NCBI GenBank assembly: GCA_037043015.1
Contig: CM073331.1
Coordinates: forward strand, 620,001-684,000
Length of the DNA stretch: 64,000 bases
Reading direction: 5' to 3'
From: Bryum argenteum
Lineage: Eukaryota > Streptophyta > Bryopsida > Bryales > Bryaceae
The notes beneath the pieces are model-generated. The model was given only the letters and a program-made list of their open reading frames with translations, was not told the origin of the DNA and searched no databases. Shown here in pieces: positions 1 to 64,000 of the stretch (position 1 is its first letter; each line of letters opens with the position of its first letter). The position numbers and the translations under genes are program-made.

Positions 1-337
1 GAGATTCACAGGGGTGATATGCGAGGTCAAAAATGCGAAAGGAAAATTTTACATGACTCTTCCGCAAGACACGAAACTGCAGAAGGCTGCCATTCTTGTC
101 GATCTTTTCCAAATTAGGATTGATTCGGATGTAGATGTAAAGAATCTCAACCTCAAGACTGTTGTAGAGTCCTTGGGGAGCTCCCTAACCATTGACAAGA
201 CTTTTTATCAAGAAACCCTCCAGGGTATCCCACTCGAGTCTTTGACGAAGGAAGAGCTGTGGGTGAAGGCCCAAGAGGTTTACGATCTGCTCGTGAAGAA
301 GGTGCATTTATTTTCTGAAGTCGAGTTTCGGTTCTAG
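1..337 (+). CDS. 3' end of an unidentified protein-coding gene (partial, enters from the left)
   Basis: The reading frame is open from the first base of the window to a TAG at 335-337, giving about 111 residues. The stretch CACAG at 7-11 could be a splice acceptor, so this may be only the last exon. The peptide is mixed alpha/beta in character, with segments such as GKFYMTLPQDTKLQKAAILV and EELWVKAQEVYDLLVKK, and has no motif I recognise. There is no ATG in frame near the beginning, so the true start lies outside the window. The coding call rests on codon texture and length only. It could also be a fragment of a longer gene of unknown family. Confidence 0.4.
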   Translation, partial: RFTGVICEVKNAKGKFYMTLPQDTKLQKAAILVDLFQIRIDSDVDVKNLNLKTVVESLGSSLTIDKTFYQETLQGIPLESLTKEELWVKAQEVYDLLVKKVHLFSEVEFRF

Positions 338-487
338 ATATTTATGGGTTCCATATGTTCCTCATTTTTAGATATCCAAAAATACTGCTGCGCCTCGGTT
401 GTTAGGGTTTCGTGCCCCTCGTTTGTTAGGGTTTTGCGGGTGTGAGATTTGAGAGAATTGCAAGGTTTCAGTTGTCGGAAAGGGTCG

Positions 488-1394
488 ATGGTAAAGCCGG
501 AGTAGGATATCTGAGCAGAGCAGCTGTTTGGTTCTCCAATTTTGATCTGATCGTGGCAACTTTGCATCTGTGCCATTCTTGTTTGCCGCAAGCGTGGATT
601 TGACAGTGTTCGATTGTTGCAGATCGTGGGGGTTGAGGGAAGGAGAAAAGAGGATGAAGCTGAGATATATCCCGCATTCGAGGAGGGCGTCATTCACCAA
701 GAAAACATTACAGTAAGTAAACCCTTGTCATGCTTGAATCGAAATGAATAATCTTTCGCTGCTCTTACTTTTTTATTACTCAATTTCCTTACGTGCTATG
801 GAGTTGGTAGTAGACTGCAATTCTCGTTACGGAAATTTTTGCATAGCTTAGACCCTCAATTAAGAGTAGGGATAAGCTCACATGAATGTGGGTGTTTCAG
901 AACGAGGGTTTGCAGAAAGTGATTACTTCCTTGAAGGAAAAAATCAAGATGAAGGATGCTGAATATAAGGAGAAGGATGCCGAATGTAAGGAGAAGGATG
1001 CTGAAATAGTATGTCTGAAGAAAGAATTGTATGCAGGTTAGTGTGCTGCAATAATTTCAATCTCAAGATTCTGGTTGCATCTGAATCCCTGTGCGTTGTG
1101 AAACCTCTTGCTTCTTTATCGACTTATGTTCCGCTTTTTGCAGCAAATGCGAAGGTCGATGGCCAGCCCTTGAAACGTCAGGCACCCTCTATCACAGCAA
1201 CGGGAGAACTTCCACGAGGCGATGCTAGTACGCCCAAGGTTGGTGAAGTCGAGAATGCAATTCAAGCGGCAGGGGATGACTTCGGATTACAAACTCCAGG
1301 GGATGACATAGGGACCTTAGATCTTTTCAACTGTGATATGTCCTTCTTAGATGAAGTGGACACGAACTTGGATAAGTGTTTCCGAGTGCTTTAG
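488..1394 (+). CDS. Small coiled-coil protein, four inferred exons (hypothetical)
   Basis: I infer exons 488-490 (start codon only), 623-712, 901-1036 and 1144-1394, each flanked by GT and AG (introns start GTAAAG, GTAAGT, GTTAGT; acceptors TTGCAG, TTTCAG, TTGCAG). The phases join into one frame of about 159 residues ending in TAG. Exon 3 encodes near-perfect heptads, KEKDAEY / KEKDAEC / KEKDAEI, which predict a short highly charged coiled coil around residues 45-75. The 21-bp unit is also repeated in the DNA. The acidic C-terminal half (TPGDDIGTLDLFNCDMSFLDE) has no recognised domain. The one-codon first exon is the weakest part; an alternative start at the ATG at 653 would leave the coiled-coil frame. 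Family unknown. Confidence 0.4.
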
Positions 1395-2149
1395 CTACGT
1401 AGAAGGAGGTACTTTGTTCAAGGAGAATGGTGAAGTGATTAGTCTGAAACTAAGTGTGAGGAGTATTCCAGAACAATAGAATCTCAAATCTTTGAAGGAC
1501 GCAAAACTGTAGAATCAAGTGTATAAACTTGCTGTGATGTAGACTATGTAAGATATCTGTGAAATTGAGTGTTTCTCAATTGAGAAACAATGATAGTAGT
1601 GCCATATTTTTGTAATCTACTTTATTCAAGCTGTGAGAATGATCACGAAAGGTCGAAACTTTGATCAAATTAGGAATCTTATCTTTCCAAAATTTAAGAA
1701 TAGTTATCGTTGTACAGATGAACTGTAGGAACTGAGTTTCTTAGTTTCTTGTTGTCAGAATCTCTTTGTAACTAATCATGGTTTACAAATGTGGTTTACA
1801 ATCACCTGAACTCTGACCTTCAGTTCTGCTTTCATGAGTGTAATGGCCTCCAGCCTAGGAGTGTAATGTCCGTACTATTTGTATCTGTAACTTGAAATGC
1901 ACAATTAACATTCATGTGGGAAGTTTTTGATAATATTTCAAGCCTTACTGATGCATCCGATCTAATTCTGCTACTTGTGAATTTTGTTTGTCTTAAATCA
2001 TTATGATATTTTATAAACTCGATGCTTTGATGCTTTGTTCAGGTTTTTCATCTCAAACTATGCGATTGTGCACTAATGTGTTGTATATATGTGTGTTGAA
2101 TTTGAATATATATCTTAAATCAAAATGGGACATTTTGAGTGAAAGCCAA
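1395..2149. other. Intergenic, downstream of the coiled-coil gene
   Basis: No open frame or RNA gene seen. The first few hundred bases are probably 3' UTR of the preceding gene. Base composition turns AT-rich towards the dispersed repeat that follows. Confidence 0.4.
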
Positions 2150-2520
2150 AATGGGACATTTTGACTTTGGTCAGCCTTTCAGTTACTAAATATAGATACT
2201 ATGAAGTTGAACTTTGTGAGGCTTGTAGAGTTTTTCCATACCTTTCTGATAAGTTTATTCGTGCTTCAAAATTCCTCATACTTTAAGGAAATATTCAGAG
2301 TCAGAGTCCCAAAACACCATTTAAAATTTGCCCAAAATGCGGTAAACACTTGTTCATTCTCAAAATCTGCCCATAATCAATCAAAACTCATAAACTTTGA
2401 GGATTCACCAAAATTTAAGTTTTTGTACATGTAGATAACGTTTTAAGGCAATATCTCACCGTTTGGATCCCAATCCAATAAGTTTCCACATGCCTTTGCT
2501 GATGTCAAAGACAAGCCATT
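2150..2520 (+). repeat. Dispersed repeat, copy 1 (second copy near 48150-48515)
   Basis: The segment shares blocks in the same order with 48150-48515: GGTCAGCCT, then ATGAAGTTG, then GCTTCAAAATTCCTC, then TTCTCAAAATCTGCCCA, then AAAATTCACC-like, then ACCGTT and GTCAAAGAC. Identity looks roughly 60-70 percent with indels, so the copies are old. I see no clear terminal repeats or target duplication, and the family is not identified. An apparent 77-residue ORF inside it is probably meaningless because the other copy does not keep the frame. Confidence 0.6.
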
Positions 2521-3027
2521 GTATTTTAATTTCAACAAAGGCTGAGGGTGTTGAGAGCTAAAATTGTTACGTAAAAATCATGGCAAACCCATTACAAATA
2601 CAAACCATAAAAAATAACCCAACTCTTACCCCTACATTGATGAAATCATTCTCTACAATCAAGAAAATCTATACAAAGTTATACCACTCCTTAGTAACTA
2701 CACCTTTATAGCAATTCAAGAGATTATACTCAAACCAAAAAAATTGAACAAAGTTAATCACTTATATGAGGACAAAAGGGAGTAAATAGTTTAGAATGAT
2801 GGGAGCCTTTGAGGCATAGCCGCCCGCTCATTGCATCGACGGCGCGGGTTCTCGCTGCCTCCACCACAGAATGCCGATCAGGAAAAGCGACCCACCGAAA
2901 GAACGAGCGAGAGCAGATTTGCATTCTCAAGCAGATTCCTGTTGTTAATTTTGCCGCTTGAACAATCGGTTGAAAGCTTTCCTGCCTCATGTGTGCGGTT
3001 TCATTGTTTTCATAGCCAAAGCCGAAA
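2521..3027. other. Upstream region of ndhM
   Basis: AT-rich up to about 2780 and then GC-richer, as expected for a promoter and 5' leader. No convincing TATA element is seen at a fixed distance. Antisense and shifted ORFs here are shadows. Confidence 0.4.
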
Positions 3028-4312
3028 ATGGCGTCCACTTCCATGTCGCTCCCGCGCGCTTGCAAGGTTCACGCATTTGCGAGCCGCTCTACTTCGTCTT
3101 CATCCAGTTTTTGCAGGCCTAGTGTTGCGTTTTTCGGACAAGCATTTAAATTGCGCTCCTCTCAGCGAGTGCGGTGTGACCGGCCTGCTGGTTTCGTCTT
3201 AGTGCGGGCGGAGGAGATGAAGGAGGTGAAGGAGGTGAAGGAGGTGAGGAAGGAGAAAACTCAGGCCATAGGACTATCTACGGAGACGGGAGGTCAATGG
3301 TTGAGTTGTACGACTCGTCATATTCGAATTTATGCAGGATATGTTGATCCTGAGACGTCGATTATGGACCAATCGCAGTTGGATAAGCTTACTCTCATGC
3401 TTGATCCCGACAATGAGTTCGAGTGGCCTGAGGAAATGGTGGAGAAAGTTTATGATCAATTTAGGGAGCTTGTTGACATCTACGAAGTAAGTGTTTCAAT
3501 CTCTTGTAAAGTGAACGTTGATTATTTCCGCATACGTTACTTGAAGTCGGTTCGATTTGGCATAAAACGCACTGTAAGGCTGTGATGTCAGAGGCCTTTC
3601 TCAAATTGAATCTCTTGAAAGTGAACGTTGATTATTTCCGCATATATCACTTGAAGTCGGTTCGATTTGGATGCATTTGGCATGAAACGCACTGTAAGGC
3701 TGCGATGTCAGAGGTCTTTCTCAAATTCTTACAGGATGGATCATCCTACAGATAGTGACATGACGTATCCGCGTATTCTACCTCATTAAATTCAAGAATC
3801 AAAGCATCGCCGTTGTAGCTAGTCTGAGGCTCTTTACATACATCTGCGTCGTGTTTATGAATTCGTTTCTTGATATCCTTAACCTTCGACACGTATGTCT
3901 ATGGATATAGTGTAAGCAGTTAGTCACACAAGAGTCAAAATCATACCGGAGATTCTGTAGATAGAGGTACACCTTGAAATCTTAGTGCAGTGTATGAATT
4001 GCGCGGGAAAAAAAATCAGTTGAAATTTGAAAGGTGTGAATGTCGGAAATAGGAATCTGTGTGCTTGAAGTGTTTCGATATTAGAAATCGCGTAATATTA
4101 ATCAAAATTTGCATGAATTTTTGCAGGGCGCCGACTTGACGGAGTATACGCTGCGATTGATAGGTTCCGACTTAGAGCACTACATCCGCAAGCTGCTCCT
4201 AGCTGGAGAGCTGAAATACAACTTGGATTGTAGAGTATTAAACTTTAGTATGGGGAAACCTCGTGTTGAGCCATCGGAATTGGACGATGTGGAGGTTGAG
4301 GAATCTGAATAG
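3028..4312 (+). CDS. ndhM: NdhM, plastid NAD(P)H dehydrogenase-like complex subunit M (nuclear gene, two exons)
   Basis: Exon 1 is 3028-3486 and exon 2 4127-4312; the donor GTAAGT at 3487 and acceptor TTGCAG ending at 4126 join in phase 0 to give 214 residues. Residues 1 to about 65 are Ser/Arg/Ala-rich with few acidic residues, a plausible chloroplast transit peptide. From about residue 90 the protein matches the NdhM family: TRHIRIYAGYVD, LDPDNEFEWPEEMVEKVYD, GADLTEYTLRLIGSDLEHYI and NLDCRVLNFSMG, the last two being family hallmarks known from cyanobacteria and plants. NdhM sits in the stromal part of the photosynthetic NDH-1 complex that serves cyclic electron flow around photosystem I. 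An MKEVKEVKEVRKEK charged spacer lies between transit peptide and core. The intron contains a local tandem duplication. An AATAAA at 4404-4409 could be the polyadenylation signal. Confidence 0.93.
3498..3728 (+). repeat. Tandem duplication inside the ndhM intron
   Basis: Two adjacent copies, 3498-3608 and 3609-3728, start with AATCTCTTG and share GTGAACGTTGATTATTTCCG and CTTGAAGTCGGTTCGATTTG. They differ by a few substitutions and a 9-base insertion in copy 2. Both lie wholly in the intron, so the coding sequence is unaffected. Confidence 0.9.
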
Positions 4313-5675
4313 GTCGAAGCTGAATCTTGCCGACGGTGTATGTGTAACTACATCAAATACACAATGCAGTCATATTTGTACATTTTTTTTTCTTCACATG
4401 TTCAATAAATTTTCTTCCAGGCATCTACTGATTCCTCCATCAATCCGGTACGTTAGTCCGCCGTTTCAGTGCAGGGACATTCAGATGAAATAGTGAATCT
4501 GCATTACATCGATTTCTTTTCGTAGAAAACAGCTCAATTCATCTCTCTGACAGTAATGTTTAAAAGCTTCTTTCGAGGGTTTCATTATAAATCATCAAAC
4601 AAGTTCTCTAACTTTGCAATGGGGTCGTGAAATAGGTTGCTGGATTGCATTGCTGCTATGCCGAATATATGGGCAGAACGCCCTAAAGTAAGTACAGTTC
4701 CAGATTTCTGTTTCCAGAGGTACCTTATCTTGGAATTTTCATTGAGCCAGGCAAAGCTTTGAATAATATTATACTTTCCTCGTCCTATTGCTTCAAGGAT
4801 AATCGGATTCCAGATACGCAGCAACAACCGACAAGAATTATGTACAGTCATTCTGGGACCACCGGTGGATTTGAAATAAATAAGATGGCAATATGATGTG
4901 CATATCGATGGATTTGAATGTGAATATTCTTGTGTCATTCAGAGCAGATTTTGAAGGCCATTACGAATGTCATCACATCGAGGATATGAGAAGAAATAAA
5001 TGTAATAAAAAGAACACTTCACTGTCATCATGCTTCATTTTCATTGAAGTACGGAACTATTTCAGTTGCAAGAGTACTTTCATATCTTATCCTTTGTCCA
5101 CATCCCTAAATTTTGTAAGGGGCCTTTCTCATTCACAGGGGGCAAGAAACAAAAAGTGCCCACACTAAGTAGGCATGTTGCATTTCACTCTCTTTGTAGC
5201 CACTTATTTGTTCACAGACATGCTACTAATAATACAGCACGGCACTGGAACACTGACAACAAAGAAATAAAGTTTACTTCAGTACTTCAAAACTGTATAG
5301 AAATACGAAAACTTTCAATAAATTAACATTCAAGACTCAAAGAAGATTCTTCACACTTCAATTACAGTGACGAAACCAAGGACGAGACAACTCTTGAAGA
5401 TTTGAAAAATGGAGAAAGTCTATAGAATTTTCAAACAAGCGATCGAGAGAGATCGCATAAATCTGCACTGCGGTGACCAGACGCTCCTGAAGATGCACTC
5501 TAATCTCGATAGAGTCGGATGTAAATGGAGCTCCAGTCACTTGATCGAGCTCTTCCCTGACTTGCTGCTGCTGCTGCTGATCCAATAATTTCAGGTTCAA
5601 TCGTCGTGAATGGCGCTTGATCAGGCTTCAGCTATGCCGTGGGTGGAGTATGAATGCGGCAGGTTCGATGATGGA
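4313..5675. other. Intergenic between convergent ndhM and bHLH genes
   Basis: Probably the two 3' UTRs back to back. A short CAG/CTG run lies at about 5567-5581 in what should be the bHLH 3' UTR. A 117-codon minus frame at 4585-4938 has no recognisable similarity and is not called. Nothing else seen. Confidence 0.4.
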
Positions 5676-6800
5676 TCAACCAGCCGTGAGGATGCCATTT
5701 TTCAAGCGGACGATGGTTTCCGAGAGATCCTTGACTTGGAGCTGCAGATGCTTCACATACTCGACAGCTTCATCAAGCATATCTGCAGTGTTCGTTTGCT
5801 TGTCCATGTTCGGAACAAGATCCTGCAGTTTCTTCATCCGCTCGCTGATCCTGCTACGGCGATTGCGCTCCGCAATACTACGGGGATGCGTAGCATACCC
5901 ACGGCGAGCTCGCGTTTTGCACGGCGCGTACAAGTCAAGGAGATCGTCGTACCCCATTTCGTGCATGGACCCGTCCGTCGGGAGGCTCTGGTGCCGCATC
6001 AAGGACGCCGGCTCCGATAACCCAGTAGTGGTACTGTCCGAAATCTCCTCGGGAAAGCGCACTCGCTTCCCGCCCGCGGGGCTTGTCGGGAGCTTCCATG
6101 CGCCACCGCCGGCAGTCATGGCGTCGTTGAAGGCGAACTTCGGCTCCTCCGGGGTTGCGAGAAACTCAGCCGGGGAGCTACTTTGCCGCAGCAAATTGTT
6201 GCGGGCGCGAAAGCCTGGTTGTCGAGCTTTCTCCGCTTGGATTGCGAGATACTGCTCCGTGCTCGTGAGCTGCGATTGCTTGTTGTTCACGAACCTTGTC
6301 AGAGGCGCCGACTCCATGATCGGCGCCAAATTGTTACTGTCGTTGAAGAATTGGTCGTCGTTCCCCGTTATGTGAGCGAAATCTTCCTCCCCAAAATCGG
6401 CTAAGCATTGCAGGAACGTGCTCGGTGCCGAATGGTACCGTTGCAAGCCTTGCGTGCGCGAGAGCGAGGGTTGTTGCAGAGGCTGGCCAAAGCTCGAATT
6501 CCCACCGTTTACCTCGTTCTTAGTATCAAGCTCCCACTCGGCCGACGGCCATTGCGACAGGCTTGATACGGAGCTTCCGGATCCCATCGATGATAACCCC
6601 CCGCTCGACAAATTCATGTTGTTTCCCCCCATGGAATGCGCCCTCTGCAACGGCGAGTACGGCAATTGAGCTGCGAATAACTCCCGTTCTGAGTAACCCC
6701 CGTTCATCGACATTAGACCTTCACTTGAATGGCTCGGGTGCATCATCGCGCTCAGGTCGTCTTCCGTTAGCGCCATCCCTTCCAAACCAAACAGACGCAT
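5676..6800 (-). CDS. bHLH transcription factor, FBH / AtbHLH122-130-like, uninterrupted frame
   Basis: One continuous frame of 374 residues from ATG (6800) to TGA (5676). The basic helix-loop-helix domain lies near the C terminus, about residues 303-352: [20 protein letters not shown] is followed by LQDLVPN, a short loop and [19 protein letters not shown]. His, Glu and Arg at the H-x3-E-x3-R positions of the basic region predict G/E-box binding. Upstream are two Ser-rich motifs typical of this plant subgroup, [10 protein letters not shown] (121-130) and [11 protein letters not shown] (203-213). Arabidopsis members (FBH1-4) activate CONSTANS and act in flowering and guard cells; in a non-flowering plant the role must differ. 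Plant relatives usually have several introns in the C-terminal half, so an intron-free frame is unusual. The chosen ATG begins the conserved-looking acidic N terminus. Confidence 0.9.
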
Positions 6801-8458
6801 AGCTCAGTAACCATCGCCAAATTTCACCCAAATCAGCCTTTCATCAATCTCTCCTCATCTTCCAGAATTCCATCACCGATTAGACCGGCAGCAACCAAAT
6901 TTGGAACGATGCCATGACCTCGCTCACCTCGTTTGAATACCCTCATTCACCATTAAAATCCTTCATCGTACTACGAGAACCAAGACTAGTGACCGCTCTC
7001 ACGGTGGCTTCGAACCTCTCAACCGTATAATCCTCTCAACATTCACAGCTTCATGAGCAACATTTTGGGAAATCTCAAATAAAACCGTCACCGGTCAACA
7101 AGAATAGTGATTAAAACTGGCAGCAACCAATTACCTCGCTCAGCATTTACAAGTACCCCCATTCACTACCCGGAGAAGTGAAGCAAGAGTAAGTGCCGAG
7201 ACTGCTTACCGACGCTCGTCACGGAGGCTTAAAATCTGGACGTCGCTCTCTCAATGGTGCGAAGCTCCACTCAACTCCATCGCCGCTTAGGGTTCAAAAC
7301 CTCACCCGCTCGTCAGCTCGCAAACCTGAAAGGCAAAATTCCCAAAATCAATGCAAAGCTCTGAAGTGGAACCCAAAAAATAAGAGGATAGCTAGTACAA
7401 TATCTCACGACAACAAACCTTGCCTCGCTAGAATGCAAGATCCGTCATGACATTCGGACACAGAAAACGCCGAACCACTGCAAATGAAGATTCTATTCCA
7501 AAGATCTAAGGAGAAAAGAAAGCTAGGGTGGGTGGCGTACCCCATCGTCACCACGCAAACCTAGCGCACCGGTTTCAAACGGAGGAACCATTGGGGATAA
7601 AAAAAATTGGGTGCACACAAGGTTTGGCAGGGATTGCGGGAATCCCAAACCCTGGCAGCAATGAGCACGGGAGTCAGGAAGTGGTTGCAATCAATCAGTG
7701 CAGTAACGGAGGGAGAGAGAGAGTTGGGACGTTTTGTTTGTAGTGGTGGTGTACAAGCAAATCTAAGCTACTGGGGTGGTGAAAAAGAGGATATGAGCAT
7801 CTGAATGGATCTCACGCATCGAACGGGCTGGCGGGCTGGCTGGCTCACGAGCGAGGGAGCGAGCAAGCTTGGATACTCTTGAGCCCGCGGGCACGTGAAG
7901 CTCGCGACGAGTCTTCGGCATCTCCCTCTCGTTTGCTTCATCCAAATCCACATTCGAAGATTTGGGGAGGCGAATCTAGGAACGATGTAGATGTGCGCGT
8001 CTCCCGAGAATCGTATCTACCCACCCGAGTACGGCACTTTACTTTTTAGGAAACTAAAGTACGGCTCACTTTATCTTCTCGTTTTTTCCTTTGGTGGGAT
8101 GATATGGGAAAACTTTCGTGTTGGTTCAATACATAAATAATTTGACATGTCAAAGAAGTCAAAAGAGGAACTCGAAATAAATTTTAAAGTTGGCATGAAA
8201 CTTGAAAGTGCTCATAGGCAATAAATATGTAGAGTCTTATGCAATATATCGGAAAAAAAGTTGAATTTTTATATATATCTTCAGTTTTTGGTTCGAGTAA
8301 AGTGAATTGGAGAGGTTTCTATAGAACTACTCTTGTTCAAATTGTTCTCTGATGTCACTATTGCATATGTGGTCTAAGTAGAGGGAACAAGTAAACCTGG
8401 AGTGGTCTAAAGCTTGGGTCTTTTAGGCCATTTCGGGTCTACTCAAACCTTACATGCA
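6801..8458. other. 5' flank of the bHLH gene
   Basis: The first kilobase upstream of the minus-strand gene is GC-moderate and may contain 5' UTR; I found no splice pair I would defend. The ORFs at 7193-7804 are short and lack similarity. Beyond about 8040 the sequence becomes AT-rich and starts the transposon-filled zone. Confidence 0.35.
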
Positions 8459-8782
8459 CTACACAAGAGTTGTTAATTAGTGTTACGAATGTTAATTGCA
8501 AACGGTTACACTAAATGTCATACATCACTATTGTGTTCACAACACTAATTGTTCAGACCATAACACTAAATGTGAGAGCATGCACACTTTATTATCTTGC
8601 AAGTGAAATAACTTCTTGGAAGTGATGCAATTGGTGGCTTGAGAAAAAGACAAGAGGCATTGATTGCAATGGCGGCCTAGTGTGAACACCAATCTCAAGA
8701 GAGTTGAGAAATAGTGTTATTAACCGGGAGTTCACCTACTACAGTAATATTCACGTTACACTAATTAACAACTCTTGTATAG
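8459..8782. mobile_element. MITE with about 30-bp terminal inverted repeats
   Basis: The left end CTACACAAGAGTTGTTAATT is mirrored at the right end by AATTAACAACTCTTGTATAG, with one mismatch in these 20 bases, and the inverted match continues through TAGTGT. Length 324 bp, no coding capacity. Inside, the motif AACACTAA(A/T)TG and its reverse recur several times. Four bases further left the sequence reads CACTACACAAG, which recalls CACTA-superfamily ends, but the right side does not keep this and I could not define a target duplication. Confidence 0.75.
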
Positions 8783-9750
8783 ACAATGAGTGTACTCCAC
8801 GATAAATGAATATTTTTGAACCCTTTTATTCAATACTATAGACATTATTAAATGAACATGAAAGCACATTTCTTCATCTTTCTTAAGGTTGTTGAGTTAT
8901 TGGCGATACAATGGGAGGACTGAAGCTAATACTACTATCAAAAATAGTTCCCTAAAGAAGGAAAGGCATTTTTGTACTCAAACTTTGAAATGCATTCAAG
9001 AACAGTGACTTCTCTTTAGATGGTGTTAAATGATACACCTTCAAAGTTTCTTCAATGATATCCCATGAGCAAACAATTCCAAGTGACTTGTGTAGGTTAT
9101 GAGCATTTTTACTCGTATTTATAAATTAATCTTCTACTTCCTCCCTTCCATCGGAATCTACTCGTTTCCTATACTCAGACCACATATAGTGTTACAAAGG
9201 TCACCGAATGACCCATTAGGATAGCTACGCAATCCCTTGTTGGACCAAAGAGGCTCAGACAACAACATGAAGTGTTTCGACAAACTTTTCACGCAAATCA
9301 GAATATTTTAGTAACACATAGGAAGTACAATTTTCAAAAAGATTGAACACTTATCTAGGATAGGGGAAGTGTTTACTTGAGATGAGTATTTATACCATAA
9401 ATTGATACTTTAGTTGCAAATTCTTCACAAACCTTAAGTGTAGAAAAGGAGGATCCAACACCCAAAACAACTGAAGAAAGGATTTGGAGATTGATCCAAG
9501 TAAATGAAATGGCTTTCAACTTTACACTGTAAAACTCAGGAAGTAAAAAAAAGGAATTTCAAAACTCATTAAAAAATTATAAGGCACATTTAAATACAAG
9601 GCTGACACATCCACCTATCAAAATGAATGCAAGTATTTATATCATATCGAGAATAAGATCTCCAGGGTGTTTCTCAGGAGCAAATAATATGATATCCTCT
9701 TATAAATGTTTTTGGTATTCTTCACCATCATGTATGGATAAGGTACATGA
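8783..9750. other. AT-rich intergenic sequence
   Basis: No gene, repeat pair or structured element recognised by eye in this stretch. Confidence 0.35.
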
Positions 9751-9754
9751 CTTA

Positions 9755-10011
9755 AACCCCAATTCCGTTAAAATGGCATTATTCCGGTAAAATGGCACAC
9801 CTCAACTTTCTGAACTGTAGCTCAAAAACCATGTGATATAACAGAATTTTAAGGTGATATTAGGGAAAATGAGTGACAAAGTATGTAAAGAAGTGATATT
9901 ACAAAAAAAGTTGTGATATTACAGAATGTACCATTTTATATGAGCACAAATGCAAAATCTAGTGTGACAAAATGGCACATGGCATAGTGCCATTTTAACA
10001 GAATTGGGGTT
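9755..10011. mobile_element. MITE with long TIRs and 4-bp CTTA target duplication
   Basis: Ends are AACCCCAATTCCGTTAAAAT (left, 9755) and ATTTTAACAGAATTGGGGTT (right, to 10011): inverted repeats of at least 24 bp with a single mismatch (C/T). CTTA occurs immediately outside on both sides (9751-9754 and 10012-10015) as a likely target-site duplication. The element is 257 bp, AT-rich and non-coding. Superfamily not assigned. Confidence 0.8.
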
Positions 10012-10015
10012 CTTA

Positions 10016-10369
10016 GGGCCGGTTTACACTACGGTGGAGAAGGCCACTACGGTTGAGAAGGCCAAGAGTGGGTCAAGAGTGCTTGGCTAAGACATGGGTA
10101 TATGAGAGAAATGGTGAATGTGTCGAAGAAGAATAAAAGGTAATATGATTCATTTTTTGGGTGGTCTTGAGTGATTGTAATCTAAACATGCAAAGGAGAA
10201 GTTAAGCGGAGAAGTCCACCGGAGAAGCCGATTCACAAGTTTACCATATGGTGAGGATAATCCATGATAAAAAAATTAAAAAAACCATATCTTCTTACAT
10301 GGACTCTGTATCAAAATATTTCAACACAAAATGTGTACAAAGAAATCAAAATGTATAGGTATGTATGTA
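10016..10369. other. Intergenic; short segment also seen inverted at about 12860-12890
   Basis: The sequence GGTTTAC...CTACGGTGGAGAAG at about 10023-10045 reappears in inverse orientation just right of the inverted element ending at 12855. Otherwise nothing recognised. Confidence 0.4.
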
Positions 10370-10645
10370 TTAACATTCTTTAAACACCAATAATAGTATT
10401 TATCCAATATTTTATTTTATTTGAGAAGGAGTTCTGTAGAGGCAATATTTTTTCTCTTGAGGCAGGACAAGAGATTGGACATGCGGAGAACTACGTATCC
10501 AAAAAGTGTTGCCATACATGATGCCATGTCATTTTGTCATCCATGAATGAAGTTCACCACTAGTGAGTTTTTCACCCAGTCTAAATACTCACCGATCAAG
10601 AGTTGCACTTTGAGCCAATCACAATCAGTATATCCCTTTATTTCA
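10370..10645 (+). repeat. Direct repeat, copy 1 (copy 2 at 11905-12187)
   Basis: Shares TTGAGAAGGAGTTCT, GATGCCATGTCA, TTTGTCATCCATGAAT and CAAGAGTTGCAC with 11905-12187 in the same order, ending in TTTCATTACTA just before a TIR element. About 80 percent identity by eye. Confidence 0.75.
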
Positions 10646-10648
10646 TTA

Positions 10649-11454
10649 CTAAACTAAAAATTATAATTAGTGTTGACAACACTGAATACAAACTACTACA
10701 CTAATTGTCAACAAGGGTAAAAACATGACAACTCTAAATGCCAACTGCAATACTAATTTTGATTTATAGTAAACTATCTATGATGAAATATTAAGAAAAC
10801 TGACATTTAGTCTTAGATTCTATTATCATATACATCGAAATTGTGGGGAAATTTCAAAGGGAATAGAATTGTGTAAAAATTGTAAGAGGTTGAAGGTCAT
10901 CAGGAAATGACATAAGCTGGAACGCGACGGTGGGTAATTCTAGCGTTTCCAATTCTCTGTGAATTCATGTCAACTGTCTAAATACATGTGCAGCAACTTT
11001 GACTCTATGTGGCAATTTCAGCTTGTAACTCTAATTAACAAATCCATGTCTAATTCTCTGCGACACATCAATTTCAAATCCTCTACAACACATCGACTTC
11101 TAACCTTCTACAATGATTTCAATTGTGATGCAACCACGTGGTCCTAGCCGAAAGAATCAAGTGGTTATAGTTAATTAACCTTACATTCCAGTTCTCTTGA
11201 ACATATTTAGACCACAAAGGCTTGCTTGGCTCATGTAAAGATACGCTACAACTATTAGGGTTACAGACAATTCAGACATGCGAATTTTATATATGAAGCT
11301 TGGCAAAAGAAGTCGGTAGGTGGAAGAGAGGTTACCTTAATAAAGTGGCTGCTTCAAACACTAATTGTTCATTATATGACTATCATTGTTGTGTACATGA
11401 TGGAGGTCATACACTATTTGCCATCCAACATTAAATATAAGTTTTTTAGTTTAG
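10649..11454 (+). mobile_element. Non-autonomous TIR element (CTACACTAAAAA family), copy A
   Basis: Left end CTAAACTAAAAATTATAATT is mirrored by TTTTTTAGTTTAG at the right end, the inverted match extending to TTAGTGTTG on the left and CATCCAACATTAA on the right. Length 806 bp; no transposase. It contains an intact TTAATAAAGTG site (11337-11347) that in a relative at 21.4-23.8 kb is split by a 2.3-kb insertion. Superfamily not certain; the ACTA-rich ends are compatible with CACTA-type or another TIR class. Confidence 0.7.
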
Positions 11455-11466
11455 TGACTTATCTAT

Positions 11467-11771
11467 AGTAATGTAAACCACTTGAAAGGGAAGGGCGTAC
11501 ATAAGGAGGAGACACCTATGACAAAAAGGGAAAACAAAAATATATATAATATTGTCCAGACTATGATGGAGCAATCCATTTAAAGGGAACAAAATTCTAA
11601 GAGGAGAGAATTGACTGCATGATTGACCACGACTGCTCAACTCCCTTTCCGAGAAGAAGTGAAAATGATTTGTGATCTTGATTGATGGAGGCAAAATGGC
11701 GGGCCAAAATTCCCCTTTGAAATTTCAATATGGTCGATAAAGCGCCACAAAGGGAATCGGAAAAAGTAGGA
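11467..11771 (+). repeat. About 300-bp repeat, copy A (others begin at 12871 and 14430)
   Basis: Starts near TAATGTAAACCACTTGAAAG and ends near GGAAAAAGTAGGAG. It shares GAGGAGACACCTATGACAAA, CAATATGGTC and AAGCGCCACA with the two later copies, in the same orientation. Not coding. Confidence 0.75.
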
Positions 11772-11904
11772 GATCTCTCCCAATCAAGAAGATTATGTTG
11801 TTCCCCCATATGATTTTTCACAAGGCATGTTCATAGTTTGATGTGTGAGTTAATTCCTTGAAATAGCGAAGTCATGCTATTCGTGTAGAGTCTGACAAAA
11901 TTTT

Positions 11905-12187
11905 ATTAATATTCATTAAATACCAAAAATAGTACTGAACCAACCTTATATTTAATTTGAGAAGGAGTTCTCGATAAGCTGAATTTTTTCTCTTTGGGGC
12001 AAACAAGAAATTCGTCCCGCAAAGAACTTTTTCTTCAAAAGGTGATGCTACACAAGATGCCATGTCACTTTGTCATCCATGAATAAAGTTCACCATTGGT
12101 GAGTTCTTCACCTAGTCTAAATCCTCACCGGTCAAGAGTTGCACATTCAACCAATCCAATCAAGTATTACCCTTTCTTTCATTACTA
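11905..12187 (+). repeat. Direct repeat, copy 2 (copy 1 at 10370-10645)
   Basis: Same blocks as copy 1 and the same junction TTTCATTACTA, after which a TIR element follows, here in the opposite orientation. Confidence 0.75.
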
Positions 12188-12855
12188 CCGGCTTTCCAAG
12201 CTTCACATTTGAGTTTCACATGTCTGAATTGTCTATAGCCCTCATTGTTGTGCGTCTCCTTCCTGAATGAGTCAGGCAAGCATTTTGTGAGCTAAACTTG
12301 CCTCGCAGCAGACCACGACCCGCTTGGGGGAACTATAATGTAAGTTTAACCACCTAGAGCCACCTGATTTTTCCGGTAAGGACGACGCGGTTGCATCACA
12401 ATTGAAATTGTCGTAGAAGTCGATGTGCTACAGAGGATTTGAATTTGATGTGTCGTAGAGAGTTAGACATGAATGTGCCAATTAGGGTTCGAGTTGTAGT
12501 TTTCACACAGAGTCGAAGTCGCAGTGCATGTATTTACTCAGTTGACATGTATTCACATAGAATTGGAAACGCCATATTTACCCACTAGCGTCGCATTCCA
12601 GTTTCCGTCATTTTATGATGATCTTCTCGCTCTTACAATTTCTATCCCTTTAGTTTGAAATTTCCCTACAACTTCAATTTATACGATAATAAAATCCAAC
12701 ACTAAGTATCAATTTTCTTAATATTCTAGTCTTGATATTTTACTATCAATCACAATTAATGTTGCAGTTGGCATTTAGAATTGCCATGTTTTGACACAAT
12801 TAATGTTGTAGTTTGTCTTTAGTGTTGCCAACACTAAAAATAAATTTTAGTGTAG
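12188..12855 (-). mobile_element. Non-autonomous TIR element, copy B, inverted relative to copy A and truncated
   Basis: Its reverse complement follows copy A closely: the intact end AAAATTTATTTTTAGTGTTG-like is at the right (about 12819-12855), and further in are GGCGTTTCCAATTCT, CAACTGAGTAAATACATG, the ACGACACATCAA block and TTCAATTGTGATGCAACC. The end equivalent to the last 120 or so bases of copy A is missing. Together with copy A it forms an imperfect inverted repeat with arms of about 650 bp. Confidence 0.75.
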
Positions 12856-12870
12856 TGGACTTCTCCACCG

Positions 12871-14429
12871 TAAAGTAAACCTCTTGTAAGGGGAGGGCTT
12901 ACATAATGAGGAGACACCTATGACAAAAAGGTAAACAAAAATATAAATATAATACTATCTAGACTATGATAGAGCAATCCATTCAGAGGGAAGAGAATAC
13001 TAAAAGGAGAGGGTTGACCGCACGACTGACCATGACTGTTCAACTTCCCTACCTAGAAGAAGTGAAAACGATTTGTGAGCTTGATTGAGGGAGGCAAAAT
13101 GGCGGGCCAAAAGGTGACTCTCAAAAATCAATATGGTCACTAAACCGCCACATAGGGAACCGGAAAAAGTAGGATTTTTATTTTATTTTGTTTATTTATT
13201 GTTTTTAAATATTATGTAAAATCATTAAAAAAATAAAAAAATAAATTTTTTATCAATGTACCATTGATTGAAAAATACATCTATTCGGTAGGAAAAGCTT
13301 AAGCAAAACCTTTGTCTCGCAAATCAACTACAGTAACCTCTATACATTAAGATGAGAAGATAGAAAGGATGTCTAAGTGAAGGTACCTAGAGAAGGTTGA
13401 GTGAGATGAAACTCGGGAGCTAGGTCTACTATACTAGTATAAACATTAGAATGTACACTAAAAATTTATATTTAGTGTTGGATGACAAATAGTGTATTTA
13501 ACCCAACACGTTCATTACACTATTTGTCAAATAGTATACAATTAGTATATGGGACCACCCCTCTAAATGATAGCTTCTCTTTTCTTCATGGTAAATTCTT
13601 CGATCCCCTTCTATAGAGAGATTTAATTTCAAGCCTGTGGATTAAAAAGCTTCCTTGGCGGAGGTGATTGCGCCCCTCTTTCACTGCCTTCATCATCCTC
13701 TGTACTTACTTTATGATAGGCTGCAATTCGTCCTGCAAAGTATTTATGAATACAAAGTGTCGTAAAGAACTCTTGTTGAACTTATTCTAGGATTTTTTAG
13801 GTGCCGAAATAATTCTTGTTGAACTTATGCTGGGGTTTCTCACTTAAAATTTCAAGTCAGAGGTGGTTGTATATCTTCAATTCAGAGATACTTCAATTCA
13901 GAGATGGTTGTATATCTTTTTGAAGGGTTTTCTAAAATCTTGAGAGCGCTTTGTGCAACGGAAGTTGAAGATTGGAATTTAAAGTGCAAGCCTTAGATCA
14001 CTGATAGTACTCGTGAATAAAGTCGTACATTTGGTGAAGGGAGTGTATAGAAATAGTTTATTGAGCTTTTGGTTGTGTGAGATTGATATTTGTAGGTGAA
14101 GCAGATCTGTGCGCCATGGTGGCAACACTTATACTTCCAGGATTAATTTTCAGAGGTCTCATCATGGATTTACAATGATAAGAAGAAAAATAAGAGATTC
14201 CTATTAAAATCTAACACTAAATGTCAACTTACTTACTTGTTGTTCCTTTAAAAATGATTAGTGTTTACGATTGGTGTTGGAATTGACATTTAGTGTTGTT
14301 GTACCTATTTAGTGTTGCCAACACTAAGTATGATTTTTAGTGTAGCAAGTTTATATCAAATCTAGATAAGAACTTATCTATGTGCTTAGGATTAAGAACA
14401 ATCAAGTATTTCCCTTCATATCTCTACCG
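12871..14429 (+). repeat. About 1.56-kb tandem unit 1
   Basis: Unit 1 starts with TAAAGTAAACCTCTTG and carries the 300-bp repeat, an AT-rich tract, the GATTGAAAAATACATCTATT block and a TIR element (13454-14345). The whole order recurs in the next unit. Identity about 75-85 percent by eye with many small indels. Confidence 0.7.
13454..14345 (+). mobile_element. TIR element, copy D1 (892 bp)
   Basis: Left end TACACTAAAAATTTATATTT and right end AGTATGATTTTTAGTGTAG are inverted repeats of about 25 bp; TTAGTGTTGG lies just inside the left end and its inverse CCAACACTAA inside the right. Non-coding. It gives the uninterrupted version of the junction into which the Harbinger element is inserted in copy D2. 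Confidence 0.7.
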
Positions 14430-15872
14430 TAATGTAAAACACTTGAAAGGGGAGGGCGTACATTACGAGGAAACACCTATGTCAAAAGGTAAAGGAAAAA
14501 TATATAGAATACAACATTTCATTCAGAGGGAACAAAATTCTAAAAGGAGAGGGTTGACTGCACAACTGACCACGACTGTTCAACTTCCTTACTCATAAGA
14601 AGTAAAAATGATATGTGAGCTTGATTGAGGGAGGCTAACTGGCGGGCTAAAAGGTCACTTTGAAAAATCAATATGGTCACTAAAGCGCCACATAGGGAAC
14701 CAGAAAAAGTGGGAGGTTTTTTTTGAAAAAAAATATTTTATTTTATCTTATTATTATTTAAGTTCTTTTTGTTTGTTTTAATTCTTATATTTTTTTGATT
14801 GAATCAATCAATGTATCATCGATTGAAAAATACATCTATTCTATAGAATAACATTCAACAAAACCTTTGTCCCGGAAATCAATTGCAAAAACCCCTATAC
14901 ATTAAGATAATGAAGAGGAAGATCAGAAGATAAGAAGGATCTCTAAGTGAAGGTACCTAGATGAGGTTGAGTTAGATAAAACTCACGAGCTACTAGTAGA
15001 AACTTTATAAGGTAGCTACACTAAAAAGTATATTTAGTGCTGGATGATACATAGTGTGTTTAACCCAACATGTTCACAACACCATTTGTCAATTACTACA
15101 CAATTAGTGTATAGAACCACCCCTATTAATGATAGGTTCTCTTTCATTAATGCCAAATTCGTACATCCCCTTTCTAAATGAGATTTGCTTTCACGCCTAT
15201 GATTTTCGAAGGTTTTGTCACAGAGGTGATTGCGCCCCTCTTTTACCACCTCGATCGTCCTCTCTACTCACTTTATTATTGATTGCAATTCGACTTGCAT
15301 TTCATTTATCAAATTTAAAGTGTCATAAAGAATTTTAGCTAAACTTATTCTAGGGTTTCTCAGGTGTCTAAGAAACCGTAAGAATTCGGCTTTGAACTTA
15401 TGTTGGGGTTTCTCAATTAGAATTGCAAGAGGGATGACATAATGAATCGATACTTGAATTTGGAGAATCTTGTATACCTATTTGGAGGGTTTTATAATAT
15501 CTTGGAGGTTGTAGATTGGTATTTAAAGTGAAGGCCTTAGATTACCGGTTGTACTGGGTGAAGTCGTACATTTGGTGAAGATATTGTAGAGAAAGAGTTG
15601 ATTGAGTTTGTCGTTGTGTGAGATTGATATTCGCAGGTGAGGTAGATTTGTGCGCACTTATACTTGGATTAATTTTCAAAGCTCTCATCAAGGATTTACA
15701 AGGATAAGAAGAAAACCAAGAGATCCCTATCAAAATCTAACACTAAATGTCAACTTTCTTACTTGTTTTTATTGTTTACAACTCGTGCTGAAATTGTCAA
15801 TTAGAGTTGCTGTAATTCTACCTGTAGTTGACAATTGGTATTCCTGGTCATATTCAATGTTGCCAACACTAA
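14430..15872 (+). repeat. About 1.56-kb tandem unit 2 (continues at 20659 beyond the Harbinger insertion)
   Basis: Same order of blocks as unit 1: the 300-bp repeat (14430-14714), AT-rich tract, GATTGAAAAATACATCTATT, AAGTGAAGGTACCTAGA, then TIR element D2 starting at 15016 with CTACACTAAAAAGTATATTT. Its right end lies at 20659-20667, because the Harbinger element sits inside it. Confidence 0.7.
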
Positions 15873-16402
15873 GGGTGCGTCCGGACTTGGATGCCTGAAA
15901 CTACTATTCCGTCGGTAGGTGATGTTACAGTATTCATGTGTCCGCACTACAAACAGTAATATGGACGCAGACGATGTGGCATCCGAAGTGGAGGATGAAA
16001 AAGTGACGTATATGTGGGAGTGACAGCAGAGGTTGGCCGGTGATTACCGGAAGAGGTGGGGGTGTTTAGAATATCTGTTTACTTTATAAAAATTAGATTT
16101 ATGTTTCAAAATCTAAGATTACAAGGGAGTTAACTGGAGGTGTCTATTTCGCTCTCGAAGGGGCAATTAAGTTATTTGCGAGTTGGAAACTTTCCGTGCG
16201 GTTCAAGAACCATCTTCGGCGACAAGATTGCCGGCATAGCTACAAACGCGGTAACAGTAACGGCAGCACCACTTCAAATCCTACTGTGCAGTCTCGGTGC
16301 ACGAGCCTTTACTACCGAGTCTCTACAGTAACCGCCTCGAGCTGTCCTTGAATTGCATCAATTGTTCAGCTTCCGTACTCCGAGTCGAAACTACAACACG
16401 TC

Positions 16403-18358
16403 ATGGCCTCTCCTGCAACGCCTGTTACCGGTGCCGGGAACCGCTCCCTTTCTCCTACACAACAATCACAAGGTGAGTCCACTGTTATGTTCTTGGTGTA
16501 AAATTTTGTTGGGAATTCATGTTATCTTCTCCCTCGGTTGCGATTCAGCACTGTTCACGTTGGCTTACCTTCATGAAGGCGACACCTTCTTGTGTAGTAT
16601 GCTGCAGCAGATCTCACGTTCAGTTCGCACCTGAGACTATGAAACAGCCGCTCACCGACCTTCACCCCCCCCCCCAAAACGCCCCTCCGATGCTGCAATG
16701 AGTATTTGTCTGATTTTCCATACTTCCATCATTAATATAAACTTGAATTTGAAAAGCATTGTCTGGACATTATGCAGGGAACACAAACACAACAAGTCAG
16801 AGGCGTCATGTCCCCGACGAAGCTGCATCCAGAGGAAATGCGAAAGGCAAGCGGAAGGCATCTGCTGCTTCCGGCCAGGGGCGGAGTTCTCAAGAGAACA
16901 GAACTAGAGCGGACGATGATGGACCCTCAAGGCACAGGAAGGAGCGTGACTCCAACTGGAGTAAAGACGAAATATTGGCACTTGTTGAGGCAAAGCGTCT
17001 CGAGCACTTGGAGGAAATGGAAGTGATAGATGCGAGGGATCTCATGTCAACTGATGTTACGAAGTGGGGGAAAATTGCACATGAGGTGAATGCTATAACT
17101 GGAGGGGGGGTTGTAAGGGAGGGCCCAGCCTGCAAGCACAAGTGGACATCAACGATGGCTGATTTCAAGCGCATTGCCGACTACCACAAGGGTACAGGGA
17201 GGAACGCAGAGGAATATTTTGTCATCACTTATGCGGACAGAAGGAAGGAAAACCTTCCTCGATCCTTCTTCAAGGAAGTGTATGCTAACATGTACGAGTT
17301 CTTCATGTCACGTCCAATCATGAATCCCCCCCACCATCGGGATCTCCTCCGACCCGAGGACGGGAATTATGCAAGTGACAATCGACGAGGCAGTGCCTCA
17401 GATATCCATGCGGACGTCAAGGACGACGAGAGCTTCATGGACTCCCAGCCAGACAGTTATTACATGAGCAACAGCTTAGGAGACTCTCCGAACATCCCAG
17501 TCAAGGAGGAGACCCGGGAGTCCAGCCCCGATGTTTCTCATTGGGGAAACGGAGCCTGGACTGGCCATCCAGCACCAGAGAATGTGTACCCGGCCCCTCC
17601 ACCGCAGACAGCATCGACTGTCAACATCGGAGGTCATCCTTCGTTCAGTCACGGAGTACCCGGCGGTAGTATGAGCCATCCGCAAGGTCAGTACACTACA
17701 CATATGGAAACAACTACGACTGCTGGGGGGAGGGCCAATGCACAGCCCCGTCAATACCGCGAGGCAATCACCAACTGCAGCCAACCTGCCAACAGCAGGT
17801 TATTCCCCCCGAGTCCCGCTGCGAGGCATCTCTCCACAAGCACCACGTACGGCTGGCATGGCAGACAGTGGCTAAGCAGGGCGGCCGCATGTTCTGTCGT
17901 CCTCAGGGACATCCACTTACGATGTCACGCGACTCAATCGCAATATTGGGCAACGCAGAAACGGACACACTGAACATAAGCTGATGGCTGATGTCACTGC
18001 CGAAGCTGGGGGAAAAATGGTAAAAACTTTGCAAGACATGACTCACGCAAACAAGGAGATGGAGGATATGCGGTTGGAAATGGCTAGCAAAATGCATGCT
18101 GAGCAGATGGAGTACAAGCGGGATAAGGACCGACTGGAATTGGAGAACATGAGATTGGCTTTATTGAACCAGAGACTTGTGGTGAACGCAATATCTAGCC
18201 TCGCAGAGGCAATTGGACGGAGTGCACAACAAGCTGCGTCTCCCTACCCACCGCGTCCTGCACCAGTGCAAGCGAACCCCCCCGCCACTACAAACCTGGT
18301 GACTCAGGCAATGCCAAGCCTTGCATCAGCTTCGCGTACAGCGGAGGATGCGGTATGA
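16403..18358 (+). CDS. Harbinger Myb/SANT-like DNA-binding protein, three exons, frame open
   Basis: Exons 16403-16472, 16778-17686 and 17880-18358 join in phase 1 at both introns (donors GTGAGT and GTCAGT; acceptors TATGCAG and TAAGCAG) to 485 residues ending in TGA. Residues about 82-160 form a trihelix/Myb-SANT domain with the regularly spaced tryptophans W84, W120 and W146 (NWSKDEILALVEAKR, TKWGKIAHEVN, CKHKWTSTMADFKRI). A basic GKRKASA segment precedes it. The middle is low-complexity Pro/Ser/Gly. Residues about 362-435 predict a coiled coil (MADVTAEAGGKMVKTLQDM onward). In this superfamily the Myb-like protein assists nuclear import and TIR recognition by the transposase. The second intron is inferred because without it two frames would be offset; a frameshift is the alternative. 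Confidence 0.82.
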
Positions 18359-18630
18359 AGGTGTTCGGGCAGCATCCACCTTGCCTGCACATCATAGCTG
18401 TGATTGGGAAATGCAAGTTAGTGAGAGGGGTTGAACTTGTGACTGCAAGAGTGTAGTTTTTTTCCTTTATGTTTTTGTAAAACAGAAGTGGATCATGCAT
18501 CCGTTGTTTCCCATGTGTTTGTATGTTGTTAGCCAAAAAAGAAAAAAATAAAAAAATAAAGCGTGTTTGTTGTACAATGAAAGATGTACATTGACGTTGG
18601 GAGAACTGACCTGATCTTCAGTGTCGTGAC

Positions 18631-19812
18631 CTACGGTGCCCTGCGGTTCGCCAAATGCATGCCCAGTGCGATCCTTTTCGCATCCCCTTCTACGTAATCC
18701 ATGTTGGAAGGGCCTGGTGGAGGCGGCTCCACGATGGGATCATCGTCTACCATCGGAACCATCCCTTCAGTCTGAAGCACCTCTAGTAATCTGTCCACTT
18801 GTTCATGTGACTGCCCCAACAGTAGGTTGTGGAGCAAGCAGCAGGTGACAACAACGTCAGGTAAGAAGGTTACATTCAAGTCAGATTTGCCGATGAGCTC
18901 TCGGAACATCTGCTTGAGAACCCCAAAAGCATGCTCAACCACAAACCTCCCCTTTCGAAGCTTTTTACTGAAAAGCCTCTCTGCGTATGATTGCTGAACG
19001 TTAGGACCATCACGATACGGAGTGAGAAGCCATGGGAGGAGGGGGTATCCCTTGTCCTCTATAAAGTACGGGCTGAAGCCATGCTGCGAATATGCAACGT
19101 CAAACAAGTTAGTTTGTGTAGCTAGATGATACAGCCCGGATCGTTTGAGTACTCTCACATCGTGCGTTGACCATGGCATCCCCACTGAGACGTCAAGAAA
19201 GCGAGCACTCCTGTCGACGACAACCTGGCATTGCAAGCTGTAGCCACCCGATTTAAAATAATAGTAATCTTCAGGACACAATGCAGGTTTCCGAATTTTG
19301 AAATGAGTTCCGTCTATCGCCCCTACGACAGCAGGCAGGCTGCAATATTCATCGAATGAATGCATAGTCTCGATCAGTTTGTTGCCCTTCGGCTACTCAA
19401 TCTCCCCTCGTAACTCGATGTTTATGGCATACACAACCTCCTGAAGCATTTCGCTCACGGTCTGTTTTCCTACAGCGAACATCTCTCAACATATCAACAA
19501 ACTCGCCCCCTGGCAAAGCTTGTACAGAGTACATGCGACTCGCACGAGTACTGGGATAGGACGCCTAAATTTTGTGTCTTGTTTTGCCACATGAGGCGCT
19601 AAAACATTGGCGAGCCTGATGACTGACTCCTTCGACATTCTAAAAAATTTTATCCACCGAGAATCGTCAAACTCGAACATCACGAATTGCGAGAACCACG
19701 TAGTGGATCTAGGCTAGACCCACCATCCGAGGTCAGGAGGAAGCAAAACTGAAGTGTGTTGAACCCTAAAATCATGAAGAACGCAAGCGATAATTGAGTT
19801 CATGTCCATCAT
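18631..19812 (-). pseudogene. Harbinger (HARBI1-like) DDE transposase, full length but with three in-frame stops
   Basis: A single frame of 394 codons runs from an ATG at 19812 to TAA-type end at 18631, about the usual length for plant PIF/Harbinger transposases. The catalytic triad is present: D167 (GAIDGTHFKI), D253 (FIEDKGYPLLPWL) and E293 (GRFVVEHAFGVLK). The N-terminal part has PRSTTWFSQFVMFEFDDSRW, the KLCQGAS helix and AVGKQTVSEMLQEVV, as expected of the helix-turn-helix region. Stops interrupt the frame at codons 33 (TAG, 19716-19714), 109 (TGA, 19488-19486) and 140 (TAG, 19395-19393), all before the catalytic core. The core from Met150 is open for 244 codons. The residues around each stop still read as family-like, so splicing out is unlikely. 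Confidence 0.88.
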
Positions 19813-20667
19813 AATTGACTCGGGGATTGTCTAAAGGCAGCAGCCCCTCCACTGCATTTTGCAGCAGGACTACTAAAGCCGGGAGGAATTGGCTCACAGC
19901 GGCCGTGGACACTGTGTTGGTCATTGGATCCCGACGCCCTCCTACACCAATGCTACCCGATTCGTGTCCTCGACGCGCAGCACACCGAACAGTGCCCTAA
20001 GTCACAAAAACTTACCTGAATCCGTCCAGGAAGTCTCGCCGACCTCCGCACACCCAGTAATCCCACCGCTTCTCCCCTACGCAGTTACAAAACCAGAAGG
20101 TCGCCATATGGCCGTCAAGACAAGGGCCAGCGTGAACGCAAGAATAGCAACGTCGATTGCAATGAGGAAACAAAAAATTGAACTGATCAGACACAACACT
20201 CACCGAGGAGAAGCGGCGCCGCGAACGAGATACTGTAAAATAAAAAAACGACCCCCTAGTCCATGGACTCTGCTGATATTCAATCGCACAATACCAACGA
20301 CAGTATCCCAGAACCAACGCACAGCGAACGAGGGATCAAGAGCAGAGAAGAACCCAAAAACCGAAGGAGACAGGAGCGAAATCCTTGAGAGAGGCGATGG
20401 TCGAGTGACGGGAGTGTCACCCTGCCGACGATGTCGAAAATCTGAACCTCCCATCAAATACGGGGTACAAACCGTATTGTACCGACCCATATGCGGATAC
20501 CAATACTGATTATGGTGAATACGTAAAACCAGGGAGTCCCAAAAATTTGAACTCCCCTGAATTTCATCTCACAGTGTGAATCGAACTTTAAAAAAACCGG
20601 TTCCCCCGGATATAGGACTCATTTGCAGAGTTCCCTATGTCCAAGTCCGGATGTACCCTAAATGTAG

Positions 20668-21137
20668 TTCTTATCAAATCTTAATAAGGAACTTATCAAT
20701 ATGCCTAGAGTAGGTGTCAATCATGTATCTTTTTAATATCATTCTATGAACATGGCTAAAAGTTTGCCACTGGCACTTTCACCTCTCGCAGCAAAACGAA
20801 ACTCTTTATTCCGCGTCAGGTAAGAAAGACAAAAACCACCACCTTTTTCAGATTATTGACTTTTGTACTCAAATCTATTTCCATGCAAGATCATATATTT
20901 AGTAACCAGATCATGTACCTGCATGTGATGAATTTCCTAACTTGTCAGAGGAATCGAATTCCCCTTCACTTTTACCAGGAACAAAACAGATCCCCCGAAT
21001 AATTCGTGGGAGAATTGAGCTTTACTCTCCAAGATTTTTCATCGACCTAAACCGGACGTGGAAAACCACCACCGACATCGTGAGGAAGGAAACTTACAGA
21101 CGAAGCTTTTTGTTGGTTTTCCTGCAAACAAAGGAGC
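20668..21137 (+). repeat. Direct repeat of about 475 bp, copy 1 (copy 2 at 23906-24389)
   Basis: Nearly identical to 23906-24389 over long runs, for example GGTAAGAAAGACAAAAACCA and GAGGAAGGAAACTTACAGAC. It follows the end of a TIR element in both places. The encoded frames (a 74-codon plus frame here) are not conserved enough to call a gene. The two copies bracket the third TIR element and its TTAA insertion. Confidence 0.88.
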
Positions 21138-21471
21138 CGGTTGACCGCACGACTGACACGAATTGACACATCCATATCTAACTCCCCACGACACATCAAT
21201 TTCAACTCCCAGCACAACGACTTCTAACCTTCTGCAACAATTTCAATTGTGATGCACCTAGGTGGTCCTTACCAAAAAAAATGAATTAAGTGGTTATTGC
21301 TGGTTGAGCTTACATTCTTGCTCCCCTAGTGCTTGGCAAGTCAAGCTCACGAATGGCTCGTTTGGGTAATGAGAGGCTACAATGATTAGTGTTACAGACA
21401 ATTCACGCATGTGAAACTCAATTGTGAAGCTTGATAAAGGAAGGAGGTAGGTGGAAGAGAGGTTGCCTTAA

Positions 21472-23796
21472 CCCCTTAAACGCAGAAAGTGCTTGAAACA
21501 TGCAGCCCAAAATTGGATCACAACCTCTTTTGGACTTGGGCATCATGAATAGTGCACTTTTTGAACTTAGGCATCACGAACGATCCAATCAATGATGAGC
21601 TTGCAACCTCCTACAAGGTTATGTACAACCACAACCTACCTAGTACCACAATCCTTTCAAAGCACAAAATCACTCACACAAATTGTGATTTGAATTGTAA
21701 AATTTCACTTTTTGAATGCATCACAAGAAGGTGACCAGTTTGACATCAAAATATAAGTGAAAATTTGAGTACATTGAGAGCTACAGAGGAGATTCTATTG
21801 GAACATGACCCCTCAGGTCTCCGTAGGTGTTTAACCCCTAAACGCCCAAACATATTTTTAGCATAAAAGCACATTTCCTTAGAAATCGTCATAGATGAAA
21901 ATCAAGAGATGGTATTAAGATCCTAACCCCTAAACGCCTGAGCCTATTTTTAGCAGAAAAACACATTTCCATAGAAATCGTCATAGATGAAAATCAAGAG
22001 AAGCTATTAAGATCTCAACCGTACAAACTTGTAATAGACTTATCCAAGATCATGTGGACCAAAATTTGAGTCATGAGGCCTTATAGATCGGGAGATCATA
22101 ACATATTAATATCAAAAACAAACTGCGAAATTTCATCATTTTCACTTTGAGGTGGAAATGCTACCAATTTACCTATTGCAATGAAAAAATCACCAACTAG
22201 AAAGATGTTCACCTTCATCTTAATAAGTCCTTTACCCAACAAAAACTCATCAAAAAAATTTCTTGGCTCAAATAAAAGCCATGCAATGGTAAAAACTACC
22301 CAACGTTTTACAAAGGAAAAATAGTCCAAAACAAGACCCTTTGCATTCAATTTCATGCCTTATCTTCAAAACATCTTCGATCTTGTTAAGGTTTCTACCA
22401 CTTAGACTAGACTCTGATTGGAGGCCATCCCAAAAAATTAAGTTGAAATCCAACGGTGGATGAGGGAGATATAGCTCCTCAAATATCATCCATTTTCTCA
22501 CTTTTTCTGTTGACAAAACATCATTGCAAATCCAATAGCAAAATCATTTGGATCAAAAAACTTCTCACTACAAAGTTGTTAAGAATCACCTTAAGATGAT
22601 GACCATGAAAAAAAAAATTCATGAAAATCTATTTTTAATTTCACATAATTGGCTTGCAATGGTAATACATGCCCCATGCTTGAAAACCCAAAAACAAGAG
22701 TTGTCTTCACTAAAGTGCATTCCAATAATTCATACTTTATTGTATGGGCTTGAAAATTTTACAACACAAACTAGACTTGATTTGGAACCTAATCCAAGTG
22801 ATTTCATCCAAAAAGGACTTCGGATGAAGAAGATATGGCTCTTCAAAGTTTCTGATGCACATCCAAAATGTCGTTTTTCGACATTGTGGGCATTTAAGGG
22901 TTAACCGTACAAACTTGTAATAGACTTATCGAAGATTGTGTGGACCAAAATTTGGGTCATGAGGCCTTATAGATCGGGAGATCATAACATATTAATATAA
23001 AAAAAAAACTGCAAAATTTCATCATTTTCACTTTGAGGTGGAAATGCTACAATATACCTATTGCAATGAAAAAATCACCAACTAGAAAGATGTTCACCTT
23101 CATCTTAATAAGTCCTTTACCCAACAAAAATTCATCAAAAAAATTTCTTGGCTCAAATAAAAGCCATGCAATGGTAAAAACTACCGAACATTTTACAAAG
23201 GAAAAATAGTCCAAAACTAGACCCTTTGCATTCAATTTCATGCCTTATCTTCAATACATCTTCGATCTTGTTAAGGTTTCTACCACTTAAACTAGACTCT
23301 AATTGGAGCCATCCCAAAAAATTAAGTTGAAATCCAACGGTGGATGAGGGAGATATAGCTCCTCAAATATCATCCATTTTCTCACTTTTTCTGTTGACAA
23401 AACATCATTGCAAATCCAATAGCAAAATCATTTGGATCAAAAAACTTCTCACTACAAAGTTGCTAAGAATCACCTTAAGATCATGACCATGAAAAAAAAA
23501 AAAAAATCATGAAAAACTATTTTTAATTTCACATAATTGGCTTGCAATGGTAATACATGCCCCATGCTTGAAATCCCAAAAACAAGAGTTGTCTTCACTA
23601 AAGTGCATTCCATTAATTCACACTTTATTGTATGGGCTTGCAAATTTTACAACACAAACTAGACTTGATTTGGAACCTAACCCAAGTGATTTCATCCAAA
23701 ACGGATCTCGGATGAAGAAGATATGGCTCTTCAAAGTTTCTGGATGTACATCCACAATGTCGTTTTTCGACATCGTGGGCGTTTAAGGGTTAAGGG
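21472..23796. mobile_element. 2.3-kb composite non-autonomous element in a TTAA site (piggyBac-like termini)
   Basis: TTAA flanks it at 21468-21471 and 23797-23800. The left end begins CCCCTTAAACGC and the right end, read inverted, CCCTTAACCCTTAAACGCCC. Copy A of the host element shows the uninterrupted site CCTTAATAAAGTG (11335-11347), so the boundaries and the TTAA duplication are directly visible. Inside, 21472-21830 resembles the MITE at 61675-62035 (TTTTGGACTTGGGCATCATG is shared), a second end CCCCTAAACGCC starts at 21835 and again at 21927 (92-bp tandem copies), and two 886-bp copies follow. No open frame of useful length; no transposase. TTAA targets and CCCT-type ends point to the piggyBac class. 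Confidence 0.85.
22021..23789 (+). repeat. Two tandem copies of an 886-bp unit
   Basis: Unit 1 starts GTACAAACTTGTAATAGACT at 22021 and unit 2 with the same words at 22907. Each ends with GTCGTTTTTCGACAT, GTGGGC and TTTAAGGG, the right terminus of the TTAA element family. The copies differ by scattered substitutions and short indels (about 95 percent identity by eye), so the duplication is recent. Confidence 0.92.
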
Positions 23797-23905
23797 TTAA
23801 TAAAGTGTCTGCTTCAAACATTAATGTGACTATTAGTGTTGTGTACATGATGGGGGTCATACAGTATTTGTCATCCAACACTACATATAATTTTTCAGTG
23901 TAGTT

Positions 23906-24389
23906 CTCATCAAATCTAAATAAGAACTTATCTATGTGCCTAGAGTAGGTGACAATCAGGCACCTTTTTTTATGGCAAACATAAATCGATGAGGCATTTC
24001 TATGGACATGGCAAAGTTTTAGCCACAGGCACTTTTACCTCTCGCGGCAAAACGAAACTCTTTATTCGGCGTCAGGTAAGAAAGACAAAAACCACCACCT
24101 TTTTCAGATTATTGACTTTTGTACTCAAATCTATTTCCATGCAAGATCATATATTTAGTAACCAGATCATATACCTGCATGTGATGATTTTCCTAATTGT
24201 CAGAGGAATCGAATTCTCCTTCACTTTTACCAGGAACTAAACAGATCCCCAAATAATTCGTGGGGAAAATTGAGCTTTGCTCTCCAAGATTTTTCATCGA
24301 CCCAAACCGGAAGTGGGAAACCACCACCGACATCGTGAGGAAGGAAACTTACAGACGAAGCTTTTTGTTGGTATTCCTGCAAACAAGCG
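23906..24389 (+). repeat. Direct repeat of about 475 bp, copy 2
   Basis: Partner of 20668-21137. After about 24389 the two flanks diverge (CAAACAAGCGAC here, CAAACAAAGGAG there). Confidence 0.88.
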
Positions 24390-26725
24390 ACTTGTGGCGA
24401 ACCAATCGAGTGTGTGCAATCCAAATTCTCTTTTTCAGTAGAAAAAGGGAGTGATGAAGAAAAGCTCTGGGCCCTCTTTACTTTAGAATGAGAAGCCTCC
24501 GGTCAAGTTTTAGAATGTAGTGTAAAGTGTGAGAAGGCCAAAGATTCCTATGTGCAGCTTTTCTGAAATGAACTTAAAATACATACTAAATGATTGGTTG
24601 TTGTGTTTTTGCCCTGGATTGTTTGTTAGGCTCATCTTATTGAGGTAGGCCTAACTACAATTCTTGTAGTTTGTCAAGAAAAGCAATTTTTGTGTCAACG
24701 AGGCAATAAGTGCTTGCCATGTGATTTTTGGTTGTCGTTCTCCCTCGGACTAAAAGTTGCTTCTGTAGAGCCTATGTTTATCGGCTTCTCAATTCCTAGG
24801 TTTCCCATTGCGGTTGAAATCCTTCCACACTTAGCTTCTCAACTTTAGTGAAAGGAGGGCCTAAGTTCATTCCGTGCTTCGGAGGCGTGAGACCATGTTT
24901 TAGATGTCTTTCTGTGAGCTGCCCCATGGAAAAAAAATTACTCTTTTTGTCTTTACTCGCGCTTCTTTTACTTGTGTCGTACACGATACACCTCGCCGTA
25001 GAACATCGGCCATGAGCTTTATTGGATAACCAATAAGCCCAAGCCTCACGAGTACTCACTAGCCACTGTAGACACCACTATTCAATACTTTCTAGTTGTA
25101 TCGGATACTTCCCCACCTTCTGATGCATATACACATACAAGAAGGTCCCACAACTTGAAAAGCTCCTCTCGCGCACTAGCCGATGCGATGATATCGACTA
25201 AAATTTTCATTCATCCATAATATCAATTTAAGCAAACAGTCGCTGCGCTTGTGATCTGTCCGTAATTTTGTATCTAGGATTATCACAAAACATTATGATG
25301 AGAAAATGAGTGTATGAATCTAGTGTTGCCATTGTATGCATTATAATTAGGAAATTATTCAAATATTGGGGTTCTTCCACGTCTAATGTTTGAATTGGTG
25401 GCTAAAAGGTACAAAGACAATGTTCGAGGTACACTCTCATAATTGTCGTCATCATTTCGCCAATGCAGGGTTTGGTATACAAAAATCACATTGTTTGCCT
25501 TTGGTGCGTTGTCCTCCTCATTTGCACACTTTGCTCATAAACTCGAAATTTTTGAGGCGTTGCTCGTATGCTTCATTATGCGATCTCATAGAATTCTCCA
25601 ACTTTTTTTTTGTCTCCGACACTGCTTTCCAGTGAGTCCGCGATCATTACTCTTGAATTAATATTGCTCTTAGTTCCTAGCAATTCGAGAGGAGTGTATT
25701 AAATGAACAAAAAGAGAGAAAAACATTTTGATGCATTCTAGGGTTTAACACGCGTTCTCTGCATGGGAGGATGTACATATTTCTTGCAATCTTGGATTCA
25801 GGAGATGTCATGCATACACCATTGCCGTGCTCCTTTGAATTTCATATGTGTCAAATATTTGGTTGCCATAATCGCCAGGAGGATACATGGGATTAGGAGG
25901 ATATTGAATATTACAGCTTGTAGCTTTGTTTGCGAGGAAGGAATTATATATCCTATACCGTATAACCGTTAGGATTATTGTCTATGTCTTTTAGGTTATC
26001 ATGCGTTAACCTATCGGCTTTTTTTAACCGAGTGTTGTTGTAGGCTTGTATACATGCTTGTGAAGGGAAACATATGCGAGTGCGAAGTCAAATGTGAGGA
26101 AAACGACATTGAATTGAAATTGAATTGAATTGAGTCAACTAATGCGCACTACAACTCGGACACAAGGACAATAGAGCAAGTTTATTGGGTGGAAGGAACA
26201 CACTACTTGAATGAGCACTGGACCTCAAGCCGCCGGACATATCATCCTCAAATTACATGATTGGTCGTAACTCGCATATGTCGACGACCGTTTTTGATTA
26301 ACATAGCAAGGACATGAAGGTATTCAAATGGTTGCATTGGGGTGATCTTTACCAAAAGCATCGACTCAACCTTCATATCAATCACGGGAGGTGTTGCTCA
26401 AAGCTAGAGAGATACCCAACCTACCCCAACCTCCACATAAAATCGAGCTCAACGTTTCTGACCCAACTTTCTTAGGCAGTTTCCAATAAGGACATTATTG
26501 TTCTCTTTTGGACTCTGAAAGTGACAGATAAGGACGCTAGGAAGTCAAGAGGTTCTTGGAAGAGACGGAGTGTGAGGCTGAATGACAACACTTGCCCACG
26601 CAAAGACCCATGGTTCTTCCTCTTGGACACTTGTGGATCCTATTGAAAAAGGAGTAGCTATTGGAGAGTGAGAGCGCAACCACGAGGATGACATGGGATA
26701 TGATGGAAATGACCACCTGACTTAA
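24390..26725. other. Intergenic, unrecognised
   Basis: No coding region I can support. Short frames at 24796-25059 (minus), 25390-25661 and 25763-25972 show no known motif. The stretch may contain decayed transposon sequence but no ends or target duplications were found. Confidence 0.3.
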
Positions 26726-27160
26726 ATGGATGATATTGTCTACCAAGTACCTTCGAGTAGCGACAATGCTCATTCACCTGCAAGTCCAGAGAGAATGTCA
26801 GACTTGCCGCTAGTCCAAACGCAAGAAATGATTTTGCATTTACCTAGCGGTGGTGACCGAGAAGGTAGGTCCACAAGCAGTGGTGACAAAGATGGTGGTT
26901 TGGATATAGGAGCAGGTGCATACAAGGCCTTTGACAGATCCAAACTTAAGCTATCTGATAGCCTTGACAAGGATGCCAATATGTTTGATTATTTGGAGCT
27001 TTTTAGCGTAATCATGGGGGGACAAGGTGGAACAACCTTCTGCACGAAGACAAAAAAGCAGGATAATGACTGTACAACAACGCTAAACCATTTACAAGAG
27101 AATGTCTTTGAGGGGTATAGTATCATGATACTTGAGTCGCTCCCAAAGACTGCTCTTTAA
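26726..27160 (+). CDS. Unidentified ORF, 144 residues
   Basis: ATG to TAA without interruption. The product is Ser/Asp/Gly-rich in its first half (ERMSDLPLVQTQEMILHLPS, GGDREGRSTSSGDKDGG) and then more mixed. No domain, signal peptide or membrane segment is seen. No neighbouring exon could be joined with confidence. It may be a chance frame or a remnant exon of a mobile element. Confidence 0.22.
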   Translation: MDDIVYQVPSSSDNAHSPASPERMSDLPLVQTQEMILHLPSGGDREGRSTSSGDKDGGLDIGAGAYKAFDRSKLKLSDSLDKDANMFDYLELFSVIMGGQGGTTFCTKTKKQDNDCTTTLNHLQENVFEGYSIMILESLPKTAL

Positions 27161-27378
27161 ATTCTCTTCACGCACGGATTGGAGTTCGATGGTGCGTTGT
27201 GGACTGTAAGGGATATCATGGACTTGCAGCGTATGGTCGTGGAGATTGTTGGGGGATGGTGGAATTGCCGCATAGCCTTCAAGATTGGTATCAGTGAGGC
27301 GTTCTTTGCAAAATGCATGGGGTTTTAGCAAACTCAAATTCTCCACAAGAATAAGACACACTTGTGTCATTTGCGGTT

Positions 27379-27433
27379 TATGGTAGGGCATTGAAAATCC
27401 TTTTAACCGGCAAATTTTCAATGCCCTACCATA
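27379..27433. other. Perfect 20-bp hairpin with a 15-base loop
   Basis: TATGGTAGGGCATTGAAAAT (27379-27398) is exactly mirrored by ATTTTCAATGCCCTACCATA (27414-27433). No T-run follows, and the stem is short for a plant microRNA precursor. It may be the joined ends of a small inverted-repeat element. Confidence 0.85.
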
Positions 27434-27494
27434 CACAATATTCACTCCATAGAGCCAAGGAAGTTGGTCGACTAAAATTTGCCCTGCGATTTAA

Positions 27495-27754
27495 CCCCTA
27501 AAGGTCCAAGAAAGTCGGAAACGCTTTTTGGAATTTTCGCAGGGAGAAAATTCAGCCAACTTTGACCATTATAATCTCAAAATTGGAAAAAAACTAACAA
27601 TTCAAATTTGACATTCGAGAAAAGGGTCAAGTTAACTTCAAGATCCTACGGTTGGATCTTCTAATCAATGCTTAGATTGAGTTTCTTTGCACCTAAAGTA
27701 AAAGAAGGTTCTTTTTGATAGTTTAAACAATTTTGTATCAAGGACCTTTAGGGG
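27495..27754. mobile_element. TTAA-type MITE, 260 bp
   Basis: Perfect 13-bp terminal inverted repeats CCCCTAAAGGTCC / GGACCTTTAGGGG, with TTAA directly outside at 27491-27494 and 27755-27758. Non-coding. The ends match those of the TTAA elements at 21.5-23.8 and 61.7 kb in general form (CCC(C/T)(T)AAA), but the interior is different, so it is a related family rather than a copy. Confidence 0.88.
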
Positions 27755-27758
27755 TTAA

Positions 27759-28170
27759 CAATACTCAGTCCTAACGCGGCGAAGAGGTAAATTACCATTC
27801 CCAGACCATATCCGGATATAGCATAGACAATGGCGAGCAACAACACTCAATTCCGTATCAAAACTAATCACAATATATCGCGAAATGTGAAGGTGATGAA
27901 ATTAATGAGAACGACATTCACTATGGCAAGGAAATGGAGAAGAGTAAGTCGCATGGAGGCTTTAGGTGCTGCTTAGCATTGATCAACAAGACCACCATTG
28001 ATAGTATGAAGCTTATTGTTGAGTTCAAACCGAGCAAAAGGAAAGTTGAGAAGCAAGACCTGCAAATTTCAAGGTGGATTTCGCAATAAAAAACACTACA
28101 TCCGAAACCAAAGAAGTACTATATCACTTCTCACACTAGAACCCTACAACGGTTACACATTTCTATAAGG
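27759..28170. other. Intergenic, nothing recognised
   Basis: No gene or element seen. Confidence 0.3.
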
Positions 28171-28310
28171 TCTTGCGAAAATTTTGAATGAGTGTCTTGC
28201 AAAAATTTTGAATGAGGGTCTTGCGAAAATTTTGAATGAGGGTCTTGCGAAAATTTTGAATGAGGATCTTGCAAAATTTTTAATTAGGGTCTTGCAAAAA
28301 TTTTAAATCA
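28171..28310 (+). repeat. 24-bp tandem repeat, about six copies
   Basis: Unit TCTTGCGAAAATTTTGAATG plus AG(G/T)G, at 28171, 28195, 28219, 28243, 28267 and about 28290; the last two copies are the most degenerate. No spacers, so not CRISPR-like. Confidence 0.92.
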
Positions 28311-29111
28311 TTCAATGACTGCTTATTGTGAAGGAAATTTGAAGCTTCACATTTCTTGGGTATTTAGTTATTAAGAATCAATCAATCAATTAATAAATAA
28401 ATCAATGTATTAAGATTTCTTTTGCTTTAAAATTGATTTTAGAATTCGTGAATAACTTGAAGAACAAATGTAGAAATAACTCATATACACTCTAATCCCC
28501 TCATTGTCACACCTTAAGTGGCACGTCACTTATAATATCACATATTGATGTGTGACACATTTTGACCAATCAATGATACCCACCCTAAACCTCATTATTT
28601 CAATATACCCAAATCGTGCATCATGGATGTATTGGAGTGTCATTGATCTCAAATTTGGAATTGAAAATTTTTCAACTTCTTTGTTAGTTAGAAATTTTCC
28701 TTCTACTTTGTGATTCAGGGACGTAGAACTCATGGATTTAGGGTTTCCCACTTGCAGCGGGGAATTTGAATTGATACAATACAATCACTGATGTGCACTG
28801 TCGCTGTAGCTTCCTTGCAGTCGAAGCTTAGATTTTGGGTTCAATTCTTCTGTTAGGATACAACAATTTGATTTCCTCGTTCTAGCTCGTGCACCATTTG
28901 CAGCGGAGATCGAAGTTCGCAGCACCATTTGCAGCGGCAATTGAAGCTCGCAGCACCGATCCTTTTTCTTGAGGGGTTTAGGGTTTAAGGGTTGTTTGGG
29001 GAAGCTTCAACCTTGGGGTTTTCTTTTACGTTTCAATTCGCTTTCGCTTTCGAGGTTCCTGATATGTATATCCAGTTTATGCGCTTCTATGTAGATTTTA
29101 GTTGATCGGAG
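28311..29111. other. Upstream region of the SNAPC3 gene
   Basis: AT-rich to about 28800, then a region with GCACCATTTGCAGCGG repeated twice (28891-28935), probably 5' leader. No TATA element I would defend. Confidence 0.4.
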
Positions 29112-30551
29112 ATGGGAGGGCCGACGGGAGTCGGAGCTCTAGGAGCGCCAGGAGGACCACTTTTTGTCCCAGGGTTTGTCTCCGGGTGCCTAAGCGTACA
29201 AGAGCTCCAACGCTCATGGCACACACTGATCTCAGCCCTCGAATCGGACTCTCGCGCAACCGAAGACGACGACGTCGACATCTCAATCGAGGATTTGAAG
29301 GTCGTCACAGACGCGCAGCTCGTAAAGAAAGCGCTAGCCGAGGTTCTCGATGGAGCTAATTCCAACCTGCTCACTGATGGTGGAGCTTTGCTGTTGGAAA
29401 ACGATCCTCGACAAGCTCAGGCTCCTGCAGAGGTCACGGCACCAGCCGAGGCACTGCTCGCATTGATGGACAACAACAGCAACAGCAACAACAGCATCGT
29501 CCCACAGGAGGCTCCGAAGCGGAGGAGGGGTCGGAAGGGGGTAGACGGTCCGAAGCGGAAGAAAGGAAGACCGTATGATCGTAGTCGGGGAGCCGGGGAG
29601 GTCGACGACGCGGCCTCAATTAGAAGAGAGCAAGCGCTCACAAGAATGAAGCAATGGAGAGAAGAGCAGAGAGGAAAAGCCAATCTGCACGCTCTCCGCT
29701 TCAAACGAGAACGAGAAGCCGCCGACGAAGACAACAAAACCCCTCTCCGGCGATGGCGCTTCTTCACATCTGCGTTGCATTTCCCCACAAAAGCACCCTC
29801 AGACCCCGACATGATGGAATCCGTCCGTCTCGACGACATTCTCTTCGTGGTCGAGTTTTACCACAATCAACGAAAGCATGACAAGATGCAGGAGTTTCTC
29901 GTCCTGGGCAGCCAGTTTCTCTCTTCGTTACGAGACCGGCTGTACTGCCTGACGGATGAGCTCGCCCGCAAGAGCGATCTCGACACGAAATCGAGCTACT
30001 TTCTGATCGAGGATGTTTTTTACAACGACATGCGAGATGCTGAAGCGAAGGATTACTCTCGTCCGATTTTGCAATGGGCGGCTGATTCCAGGGAGACAAC
30101 GGAGCTGTGGAACAGGGATCTGACAGGAAACCTGCCACGAGCGGTGATTCCTGCAATTCACTCGGAGACCGACCAACTTCCTGATTTTCGTGCTGCGGAG
30201 ATGGAGCGCACTCTTTTCTGTGACTTGAAATTGCGAGTTGGGGCGCAGTATCTCTACTGTCATCAGGGCGATTGTAAGCACAAAGTTGTGATTCGGGACA
30301 TACGACGTGCTCACGCCAAGGATGTGCGCGATGTGGCCGAGTATCCCGTGCTCAAGTGGCATGCTCGAGTTCGGCACCGCAAGTGCAGCATCTGTAACAT
30401 CTATCAGGCTCGCAAGGTGACTTACGAGGATAAGCTCGCCCCTGCTTGTCCGTCGTTCTTTTGTCAGCAGTGCTACTACTTGTTGCATTACGACAAGGCT
30501 GGCTGTCTTCTTTACGACGACTTCAAGGTCTATGACTACTACCACGAGTAG
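29112..30551 (+). CDS. snRNA-activating protein complex subunit 3 (SNAP50/SRD2-like), uninterrupted
   Basis: One continuous frame of 479 residues, ATG to TAG. The C-terminal third is the SNAPC3 zinc-binding domain: AQYLYCHQGDCKHKVVIRDI, HRKCSICNIYQARKVTYEDK, CPSFFCQQCYYLLHYDKAG and the terminal YDDFKVYDYYHE, with the paired Cys and His residues in place. The N-terminal half has an acidic stretch, an Asn/Ser run (DNNSNSNNS) and a basic bipartite-like signal (KRRRGRKGVDGPKRKKGRPY) suited to nuclear import. SNAPc binds the proximal/upstream sequence element of snRNA genes and recruits Pol II or Pol III; the Arabidopsis homologue SRD2 is needed for snRNA synthesis and dedifferentiation. Length agrees with plant relatives (roughly 375-480). 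Absence of introns is notable. Confidence 0.95.
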   Translation: MGGPTGVGALGAPGGPLFVPGFVSGCLSVQELQRSWHTLISALESDSRATEDDDVDISIEDLKVVTDAQLVKKALAEVLDGANSNLLTDGGALLLENDPRQAQAPAEVTAPAEALLALMDNNSNSNNSIVPQEAPKRRRGRKGVDGPKRKKGRPYDRSRGAGEVDDAASIRREQALTRMKQWREEQRGKANLHALRFKREREAADEDNKTPLRRWRFFTSALHFPTKAPSDPDMMESVRLDDILFVVEFYHNQRKHDKMQEFLVLGSQFLSSLRDRLYCLTDELARKSDLDTKSSYFLIEDVFYNDMRDAEAKDYSRPILQWAADSRETTELWNRDLTGNLPRAVIPAIHSETDQLPDFRAAEMERTLFCDLKLRVGAQYLYCHQGDCKHKVVIRDIRRAHAKDVRDVAEYPVLKWHARVRHRKCSICNIYQARKVTYEDKLAPACPSFFCQQCYYLLHYDKAGCLLYDDFKVYDYYHE

Positions 30552-32305
30552 TATCCATCGAAGGACCTGCCAGCCGAATTTTTCAATCAGATGCTTCTCC
30601 AAGAAGCAATTCTTGGTGATGACACCTACATCATTAAGGTATCGCTGCTGAAAGTAGCGTCTCTCTTCTGCTTTTTGCATCTGCATGAATCACTTTGTTA
30701 CCCGGAACCGTCACTGATTCTGGACAGAACAGGACTGCAGGAAATAATTGAAATGCATCAAGACTGTTTCAAGGAAGCAGCTTTTGATTAGCACTTTTGC
30801 AGGATGGGGTGCCATAATGTAATCAAGAGACTAGCATCGTAATCTTCGACTCACAAGTACCGCAGTATCGGGCATTAGACTGGTTTCTTATACCAGCTTA
30901 GAGTGAACAAGAGCAAGGTACATACAGTATGTTTCATGCCATAGCCTTGAGGGACATGTACCACTTGCGTATGGTTATCTACCTACAGAGTATCATATAC
31001 TTACAGCAGCAGGCTCGCAACTTGAAAACAAGTAGAGTCCTTTGTAGCAAAGAGTTCTATCTATGAATCAAAATGATTGCTCGTACATGTTTTTCATTCA
31101 ATGACTTCTCACTGTAGCCTCAGTTTTGGCATATTGATGAATTTGCATGTATACAATTTTCACCATACTGTCAGCAACTCTGCAAAAGCCATTTAACATT
31201 CAGTATTCAAATTTAGTTCAAACTGCTAGTTCCATGAAAAATTTCTTGGTCTAAATCCAAGTTCGAAAGGTCTGGTTGTGCCTAAGGATCAATTTGGCAG
31301 CACTTACTGAGTTTCATGTACAAGATATGATAGAATGAGTCAGTAATCAGACCAGGGCAGAGGTCTCAGATCCGTCCGAATTGCCTGTTTGCGTTGATGG
31401 GCTCCGTGAGGAGCAATCCAAAAAAAGGGTTATGCCGGTCAGTGTACTCAACGCACGGTATTCTTTAGTAAAAGGCGAAAGAATAGTTCGCTCTGAGCTG
31501 AGCACCCGTCAGTTCGACGCCAATGATATAGTTGCTGGGTCTTATACTCGCTCAGTGGAAGTAAGTGTAGCAATGCGTATGGGAGAAGTGAACTGACGAA
31601 CTGACAGCGAATGATCATTTCACAATCAACTCTGGGCCGAAGACTAAATGGCAGTGTTCTTCAAGGCTCCTCACAAATATAAAATATGAGAGCATGCCTT
31701 TGGGACTTTTGCTCCCTAACTTAGTACTCTATCAAGTCACAACAATGCAATAAAGTCACTACAGATACGTACGGTAGGAGCGTTACAATACAATACATTG
31801 TGACCAACCGCGCTCCATCTTGAACGACCCATTTGATACACTTCAAAATTCGAACTCCTGGTTCACATGGACCTGCAGTCAAGTGCAACGCCCATCTGGT
31901 ACAGGAGTGCTTCCACAACTTTATCACAAGTTCGTTGATGCATCTTCAACGTAAGGTGGAAAAATTCCATATGGCAACAACATGAATGAAGAGAAATAGA
32001 CTCGTTGTCTGGGCTGCCATTCAAAGAATAGCTTACCTTCAGAGTTATATACAGCTCAGGCACTATTTAAGTTAACAGGCAACTGAACCTTCTCTACCTT
32101 AGCTACACCAACTTCAATGGGAAATTGATGCATGAATGTCAAAAAGAAGTCACTTCCTACTACCGTGCGTTTAAAAATATACAGGCACTCGTGATGTTGT
32201 AATAGTTACAACATGGCACCGATCGATATGGACTCCTGTCCCTCACCGAGTTACTGAACTGAATTTCCCTTATTGAGACTATTTTTGAGTAAGTCTCCTC
32301 GCTAA
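30552..32305. other. Intergenic between convergent SNAPC3 and GAUT genes
   Basis: Contains the two 3' UTRs. The frame at 31381-31596 (71 codons) has no similarity I recognise. Nothing else seen. Confidence 0.4.
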
Positions 32306-35300
32306 TTAGCTGACGTTACACTGCTGCAGCCACGGATGATCGTACTTGACATACTCCGCCCAGTAGGGTTTGAATTTTGCTAAGCCGATTTCTAACCACG
32401 GCTTCAAGTTCCCGTTGTAGTGGACAACTGCGGCATGTTCGATCAAAGTCTTCGGTACGTTGGGGTTATATCCAAGCCCCAATACATGCCACGACTTGTC
32501 GAGCGGGTGTGTTAACCCGTAGAACGTCGTCAGTCCAGGTGGTAGAGTCCCAAGCTTCCACAATGTTCTGTCCGCATTCTGCATCATACAAACAACATCC
32601 ACCTCTTGCTATCAGATCATTGCACTAGAGGACCTTTCATTGTTTCGGAAAGGACTCAGCAATGAACATAAAATGAATAAACTTAGAACCAGGCTCTATA
32701 CGATCTTTTGGAGTATGGCGAAATTTGATGTTGAGCACGACGCAAAATCACCAAAGGGACCAAGTCAATCAGCAAGTAGCAATCACTTACCAGGACTTGC
32801 CAGCTGTGGTAGATGGCGGTTATGTCGCGTTTCTTCCACTCCTTGAGATCAAACATGTTCATGCCGTAAGCCCAGCCACAAGCGGCAGGATCGAAGTTCC
32901 GTGCAATGTGTGGGTTCGAGAAATTCAGGTACTTGTCAAAACGATGGAAGCTTATTCCACAGGTCTCGACGGCTCCATTCACCATTCCTTGGAGATCTTC
33001 CGACCAGAGACCCGTGAGATCCTTCCTAACGACGACATCATCATCCAAGAAGAGCATTTTGTCCAACTTGGGGTACACTTCGGGCAGGTAGAATCTCAAG
33101 TGATTCAGCATCGACAGATACTTCGGATTCCTATACTTCAGATTGGAATTACCCCTCTCTCTTCCCGTCTTGAAGTAGTATGCCTTTGTGGACTCACCCT
33201 CAAGCTGCTTCAATATAGGACAGTAGGACGAGTTCAACCACTTGAACTCGTCCACATTCATGACCTCGATGGTGGCTGCGCCGGGAGGGTTGCCGAGAAA
33301 CCACATTCTCATCGCTCCATAGTTGAGAGAGTCTGTCACCACATGAATCACATGCTTGCTCGGATCCTGCAACCACATCCAGGACCAAATGAGTCACAGA
33401 ATCAGTTGGAACTCGCACAAAACTCGGTGCCTATGAACAAGAGATAGTGACCAAGCTGAGAGATTCATAATCGAATGCTTCTAATAATCAGAGTAGGCTT
33501 CTGAAAACAAGGACTACTGTTACCTTTGCATTTGTGACAGTGGAGTTGACAACAACGGCTGCTGCAAGCACGTTGTCCGAAAAGAGGGCATAGTGGTATA
33601 GTCTGGTATCCTCAAGATTTTGCTGATTTGGGAACTGACGTTCAGCAGGAGAGAGATCGCCGTAATCAACAGTCAACCGCATGGATACGCAATGTAGACC
33701 CTTGGGCATAGTCTTTGCAGCCAGTTGGCTCAAAAAGTTGCTCTGCTTCTTGAAACTTCGGAGCTGGTCTTCCGACGTCTGTAACATGGCCCTCAGCTTC
33801 TTGATGAGTGCTTTATCATCAGATTTAACAGTCCTAGCTTTTGCCAAAAGCTCTCCCAATGCCTTCATCTTCTTTTCAATCCTGCGTCTAACAATAAAAC
33901 TGCGGTGTCAAAACACAAAGGTTTGGTTTCAGAAAACCGCCCATATATTTGGATAACCTGAGGAGATTGCCCCGCGAAGCCGTATGCTGCATGTAACAGG
34001 TACTTAAAGCAAAGAAAAGTGGAAGACTTAAGATTCGTTCTAAAGAGTATTGATAGAAGAAAGCTGCGCACCCCTTTGGAAGCTCAGCATCGATACTGAC
34101 ATCCTCTAGCATTCTCATAATCTCTTTGATGCGGGCCTTTAGATCTTGAACAAGCCGAGCATCATTATGGGTTACCGCGATGTTTACGTAAGCTCGCGCC
34201 ATAATCAGCTGATCACGCATGATTCGCACAATGCTGTCCGAGCTAGTAGACATTTCTCTTGATCTCCAGATGCTGTGTGATTTCGTGATTGCATTATCCA
34301 CAACTTTAGCCCTTCTTATCGCCTCAGCTTCCAATTTCTTAGACTCCTTCTCATCCTGTTGAATGAGTTGTGTTCCTCTACTTTCAGATCGTTCTCGGCG
34401 CTCCTGCGTACCAAACCGCCCGAGTATTTATCAGCGCTCGTCCGGCCATGCATATAAGGATATGCGAGCAAGTATTCACTTGCTCAAGGTCAGTTGAGTG
34501 CAAGCACTCTTATACTGCACGAAAGATACGGTATACCAATTAACCTTGAGGTTTGAGGTTTGAATACTTGCAATTGCAAAATGAAATCTACACCAATGTT
34601 GTTTCAACCGCTCACCTTCCTTGCAATTTTGGCAGCAGAGTTACTGCTGGTGTTTGTGCTTTCCAGATTATCATCATCTGTTAACACCACATTGAACACG
34701 CATTAACAACGCCTCATTATTATCTCAACACTCCTTCAGATAGAGGAAAGGCTTCTACGTTCGTAGAAATATACACACGCCATTGTGTGCTTGAAGATGG
34801 AATCGAGAGGTACGTCTTGCAAGGATCTCGAGATTTCAGGATTTAAAAAAAATAGTTAACAGGGAAAGTTCTTGATTTTACCTGCCGCCAAGCTTCCATC
34901 TGAGTCTCCACCCTCGTCCTCAGGCTCAGTTTCATCCGTGTCCTCGAGTTCCTCAGCTTGAGAATCCGAAACAGCCAAACGTGAGGAATTGGAACTTTCA
35001 TCATCGACGTCCACAGTTGTCTGTTCCTTATGTTCAGTCTCAACTACCTCGCGATGCTCATTCGATTCTTTCCGACAATCAGCGTCAGTTTCTTCGCAGC
35101 TGCCATCTTCAGAACCTTCTCCTAATTTTCGATTCTCAACAACCTGTACCTCAGGATCTGTCCTACTTGATTGAACAGCATCTCCCCGTATCCAAGACGA
35201 AGACAAGTCATTACGGCCATTCAAGTTCAGAGGCCCGTCGTCTTCGTGCTTTGCGTTCAAGAGGTTTCGCACCTAACCAAAGCAGACACCTCCTACTCCG

Positions 35301-36513
35301 TCAATGCTACAAAACTAGAAGAAGATCCACGTAGTTGCCTCTCGAACAAATCAAGTGTCGCTCACACGAGATGCTCATACACACAGAGACTTCATCTTTA
35401 ACGTCAAGCAACGAAATTGCAGATTTCAAGTCAGATTTGAAAGACGCGGACCGAGGCTCCTCACATTTCTTGATCAATAGAGACTTTCAATTGTGTTTGC
35501 AAGAAGTGATGCGTACCTCCTGGGGAAAGAGTTCACCTATCTGCTCTAAGGCCATGCGCCTTACATGTTCTTCTTCAAGAAACTGCACGTGAACGAGAAG
35601 CAAAATTTAAACACCATGCGCCGAAACGTGTGCTTCTCCACTAAAAAATAAATAAAAAGCAAGTGCAATGAGGGACAATGCAGGTAGATCTGATGACATA
35701 CTTCATCTGACGACTCCCGAACAGAATGCGAATGCTCTGCACCACAAGTACATGCAACGAAACACTCGGCTTATCAAACAAATCTCAAGATCTCAACTCC
35801 AAAAGCTCAAAGTCGTAAATTCAACTGCATCGTAAGCTCAAAGTCGAACGACTTCACAAAACCAGGCCTTCTACTCTCGGTCCTTAACATCCAAAATCCG
35901 CTCAGGGAACTCCAAACAATTAACCTAAAAGTCTCGCACTAAGAAATTCCTCTCAAGAAGCTCCAAAACTAAATCTCATCCTCATTGCTATAATCACGAA
36001 TCTTAAACAACATCAACACAAAGAATTCCGCAATAATTTCTATGCAAGCATAAGCATGCATTTCAGCTAATGAAACAAATCTCAAAATCTCAACTACAAA
36101 AGCTCAAAATCTCTCGAATAAAAATTAAGCTCAAACCCGAACGAGTTCATAAAATCAAGCCTGTCATTTCCTTTCCACCTCTCGATCCTAAACATGATCA
36201 TAAATCCGCTCATAAAACTCCAAACTATCAACCTAAATTTCTCTCACTAAAAACAAAAAAAATTCTCTCAAGAAGCTCCAAACTAAATCTCGTCCTCATT
36301 GATAAAATCACTAAACAACATCAACACAAAGAAATGCAATATTTTCAAGAAAATTCACTTACTGCTGTCGCCTCTGGTGGTAAGAAGAAAGTACGAAGGT
36401 CCAGCAACAGACACCAAAACGATAACACCGATCAAAACTACATAACGCGAATTACTACTAGTTCGCTGATGATGAGGAGTCAACCAAGCTTTTCTTGATT
36501 GCATCGGAGGCAT
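32306..36513 (-). CDS. Polygalacturonate 4-alpha-galacturonosyltransferase, GAUT1/GAUT4-like (GT8), nine exons
   Basis: Exons 36513-36363, 35736-35702, 35582-35517, 35272-34882, 34677-34616, 34403-34072, 33881-33524, 33366-32791 and 32578-32306; all introns are GT-AG and phases agree, giving 747 residues. Residues 24-44 (YVVLIGVIVLVSVAGPSYFL) are a signal anchor for type II Golgi membrane topology. An acidic linker (about 85-215) is longer than in Arabidopsis GAUT1. Next come the conserved stem segments (MRDQLIMARAY, LRAMLQTSEDQLRSFKKQS, LSQLAAKTMPKGLHC) and the catalytic GT8 domain: FLDDDVVVRKDL with the DxD metal site at 573-575, NPKYLSMLNHLRFYLPEVYP, CGWAYGMNMFDLKEWKKRD and HYNGNLKPW (710-718). 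The enzyme adds galacturonic acid from UDP-GalA to homogalacturonan. Exon 2 (35 bp) is the least certain, but it restores phase exactly. Confidence 0.95.
35774..36332. repeat. Tandem duplication of about 260 bp within GAUT intron 1
   Basis: Copies at about 35774-36026 and 36068-36332 share, in order, ATCTCAACTCCAAAAGCTCA-like, AATCCGCTCA, AACTCCAAACAATTAACCTA-like, CTCAAGAAGCTCCAAA and AACAACATCAACACAAAGAA. About 75-80 percent identity. Both lie between exons 1 and 2. The 142-codon plus frame over copy 2 is a by-product. Confidence 0.8.
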
Positions 36514-38556
36514 TGTAGCGAACAAATCGCTCTTCTGGCGTAGAATTCACCAATTCACCATGATCTCGTCCGCACCGACCGTAAGTTTCACTGATGATGG
36601 ATCTGAGGGCGGCATTGATTGATTGATTGATGAGAAACAAGCTCTATTGGAATGCAATGGCCGCCAAAGTGGTGGTAAATATATATATACAATGGCGGAA
36701 GACGTACTTTGAAAAGGCTAATTATACACAGCGGGAGTTTCGGTTGGCGGGATCAGGTCACCAGCTCCACATGACATGGAGAATCAGACTATTTTGAGAA
36801 TAAGACTAATTTTGCTATTGAAAGTACAGTGTAGTTTTGAATTCTCCTTTGCATGTTGTTACTATAATATTTTCACCCATGTTGTTAAAAACGTGGATTC
36901 CCCAAATAAACTGCACTTTGAGCAGTTTTCAAACGTTTTTATTGAAGAATTCGGTGGGGGGATTAAACAATTTTGGGCAAGTCAACATGGTTTTCATTTA
37001 TTGTGTGAGTGGAGTGGCACGCGCTTCTGAGAATTGTTTTGTATTGGATGTGACTGGTTAAATGGTTTCTTTCTAATAATGGGTGTGTAGAAAATATTAG
37101 AGTTGTGTATACAAGACTTCTTAACCCTAAAGTGACATTTTGGACAGTATGCTTTTAAATTGGTATGCATCTCCATGAGTTAAATGTGTGGGAGAGCAAG
37201 ATTTTTATTTTTCATTTTTTTCAAAATATTATTCACTTTTGTAGGAGGCTCGAAAAATGTATATAATAATGATTGCTCATGAGGAATGTGTAAGGAGGAT
37301 GTATATTATAGCTTCCAACTTCAAATCTCAATGTAGATATGATATACATCTTAGATTAATCTCTAATGAATCTTAGGTACATATTAATACATTTATTCAA
37401 TTAAATTGTACATGGGTGATGGACTTTGATATCTGCAGATGAGTCATAGCCTGTTTGTTACCCTAATATCAGTATTCCTTGTATATCTTTTTTTCTTGAG
37501 TTATAATCCCCTTAAAGCATCTAGGGTCTCATCCCATCTGTGGGTAGGTTCAGAAAATCGATTGGGTTTTAAGGTTTATTTTTGGGGTTTTATTTTTAGG
37601 TTTGAGGTGATGGGTTCCTGTCTCGTCTCATTCTTGAAATAAATATTTTCATGAATGAAGTTTTCTATGACTTCAAACTTACCATTCAAGTTTAGGTTTT
37701 AGGTTTCAGGTGATTAGTCACTGTAATTCAAGGTCTCTGGTCTCATTCTTGAAATTGAATTTCAGAAAACTAAAATATGTCACCCTCTCAAACTCACACA
37801 TGATTACATGATCACTCGGGGTTTTTGTACCTGCATGCGATGAGACCTCAACCCCCTGACACAAGTGTCAGATTTCTCTCCCAAACAGTCAAAACAATCA
37901 CTCAGGTTTTCTTTCTGCCTGGATGCCATGACCCACGACTCTGGCCCCTCATAATTGTGCCCTTCTTGAGGAATTATGCTATTTAAATAGAATTGTTGTC
38001 ATTCCACCACAAGTGTGGGTTGTCTCTCGACATTCTTAGGTGCTAATCCCACAATCACACTTTTCGACACAATGAAAATTCCCACCTTGCATTCCAAGAG
38101 GAGAGTCTTGAAAGAAAAACATAAAATTCGGGCTTTGTAGCCTTAGGAGTTGATAACAAAACATGTTTGCGACATTACCAAGAACAAAAGATTGTAGTAG
38201 TACAACCAATTTTCTAACATTCCCCCTCAAAAAGGATCGTAAAGCTTTCCTGCAATTCAAAATCATGGTCACACAAGAAGGCAGAAGGAAATCTAATGAG
38301 CTTCGTAAAAGTGCCAATCAACAATTTCATTTAAGATGAAACTTCCTGAAATTTCGCATTCCTGATTGACAAAATGCTAGCAAACTTTAACACGTTGAAA
38401 ATTCACTATACTACAGCACACATTCAATCATCATGTTGTCAGATCAAAGATGCAAAGGTTTACAAGACCTTCGTTGCAATCAAAGGCAGCTGGTCACATT
38501 CAAAGAAAAGCATGAGTTGCTTCAGGTAAAAAATACAACAACCTGCCCTATAATGA
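36514..38556. other. Intergenic; GAUT 5' flank and DUF952 3' flank
   Basis: A run TATATATATA at about 36680-36689, some 165 bp upstream of the GAUT start codon on the minus strand, could serve as its TATA element. A GATT run lies at about 36617-36632. The rest is AT-rich and I see no gene or mobile element. Confidence 0.35.
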
Positions 38557-39825
38557 TTATGAGATTGTGTTGGCGAGGTCAAATGGAAGGACATGCTTCC
38601 CACTCTTCAGTTCAATCTTGGCTGACGATTCCACAGCACTCAGAGGCAAGGGAGTGAAGCTCCCATCATCAGGCCCATAGAAGTGTGGGAAAGTGCCCAT
38701 GCCTTCCACTTTGTCGTAGCGCAATCCATCCCCAAGCTGCACAAAGCATGATAATAATCTGAATCAAGGATCTTCAAACACGATCGAAGCTTAAGAATAA
38801 GGTAGAGACACCCTAAATCACTAATACAAGGTTCAAAACGTCATATTCTTAGTATGTAAATATCAAGCTTCTGTATGTAAATGTTCGCAACCTTTCTGCA
38901 AGCAAGAGGAACTTCTTGATTCGAGAGGATACTACAGTATCTTGTCATTTTCACCTTCGATGAGATGCCATGAATTTTATGATGTAGAAGTGCCAAGAGA
39001 GGTTACGATTAAGTGAAAGAGACACAGACAAGTAATGTACCTTAGAAGTATCGACTTTGAGCAAGTAGAGATCACTTCGTTCGGCAAAGAATGTAGCAAG
39101 TGTCCCTGGCACCTATACATGCTCAACGCACAAGTCAACGTAAGTCATCTGTTCATCCATGGAATCTCAACTTATGAAGCAAGAATCCTAAATACTGTTT
39201 CCTCTCGACTTTAAACTAGAGACATGCAGGCTCAGAACAGGGAAGATCCTAGGAATGATCCGCTTTTAAGTGGCAAATCATAATTGCTTGAGTACACTAA
39301 TCTCACTCTGTTGACCAGCCAGTCTGTCAGTGCACCTAGAAGTCAACGACTGGCCCACAGAGTCTGAAGTCAACGACCGGACAATTCTACGTTATCTTTT
39401 ATAGCACTGAAGAATTTTCTGCACAATTGGCCCACTTGTGAAAGAAGCAGCGGTTGTTCTGCCATTAGATCAGTAACAGATTGTTAAAACCCTCGCCAAG
39501 TAGTTTGCTACTGCTGTTCACGATTGCATTCTTCTCAGTTGATTGTTTCAGAAGATGAACAAGCTGGAGCCCCCATCAGGTGAGAGCTTGATCGAAGAGG
39601 TTCAAGTTTGCTTTCGGTGTCCGAAATGTCCAGCATTCTCGTGATCGATCAAAGCAGGAGAGAGAGAGAGAGAGAGAGAGAAGGAATCACCTGAGCAGCA
39701 GTACTGAGGTGGATGTAACCGGAAGAAGAATCGAGCTGCCCTCCTCGCAACTCCCCGGCAGATTGTGCTTCCGTCCACTCACTCTCGGGACTGATCCGGT
39801 AAATGAAAGCATCCATTTCCGCCAT
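38557..39825 (-). CDS. DUF952 family protein, three exons
   Basis: Exons 39825-39691, 39112-39041 and 38736-38557 join in phase 0 at both GT-AG introns to 128 residues ending in TAA. The sequence follows the small DUF952 family of bacteria and plants: FIYRISPESEWTEAQSAGEL at the N terminus, GYIHLSTAAQVPGTLATFFA, DLYLLKVDTSKLGDGLRYDK and the diagnostic FPHFYGP (after GMGTF), ending FTPLPLSAV. The first ATG in frame with the domain is at 39825; a GTG-headed extension upstream is ignored. No signal peptide or membrane segment is seen, so it is probably soluble. The fold is thought to be ADP-ribosyltransferase-like, but the biochemical role is not established. Intron 1 carries a GA microsatellite directly at its 5' side. 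Confidence 0.9.
39658..39680. repeat. (GA)n microsatellite in DUF952 intron 1
   Basis: An uninterrupted run of about eleven GA units; in the transcript it is a CU-rich tract a few bases after the donor GTGATT. Confidence 0.95.
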
Positions 39826-41244
39826 ACCTGACTGTCTCTCTGCAATCACGGAACCCTAAAATGCCTCAAATTACGCTTCACAGCAGAACGAATCCCACTC
39901 AGACGTCGCAACTGCAAAATTTACAATATGAAATTGGCTACCGAAAAGCAGCAACTCCCAACAACCGATCATCTCGTGCATTGACCAGAACCGGCTTAAA
40001 AACTTGTAAGACAGCAGAAGACTAACGAAATCAAAGCACGTGAGAATCGGCTTCGATACCTCCCGAAAGAAAGGAGTGATACCCTAAAGAACTTAAAATC
40101 TGAGCTCCTTGAAAAGCTTCAATACAATCCGACTGAATGATGGGTTATTTCGAATGGTCGATTGCCAATCTTCGAGTGGGATATTTGAATATGAGAGGAC
40201 AATCAATGCTCGCAAAAGTGGAATCGATGATAGATTCCAATGGGGAGGGATGGGATGGGGACTACTGTATTGTAGTAGCTAGGGATGACTGAAGGATTAC
40301 TGTAGTAGGTTACTTTAGAGCATGTATAGTCCGTATTGTGGGCTGGAGAGTGGAGCCTTGTTTGTTTGGAGTGTGAGGAACCCCGGCCCACGAAGTATCT
40401 CTGTAACCTGACCAAGAGGGTTGAAGTCCCTTAAATTCTAGCACTCCATAATTCAAAGTTATTCAGTGACGTCACTCACATTTTAGTGTCCCCTTTAAGA
40501 CACATGGCAGAGATTTTATTGGCAAAAAAATTCTTTTTATTGCAACCCGCTTGTTAGAAAATGTCATTGGTGAGGGACCTTTTCCTCTACCCTGCCTTCT
40601 AACAAGGGTTGGGGTTTCGACGCCTGCAAGCTTTTGACGCAACCCATTGGCGTGTCCTAGAGCAAAAGGCTTAAAATGCTCTTGGTAACTTTAGACTATG
40701 AAGGAGGGTTGGTCCAACAACGAGATTTGACCATGATGATCGGTCCTATCTATAGGATGAGCCTATCCGGAAAAATCCATCATTGTCTACAAATCCCATT
40801 TACACCCCCACAACAATGTACGCGGAGTACCGACATTTAGTTACAAGTTGACCGGTTGATTTTGAGAATTTCTAAATGAGATAGAAAAGTTTAGGATGAG
40901 GTTTCGGATAAAAGTATATATTATGTTGCTTTTATAAGAATCAAGCGGCCATGGTTACTCTCACCAACTGTTATCTGGCTAATGTCTCTTCATGTGAGAT
41001 TTGTTGGGCCTTCTGATGGTATAAGTTCTTCCCTCTGCTACATGTGCTTCAGGCTCATTTGCAATTTATGCGCTTCAAGTTGAGACTCAACCGCAAAAAA
41101 TTTGTAGTTCAAGGAGCTTCACTTTCCGCGAGGTCATACTAATTCAAAACTTGCTTGTAGTCAAGTGAAGGAAATCAATCTCTTTTCAGTACATCGTTGT
41201 TGTTTAGACCTTATTTTGTCTATATCTCTAGTGATGCAAAAGAA
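39826..41244. other. Intergenic; DUF952 5' flank, then possible decayed transposon sequence
   Basis: No gene seen. Sequence from about 40990 onward may already belong to the hAT-like fragment described next, but the reading there is too broken to be sure. Confidence 0.35.
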
Positions 41245-41670
41245 ATGATTTGTAGAATCCGGAATCACTCTTTTTATGGTATTATAATTGACAAGCCCAC
41301 TGAAATAAATTTGAATTGTCACCTTCTAGTTTTTGCAACAGCTATGGAAGAGGGGAGTCCATGACAATTTTCTTAGAATTTTTACATATAGAGGGCAAGA
41401 AGAAAGATGCTACTATCATTTATGACATTCTTATCTCCAGTCTCTAGAGTTGGGAAGTAGATCTTTGCAAATTCATTGCCTTTGGGAGTGACGATGCAAG
41501 CACCATCGTTGGTAGCCAAAGTAGTGTTGCTACCAAGAATTGACAACAAGTTAATCCCTTCCTTCTCTCTTCTCATTGTGTTGAACATCCTACAGCCCTC
41601 GCAGCCTTGGATGCTGCAAAAGCCCCTAATTGCAAAATCTTGTATAATGAAATTAATTCCATTTCCTCTT
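41245..41670 (+). pseudogene. Decayed hAT-like / DUF4371 transposase fragment
   Basis: In shifting frames on the plus strand one reads SFYGIIIDKPTEINLNCHLL with VFATAMEEGSP, then FLEFLHIEGKKKDATIIYDI, then CKFIAFGSDDASTIVGSQSS and later NPFLLSSHCVEHPTALAALD. This order (an acidic DxxTD-like strand, the SDGAS(T)MVG-type motif, and a CxxH motif) is that of DUF4371/hAT-type transposase-derived proteins found in animals and plants. At least one frameshift near 41360 and stops near 41436 and 41547 break it, and both ends of the domain are missing. No TIRs were found around it. An antisense 124-codon frame here is a shadow. Confidence 0.65.
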
Positions 41671-43725
41671 ACTTTCATAAATTTGCGTGATGAGACGTTT
41701 GCTAGGTTGGACGCCCTCAATCGCACGTGCCATAAGCCACGATTACTTTTTAGCACGTCACGGTAAAGTCAACATTCGGTACGATGTCGTGACACATTGC
41801 AATCGTGACAAGACGCTATTGTGTTGGAAATGGCCTCGGTCACAATAGAATAGACAACCATGGGTATTTTTGAAGCTACAATATTGCGTCATAATAAAGT
41901 GAAATAAACAAATAAATAATATTGTTATGGAAATACCATAAAATTAAAAAACTTAATTTGGGGAGAAGAATTTCATATTATTCTTTTTCAAGAAAACAAA
42001 GAAATTATATATTTAAATCTGATCTATATATCAGAGGTATTGATAGAGAATCATAATGTTATGTCTTTTTAAGAAACCAAACTTCATTCGAGCGACTTTA
42101 ACTTTCCCTTCTACATTTTTGGAGCAAATAACATAATTTTATAGATATAAAGCTTCTGTAGCATACAAGTATGAGCTTAGGATGGATGGGGGAGGAAAAT
42201 GCAAGGTTTGAAATATTAAGGTCTCTTAACTCCTAAAGCTCTTTTAGTTCCTGACTATTCTTACAAGCTGAATAGGCTTTTTGTTGTCTGGAGTAGGGCA
42301 CATTAAAATGTTAAAAATAATAATTTTCCCCAAGATTTTTATTAGGTGTTCCCCATAGTAGTGATACTACAAGGTGTCTGCAACACATTGCAAAGTCAAA
42401 TTCCAATTTTGGAGTTCTTAATGCAAATTTTGGTTTAACCACCCTAGGCGAGCAAATAAAACTCCTTTATTCTTAGAATTTTCTATATTTAGAAAATTTT
42501 CACTAGCAAATCACTATTTGAGTTTCAAGGGGTCCCTAGTCATTAATTTTATAAGGGAAGCCTTCAAATTTTATAAGAGCAAGCTTCAAAGTTTTTAGAA
42601 ATTTCATTAAATAAATGTGCACATACTTTGGATGTTACGTTATTGCATATGATAAAGAGTCAACCGTCAACTTTATATCACTGACTAAAAATAGGCTTTT
42701 GTAAGATATTGTGCTTAGAAGTCTATAACCAGTTAGTCTAGAAAGAAATATGCACATATTTCCGGAAGTGCATACAGGTAAAAAATCTCAGTTTTGACAT
42801 TTCAAGCTTCATAAACACATAAGAAAATTTAGGAGTCCATCCGAAGTCGGCTTTTTGAGATTTTGGGCAGCCTAGGTAAAGGGTCTGATTTTGGTATTTT
42901 GAATAACAATTTGATGTGAGTGTAGAAATAAATATTAGTTGTATGGGGTAAAATTTGCAATGTCAAATTCCAATTATTGAGTCTTTTAGGACAATCTTTG
43001 GGTTGCAAGCTTAAGTCGGGCATTATACATTTTGTTTTTTTATTGATTTAAAGATATGTTCACGGTCAAATCATTATCCTTTCTACTAAAAAACCCAACT
43101 TAAAATTTTTACAATTTTAACATTTCTCAAAAACAATGGTGGCGAATTCCTACACTCTATACACACTGGCCTCAAATAGGGTTAGAGTTCTTTGTTCTTC
43201 TTCTCTTGCACTCCATTAGGTCTACTTAAACTCTCTTTGAAATTCTACTAGGCTTCTACCGTCAATTGCTTATCAAAACTGTCATCTATAATAATTTACT
43301 CTAGTCTCATTAAAATCCAACGAGGAAAGAATTAACCAACATTAACTAACAACACACACCAATGATTATCATTTGCAAGATGGATGAGAAATCTACAATT
43401 CTCTGTTACACACTATCTATCCTAGCCAAAAGTAGTAAAATATAACCTTCTCGCCAAATGAACACAGATTCCAACCATGATAGATTACAAAAAAGAGATG
43501 ATGCTCAAAAAAGTCACATTGCATGTTCCTAGTCAATAAGTTATGTCCCATGGACATACCATGAAGTTGAATATTCACGCCAATCCTATATTCATGGAGT
43601 GCAAGAGAAGAGAAAGTATCCCCAATCCTATATTCACGTCAATTCTTACCAGTCTAGTATTCTTCTTCTTCTTTCCTAAACAATAACCATGTTGGCAATG
43701 TAAAATACAGACACAAGTCACCCAA
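41671..43725. other. AT-rich intergenic sequence
   Basis: No gene, RNA or element recognised by eye. Confidence 0.35.
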
Positions 43726-43976
43726 TTTGAAGTAGTCCCTTGAAGACAGCTGATTTGAAGTAGTCCCTTGAAGACAGCTGATTTGAAGTAGTCCCTTGAA
43801 GACAGCTGATTTGAAGTAGTCCCTTGAAGACAGCTGATTTGAAGTAGTCCCTTGAAGACAGCTGATTTGAAGTAGTCCCTTGAAGACAGCTGATTTGAAG
43901 TAGTCCCTTGAAGACACCTCATTTGAAGTAGTCTCTTGAAGACACCTGATTTGAAGTAGTCCCTTGAAGACTGCAT
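43726..43976 (+). repeat. 28-bp minisatellite, nine copies
   Basis: Unit TTTGAAGTAGTCCCTTGAAG plus ACAGCTGA, exact 28-bp period from 43726 to the copy at 43950. The first copies are identical; the last three carry substitutions (ACACCT for ACAGCT, TCTC for TCCC). Because 28 is not a multiple of three, all frames translate into the same interleaved peptide, which creates long false ORFs on the minus strand. Confidence 0.97.
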
Positions 43977-44633
43977 GCAAAGTACAAAAAGAATTCTAAG
44001 AGAACTCGTGACTGAGACAATCGACAACGTGAATGGTCAATGGAAACGAGGAGATGAATGTAAAGGAGCAGAGCATTGGATGAGAGGGAGGGGCTGGGGA
44101 GGGGGGCATAGCTGAGCGAGCTGGAGAGACGAGGGATGCGTTGGAAAGAAGAGATGCTTGGCATGCGCCTCAGCCCAGCCCAGCCCAGCCAGCGACCTTG
44201 CTGCTTCACCACTTTGCAACACTAGTGAGCCGGAAGGGAAGTCCGCCAGGGAGGGAGTATCAAGCTTTCGCCCCGTTTGTCACTTCCCTTTTGCTCCCCG
44301 CGCCGGAGGTGGCCACCCGGAGCGCCCGCATCCTAGGGTTGGCCATTGAGCGGACACACTAGTGTTGGGGTCGCCGCTCCCTCACTCCCCAGGTCAGATT
44401 TCATCATTCCCCGAATTTTGAGCCGCTAGGGTTTGGAACCCACAAGACGCTTTCACGATCCCCGGACAGGATTAGGGTAGGAATCTCGACAGAATGGCAG
44501 CCAGGTTTTGGGTTTCGCAGGATTGAGAATGTTGCCATCGAGGTGGAAACGATGGGGCACAGAATGGATTGATCGACGGGGTGTGTAGGGAATGTGTTGT
44601 ATTGGAGCGGAGTTGTGAAGGGAGGGATTGAAG
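43977..44633. other. Promoter and 5' leader region of PP2A B'-1
   Basis: GC-rich from about 44080, with CAGCCCAGCC reiterated at 44170-44190. No match to the 5' flanks of the other two B' copies. No defensible TATA element. Confidence 0.4.
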
Positions 44634-46745
44634 ATGGTTTTCAAGTTGAAGCATGTGATGCAGCGTGGGAAGAAGGGGAAGGGTGATGAGAAATCGGACG
44701 TTGCGCCGGTGCCGACTGCGTCGTCATCCGGGCCTGCTGCGCAGGCTCTCGCTAAAGGTGCGGGGAATAATGGTGTGAGAGCACCGGCCGGGGTGCCAGC
44801 TGCTGCGGCCGGAGCCCCCGCGCCCAAGGGGGCAGTGCAGGCACCGTCGAAGGTGGTGGCGGGGAAGATGCCGAATGGGAGCTTCGAAGCTCTCCCGTCG
44901 TTCCGCGATGTGCCGACGTCGGACCGGCAGAACTTGTTCGCGCGGAAACTGGCGCTCTGTTGCTATACGTTTGATTTTACGGATCCGACGAAGAACGTGA
45001 AGGAGAAGGAGATCAAGCGGCAGACGCTGCTGGAGCTTGTGGACTATGTGACGTCGGGGAGTGGGAAGTTCACGGAGGCCGTGTTCGAGGATATTACGAA
45101 GATGCTGGCGGCGAACTTGTTTCGGACTCTGCCACCGTCGTCGCATGAGAACGCGGGGTCAGATAATTTTGATCCCGAGGAGGAGGAGCCGACGATGGAG
45201 CCGGCGTGGCCGCACCTGCAGATCGTGTACGAGTTTCTGTTGCGGTACGTGGTGAGCTCGGAGACGGACGCGAAGCTGGCGAAGCGGTACATTGATCATG
45301 GGTTCGTGCTGCGGCTGCTGGATTTGTTTGATAGTGAGGACCCGCGGGAGCGGGAGTACCTGAAGACGATATTGCACCGGATCTATGGGAAGTTCATGGT
45401 GCACAGGCCGTTCATCCGGAAGGCGATCAACAACATCTTCTACCGGTTCATCTTCGAGACGGAGAAGCACAACGGAGTGGCGGAGCTGCTGGAGATATTG
45501 GGGAGTATTATAAATGGGTTTGCGCTGCCGCTGAAGGAGGAGCACAAGATGTTTCTGGTGCGGGCGTTGATCCCGCTGCACAAGCCGAAGTGCGTGTCGA
45601 TGTACCACCAGCAGCTGTCGTACTGCATCATCCAGTTCGTGGAGAAGGACTTCAAGCTGGCGGACGTGGTGATACGGGGGCTGCTGCGGTACTGGCCGGT
45701 GACGAACAGCCAGAAGGAGGTGCTGTTTCTTGGGGAGCTGGAGGAGGTGCTGGAGGCGACACAGAGCGCGGAGTTCCAGCGGTGCATGGTACCGCTGTTC
45801 CGGCAGATCGGGCGGTGTTTGAACAGCTCGCACTTCCAGGTTAGTGGGTGGGGAGCTTGCAGTGAATGCGAAGTGGGAATCGGGACTGCTGGTTGGGGAG
45901 TGTATGTTGTGACAGTTACGGTGGGAATTGGGGTTGGTCGAGGGCTCTATGGATTTGGGAAGATAAGTGGCGTCTGCTTGGATGGGCTTCTGGCCTGCAG
46001 GCAGTAGGTGCATTGCGTGGTGTCGTGGAATTGAGTGCCATCGACTGCTAATCCTTCTGTTAGGCTTTGATTAGTGGGGGTTGTGTTGAATTCGGCGGCG
46101 TAAGTATTGAAACGTGTGCGGGCTGTTTGAATGCACTCATGATGGGCTAGGCAATCTGTGATCGTCATCTCTGAGAATGTGACCAAGACTCGGACATGAA
46201 ATGATCGTTTGGGTCGTTCTGGCATGGGTGAACGGGGGGTTTAGGTTCTTGGTGTAGTCCATATGGCGAGGTAGGGTGTGGGTTGGTAGTGGAGTTTAAT
46301 CTGACGGAAGGTTGTGTGTGGTATCGTGGTACAGGTCGCAGAGCGGGCTCTATTCCTGTGGAACAACGACCACATTGTGAGTCTGGTGGCCCAGAATCGG
46401 CAGGTGGTGCTGCCGATCATCTTCCCTGCGTTGGAGAGGAACACGCGGAGTCACTGGAATCAGGCCGTGCACGGGCTGACGCTGAACGTACGGAAGATGT
46501 TTCTGGAGATGGACCAGGAGCTGTTCCAAGAGTGCCAACGCAAGTACCAGGACGACGAAGCGAAGGCGAAGGGAGTTGAAGAGACGCGAGAGTTGACATG
46601 GAAGCGGCTGGAGGCGGCCGGGAACCAGAGGAGTAACTCGAGGTTTGGCAATAGTTTGTCACCGTCGGACGGTGTGATGAACACGAGCACGGTCCCCAAC
46701 AAGATAGCACCAGCACTCGGGCAGACTACTGTGTTTGAAAAGTAG
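44634..46745 (+). CDS. PP2A regulatory subunit B' (B56), copy B'-1
   Basis: Exons 44634-45839 and 46335-46745; intron GTTAGT...ACAG, phase 0; 538 residues. The B56 HEAT-like repeat core runs from about residue 85 to 510, with typical plant segments [60 protein letters not shown] and [14 protein letters not shown] before the intron, then [20 protein letters not shown] and [13 protein letters not shown]' subunits give protein phosphatase 2A its substrate choice and bind LxxIxE motifs. The N-terminal Ala/Pro/Gly-rich tail is variable between copies. It is the left arm of an inverted duplication with B'-2. Strong G/C at third codon positions creates long antisense frames, which are not genes. Confidence 0.96.
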
Positions 46746-47791
46746 TTTGACTCCCCCTTTTCTCCAGCGTGAGATGTATGATTGTCAGGAGCGAGGCACA
46801 GGCTTCGAGCTTCTGTGCAGTTCCCGTCTTCTACTCCTCCCTCGAGAGGGGTAGGGTAGTCCGGCCCCCGGTTCATCCAGACGAGGGCTATCCCTCGGAT
46901 CCAGTTGCAGATAATTACAAGTGCCAGGGTCGCGGCCGATCTCGAATCGTGCCGACGCAGTGGCGGTGTCGGATGCGGGACTGGGCAAGGATGGGGTGGG
47001 GATAGGATTGGGGATTAATGAGACTGGGGGGTCACAGCAGGAAGCAGAGAGCGTCTGTGCTAGGAGACCTGCAGATTTCAGTATGGCGGTAATATCCAAG
47101 TTGTAACCTTTTCCCTTCCTCTTCCAACATTTTTTTCTTTTTTCTTCAGTTATCTGCTCCTGTTGTAGGGGTGAATGGCGCTCCTGTTCTGTGTAGGGGT
47201 GAAAGGCGAAGTTGAGATTGTAAGATCAGTAGGTTGATTGGGGGTTTTGAGCAGGGCATCTGCTTCTTTTTTTTATTGTTCGGTGTAAAGAGACAGCTTA
47301 GGACGAGACCCGTGAGAGGGTGTATGTGGATGTGCATTTGGGTGTTGGTGAATCAGGCGAGTATGGGAGATGTCTATCTCCTGCAATGGGAGGGCATGCA
47401 ATGGACAGGGACTTGGAAGTAAAGTATTGCAGTTGCAGAGAGAGAGAGTGATGGAGGTGACAGGTGGTGAGCAAGAATGTTGGAGCCGTAGAGAGAGAGG
47501 TGCAGTAGTATACATTTAGTTTGTTATTGATCAATTTTCTGGTGCCACGGTGAGAGGCGGTGCTTTGTGTCATGCTGGTGATACACAGCCGTCCCGCATG
47601 GGACATTGAAGTGCTTGATTAGGTCGCAGTGCATGACTGTAAGACCGTGGGCTTGGTGAGAGCATCCTGAGCTGACGGTGAAATGTTTTGGCCGACGTTT
47701 ACATGATAAGCCTGACGCTGGCAGGAGGCTTTTGGTTATCGTGAGGCGTTCTCTTGTGAATACTGGTGCGTGGTGTTATATCTCGATTCAC
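44634..47791 (+). repeat. Left arm of a 3.15-kb inverted duplication
   Basis: Covers B'-1 coding sequence, intron and about 1 kb of 3' flank; homologous in inverse orientation to 49962-53107. The homology begins at the start codon: the 5' flanks do not match. It ends at CTCGATTCAC (47782-47791), whose inverse is at 49962-49971. Confidence 0.88.
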
Positions 47792-48149
47792 TTGGTGGCA
47801 AGTGATAGGGTGTTTGATGCATTTCGCAGAGCTTGTTACCTTCACTCGTTAACGATTAATCCAGTGGTTTCCTAGACCTTGCAATTTATAAGGAATTAAT
47901 TGGGTAGCATGGTGGTTGTTACTTATGAGAGGCTTACTGATTTTTATGAGTCCAATCTATGATATATTGAATGGCTACTAATGGTACCACAGTGCCAATG
48001 CCACTTAAATGCATGGGATTGCGCTGGATCAGTACTTGCTTTTGGGTGAAATCCATTGAGGTGCAGTGTCAGTTCTGCAATGCAATTTAACTTGCTGCTC
48101 GCTTTTCTTCTCTTTCGAGATTACATCTAAAACCCCTAAATTCGACTAT
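47792..48149. other. Spacer between inverted arms, left part
   Basis: No gene seen. A short word GCTTGCTTTTGGGTGA-like at about 48035-48051 has an inverted counterpart near 49900, suggesting that the duplicated block was once slightly longer. Confidence 0.35.
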
Positions 48150-48515
48150 AGGCCATATTCGTTTGGATGTTTGGTCAGCCTCTCACTTATTATTTTGGCT
48201 CGCATGAAGTTGGGACTTTTTGGAAGTTGGAAAGTCTGTCCGTACCTTTGAAGTCGCTTCAAAATTCCTCTTACTTTAGGAGATATACGGTCTAGGTTTG
48301 AAAACTGCTCAAACTGCAGTATATGCTTATATATTCTCAAAATCTGCCCAATATCATTTATATTGCAAAAACCTACAAAAATTCACCTAAAATTGAGATT
48401 TTGCTTTCGTTTGAGGTCAGCTCTTCGTTCAAGTAACTAAGGTTCCAAGGGTGTGACCCTACCGTTCCGATTACGCCCTTTTTTATTGTCAAAGACCAAA
48501 GACCACCCTTTGTGG
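48150..48515 (+). repeat. Dispersed repeat, copy 2 (copy 1 at 2150-2520)
   Basis: Same order of blocks as copy 1 (GGTCAGCCT, ATGAAGTTG, GCTTCAAAATTCCTC, TTCTCAAAATCTGCCCA, GTCAAAGAC), same orientation. Non-coding. Confidence 0.6.
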
Positions 48516-49180
48516 GTGGATTTTAACATACCTCCATCGATCTTGTTTCATTACTATCAATCTAGATAAACACCATTTTTTTAACTCTAATAGAGCAGCA
48601 TGAAAGTTGGAGATTCTAGTATGAGAGAACCGCACCAATCCTAAACAAGAAGCAGGCAATGCAATTTGCAAGGAGAGGCTTGAGTAACCATTGAAAGCAT
48701 GTTTTTTTGAGATGTAGCAGCCTCTAAAAGTCGTCAAGATTGTCTAGTTGATGCTACCCAACGAGCGATTACTAAAAGACAAAGTGGTTACTATGGGTAT
48801 ACAGGATCGTAAGCCAATACAACTCACTCAGGGGAATTCTCGTCACTCAAAGACCCTATTGGCGCAGTGGTTGTTCAATTGTACAAAGGAGAATTCTCGT
48901 CATCGACCGCATGAACATGGGATGTCCATTGTGTTAGCCGAGAGATCGTATTATTGTGCAAAGGTCGACACACGCAAACCCACAATTCAAAAATGTGGTA
49001 CAACCATAAGAAAGTAGGCAACATTTCACCATTAGTATCTCGACTTAAGCTGATGTAGAGGCTTTCGCAAGATCAGACGTCCATGACCGGGGCTAGGCTA
49101 TGTGCACAAACATTTGCATGAACGACAATGCTTTGTCATTCACTTCAATGAACACTTAGATGGACAACTCGTTTATTAAA
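48516..49180. other. Spacer between inverted arms, middle part
   Basis: An 89-codon plus frame at 48748-49017 has no recognised similarity. GGAGAATTCTCGTCA or near variants occur twice (48831-48846, 48888-48903). Nothing else. Confidence 0.3.
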
Positions 49181-49397
49181 GGTGGACGGCAAAATGGTAA
49201 ATCAAATAACTAGCCTCCTTTTGCTGCCAAATGGGGTGGACGGCAAAATGGTAAATCAAATAACTAGCCTCCTTTTGCTGTCAAATGGGGTGAACGGCAA
49301 AATGGTAAATCAAATAACTAGCCTCCTTTTGCTGTCAAATGGGGTGGACGGCAAAATGGTATATCAAATAACTAGCCTCCTTTTGCTATCAAATGGG
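49181..49397 (+). repeat. 54-bp minisatellite, four copies
   Basis: Unit starts GTGGACGGCAAAATGGTAAA and is repeated four times with one to three changes per copy. As 54 is a multiple of three, one plus frame (49182-49448) encodes an 18-residue repeat, VDGKMVNQITSLLLLSNG. There is no evidence of a longer gene around it. Confidence 0.95.
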
Positions 49398-49961
49398 AAT
49401 CACAAGCTCACTCTGCTATATATTCTGGACAACACCACCTACCCTTGATAGCCGCACAATAGAGACTTGATCAACTTATTTTGTGCTAGCTACGGATTAT
49501 GCTACAACCCATTCCCACTCCTCTACGTGCAAGTTTATCAGAGGTAAGGTAAAGAACCAATTGAACCAAAGGCGGTTGTTGTTGCACTCACAAGTTCGCA
49601 CTACTACAATACACACAGCAGATACGGTCAGGACATTATGGTGAGCAATTCGCTTGACATACATCGCTACATTTCGTGCTCTTTTTTTCCAGCAGTCCGA
49701 TCCATAGAGATGAACAATCACTATATCGTAACCTAAAATGGAATACAATTCTGAAAAGGGAACATTTAAAATCAATGACCTGCAAGCTGTACAAGAGAGA
49801 GGCAGCGGCAAGCACGTCACGCAAATGCAGTATTATCCGTACTTGTTACATAATATGAGCGAGGTGTGCATATCGACAAATCGACACACATCACATCACC
49901 CAAAAGCAAGCATCAATGCAGCACAATCGCAAGCACACATGTGCCAAGTCTATAAAGTGTC
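49398..49961. other. Spacer between inverted arms, right part
   Basis: No gene or element seen. Confidence 0.3.
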
Positions 49962-52900
49962 GTGAATCGAGATTTAACATCATGCACCAGTATTCACAGA
50001 AATACACCACACAATACCAAAAGCCTCCTGGGTCAGGCTCATCGTGTAAACGTCGGCCAAAACATTTTACCGTCGCCTCGGGATGCTCTCACCAAGCCCA
50101 CGGTCTTACGGTCTTGCCCTGCAACCTAATCAAGCACATCAATGTCCATGCGGGAGGGCTGTGTTCACCACATGACACAAAGCACCGTCTCTCACCGTGG
50201 CACCAGAAAATTGATCAATAACAAACTAAATGTATACTAAAGCCCTACTACTGCACCTCTCTCTCTCTCTCAACGGCTCCAACATTCTTGCTCACCACCT
50301 GTCACCTCCACTCTCTCTCTCTCTTTCTCTCTCTCAAACTGCTTCTGGACCTCAACCGTACCAACCCAGAAGTCCCCGTCCATTGCATGCCCTCCCACTT
50401 CAGGAGATAGACACCTCCTATACTCGCCAATATCTCCTGATTCACAAATGAACCATCCTTCCACTTCACCAACACCCAAATGCACATGTACATGCACCCT
50501 CTCACGGATCTGGTCCAAAGCTGTCTCTTTACACCAAACAATAAATAAAAGCAGATGCCCTGCTCAAAACCCCCAATCACCTACTGATCTTACAATCTCT
50601 ACTCAGCTCAACCCCGCCTTTCACCCCTACACAGAACAGGAACAGATAATGGAAGAAGAAAAAAATGTTGGAAGAAAAAAGTTACAACTTTGGATATTAC
50701 CGCCATACTGAAATCTGCAGGTCCCCTAGCACAGACGCTCTCTGCTCCTGCTGTGACCCCCAATCTCAATAATCCCCAATCCTATCCACCCCATCCTTGC
50801 CCAGTCCCACATCCGACAGCGCCATTGCGTCGGCACGATTCCAAATCGTGCCGCCACCCTAGCCCTTGTACTCATCTGCAACTGGATCCAAGGATCGCCC
50901 TCGTCAGGATGAACCGGGAGCCGAACTACCCTACCCCTCTCGAAGGGGTAGAAGACGGGAACTGCACAGAAGCCCGAGCCAAATGTCACACTCCTGACAA
51001 TCATACATCTCACGCTGGAGACAACGAGCAGACGAACTACTTCTCGAGCACTGCACTCTGCCCGAGTGCTGGGGACGCGCTCCCCGCTATCTTGTTGGTC
51101 ACACCGTCCAACGGTGCAAAACTGTTGCCCATACTCGAGTTACTCCTCTTATTCCCAGCCGCCTCCAGCCGTTTCCACGTCATTTCCCGCATCTCTTCCA
51201 CCCCTTTTGCCTTGGCTTCGTCGTCCTGGTACTTGCGTTGGCATTCCTGGAACAGCTCCTGGTCCATCTCCAGGAACATCTTCCGCACGTTCAGCGTCAG
51301 CCCGTGCACGGCCTGATTCCAGTGACTCCGCGTATTCCTCTCCAACGCAGGAAAGATGATCGGCAGCACTACCTGTCGATTCTGGGCCACCAGACTCACG
51401 ATGTGGTCGTTGTTCCACAGGAATAGTGCCCGCTCTGCGACCTGAACCACAACACAACACACATGCTTTCAGTCAGAAAAAAACCCCATTTCCAATCTCC
51501 CCCTGGCCCCTGCCCTCTGACAGATTACAAACGATCAATTAATGTCCCGAGTCTCCGCCACATTCACAGCGTTGACGAGTACAGACTGCCTCGCCCATCA
51601 TGAGTGCACTCAAACAGACCGCCAGCGATCCAATACTCACGCCACCGACTTCAAAAACCCTCCCAGTACACATCAGAGCCCACAGGAAGGATAAGCACTA
51701 AATAGCACCCAATTCTACAACACCACGTAATGCACCCACTACCTGCAGGTCAAAGAACAACAATGCAGAAGCCCCTTAACAACTCGACTCCACCATGCCC
51801 TTAACCAACCCCAATTCCCACCGTAACTGTCACAACATACACTCTCAACCAGCATGCCTGATTCCCACTTCGCATTCACTGCAAGCCTCCCATCCACGCA
51901 CCTGGAAGTGAGAGCTGTTCAGACACCGCCCGATCTGCCGGAACAGCGGCACCATGCACCGCTGGAACTCCGCGCTCTGTGTCGCCTCCAGCACCTCCTC
52001 CAGCTCCCCAAGAAACAGCACCTCCTTCTGGCTGTTCGTCACCGGCCAGTACCGCAGCAGCCCCCGTATCACCACGTCCGCCAGCTTGAAGTCCTTCTCC
52101 ACGAACTGGATGATGCAGTACGACAGCTGCTGGTGGTACATCGACACGCACTTCGGCTTGTGCAGCGGGATCAACGCCCGCACCAGAAACATCTTGTGCT
52201 CCTCCTTCAGCGGCAGCGCAAACCCATTTATAATACTCCCCAATATCTCCAGCAGCTCCGCCACTCCGTTGTGCTTCTCCGTCTCGAAGATGAACCGGTA
52301 GAAGATGTTGTTGATCGCCTTCCGGATGAACGGCCTGTGCACCATGAACTTCCCGTAGATCCGGTGCAATATCGTCTTCAGATACTCCCGCTCCCGCGGG
52401 TCCTCACTATCAAACAAATCCAGCAGCCGCAGCACGAACCCATGATCAATGTACCGCTTCGCCAGCTTCGCGTCCGTCTCCGAGCTCACCACGTACCGCA
52501 ACAGAAACTCGTACACGATCTGCAGGTGCGGCCACGCCGGCTCCATCGTCGGCTCCTCCTCCTCCGGGTCGAAGGTATCCGACCCCGCGTTCTCATGCGA
52601 CGACGGAGGCAGCGACCTAAACAAGTTCGCCGCCAACATCTTCGTAATATCCTCGAACACCGCCTCCGTGAACTTCCCACTCCCCGACGTCACGTAGTCC
52701 ACCAGCTCCAGCAGTGTCTGCCGCTTGATCTCCTTCTCCTTCACGTCCTTCGTCGGATCCGTAAAGTCAAACGTATAGCAGCACAACGCCAGCTTCCGCG
52801 CGAACAAGTTCTGCCGGTCCGAAGTCGGTACATCACGGAACGACGGCAGGGCTTCGAAGCTCCCATTCGGCATCTTCTCCGCCACCACTGCCCCGCTCCG

Positions 52901-53107
52901 CCCCGCCGGTGCCTGCACTGCCCCCTTCGGCGGGGGAGCTCCAGCAGCAGCAGCTGTCACCGCCCTCGCGCCATTGTTCCCTGCGACCTTGGCCTGCCCA
53001 GGCGCAGGGCCGGAAGATGACGCAGCCGGCACCGGCGCGGCGTCCGATTTCTCATCGCCCTTGCCCTTCTTCCCGCGCTGCATCACATGCTTCAGCTTGA
53101 AAACCAT
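49962..53107 (-). repeat. Right arm of the 3.15-kb inverted duplication
   Basis: Inverse counterpart of 44634-47791. The 3' flank homology includes the (GA)-rich tract and the GTGGGCTTGGTGAGAGCATC and TGTTTTGGCCGACGTTTACA blocks in inverse orientation. Confidence 0.88.
51037..53107 (-). CDS. PP2A regulatory subunit B' (B56), copy B'-2
   Basis: Exons 53107-51902 and 51441-51037; intron GTGCGT...TTCAG, phase 0; 536 residues with the same B56 core as its neighbours. Exon 1 resembles B'-3 rather than its inverted partner: [28 protein letters not shown] and the N-terminal [12 protein letters not shown] with GRSGAVVA are shared with B'-3, against [16 protein letters not shown] and SDNFD in B'-1. 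The intron after its first seven bases, exon 2 ([33 protein letters not shown]) and the 3' flank follow B'-1. It therefore looks like a mosaic made by gene conversion. Frame complete, no damage seen. Confidence 0.96.
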
Positions 53108-54249
53108 CTCTCCCTGCTCTGACCACTTTCCGCAACCCTAAAAGCGCACTCTCTTGTGATGCAGTATCAGCATCTGCGAAGTATCAGCGTTTGCGAATGA
53201 TCCCAGTCCTGCCCCAGTGTGCGTTCGGGATCTGCCAACGATCCCTGTGATTCACACTCCTTTCCTCATGCATTCGGATTGCTGTCGGCATGGGCTTATA
53301 CTGCATCACTCTCCCTCCTACCTCGTCTCACTTTCTTATCCCGAGTGACAGGAACGGCAATGAGTATTTTCCAATGCCCTTCGTCCACTACTATCTCCTG
53401 CTCCAAAAATACATCAATTTCAGTCCAACCACAGTCCAAAAGCCTACCTCTACGCTTCTCCACTCCGCCCGCTCTCGCCAAGCGCGCTTCCGGCAACATG
53501 CCACTTCAAGAACTATTTCAAACCAAAAACCCTATCCTTTGGCGATGAAGAGCTCACCTGAGCATGACGCAGCTATCGCTCTGAATTTGGACGAACGAAT
53601 CAGCAATCAGCTCCTCTGAAGCTTTCGGGCTACTCCATTTCCAGCTTCTCCAAAAGGAAGGAGGAGAAGCAATTATTCTGCGTTCCAATGAGCACTTGGT
53701 GCAATGAGAGAGCTCGGCACGCAAGGCCTCTCTGATAAGAAGCTGATTATTGCATAGTCATTAGTAGCCTTCTAGTCTACCTACTCCTCTTGCAGATGCT
53801 GCTTGAGCGCGGCCGCCATGGCCGTCTTGGTCGTCGCGAATGAAGCAACGATGGCGGAGAAACTTCGGGCAACATTGGCGGAGTCCATATGCTTTCTTCG
53901 TCGTCCTCGCTACGACGTCACCCCCTTTTGACGGTATCGACGGCTCAGATGCTGTCGAGCGTCTCATCCATCGGTCACTAGTTTTGTTATTTTCGGGTAC
54001 GAAGAGGGAATCCTGTACTATCTTGATTTTAAACTTCTTGGGGTCAATAGGAACACCACCGTCCTTTTCGAGGGGGAATATGGAGAAACTTGTTATATGT
54101 CAACCAATTCGAATTTGTGTGAGATATGTTTTGGTTATCTTAACATATTCTTTGAACCAATCAAACATTATTTCTATATCAACTTGACTTGGCTTGAGTT
54201 GTTATTTAGAGCAATTAAACGCGATTGTTTGTCTTGATATATTTAGTGA
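53108..54249. other. 5' flank of PP2A B'-2
   Basis: Leader and promoter region. A GC-rich patch at about 53760-53990 (GGCCGCCATGGCCGTC) stands out, but its frames have no similarity. Otherwise nothing. Confidence 0.35.
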
Positions 54250-57150
54250 GTATTGCATATTGATACTTTTCTTCTCATGAATTGAATAAAAAAAAGTTTT
54301 TTACAAAACAATATTTTTTATTTAAAAAAATAAATTTTAATTATAATATTACTCTTATGTTTATTTGAACTTATATGACTTTCTTATATTATGTATAAAA
54401 TATTTGATATATCAATGAATGGATACTTGGTTCTTCAAAGAATATCTGTAAAACCATTAATAAACTATGTATCTTAGGAATTGTGTTACTCTCCTACTTC
54501 AAAACTTATGGTTTAAATTGATTTTCATAAACGTCCATTTGTAACAAGTTCTTTCAATATAAATTTCTTTATCATAACATATTTATATGAATCAGCTTTT
54601 ATTGTATCAAGAGCAGTATGCTTTCACTTGTTTTAAATGAGTTGTTGGTTAATTTTCTCATTTTGGTAGGAAGAGAGAATCTAATGTTATTTTTAATACA
54701 TCTCTTACGAGGATCGATATAAAGATCATGAGTATGTATGAATAGATTCAAATTTGTGTGTTTGATTTTTTGTTAACTTACAAATTTCTTAAAACTATTT
54801 TGACATCTCCTTAATATGTCAATATTATATTTTATTTGAGCGATCGCATTTGGCCGCATGAGGTATTGTGATAACCATCAAGTTATGTTTAATTTTTCAT
54901 CAATTTGAATATCACAATGTCTAAGCGTTATCATCCTTTTAACCTCCACTACTATTTATTTTTGAAGTTGTTTTTTGATGAAGATGTTTATACACTTCTC
55001 ATCTAATATCACACATCATAAGAGCTCAAAAAATCATCGATATATCAAAAAGAACCAAAAACCCTCACGTCACAATACTCAAATGCATCTTCTACAACTT
55101 GGCCTTAGCGAATACGTTGGATTTAATTTTACAGCCATTATAATCAAAGTACAGTCATGGCTGTATTTAAGCCCTACTTTTCTAAGATGTCAAGGAAGTG
55201 AGTCTATAAATTGTAAAATTTTTGCACCTATAAGTTGGAATTGATTCCTTATAGAGGAAGGGCCCTTATTTAAGTTTTTCTATTTTATTTTTTCTTCTTG
55301 TGCTGTAAAAAATTATTTTCACATTACATTTATCTATATTATTTCCTTCAAGTTCACCAAAGTTATTTCCAACTGCAGATGTGCTAATAAAAATTTCTAT
55401 GCAAATATTACTTTTATGAAATTTGTGTGAAGATTACTTTTGTAAGATATAGTATGTTCCAAAATGGTTAATATATGCTTTACCACTTTACTTATTGGAG
55501 TATTTAAATATATATCAAGCACATTAAAAGTAAATGATAACATTAAAATACATCCAACTCTTACAATCAAATTTAATTTTAGTATGTATGAACGAAAAAT
55601 TTAACATCCTAGAGTATTTCTTAAGAGCAAATATAGGGTTGATTGTGGTATATTTAATTTATAAATATAATTTAAGATTTTATTCTTATATATGAAGAAA
55701 TGATTCATACTACAATATTATCATATGAAAATATTTGTTTAAATTGGACTATTGTTGGTCCAATACAACATGGCTAATGTAACTTTCCATTATGGTTTTA
55801 AATTTGGTATGTATTAATATCTATTGATTTAAAATAGTGACATGAATACTAAAACATCATCATAGTGTTTTTTATAAATTTACACACTCAATATTTTACT
55901 CCAGATTTATTTGTAATGTGATATCGTAATACCATTTATAACCAAATTTGTCATTTACCAGAACATGATACATAGTTTCTCTATTACAAAAACTCAACTT
56001 TCATATTTTACTTTTATTTTAAAAAATAAGAAAAATATTTAAAATACACATGCACAATAACTTCCATTCAACAATATTGTTATAAGCGCATGTATGTTAC
56101 ATTCTCTACTCAATCCAATATTCTTTACTATATTTGTTTTAGTCACTTTTACTCTCATATAGAACATCGTTGCTATAAGACAAAAAACAATGGTTGTATT
56201 AAAGCTTTTCACTAGTGTTTAAATTTACCAATTGCTTTGTGTAGAATTCTAAAGTTTTTATTATCTAGTCTATATTGGCTACTTTATAAGCGAGTTAATT
56301 TCACTACAAAATTTCTATGAATGATTACAAACATAATACAAAGTAACATATGTTGTTATGTTTGAGCATATTATTGTATTTTAATTGAAACTAGTATCTA
56401 TTGGAGTAATTTTTGTAAAATGCGAAAAGATTTCCTTTGTATTGTTAAATAGTTGGATTTGAAAACAGATAAAAATTTACACTATAATCATATCCGTTTG
56501 GACTACAAGGTATTAAATTTTTTTCTTTTTTTTTCTTTTTTTTTCAAATTCAACAACTTAGGCACGATGTACATAGGAAATCAAGCTTCACATCGGGTTG
56601 GACGACGATGAGTTTTTCTTCAACATGATTTTTTCATATTTTTAATTATAAGAGATGGAGCAATCACATAGAGAGGGTTTTGCCCTTTTTTCCATCCCAT
56701 ATATGGCTTGACTCTCATGTAAAGCATTTTCTACTTTATGTACCATTTAATACTTACTACTCCTACCCTTTTCTCCAATTAGAATATGTCAATTTCACTT
56801 ATTAAATTAAATTTAGTTTCTAAAATTTTTTGTGATATACTTTGTTGGTTTTTTGACTTGTGGTTTCCATTCACAAGGTAACATCTTACTTAATATTCAA
56901 AAGTTCCCATTTGTGTGTTTTGTAAATTTCTCAAATTATTTTGTGAACAAAATATTCGGAAAGTGCATGTTACCTATCTATCGGTAATATGAAAAAGTTA
57001 TCAAATGGCTTCATACAACCTGTTGATAACATATACTTCAGACAACACCATAATCACACAAAGATTCTATCATAAAACAAACAACCACCTTAATGATATA
57101 AAAAACTCTGCACAATATCGTATATTATCTTCCTACTTCAGAGTCTTACA
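54250..57150. other. Strongly AT-rich spacer
   Basis: About 2.9 kb rich in A/T runs, with no reading frame of note and no repeat recognised. The change at both edges is abrupt against the GC-rich PP2A genes on either side. Confidence 0.6.
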
Positions 57151-57974
57151 CTTGAATTAAAAGTCCTCTACAATACAGTCATTTGATGATCAAAATTCGA
57201 ATGAAGAGACTAAAACTCACACTATATTTGTGGTATTTTACAATCTTGTAGGTATGATGCAGTACAAAGGGGGGCCAACAACCTTGCAAGTAATGAGGCA
57301 ACGGCGACCACAAGATAAGACGCATGGCAAGATCTGGGCCGTTGGAAAGCTCCGCTCGCCTTTCTCTTCCTCCCCCTCCTCTCCCTCGTTGGCAATACAC
57401 TTCGCTGTTGCTGCTTCCGCTTGCTGCTTTTTGCTTTGAAGAAGAAGCAGCAGCAAAGAAATCTGGCCGGGGCAGGGGCAGGGCAAGGTCGAGGAGGATA
57501 TTCAGTAAGCGGGAAGAAGAGGGCCACTCTTGCTCTGCTTCGGAAACCGAGCCGAGCCGAGTCGAGTCGAGTCGTGGTTTAAGTGTGGCTTGTTTCAGCT
57601 TTGCTTTGTTGGCTAATTCCCGCGCGCGCGGCATCCCCACTCAATTTTGGAGCGCGCTGCTTTCAGGTACGTTTTTTAATTTATTCTTCGAGCTCTTTGC
57701 TTTTGAGCTTTTGTTAGGGTTTTGCCGCACTTGTGTGAGCATAGAGGATCGGTCACTTGCAAGCGCGGGCTCGGTCACGTGCTCTGAAATTAGGATTTTT
57801 GTTGTTGGACCAGGGAGCGTGATGGGAGAGCGTGATGGTCGCCGTGGTCGGGATGATCGTCGGTGAGGTGACATTGCCTTTCAGGGAATGTGGTGGGAGC
57901 CATTTCGATTGGACACATTGGATAAAAGTGTCACGAGGACATCGGTGGAATTTTAGGTTTCGGGAACAAGAGAG
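57151..57974. other. Promoter and 5' leader of PP2A B'-3, with a possible UTR intron
   Basis: GAGCC/GAGTC units are reiterated at 57548-57573. CTTTCAGGTACG at about 57660 could be a donor and TTTTAGGTTTCG at about 57950 an acceptor, giving an intron of some 290 bp ahead of the start codon; this is only a guess. A 180-codon plus frame here is not conserved in the other copies. Confidence 0.4.
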
Positions 57975-59798
57975 ATGGTCTTCAAGCTGAAGCACGTGAT
58001 GCAGCGCGGGAAGAAGGGCAAGGGCGATGAGAAATCGGACGCCGCGCCGGTGGTGCCCGCTGCGTCGGCATCTGGGCCTGCCAAGGGCGCGGGGAACAAT
58101 GGCGCGAGGGCGGTGACAGCTGCTGCTGCTGGAGCTCCCGCGCCGAAGGGGGCAGTGCAGGCACAGGCACCGGCGGGGCGAAGCGGGGCAGTGGTGGCGG
58201 GGAAGATGCCGAATGGGAGCTTCGAAGCTCTGCCGTCGTTCCGTGATGTACCGACTTCGGACCGGCAGAACTTGTTCGCGCGGAAGCTGGCGCTGTGCTG
58301 CTATACGTTTGATTTTACGGATCCGACGAAGGACGTGAAGGAGAAGGAGATCAAGCGGCAGACGCTGCTGGAGCTGGTGGACTATGTGACGTCGGGGAGT
58401 GGGAAGTTCACGGAGGCGGTGTTTGAGGATATTACGAAGATGCTGGCGGCGAACTTGTTTAGGTCGCTGCCTCCGTCGTCGCACGAGAACGCGGGGTCGG
58501 ATACCTTCGACCCGGAGGAGGAGGAGCCGACGATGGAGCCGGCGTGGCCGCACCTGCAGATCGTGTACGAGTTTCTGTTGCGGTACGTGGTGAGCTCGGA
58601 GACGGACGCGAAGCTGGCGAAGCGGTACATTGATCATGGGTTCGTGCTGCGGCTGCTGGATTTGTTTGATAGTGAGGACCCGCGGGAGCGGGAGTATCTG
58701 AAGACGATATTGCACCGGATCTACGGGAAGTTCATGGTGCACAGGCCGTTCATCCGGAAGGCGATCAACAACATCTTCTACCGGTTCATCTTCGAGACGG
58801 AGAAGCACAACGGAGTGGCGGAGCTGCTGGAGATATTGGGGAGTATTATAAATGGGTTTGCGCTGCCGCTGAAGGAGGAGCACAAGATGTTTCTGGTGCG
58901 GGCGTTGATCCCGCTGCACAAGCCGAAGTGCGTGTCGATGTACCACCAGCAGCTGTCGTACTGCATCATCCAGTTCGTGGAGAAGGACTTCAAGCTGGCG
59001 GACGTGGTGATACGGGGGCTGCTGCGGTACTGGCCGGTGACGAACAGCCAGAAGGAGGTGCTGTTTCTTGGGGAGCTGGAGGAGGTGCTGGAGGCGACAC
59101 AGAGCGCGGAGTTCCAGCGGTGCATGGTACCGCTGTTCCGGCAGATCGGGCGGTGTCTGAACAGCTCTCACTTCCAGGTGCGTGAGTGGCAGTGGGATTT
59201 GAATCTAGGTTACAGCTGTAGGTTTGGATCTTGGGGTTTCTATGAGTAATTTGAGGTTCTCTTGAGTCACTTTTTCTGAATTTAGGCAATTGCACGAGCT
59301 GCTAGTGGCATGGGGATGTGGATTTGGATGGTGTTGCGCGTGCTTTTCAGTGCTTGGCTGGTGAACCTGATGCCTGTTGACACGCTGGTTGTTTTGACTG
59401 CCCAGGTTGCGGAGCGTGCGCTGTTTTTGTGGAACAATGATCACATTGTGAGCCTGGTGGCTCAGAATCGGCAGGTGGTACTGCCGTTAATCTTTGCTGC
59501 ATTAGAACGGAATACTAGGAATCATTGGAATCAGGCTGTGCATGGGTTGACGCTGAATGTGCGTAAAATGTTCCTCGAGATGGACCAAGAGCTGTTCCAA
59601 GAATGCCAACGCAAATATCAAGAAGACGAAGCGAAAGCGCAAGGCTTAGAAGAAAAGCGTGAACAAACATGGAAACGGCTTGAGGCAGCTGGAGAACCTC
59701 GTCTTGATGGAATACTGGTCTCTCAATCCGGCCAATCTAATGCTGCTCCTGCTGGCGGACCTGCAATGCAGGGGCAAACAGCAGTTTTCGCGAATTAG
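57975..59798 (+). CDS. PP2A regulatory subunit B' (B56), copy B'-3
   Basis: Exons 57975-59177 and 59406-59798; intron GTGCGT...CCCAG, phase 0; 531 residues. The exon 1 core is almost identical in DNA to B'-1 (about four differences over 45181-45839 versus 58519-59177), yet exon 2 differs at about 25 of its first 132 bases, mostly synonymous, and the C-terminal tail ([15 protein letters not shown], ending TAVFAN) is different. The intron is half as long and not alignable apart from the donor. Function as for the other copies: substrate-selecting subunit of PP2A holoenzymes. The 3' flank retains words of the other copies, for example GTAAGATCAGTAGGT, so the gene belongs to the same older duplication. 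Confidence 0.96.
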
Positions 59799-61509
59799 CC
59801 TTTTTACCCGGACTTATATTTGGTTATCGAGGTGTACGAATTACGAGAGACTAATGCGTTTTCAGGGGAGCCTTCTCAAGCAAAATCGCAGGATCGGCGA
59901 AGCGAGGGGATTACCCGAATATTTCAAGGTCGGTAATTACTGAAGCAGACAGGCCTCCAGCAGACTACATGTGGTATCTCCAGATTACATGTGGTATCTC
60001 CAGATTACATGTGGTATTTCTCCCCAAGTTGTTCCTCCCTGTTCTCACATATTTTCTGTTGTTTTTCTCTTTCCTCTCTTGTGTAGGTATACATTCCAGA
60101 GGTTTAGAACAGGGCAGACTGTAAGATCAGTAGGTGTTTGGTTTGAACAGGGTGTCTGCCTTCATTGTTTGGTGTACAGAGACAGCGTAGAATTGTCCAG
60201 ACGGTGCCTTGGGACGGCTTTATCTCATTGTGCATTTGGTATACGTCAGCCCGACGGTTCGTATCACTAATTCATATATAGGAGAAGAGAGATATTGGAC
60301 ACATACTGATCCGAAGTTATTTCGAGGTCCTACAGTAAGTCAATGACAGGAAGAATGCTAGAGATTGTAAGCTCTGGTGTTAATTCCAGCTGATCGAAGG
60401 GAGGTGCCATCCACCCGATTACTTCATACTTTCCGAGCAATCTTCTCCCGTTACTCGAGTCGGAAACATCTCTTTTGGCTGGTCAATCTCCTGACCCTTA
60501 TCTGGATTCCGTGGTCAATTCCCTGATGGTTGAATACAACGCTGTCTTTTCCGGAGGTTGTCTTTCCTTACTAAATTCGAAAGATCCTCACAGAACGGAA
60601 GTGGTTATTGAACGTGAAGTTTGTTCGTCTCTGTATGAATGCGGTCTTCTTGTGGTTTGTGAACAGAAAAGAGCTTGTTCCTGACGAGTATATTAGGACT
60701 GGTGCCGAATAATCGTGTACACTATTCTAGTCCTTATCTCTGTTTCTAGCCCGTTCGGTTGATTACTGTGTCGTTGACTTCTCATGCGAGCGATATAATG
60801 AGTGTTACGAAGCATCGGCCCTTCGACAATTGATTTTAGTACTATCAAAGAGGGCGATAGAAACGTCTGACCGATAGGAAGTTTTTAAGGTATTTTGCAG
60901 TTCTCCTTCACATATACATCTGTGAAATTGTGCATATGTTGGCGTGAAATCAGCCTTTAGATGTATCCCACCACAAGAAGGATTTCACCGTTAACCAACC
61001 TTTTATATGTCATGACTTGTGTGATTACTTGTTGTTCCAATGGGTGGGAGTTTAGTTCAAACTAAAGCAACATTCCAAGTTGATGTGTTGGAATCTGTGC
61101 ACTTGTCTGAAAGCTACTAGAGCATGGCCACTCATGCTCTTGATTTGTCTCGAAAACAATGAGTTAAAACCAAGAGCCGAGAATCCAATCTTACTCCCAT
61201 CTGTACCCCCATCGTGCATGAGCTCCTACTGAGCTGAAGCATGCAATTCCCACCGAACTGCTCCCGTTCCCCACTTGAGCTGCTCTCCTTCTGGTTGTCA
61301 CTCCCTCAACTTCCTAGCGTTTTGGCTGTCGTTTTCGCAACGTTCTGGATGTTGTTTTCGCAGCTCCACTTTTGCAGCAATCTCATTTCGCTTAGCTTCG
61401 TCCGCTATGTCAGAAGACGGAATAGATACTTACGAAATAGAAACTTATGAAAGAGACATTCTGTGCACTTTGGGAGATCATGCCGCAAGGCAATTTTAAG
61501 TGGGCACTG
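59799..61509. other. 3' flank of PP2A B'-3 and intergenic sequence
   Basis: CCAGATTACATGTGGTAT(C/T)T occurs as two full and one partial tandem copy at about 59967-60017. GTAAGATCAGTAGG (60121-60134) and the following TTTGAACAGGGTGTCTGC-like block match the 3' flanks of the other B' copies. Short frames at 60475-60684 and 61241-61499 have no recognised similarity. Confidence 0.4.
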
Positions 61510-61608
61510 AAGCAATATTGTAATATTGTGTTTCGTGTTGAAGCAATATTGTGTTTTGTGTTAAAGCAATATTGTGTTTCGTGTTAAAGCAATATTGTGT
61601 TTCGTGTT
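61510..61608 (+). repeat. 23-bp tandem repeat, three to four copies
   Basis: Unit AAGCAATATTGTGTTTCGTG plus TTA at 61540, 61563 and 61586, with a longer first copy at 61510. Confidence 0.9.
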
Positions 61609-61674
61609 TCAATAGTGGGCCTCCTTCGTGAAGGCAGAACTGCAATAGATGCATTCCTTGATGTTTTCAGTTAA

Positions 61675-62035
61675 CCCTTAAATGGCCTTCCACTCCCCAA
61701 TGGGCAGCCCGAAATTGGATCTCAGCATCTTTTGGACTTGGGCATCATGAATAGTGCACTTTTTGAACTTGGGCATCATGAATGAACCAATCAATGATGA
61801 GCTTGCAACCTCCTACAAGGTTTTGTGCAACCCCAACCTACCTACCACAATCCTTTCAAATCACATATCTCTCATACAAATTGTGATTTGGATTGTGAAA
61901 TTTTACTATGTGGATGCATCATAAGAAGGTGACCACAATGATATAAAAATATAAGCAAAAAGTGAAGAATCAAATGAGCTACAGAGAAGATTCTGCAGGA
62001 AAACAGCCCGAGGGGCTGACAGGGCCGTTTAAGGG
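61675..62035. mobile_element. TTAA-type MITE, 361 bp
   Basis: Ends CCCTTAAATGGCC and GGCCGTTTAAGGG form 13-bp inverted repeats with one mismatch; TTAA lies directly outside (61671-61674 and 62036-62039). Its body resembles the first 360 bp of the composite at 21472: GGACTTGGGCATCATGAATA, AATGATGAGCTTGCAACCTC and the end CTACAGAG(A/G)AGATTCT. Non-coding; this is the clean, single-unit form of the family. Confidence 0.92.
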
Positions 62036-62039
62036 TTAA

Positions 62040-63180
62040 CAAGTGGTCATGCTCTTACAACAAAACTATGACCTGTACATGGAGCCTTCATTAGCCCCAA
62101 CTTTAAAACTCAAGCCGCACCCCCTAACAAGTAAAAGCCTACGCAAACATAGACCTAATACAGTAAAGGTAGTGCACAAGTCTTAAAATTCTAAAATTAT
62201 TTGCATTGTCTTAAAATTCTAAAATTATTTGCAGTGGTTGTTGCTCAGTAAATGCTCTTCTACGCACCAATATGAAGAGCATGACTCTATAAGGTCATGC
62301 TCTTTATATTGGTGCAATGGGCTAGGCGGCCCAAAAGCCCTATTGTGATGCATCGCAACTCCGCCAAAGAAAGCATTGTAGCTTAGACTCTGTAAGGTGT
62401 CATTGATTGCAAGAAAAACGCGGGAGCCCAAAGCTTAAGAGCAAGTAGGAACCTTAACCTCTTGAGGACTAAATTGGGTCCATCGGAAACAAGCGTTGTG
62501 AGTCTAGTTTGAGTTTAAAAGGGAATGGAAGGGAAATGGAGGTCTAAATGTAAATAAATAAATAAAAACACCAAACCCTTGTGGGGTTGGGATTGGCGTG
62601 AATTAATGTCCGTTCGACCTACCCTTGATGATATACTCACAAGACAAAATAACAATGACGTAGGACTACTATTCCCTTGCATGGTGGATACTATAACCAT
62701 AAGTAGTAACTAGTGGCCATTAAAGTAGTAACCAAAGGTTTTGTTATATAAGTTATGGTTTGTTTGTTGGTTTACGTCATATTGGTATAACTTTAGGTTG
62801 TTGATCTAGTTAGTTGTCACATTGTTGACATTGTTGGATTGTTTCGTGAAGATTTAGCTGTGTTGTAATGGTGGTACCGCTTCGGTCTTCTTTGAGCATC
62901 GTTTTGTATGGTAGTGCTATGTACTGAGCTAGACTAAATTTACATCGACCTCGGCCCACATACCCTTTGTGTGACAAGATTACTTTCTGTATAAAAAAAA
63001 GGTCATGCGATATGACAATTTCGTACTTTTTGTCTTATGGGGGTTGCTTGTCTAGTGGTAGAGGTTTATTATTTTCTATTTTGTTTTTTTTGTGGTAAAA
63101 TAGACATCGCACAATGTATGGCAACAATGTTAATTGCTTTGAGGGTATTTCTTGTGATTTATTTCAGTACTTTGAATTTG
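62040..63180. other. Intergenic with a hairpin and a short direct repeat
   Basis: Two adjacent 28-bp copies of TCTTAAAATTCTAAAATTAT plus TTGCA(T/G)TG lie at about 62183-62238. A hairpin lies at 62264-62315 (next entry). Otherwise nothing recognised. Confidence 0.5.
62264..62315. other. Hairpin with 22-bp stem and 8-base loop
   Basis: GCACCAATATGAAGAGCATG followed by AC is mirrored by GTCATGCTCTTTATATTGGTGC with one mismatch; loop TCTATAAG. No T-run for a terminator. May be the centre of a decayed inverted-repeat element. Confidence 0.85.
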
Positions 63181-63717
63181 TCATGAATTTGTCGTCATAG
63201 ATGAGATGTATGTGGATGCTATGGCTCCTACTATTGTAACTATTAGTGATTCTACCATCCAACCTTTATTCTTAATGTCATAAATGAGAGGTTGATACTT
63301 TTCTACTTTTCTATTTATACATATTGGTGAAAATATGTCCTTACAATATGTGAATTCTTTAAATTGTATAATGAGGTTCTTATTAGGAGTTGTAGGAGGA
63401 TTTGATTGATATGGATGTCCCTTAATACATAATACATTAGGTTTAAGTCCTGTATTGCAATGATATGTGCCTTGCAATGACATGTGCGCATGTACATGGG
63501 AGTAACCATGACGGGACTGTACTCTCTTGGGGTTCTCATTGAAATTGTCGACATTCATTATAGAATAGCATCTTGGTTTCTTTTGATGAAACAAAAAAAT
63601 TTCTAATTTCCTAAACAACTTTGTTGTGTCTTTCTGTTCCAAGTGCGTGTACATGGTGTTCATATTGAGAAGAACGTGTAATCGAGTGTCCCCGTCTTGG
63701 GAATTACATATAGGCAT
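63181..63717 (-). CDS. Unidentified ORF, 178 residues
   Basis: An uninterrupted minus frame. The first 30 residues (NSQDGDTRLHVLLNMNTMYT) and the C-terminal part (EKYQPLIYDIKNKGWMVESL, then IVTIVGAIASTYISSM) read like genuine protein rather than random sequence. No domain is recognised with confidence. The lack of a surrounding gene model suggests it may be a remnant of a mobile-element protein, but I cannot assign a family. Confidence 0.3.
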   Translation of the reverse strand: MPICNSQDGDTRLHVLLNMNTMYTHLEQKDTTKLFRKLEIFLFHQKKPRCYSIMNVDNFNENPKRVQSRHGYSHVHAHMSLQGTYHCNTGLKPNVLCIKGHPYQSNPPTTPNKNLIIQFKEFTYCKDIFSPICINRKVEKYQPLIYDIKNKGWMVESLIVTIVGAIASTYISSMTTNS

Positions 63718-64000
63718 GAGTTTGACGGATATGCTTTTCTACCAAAAACAATCGTTTTCTAGCATTGCCCATATGTTGCCCATTTCTTAATTTAAAATGA
63801 CATATTTTTATGTGGTTTCTTAATTTAAAATGACATTATTTCGGCTCTAAATATATTCTGTTAACGAAGAAGTCTTTTGGCTAGTTCGGTGTTTTTGGAA
63901 TGATAGTATATTCCATATCGGGCTTTTTCACGTAATCAATGACCACCGATGTCTTACGGTGGGTGAAAGGAGTCATCCGTATAATAGCAATATTGTGGTA
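63718..64000. other. Window end, nothing recognised
   Basis: AT-rich; the phrase TTAATTTAAAATGACAT occurs twice (about 63788-63804 and 63819-63835). No gene seen. Confidence 0.3.

Follow-up and report, generated by a model that had tools for sequence, protein, structure and literature searches.

Gene conversion acting on exon 1 very probably homogenises three clustered, predicted PP2A B' genes of Bryum argenteum

Three predicted PP2A B' (B56) regulatory subunit genes lie within 15.2 kb of one another in the window analysed here (64,000 nucleotides, C11:620001-684000, from one 258.8-Mb assembly of 25 contigs, whose contig C12 gave a match to the RuBisCO large subunit, as expected of a plant), and the comparison of their exons leads us to consider it highly probable that these clustered genes undergo repeated interlocus (ectopic) gene conversion acting on exon 1. 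The outcome would be proteins with a common B56 core and copy-specific N- and C-terminal tails.

The genes, B1 (+ strand), B2 (- strand) and B3 (+ strand), are arranged tail to tail (B1/B2) and head to head (B2/B3); they extend from the start codon of B1 at 44634 to the final base of the B3 stop codon at 59798, exactly where an earlier note on this DNA had placed them. All three frames are open and are interrupted at the equivalent position by a GT-AG intron, the splice sites being predicted from the sequence. We assign the genes to B56 by domain, the B56 HEAT-repeat domain PF01603 scoring above cut-off in both exons of each gene; in addition, the human B56 gamma chain matched exon 1 of B3 plus 24 read-through codons with an E-value of 4e-131. 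B1 consists of exon 1 (44634..45839, an open frame ending in a GT donor; B56 match 2.8e-152), an intron (45840..46334) and exon 2 (46335..46745; 2.1e-33). On the opposite strand, B2 has exon 1 at 51902..53107 (6.7e-152), its intron at 51442..51901 and exon 2 at 51037..51441 (7.9e-33), and in B3 the corresponding parts are exon 1 at 57975..59177 (3.8e-152), the intron at 59178..59405 and exon 2 at 59406..59798 (1.1e-32). A Pfam search of the genome identified at least one further B56 gene, on C4, with an identical junction; this copy is distant from the clustered genes (synonymous p-distance, ps, 0.72-0.89 to B1-B3 in the regions measured).

Over the last 659 bases of exon 1 we counted five differing sites between B1 and B2, four between B1 and B3, and one between B2 and B3, and the first 132 bases of exon 2 hold 6, 26 and 27, respectively. 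The estimates by eye in the earlier note, about 4 and about 25 for B1/B3 with nearly all of the latter synonymous, were thus close to the mark (3 of 44 residues are changed in that part of exon 2). Nei-Gojobori Ks for the last 241 codons of exon 1 was 0.083 (B1/B2), 0.083 (B1/B3) and 0.012 (B2/B3); for the first 97 codons of exon 2 it was 0.42, saturated and 3.0, with ps values of 0.32, 0.77 and 0.74, so that the synonymous sites of B3 exon 2 are at or near saturation against both other copies. In a 614-base core (exon 1 positions 544-1157, i.e., 45177..45790 in B1) only two sites vary among the three copies. When we compared degenerate codons encoding the same residue (458 usable, 370 in exon 1 and 88 in exon 2, after dropping gapped or residue-differing codons), 39/370 in exon 1 versus 49/88 in exon 2 differed between B1 and B3 (Fisher P = 1.5e-18) and 16/370 versus 48/88 between B2 and B3 (P = 5e-27); for B1/B2 the counts were 42/370 and 18/88 (P = 0.03). 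These counts describe a tract far closer at synonymous sites than the remainder of the same genes, as interlocus conversion would produce. Exon 1 itself is not uniform, Ks over its first 85 alignment columns being 0.57 (B1/B3) and 0.17 (B2/B3).

Near-identity of this kind could in principle come from the reads, if those of exon 1 had been mixed among the copies during assembly or polishing. The exact shared runs of 404-644 bases (the longest between B2 and B3) exceed the length of short reads, and short-read polishing could therefore have erased a few true differences; however, polishing would presuppose near-identity to begin with, all frames are open, in-frame indels persist in the N-terminal part, and each exon 1 stands between its own flanks in a window without N. 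We regard an artefact as the least probable of the explanations considered.

It is also very improbable, on indirect arguments, that the synonymous sites of exon 1 were frozen with no exchange at all, through constraint on the DNA itself (an antisense gene, a regulatory element or extreme codon bias). Exon 1 third positions are indeed strongly biased (G 0.61-0.63) and long antisense frames are present (397 aa in B2 and 483 aa in B3), but the codon usage of exon 1 alone predicts that about 36% of codons would differ at saturation, and only 4-11% did so over exon 1, which led us to reject codon bias as the sole cause. Antisense coding was rejected as the source of the low Ks as well, since, across the nine antisense frames of B1-B3, shuffling synonymous codons 500 times gave an open stretch at least as long as the longest real one in 6-100% of cases. 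The C4 paralogue has an exon 1 close to saturation relative to B1, B2 and B3, and constraint predicts neither the coincidence of the tract edge with the loss of homology nor the switch of closest partner that are described below.

With no position preset, the best single breakpoint for both pairs that include B3 fell at codon 403, where exon 2 begins (lnLR 39.1 for B1/B3 and 58.7 for B2/B3, versus maxima of 8.9 and 8.5 in 2,000 permutations), i.e., the step at the exon 1/intron border that the earlier note had predicted is there. For B1/B2 the best single breakpoint was codon 182 (lnLR 11.1; permutation maximum 10.0). A two-breakpoint fit placed cold tracts, in B1 numbering, at codons 182-386 (B1/B2), 182-396 (B1/B3) and 172-403 (B2/B3), within which 1.0%, 1.0% and 0.4% of codons differ; the exon 1 core is thus cold between B1 and B2 as well (0.010 versus 0.200-0.237 on both sides).

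The edge common to the B3 pairs lies where noncoding homology is lost. Beyond the splice donor the exact match with B3 runs for 2 bases in B1 and 7 in B2, and upstream of the start codon it stops within 2-5 bases in every pair. The 1.5 kb upstream of the start codons gave no match in any pair at an E-value of 1e-3, and a search for displaced 5' homology between the 10 kb upstream of B1 and the B2/B3 intergenic stretch gave none at 1e-4. By BLAST the B3 intron had no match to the B1 and B2 introns at 1e-3, whereas the latter two align with each other at 79% over 372 columns; the statement that the introns cannot be aligned therefore holds for B1/B3 and B2/B3 and fails for B1/B2. Similarly, B1 and B2 agree at 81% along 1,124 aligned columns of their 3' flanks (46746..47791 in B1; 49962..51036, - strand, in B2), which were delimited by alignment and a DNA-level genome search; the 3' flank of B3 retains short stretches of lesser similarity (136 columns at 70% to B1 and 261 columns at 66% to B2). 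Conversion limited to exon 1, as first suggested, accordingly describes the pairs with B3, but B1/B2 similarity continues into the intron (49 of its first 60 bases are equal). The 1.2-kb exon 1 is the longest block that is still homologous among all three copies. One observation counts against conversion as we have framed it: the 5' edge between B1 and B2 is sharp although their introns and 3' flanks align.

The earlier argument that a single duplication date cannot yield both values is borne out, B3 having an unalignable intron next to an exon 1 almost the same as in B2. As noncoding DNA of B1 and B2 still aligns at an exon 2 Ks of 0.44 and the B3 intron does not, B3 appears to have split off before the date that its exon 1 implies. 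Another way to such a gene would be a chimera, in which non-homologous repair fused a recent duplicate of a B1/B2-like exon 1 with an old B' exon 2 and conversion did not recur. The two exons of B3 are unlike in GC3 (337/401 in exon 1 versus 59/131 in exon 2, P = 2e-17), and a single recent join could account for the pairs with B3. Against this, the match spans only from 2-5 bases before the start codon to 2-7 past the donor, and a random join would be expected to bring untranslated or intron DNA along; moreover, the core of exon 1 is younger than the N-terminal part, and it is cold between B1 and B2 too, so that one event would be insufficient. We think a chimera very unlikely, if marginally less so than constraint. 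A fast-evolving exon 2 in B3 was considered as the cause of the step and ruled out, because at codon positions 1 and 2 of the first 97 codons of exon 2, with the C4 copy as outgroup, we found three changes unique to B3 versus seven in B1 or B2.

By shared synonymous codons the closest partner switches between tract and flank, in keeping with repeated conversion among the three copies, our preferred reading. Among the 48 variable synonymous codons of exon 1, 32 are shared by B2/B3, nine by B1/B3 and six by B1/B2, with one shared by no pair; among the 56 of exon 2, 38 are shared by B1/B2, eight by B2/B3 and seven by B1/B3, with three shared by none. Trees rooted with the C4 copy, a distant outgroup near saturation that roots them poorly, preferred (B2,B3) for exon 1 (AU 0.81; the others 0.26 and 0.22) and (B1,B2) for exon 2 (AU 0.85; the others 0.08 and 0.23), AU values that exclude no alternative tree. 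Within exon 1, its 3' part leaned another way, the (B1,B3) tree rooted in this manner being best by 0.7 lnL; AU gave 0.03 for each of the other two, which KH and SH (0.17) do not exclude. A run-length test from our own script in the style of GENECONV, with uniformity along the gene as its null, gave P <= 5e-5 for all three pairs when the C4 copy was included and was weak when it was left out (P = 0.11 for B1/B2, 0.93 for B1/B3 and 0.02 for B2/B3).

We suggest the following course of events. Conversion requires a long homologous stretch, and the 1.2-kb exon 1 would supply one; recombination intermediates may arise within it and stop where the 5' flank or the intron no longer matches, and exon 1 would consequently be copied repeatedly among B1, B2 and B3. 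Conversion would maintain the similarity of exon 1 and similarity would in turn permit conversion, a feedback of which exon 2 would have lost both halves: the 0.4-kb exon 2 of B3, with its silent sites saturated, presumably escaped long ago behind a non-homologous intron. Several events of differing age would be involved, the latest between B2 and B3 in the 3'-terminal two thirds of exon 1, one with B1 slightly before it, and those in the N-terminal part of exon 1 earlier still. Their direction was probably, if weakly so, from a B1/B2-like sequence to B3, because B3 exon 1 is GC3-rich like those of B1 and B2 and its exon 2 is not; since G rises more than C in this enrichment, B3 as the recipient is only hinted at.

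We sought comparable patterns in HSP70-family genes of the same genome, hand-picked by eye (four close pairs, a lead rather than a survey). Two of the four, on C3 and C2, have a low-divergence coding tract beside an unmatched intron or flank. The C3 pair, H3a and H3b, lies 90 kb apart in inverted orientation, and Ks falls from 0.60 in the 213-bp exon 1 to 0.41, 0.26, 0.11, 0.10, 0.10 and 0.19 in six successive 90-codon segments of exon 2; the two introns gave no match at an E-value of 1e-3, and same-residue codons differed at 19/67 in exon 1 versus 57/523 in exon 2 (P = 3e-4). A third HSP70 gene on C3, 1.5 Mb off, is about as distant from H3a and H3b in exon 1 (Ks 0.64 and 0.60) as these are from each other and is much farther in exon 2 (0.96 and 0.86 overall). 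In the C2 pair H2a/H2c, Ks drops from 0.84 (codons 100-199) to 0.016 (codons 500-599) and 0.027 (the last 63 codons), and the match stops 11 bases beyond the stop codon, save for a 55-base patch farther on; the upstream comparison covers only 83-85 bases. The remaining pairs, H2b/H2c (99.9% alike) and one on C8 (98% over 2,333 columns), are alike throughout and uninformative on tract edges. From these cases we draw a tentative rule, to which we give rather less than an even chance, that in this genome conversion would end where noncoding homology has been lost, the long exons of linked genes being locked together and short exons behind diverged introns being freed. Its corollary, that tract ends settle on start codons, splice sites and stop codons and that exon length decides which segment diverges, we hold just as loosely. 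R-loops from the G-rich sense strand were entertained as a cause of conversion, and we did not build upon them because the third positions of the HSP70 genes are also G-rich (0.42-0.55).

Were conversion of exons a general feature of the genome, the turnover of introns would determine which segments of duplicated proteins diverge; here a phosphatase targeting subunit would be free in its tails and not in its core. Whole-gene trees and divergence dates would mislead for genes under conversion at the level of exons, and the cluster offers a clean natural test of where conversion stops, near-zero and saturated synonymous divergence meeting across one splice site. Separately, the idea that C11 is a liverwort V-like sex chromosome was dropped, as a single BBR/BPC match lay on C5 and the literature consulted gave no link.

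Among the matches listed in a literature search for B56 and gene conversion no title named conversion of B56 genes, and such work may be published elsewhere. Mosaic concerted evolution within genes is described for the mammalian pairs BMP8A/B, DDX19A/B and TUBG1/2 (PMC2720389), in which, as here, certain exons co-evolve while others diverge and the converted part is higher in GC3; however, the converted blocks of the mammalian pairs include introns and are proven by orthologues, whereas the B3 tract ends at the splice donor and is known from one genome only. In plants, RPL9B and RPL9C of Arabidopsis lyrata are linked paralogues with conversion and unalignable introns (PMC4679983), but their identical block begins 167 bp upstream and the B' block begins at the start codon, occupies most of a 1.2-kb exon and is found in three copies in both orientations. 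Like the clustered hsp70 genes of flies (PMC3071340), in which the coding sequence is homogenised, similarity decays outward and the 3'-UTRs have diverged, the B' genes are alike in coding sequence; the fly case rests on population data, and in B' the similarity ends at an intron within the gene. The coding parts of mammalian hsp70 clusters are homogenised as well (PMC5865164). Among bryophytes, conversion has been proposed to hold the hexokinase paralogues of Physcomitrella alike (PMC3045890), as we propose for B'; the hexokinase genes are dispersed and the argument is made from protein trees, whereas the B' genes form a local cluster with edges resolved to the base. Mosaic conversion is thus of a known kind, and in our judgement it is the sharpness of the B' pattern, with three copies in both orientations, that is unusual.

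All three PP2A B' (B56) genes of the cluster, B1, B2 and B3, have a strongly G-rich sense strand over window 44634-47791, 49962-53107 and 57975-59405, respectively, and this extended to their introns, which had sense-strand GC skews of 0.48, 0.48 and 0.36. At the third codon positions of exon 1 the frequency of G was 0.61-0.63 vs 0.20-0.22 for C, compared with third-position G frequencies of 0.27-0.39 in four other frames of the window. The further B56 paralogue on contig C4, our outgroup, lacked sense-strand G-richness, its intron having a skew of -0.30.

B1 and B2, the younger pair, are alike at ~80% in their introns and 3' flanks, yet their similarity likewise has its 5' edge at the start codon, as no match was found between the regions upstream of the two start codons (window 43134-44633 vs 53108-54607). 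In the 3' flank, one short segment can be recognised in all three genes (window 47215-47301, 50520-50598 and 60116-60190; 75-80% similarity) and is possibly a conserved 3'-UTR element. Tandem arrays of 28-bp and 54-bp units lie beside B1 (window 43659-44002) and between B1 and B2 (49127-49396), respectively. Elsewhere in the window, a Pfam scan of 10 of the 24 other frames listed identified matches in five: bHLH (5676-6803), Myb/SANT-like (16753-17973), DDE transposase (18631-19392), SNAPC3 (29106-30551) and glycosyltransferase family 8 (32683-33393).

Pieces of B' exon 1 with similarity to B3 were also identified on contigs C9 (3439-3521 and 5139-5176 of stretch L020) and C5 (4819-4901 of stretch L021). 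Pieces of 47 bp (98% identity to B3) and 27 bp (85-89%) are present on both contigs, contained in a 1.14-kb stretch that the two share at 99.6%, and a 38-bp piece (95%) is found on C9 only; these fragments look like the product of capture by a mobile element.

Among the HSP70-family genes that we examined on contig C2, H2b (stretch L059, C2:26856000-26858300) has almost the same sequence as H2c, which lies next to it in inverted orientation. The two differ by one base in length within the coding sequence, and the open frame is shorter in H2b (623 vs 691 codons between stops), which could reflect either a real pseudogene or an assembly error.
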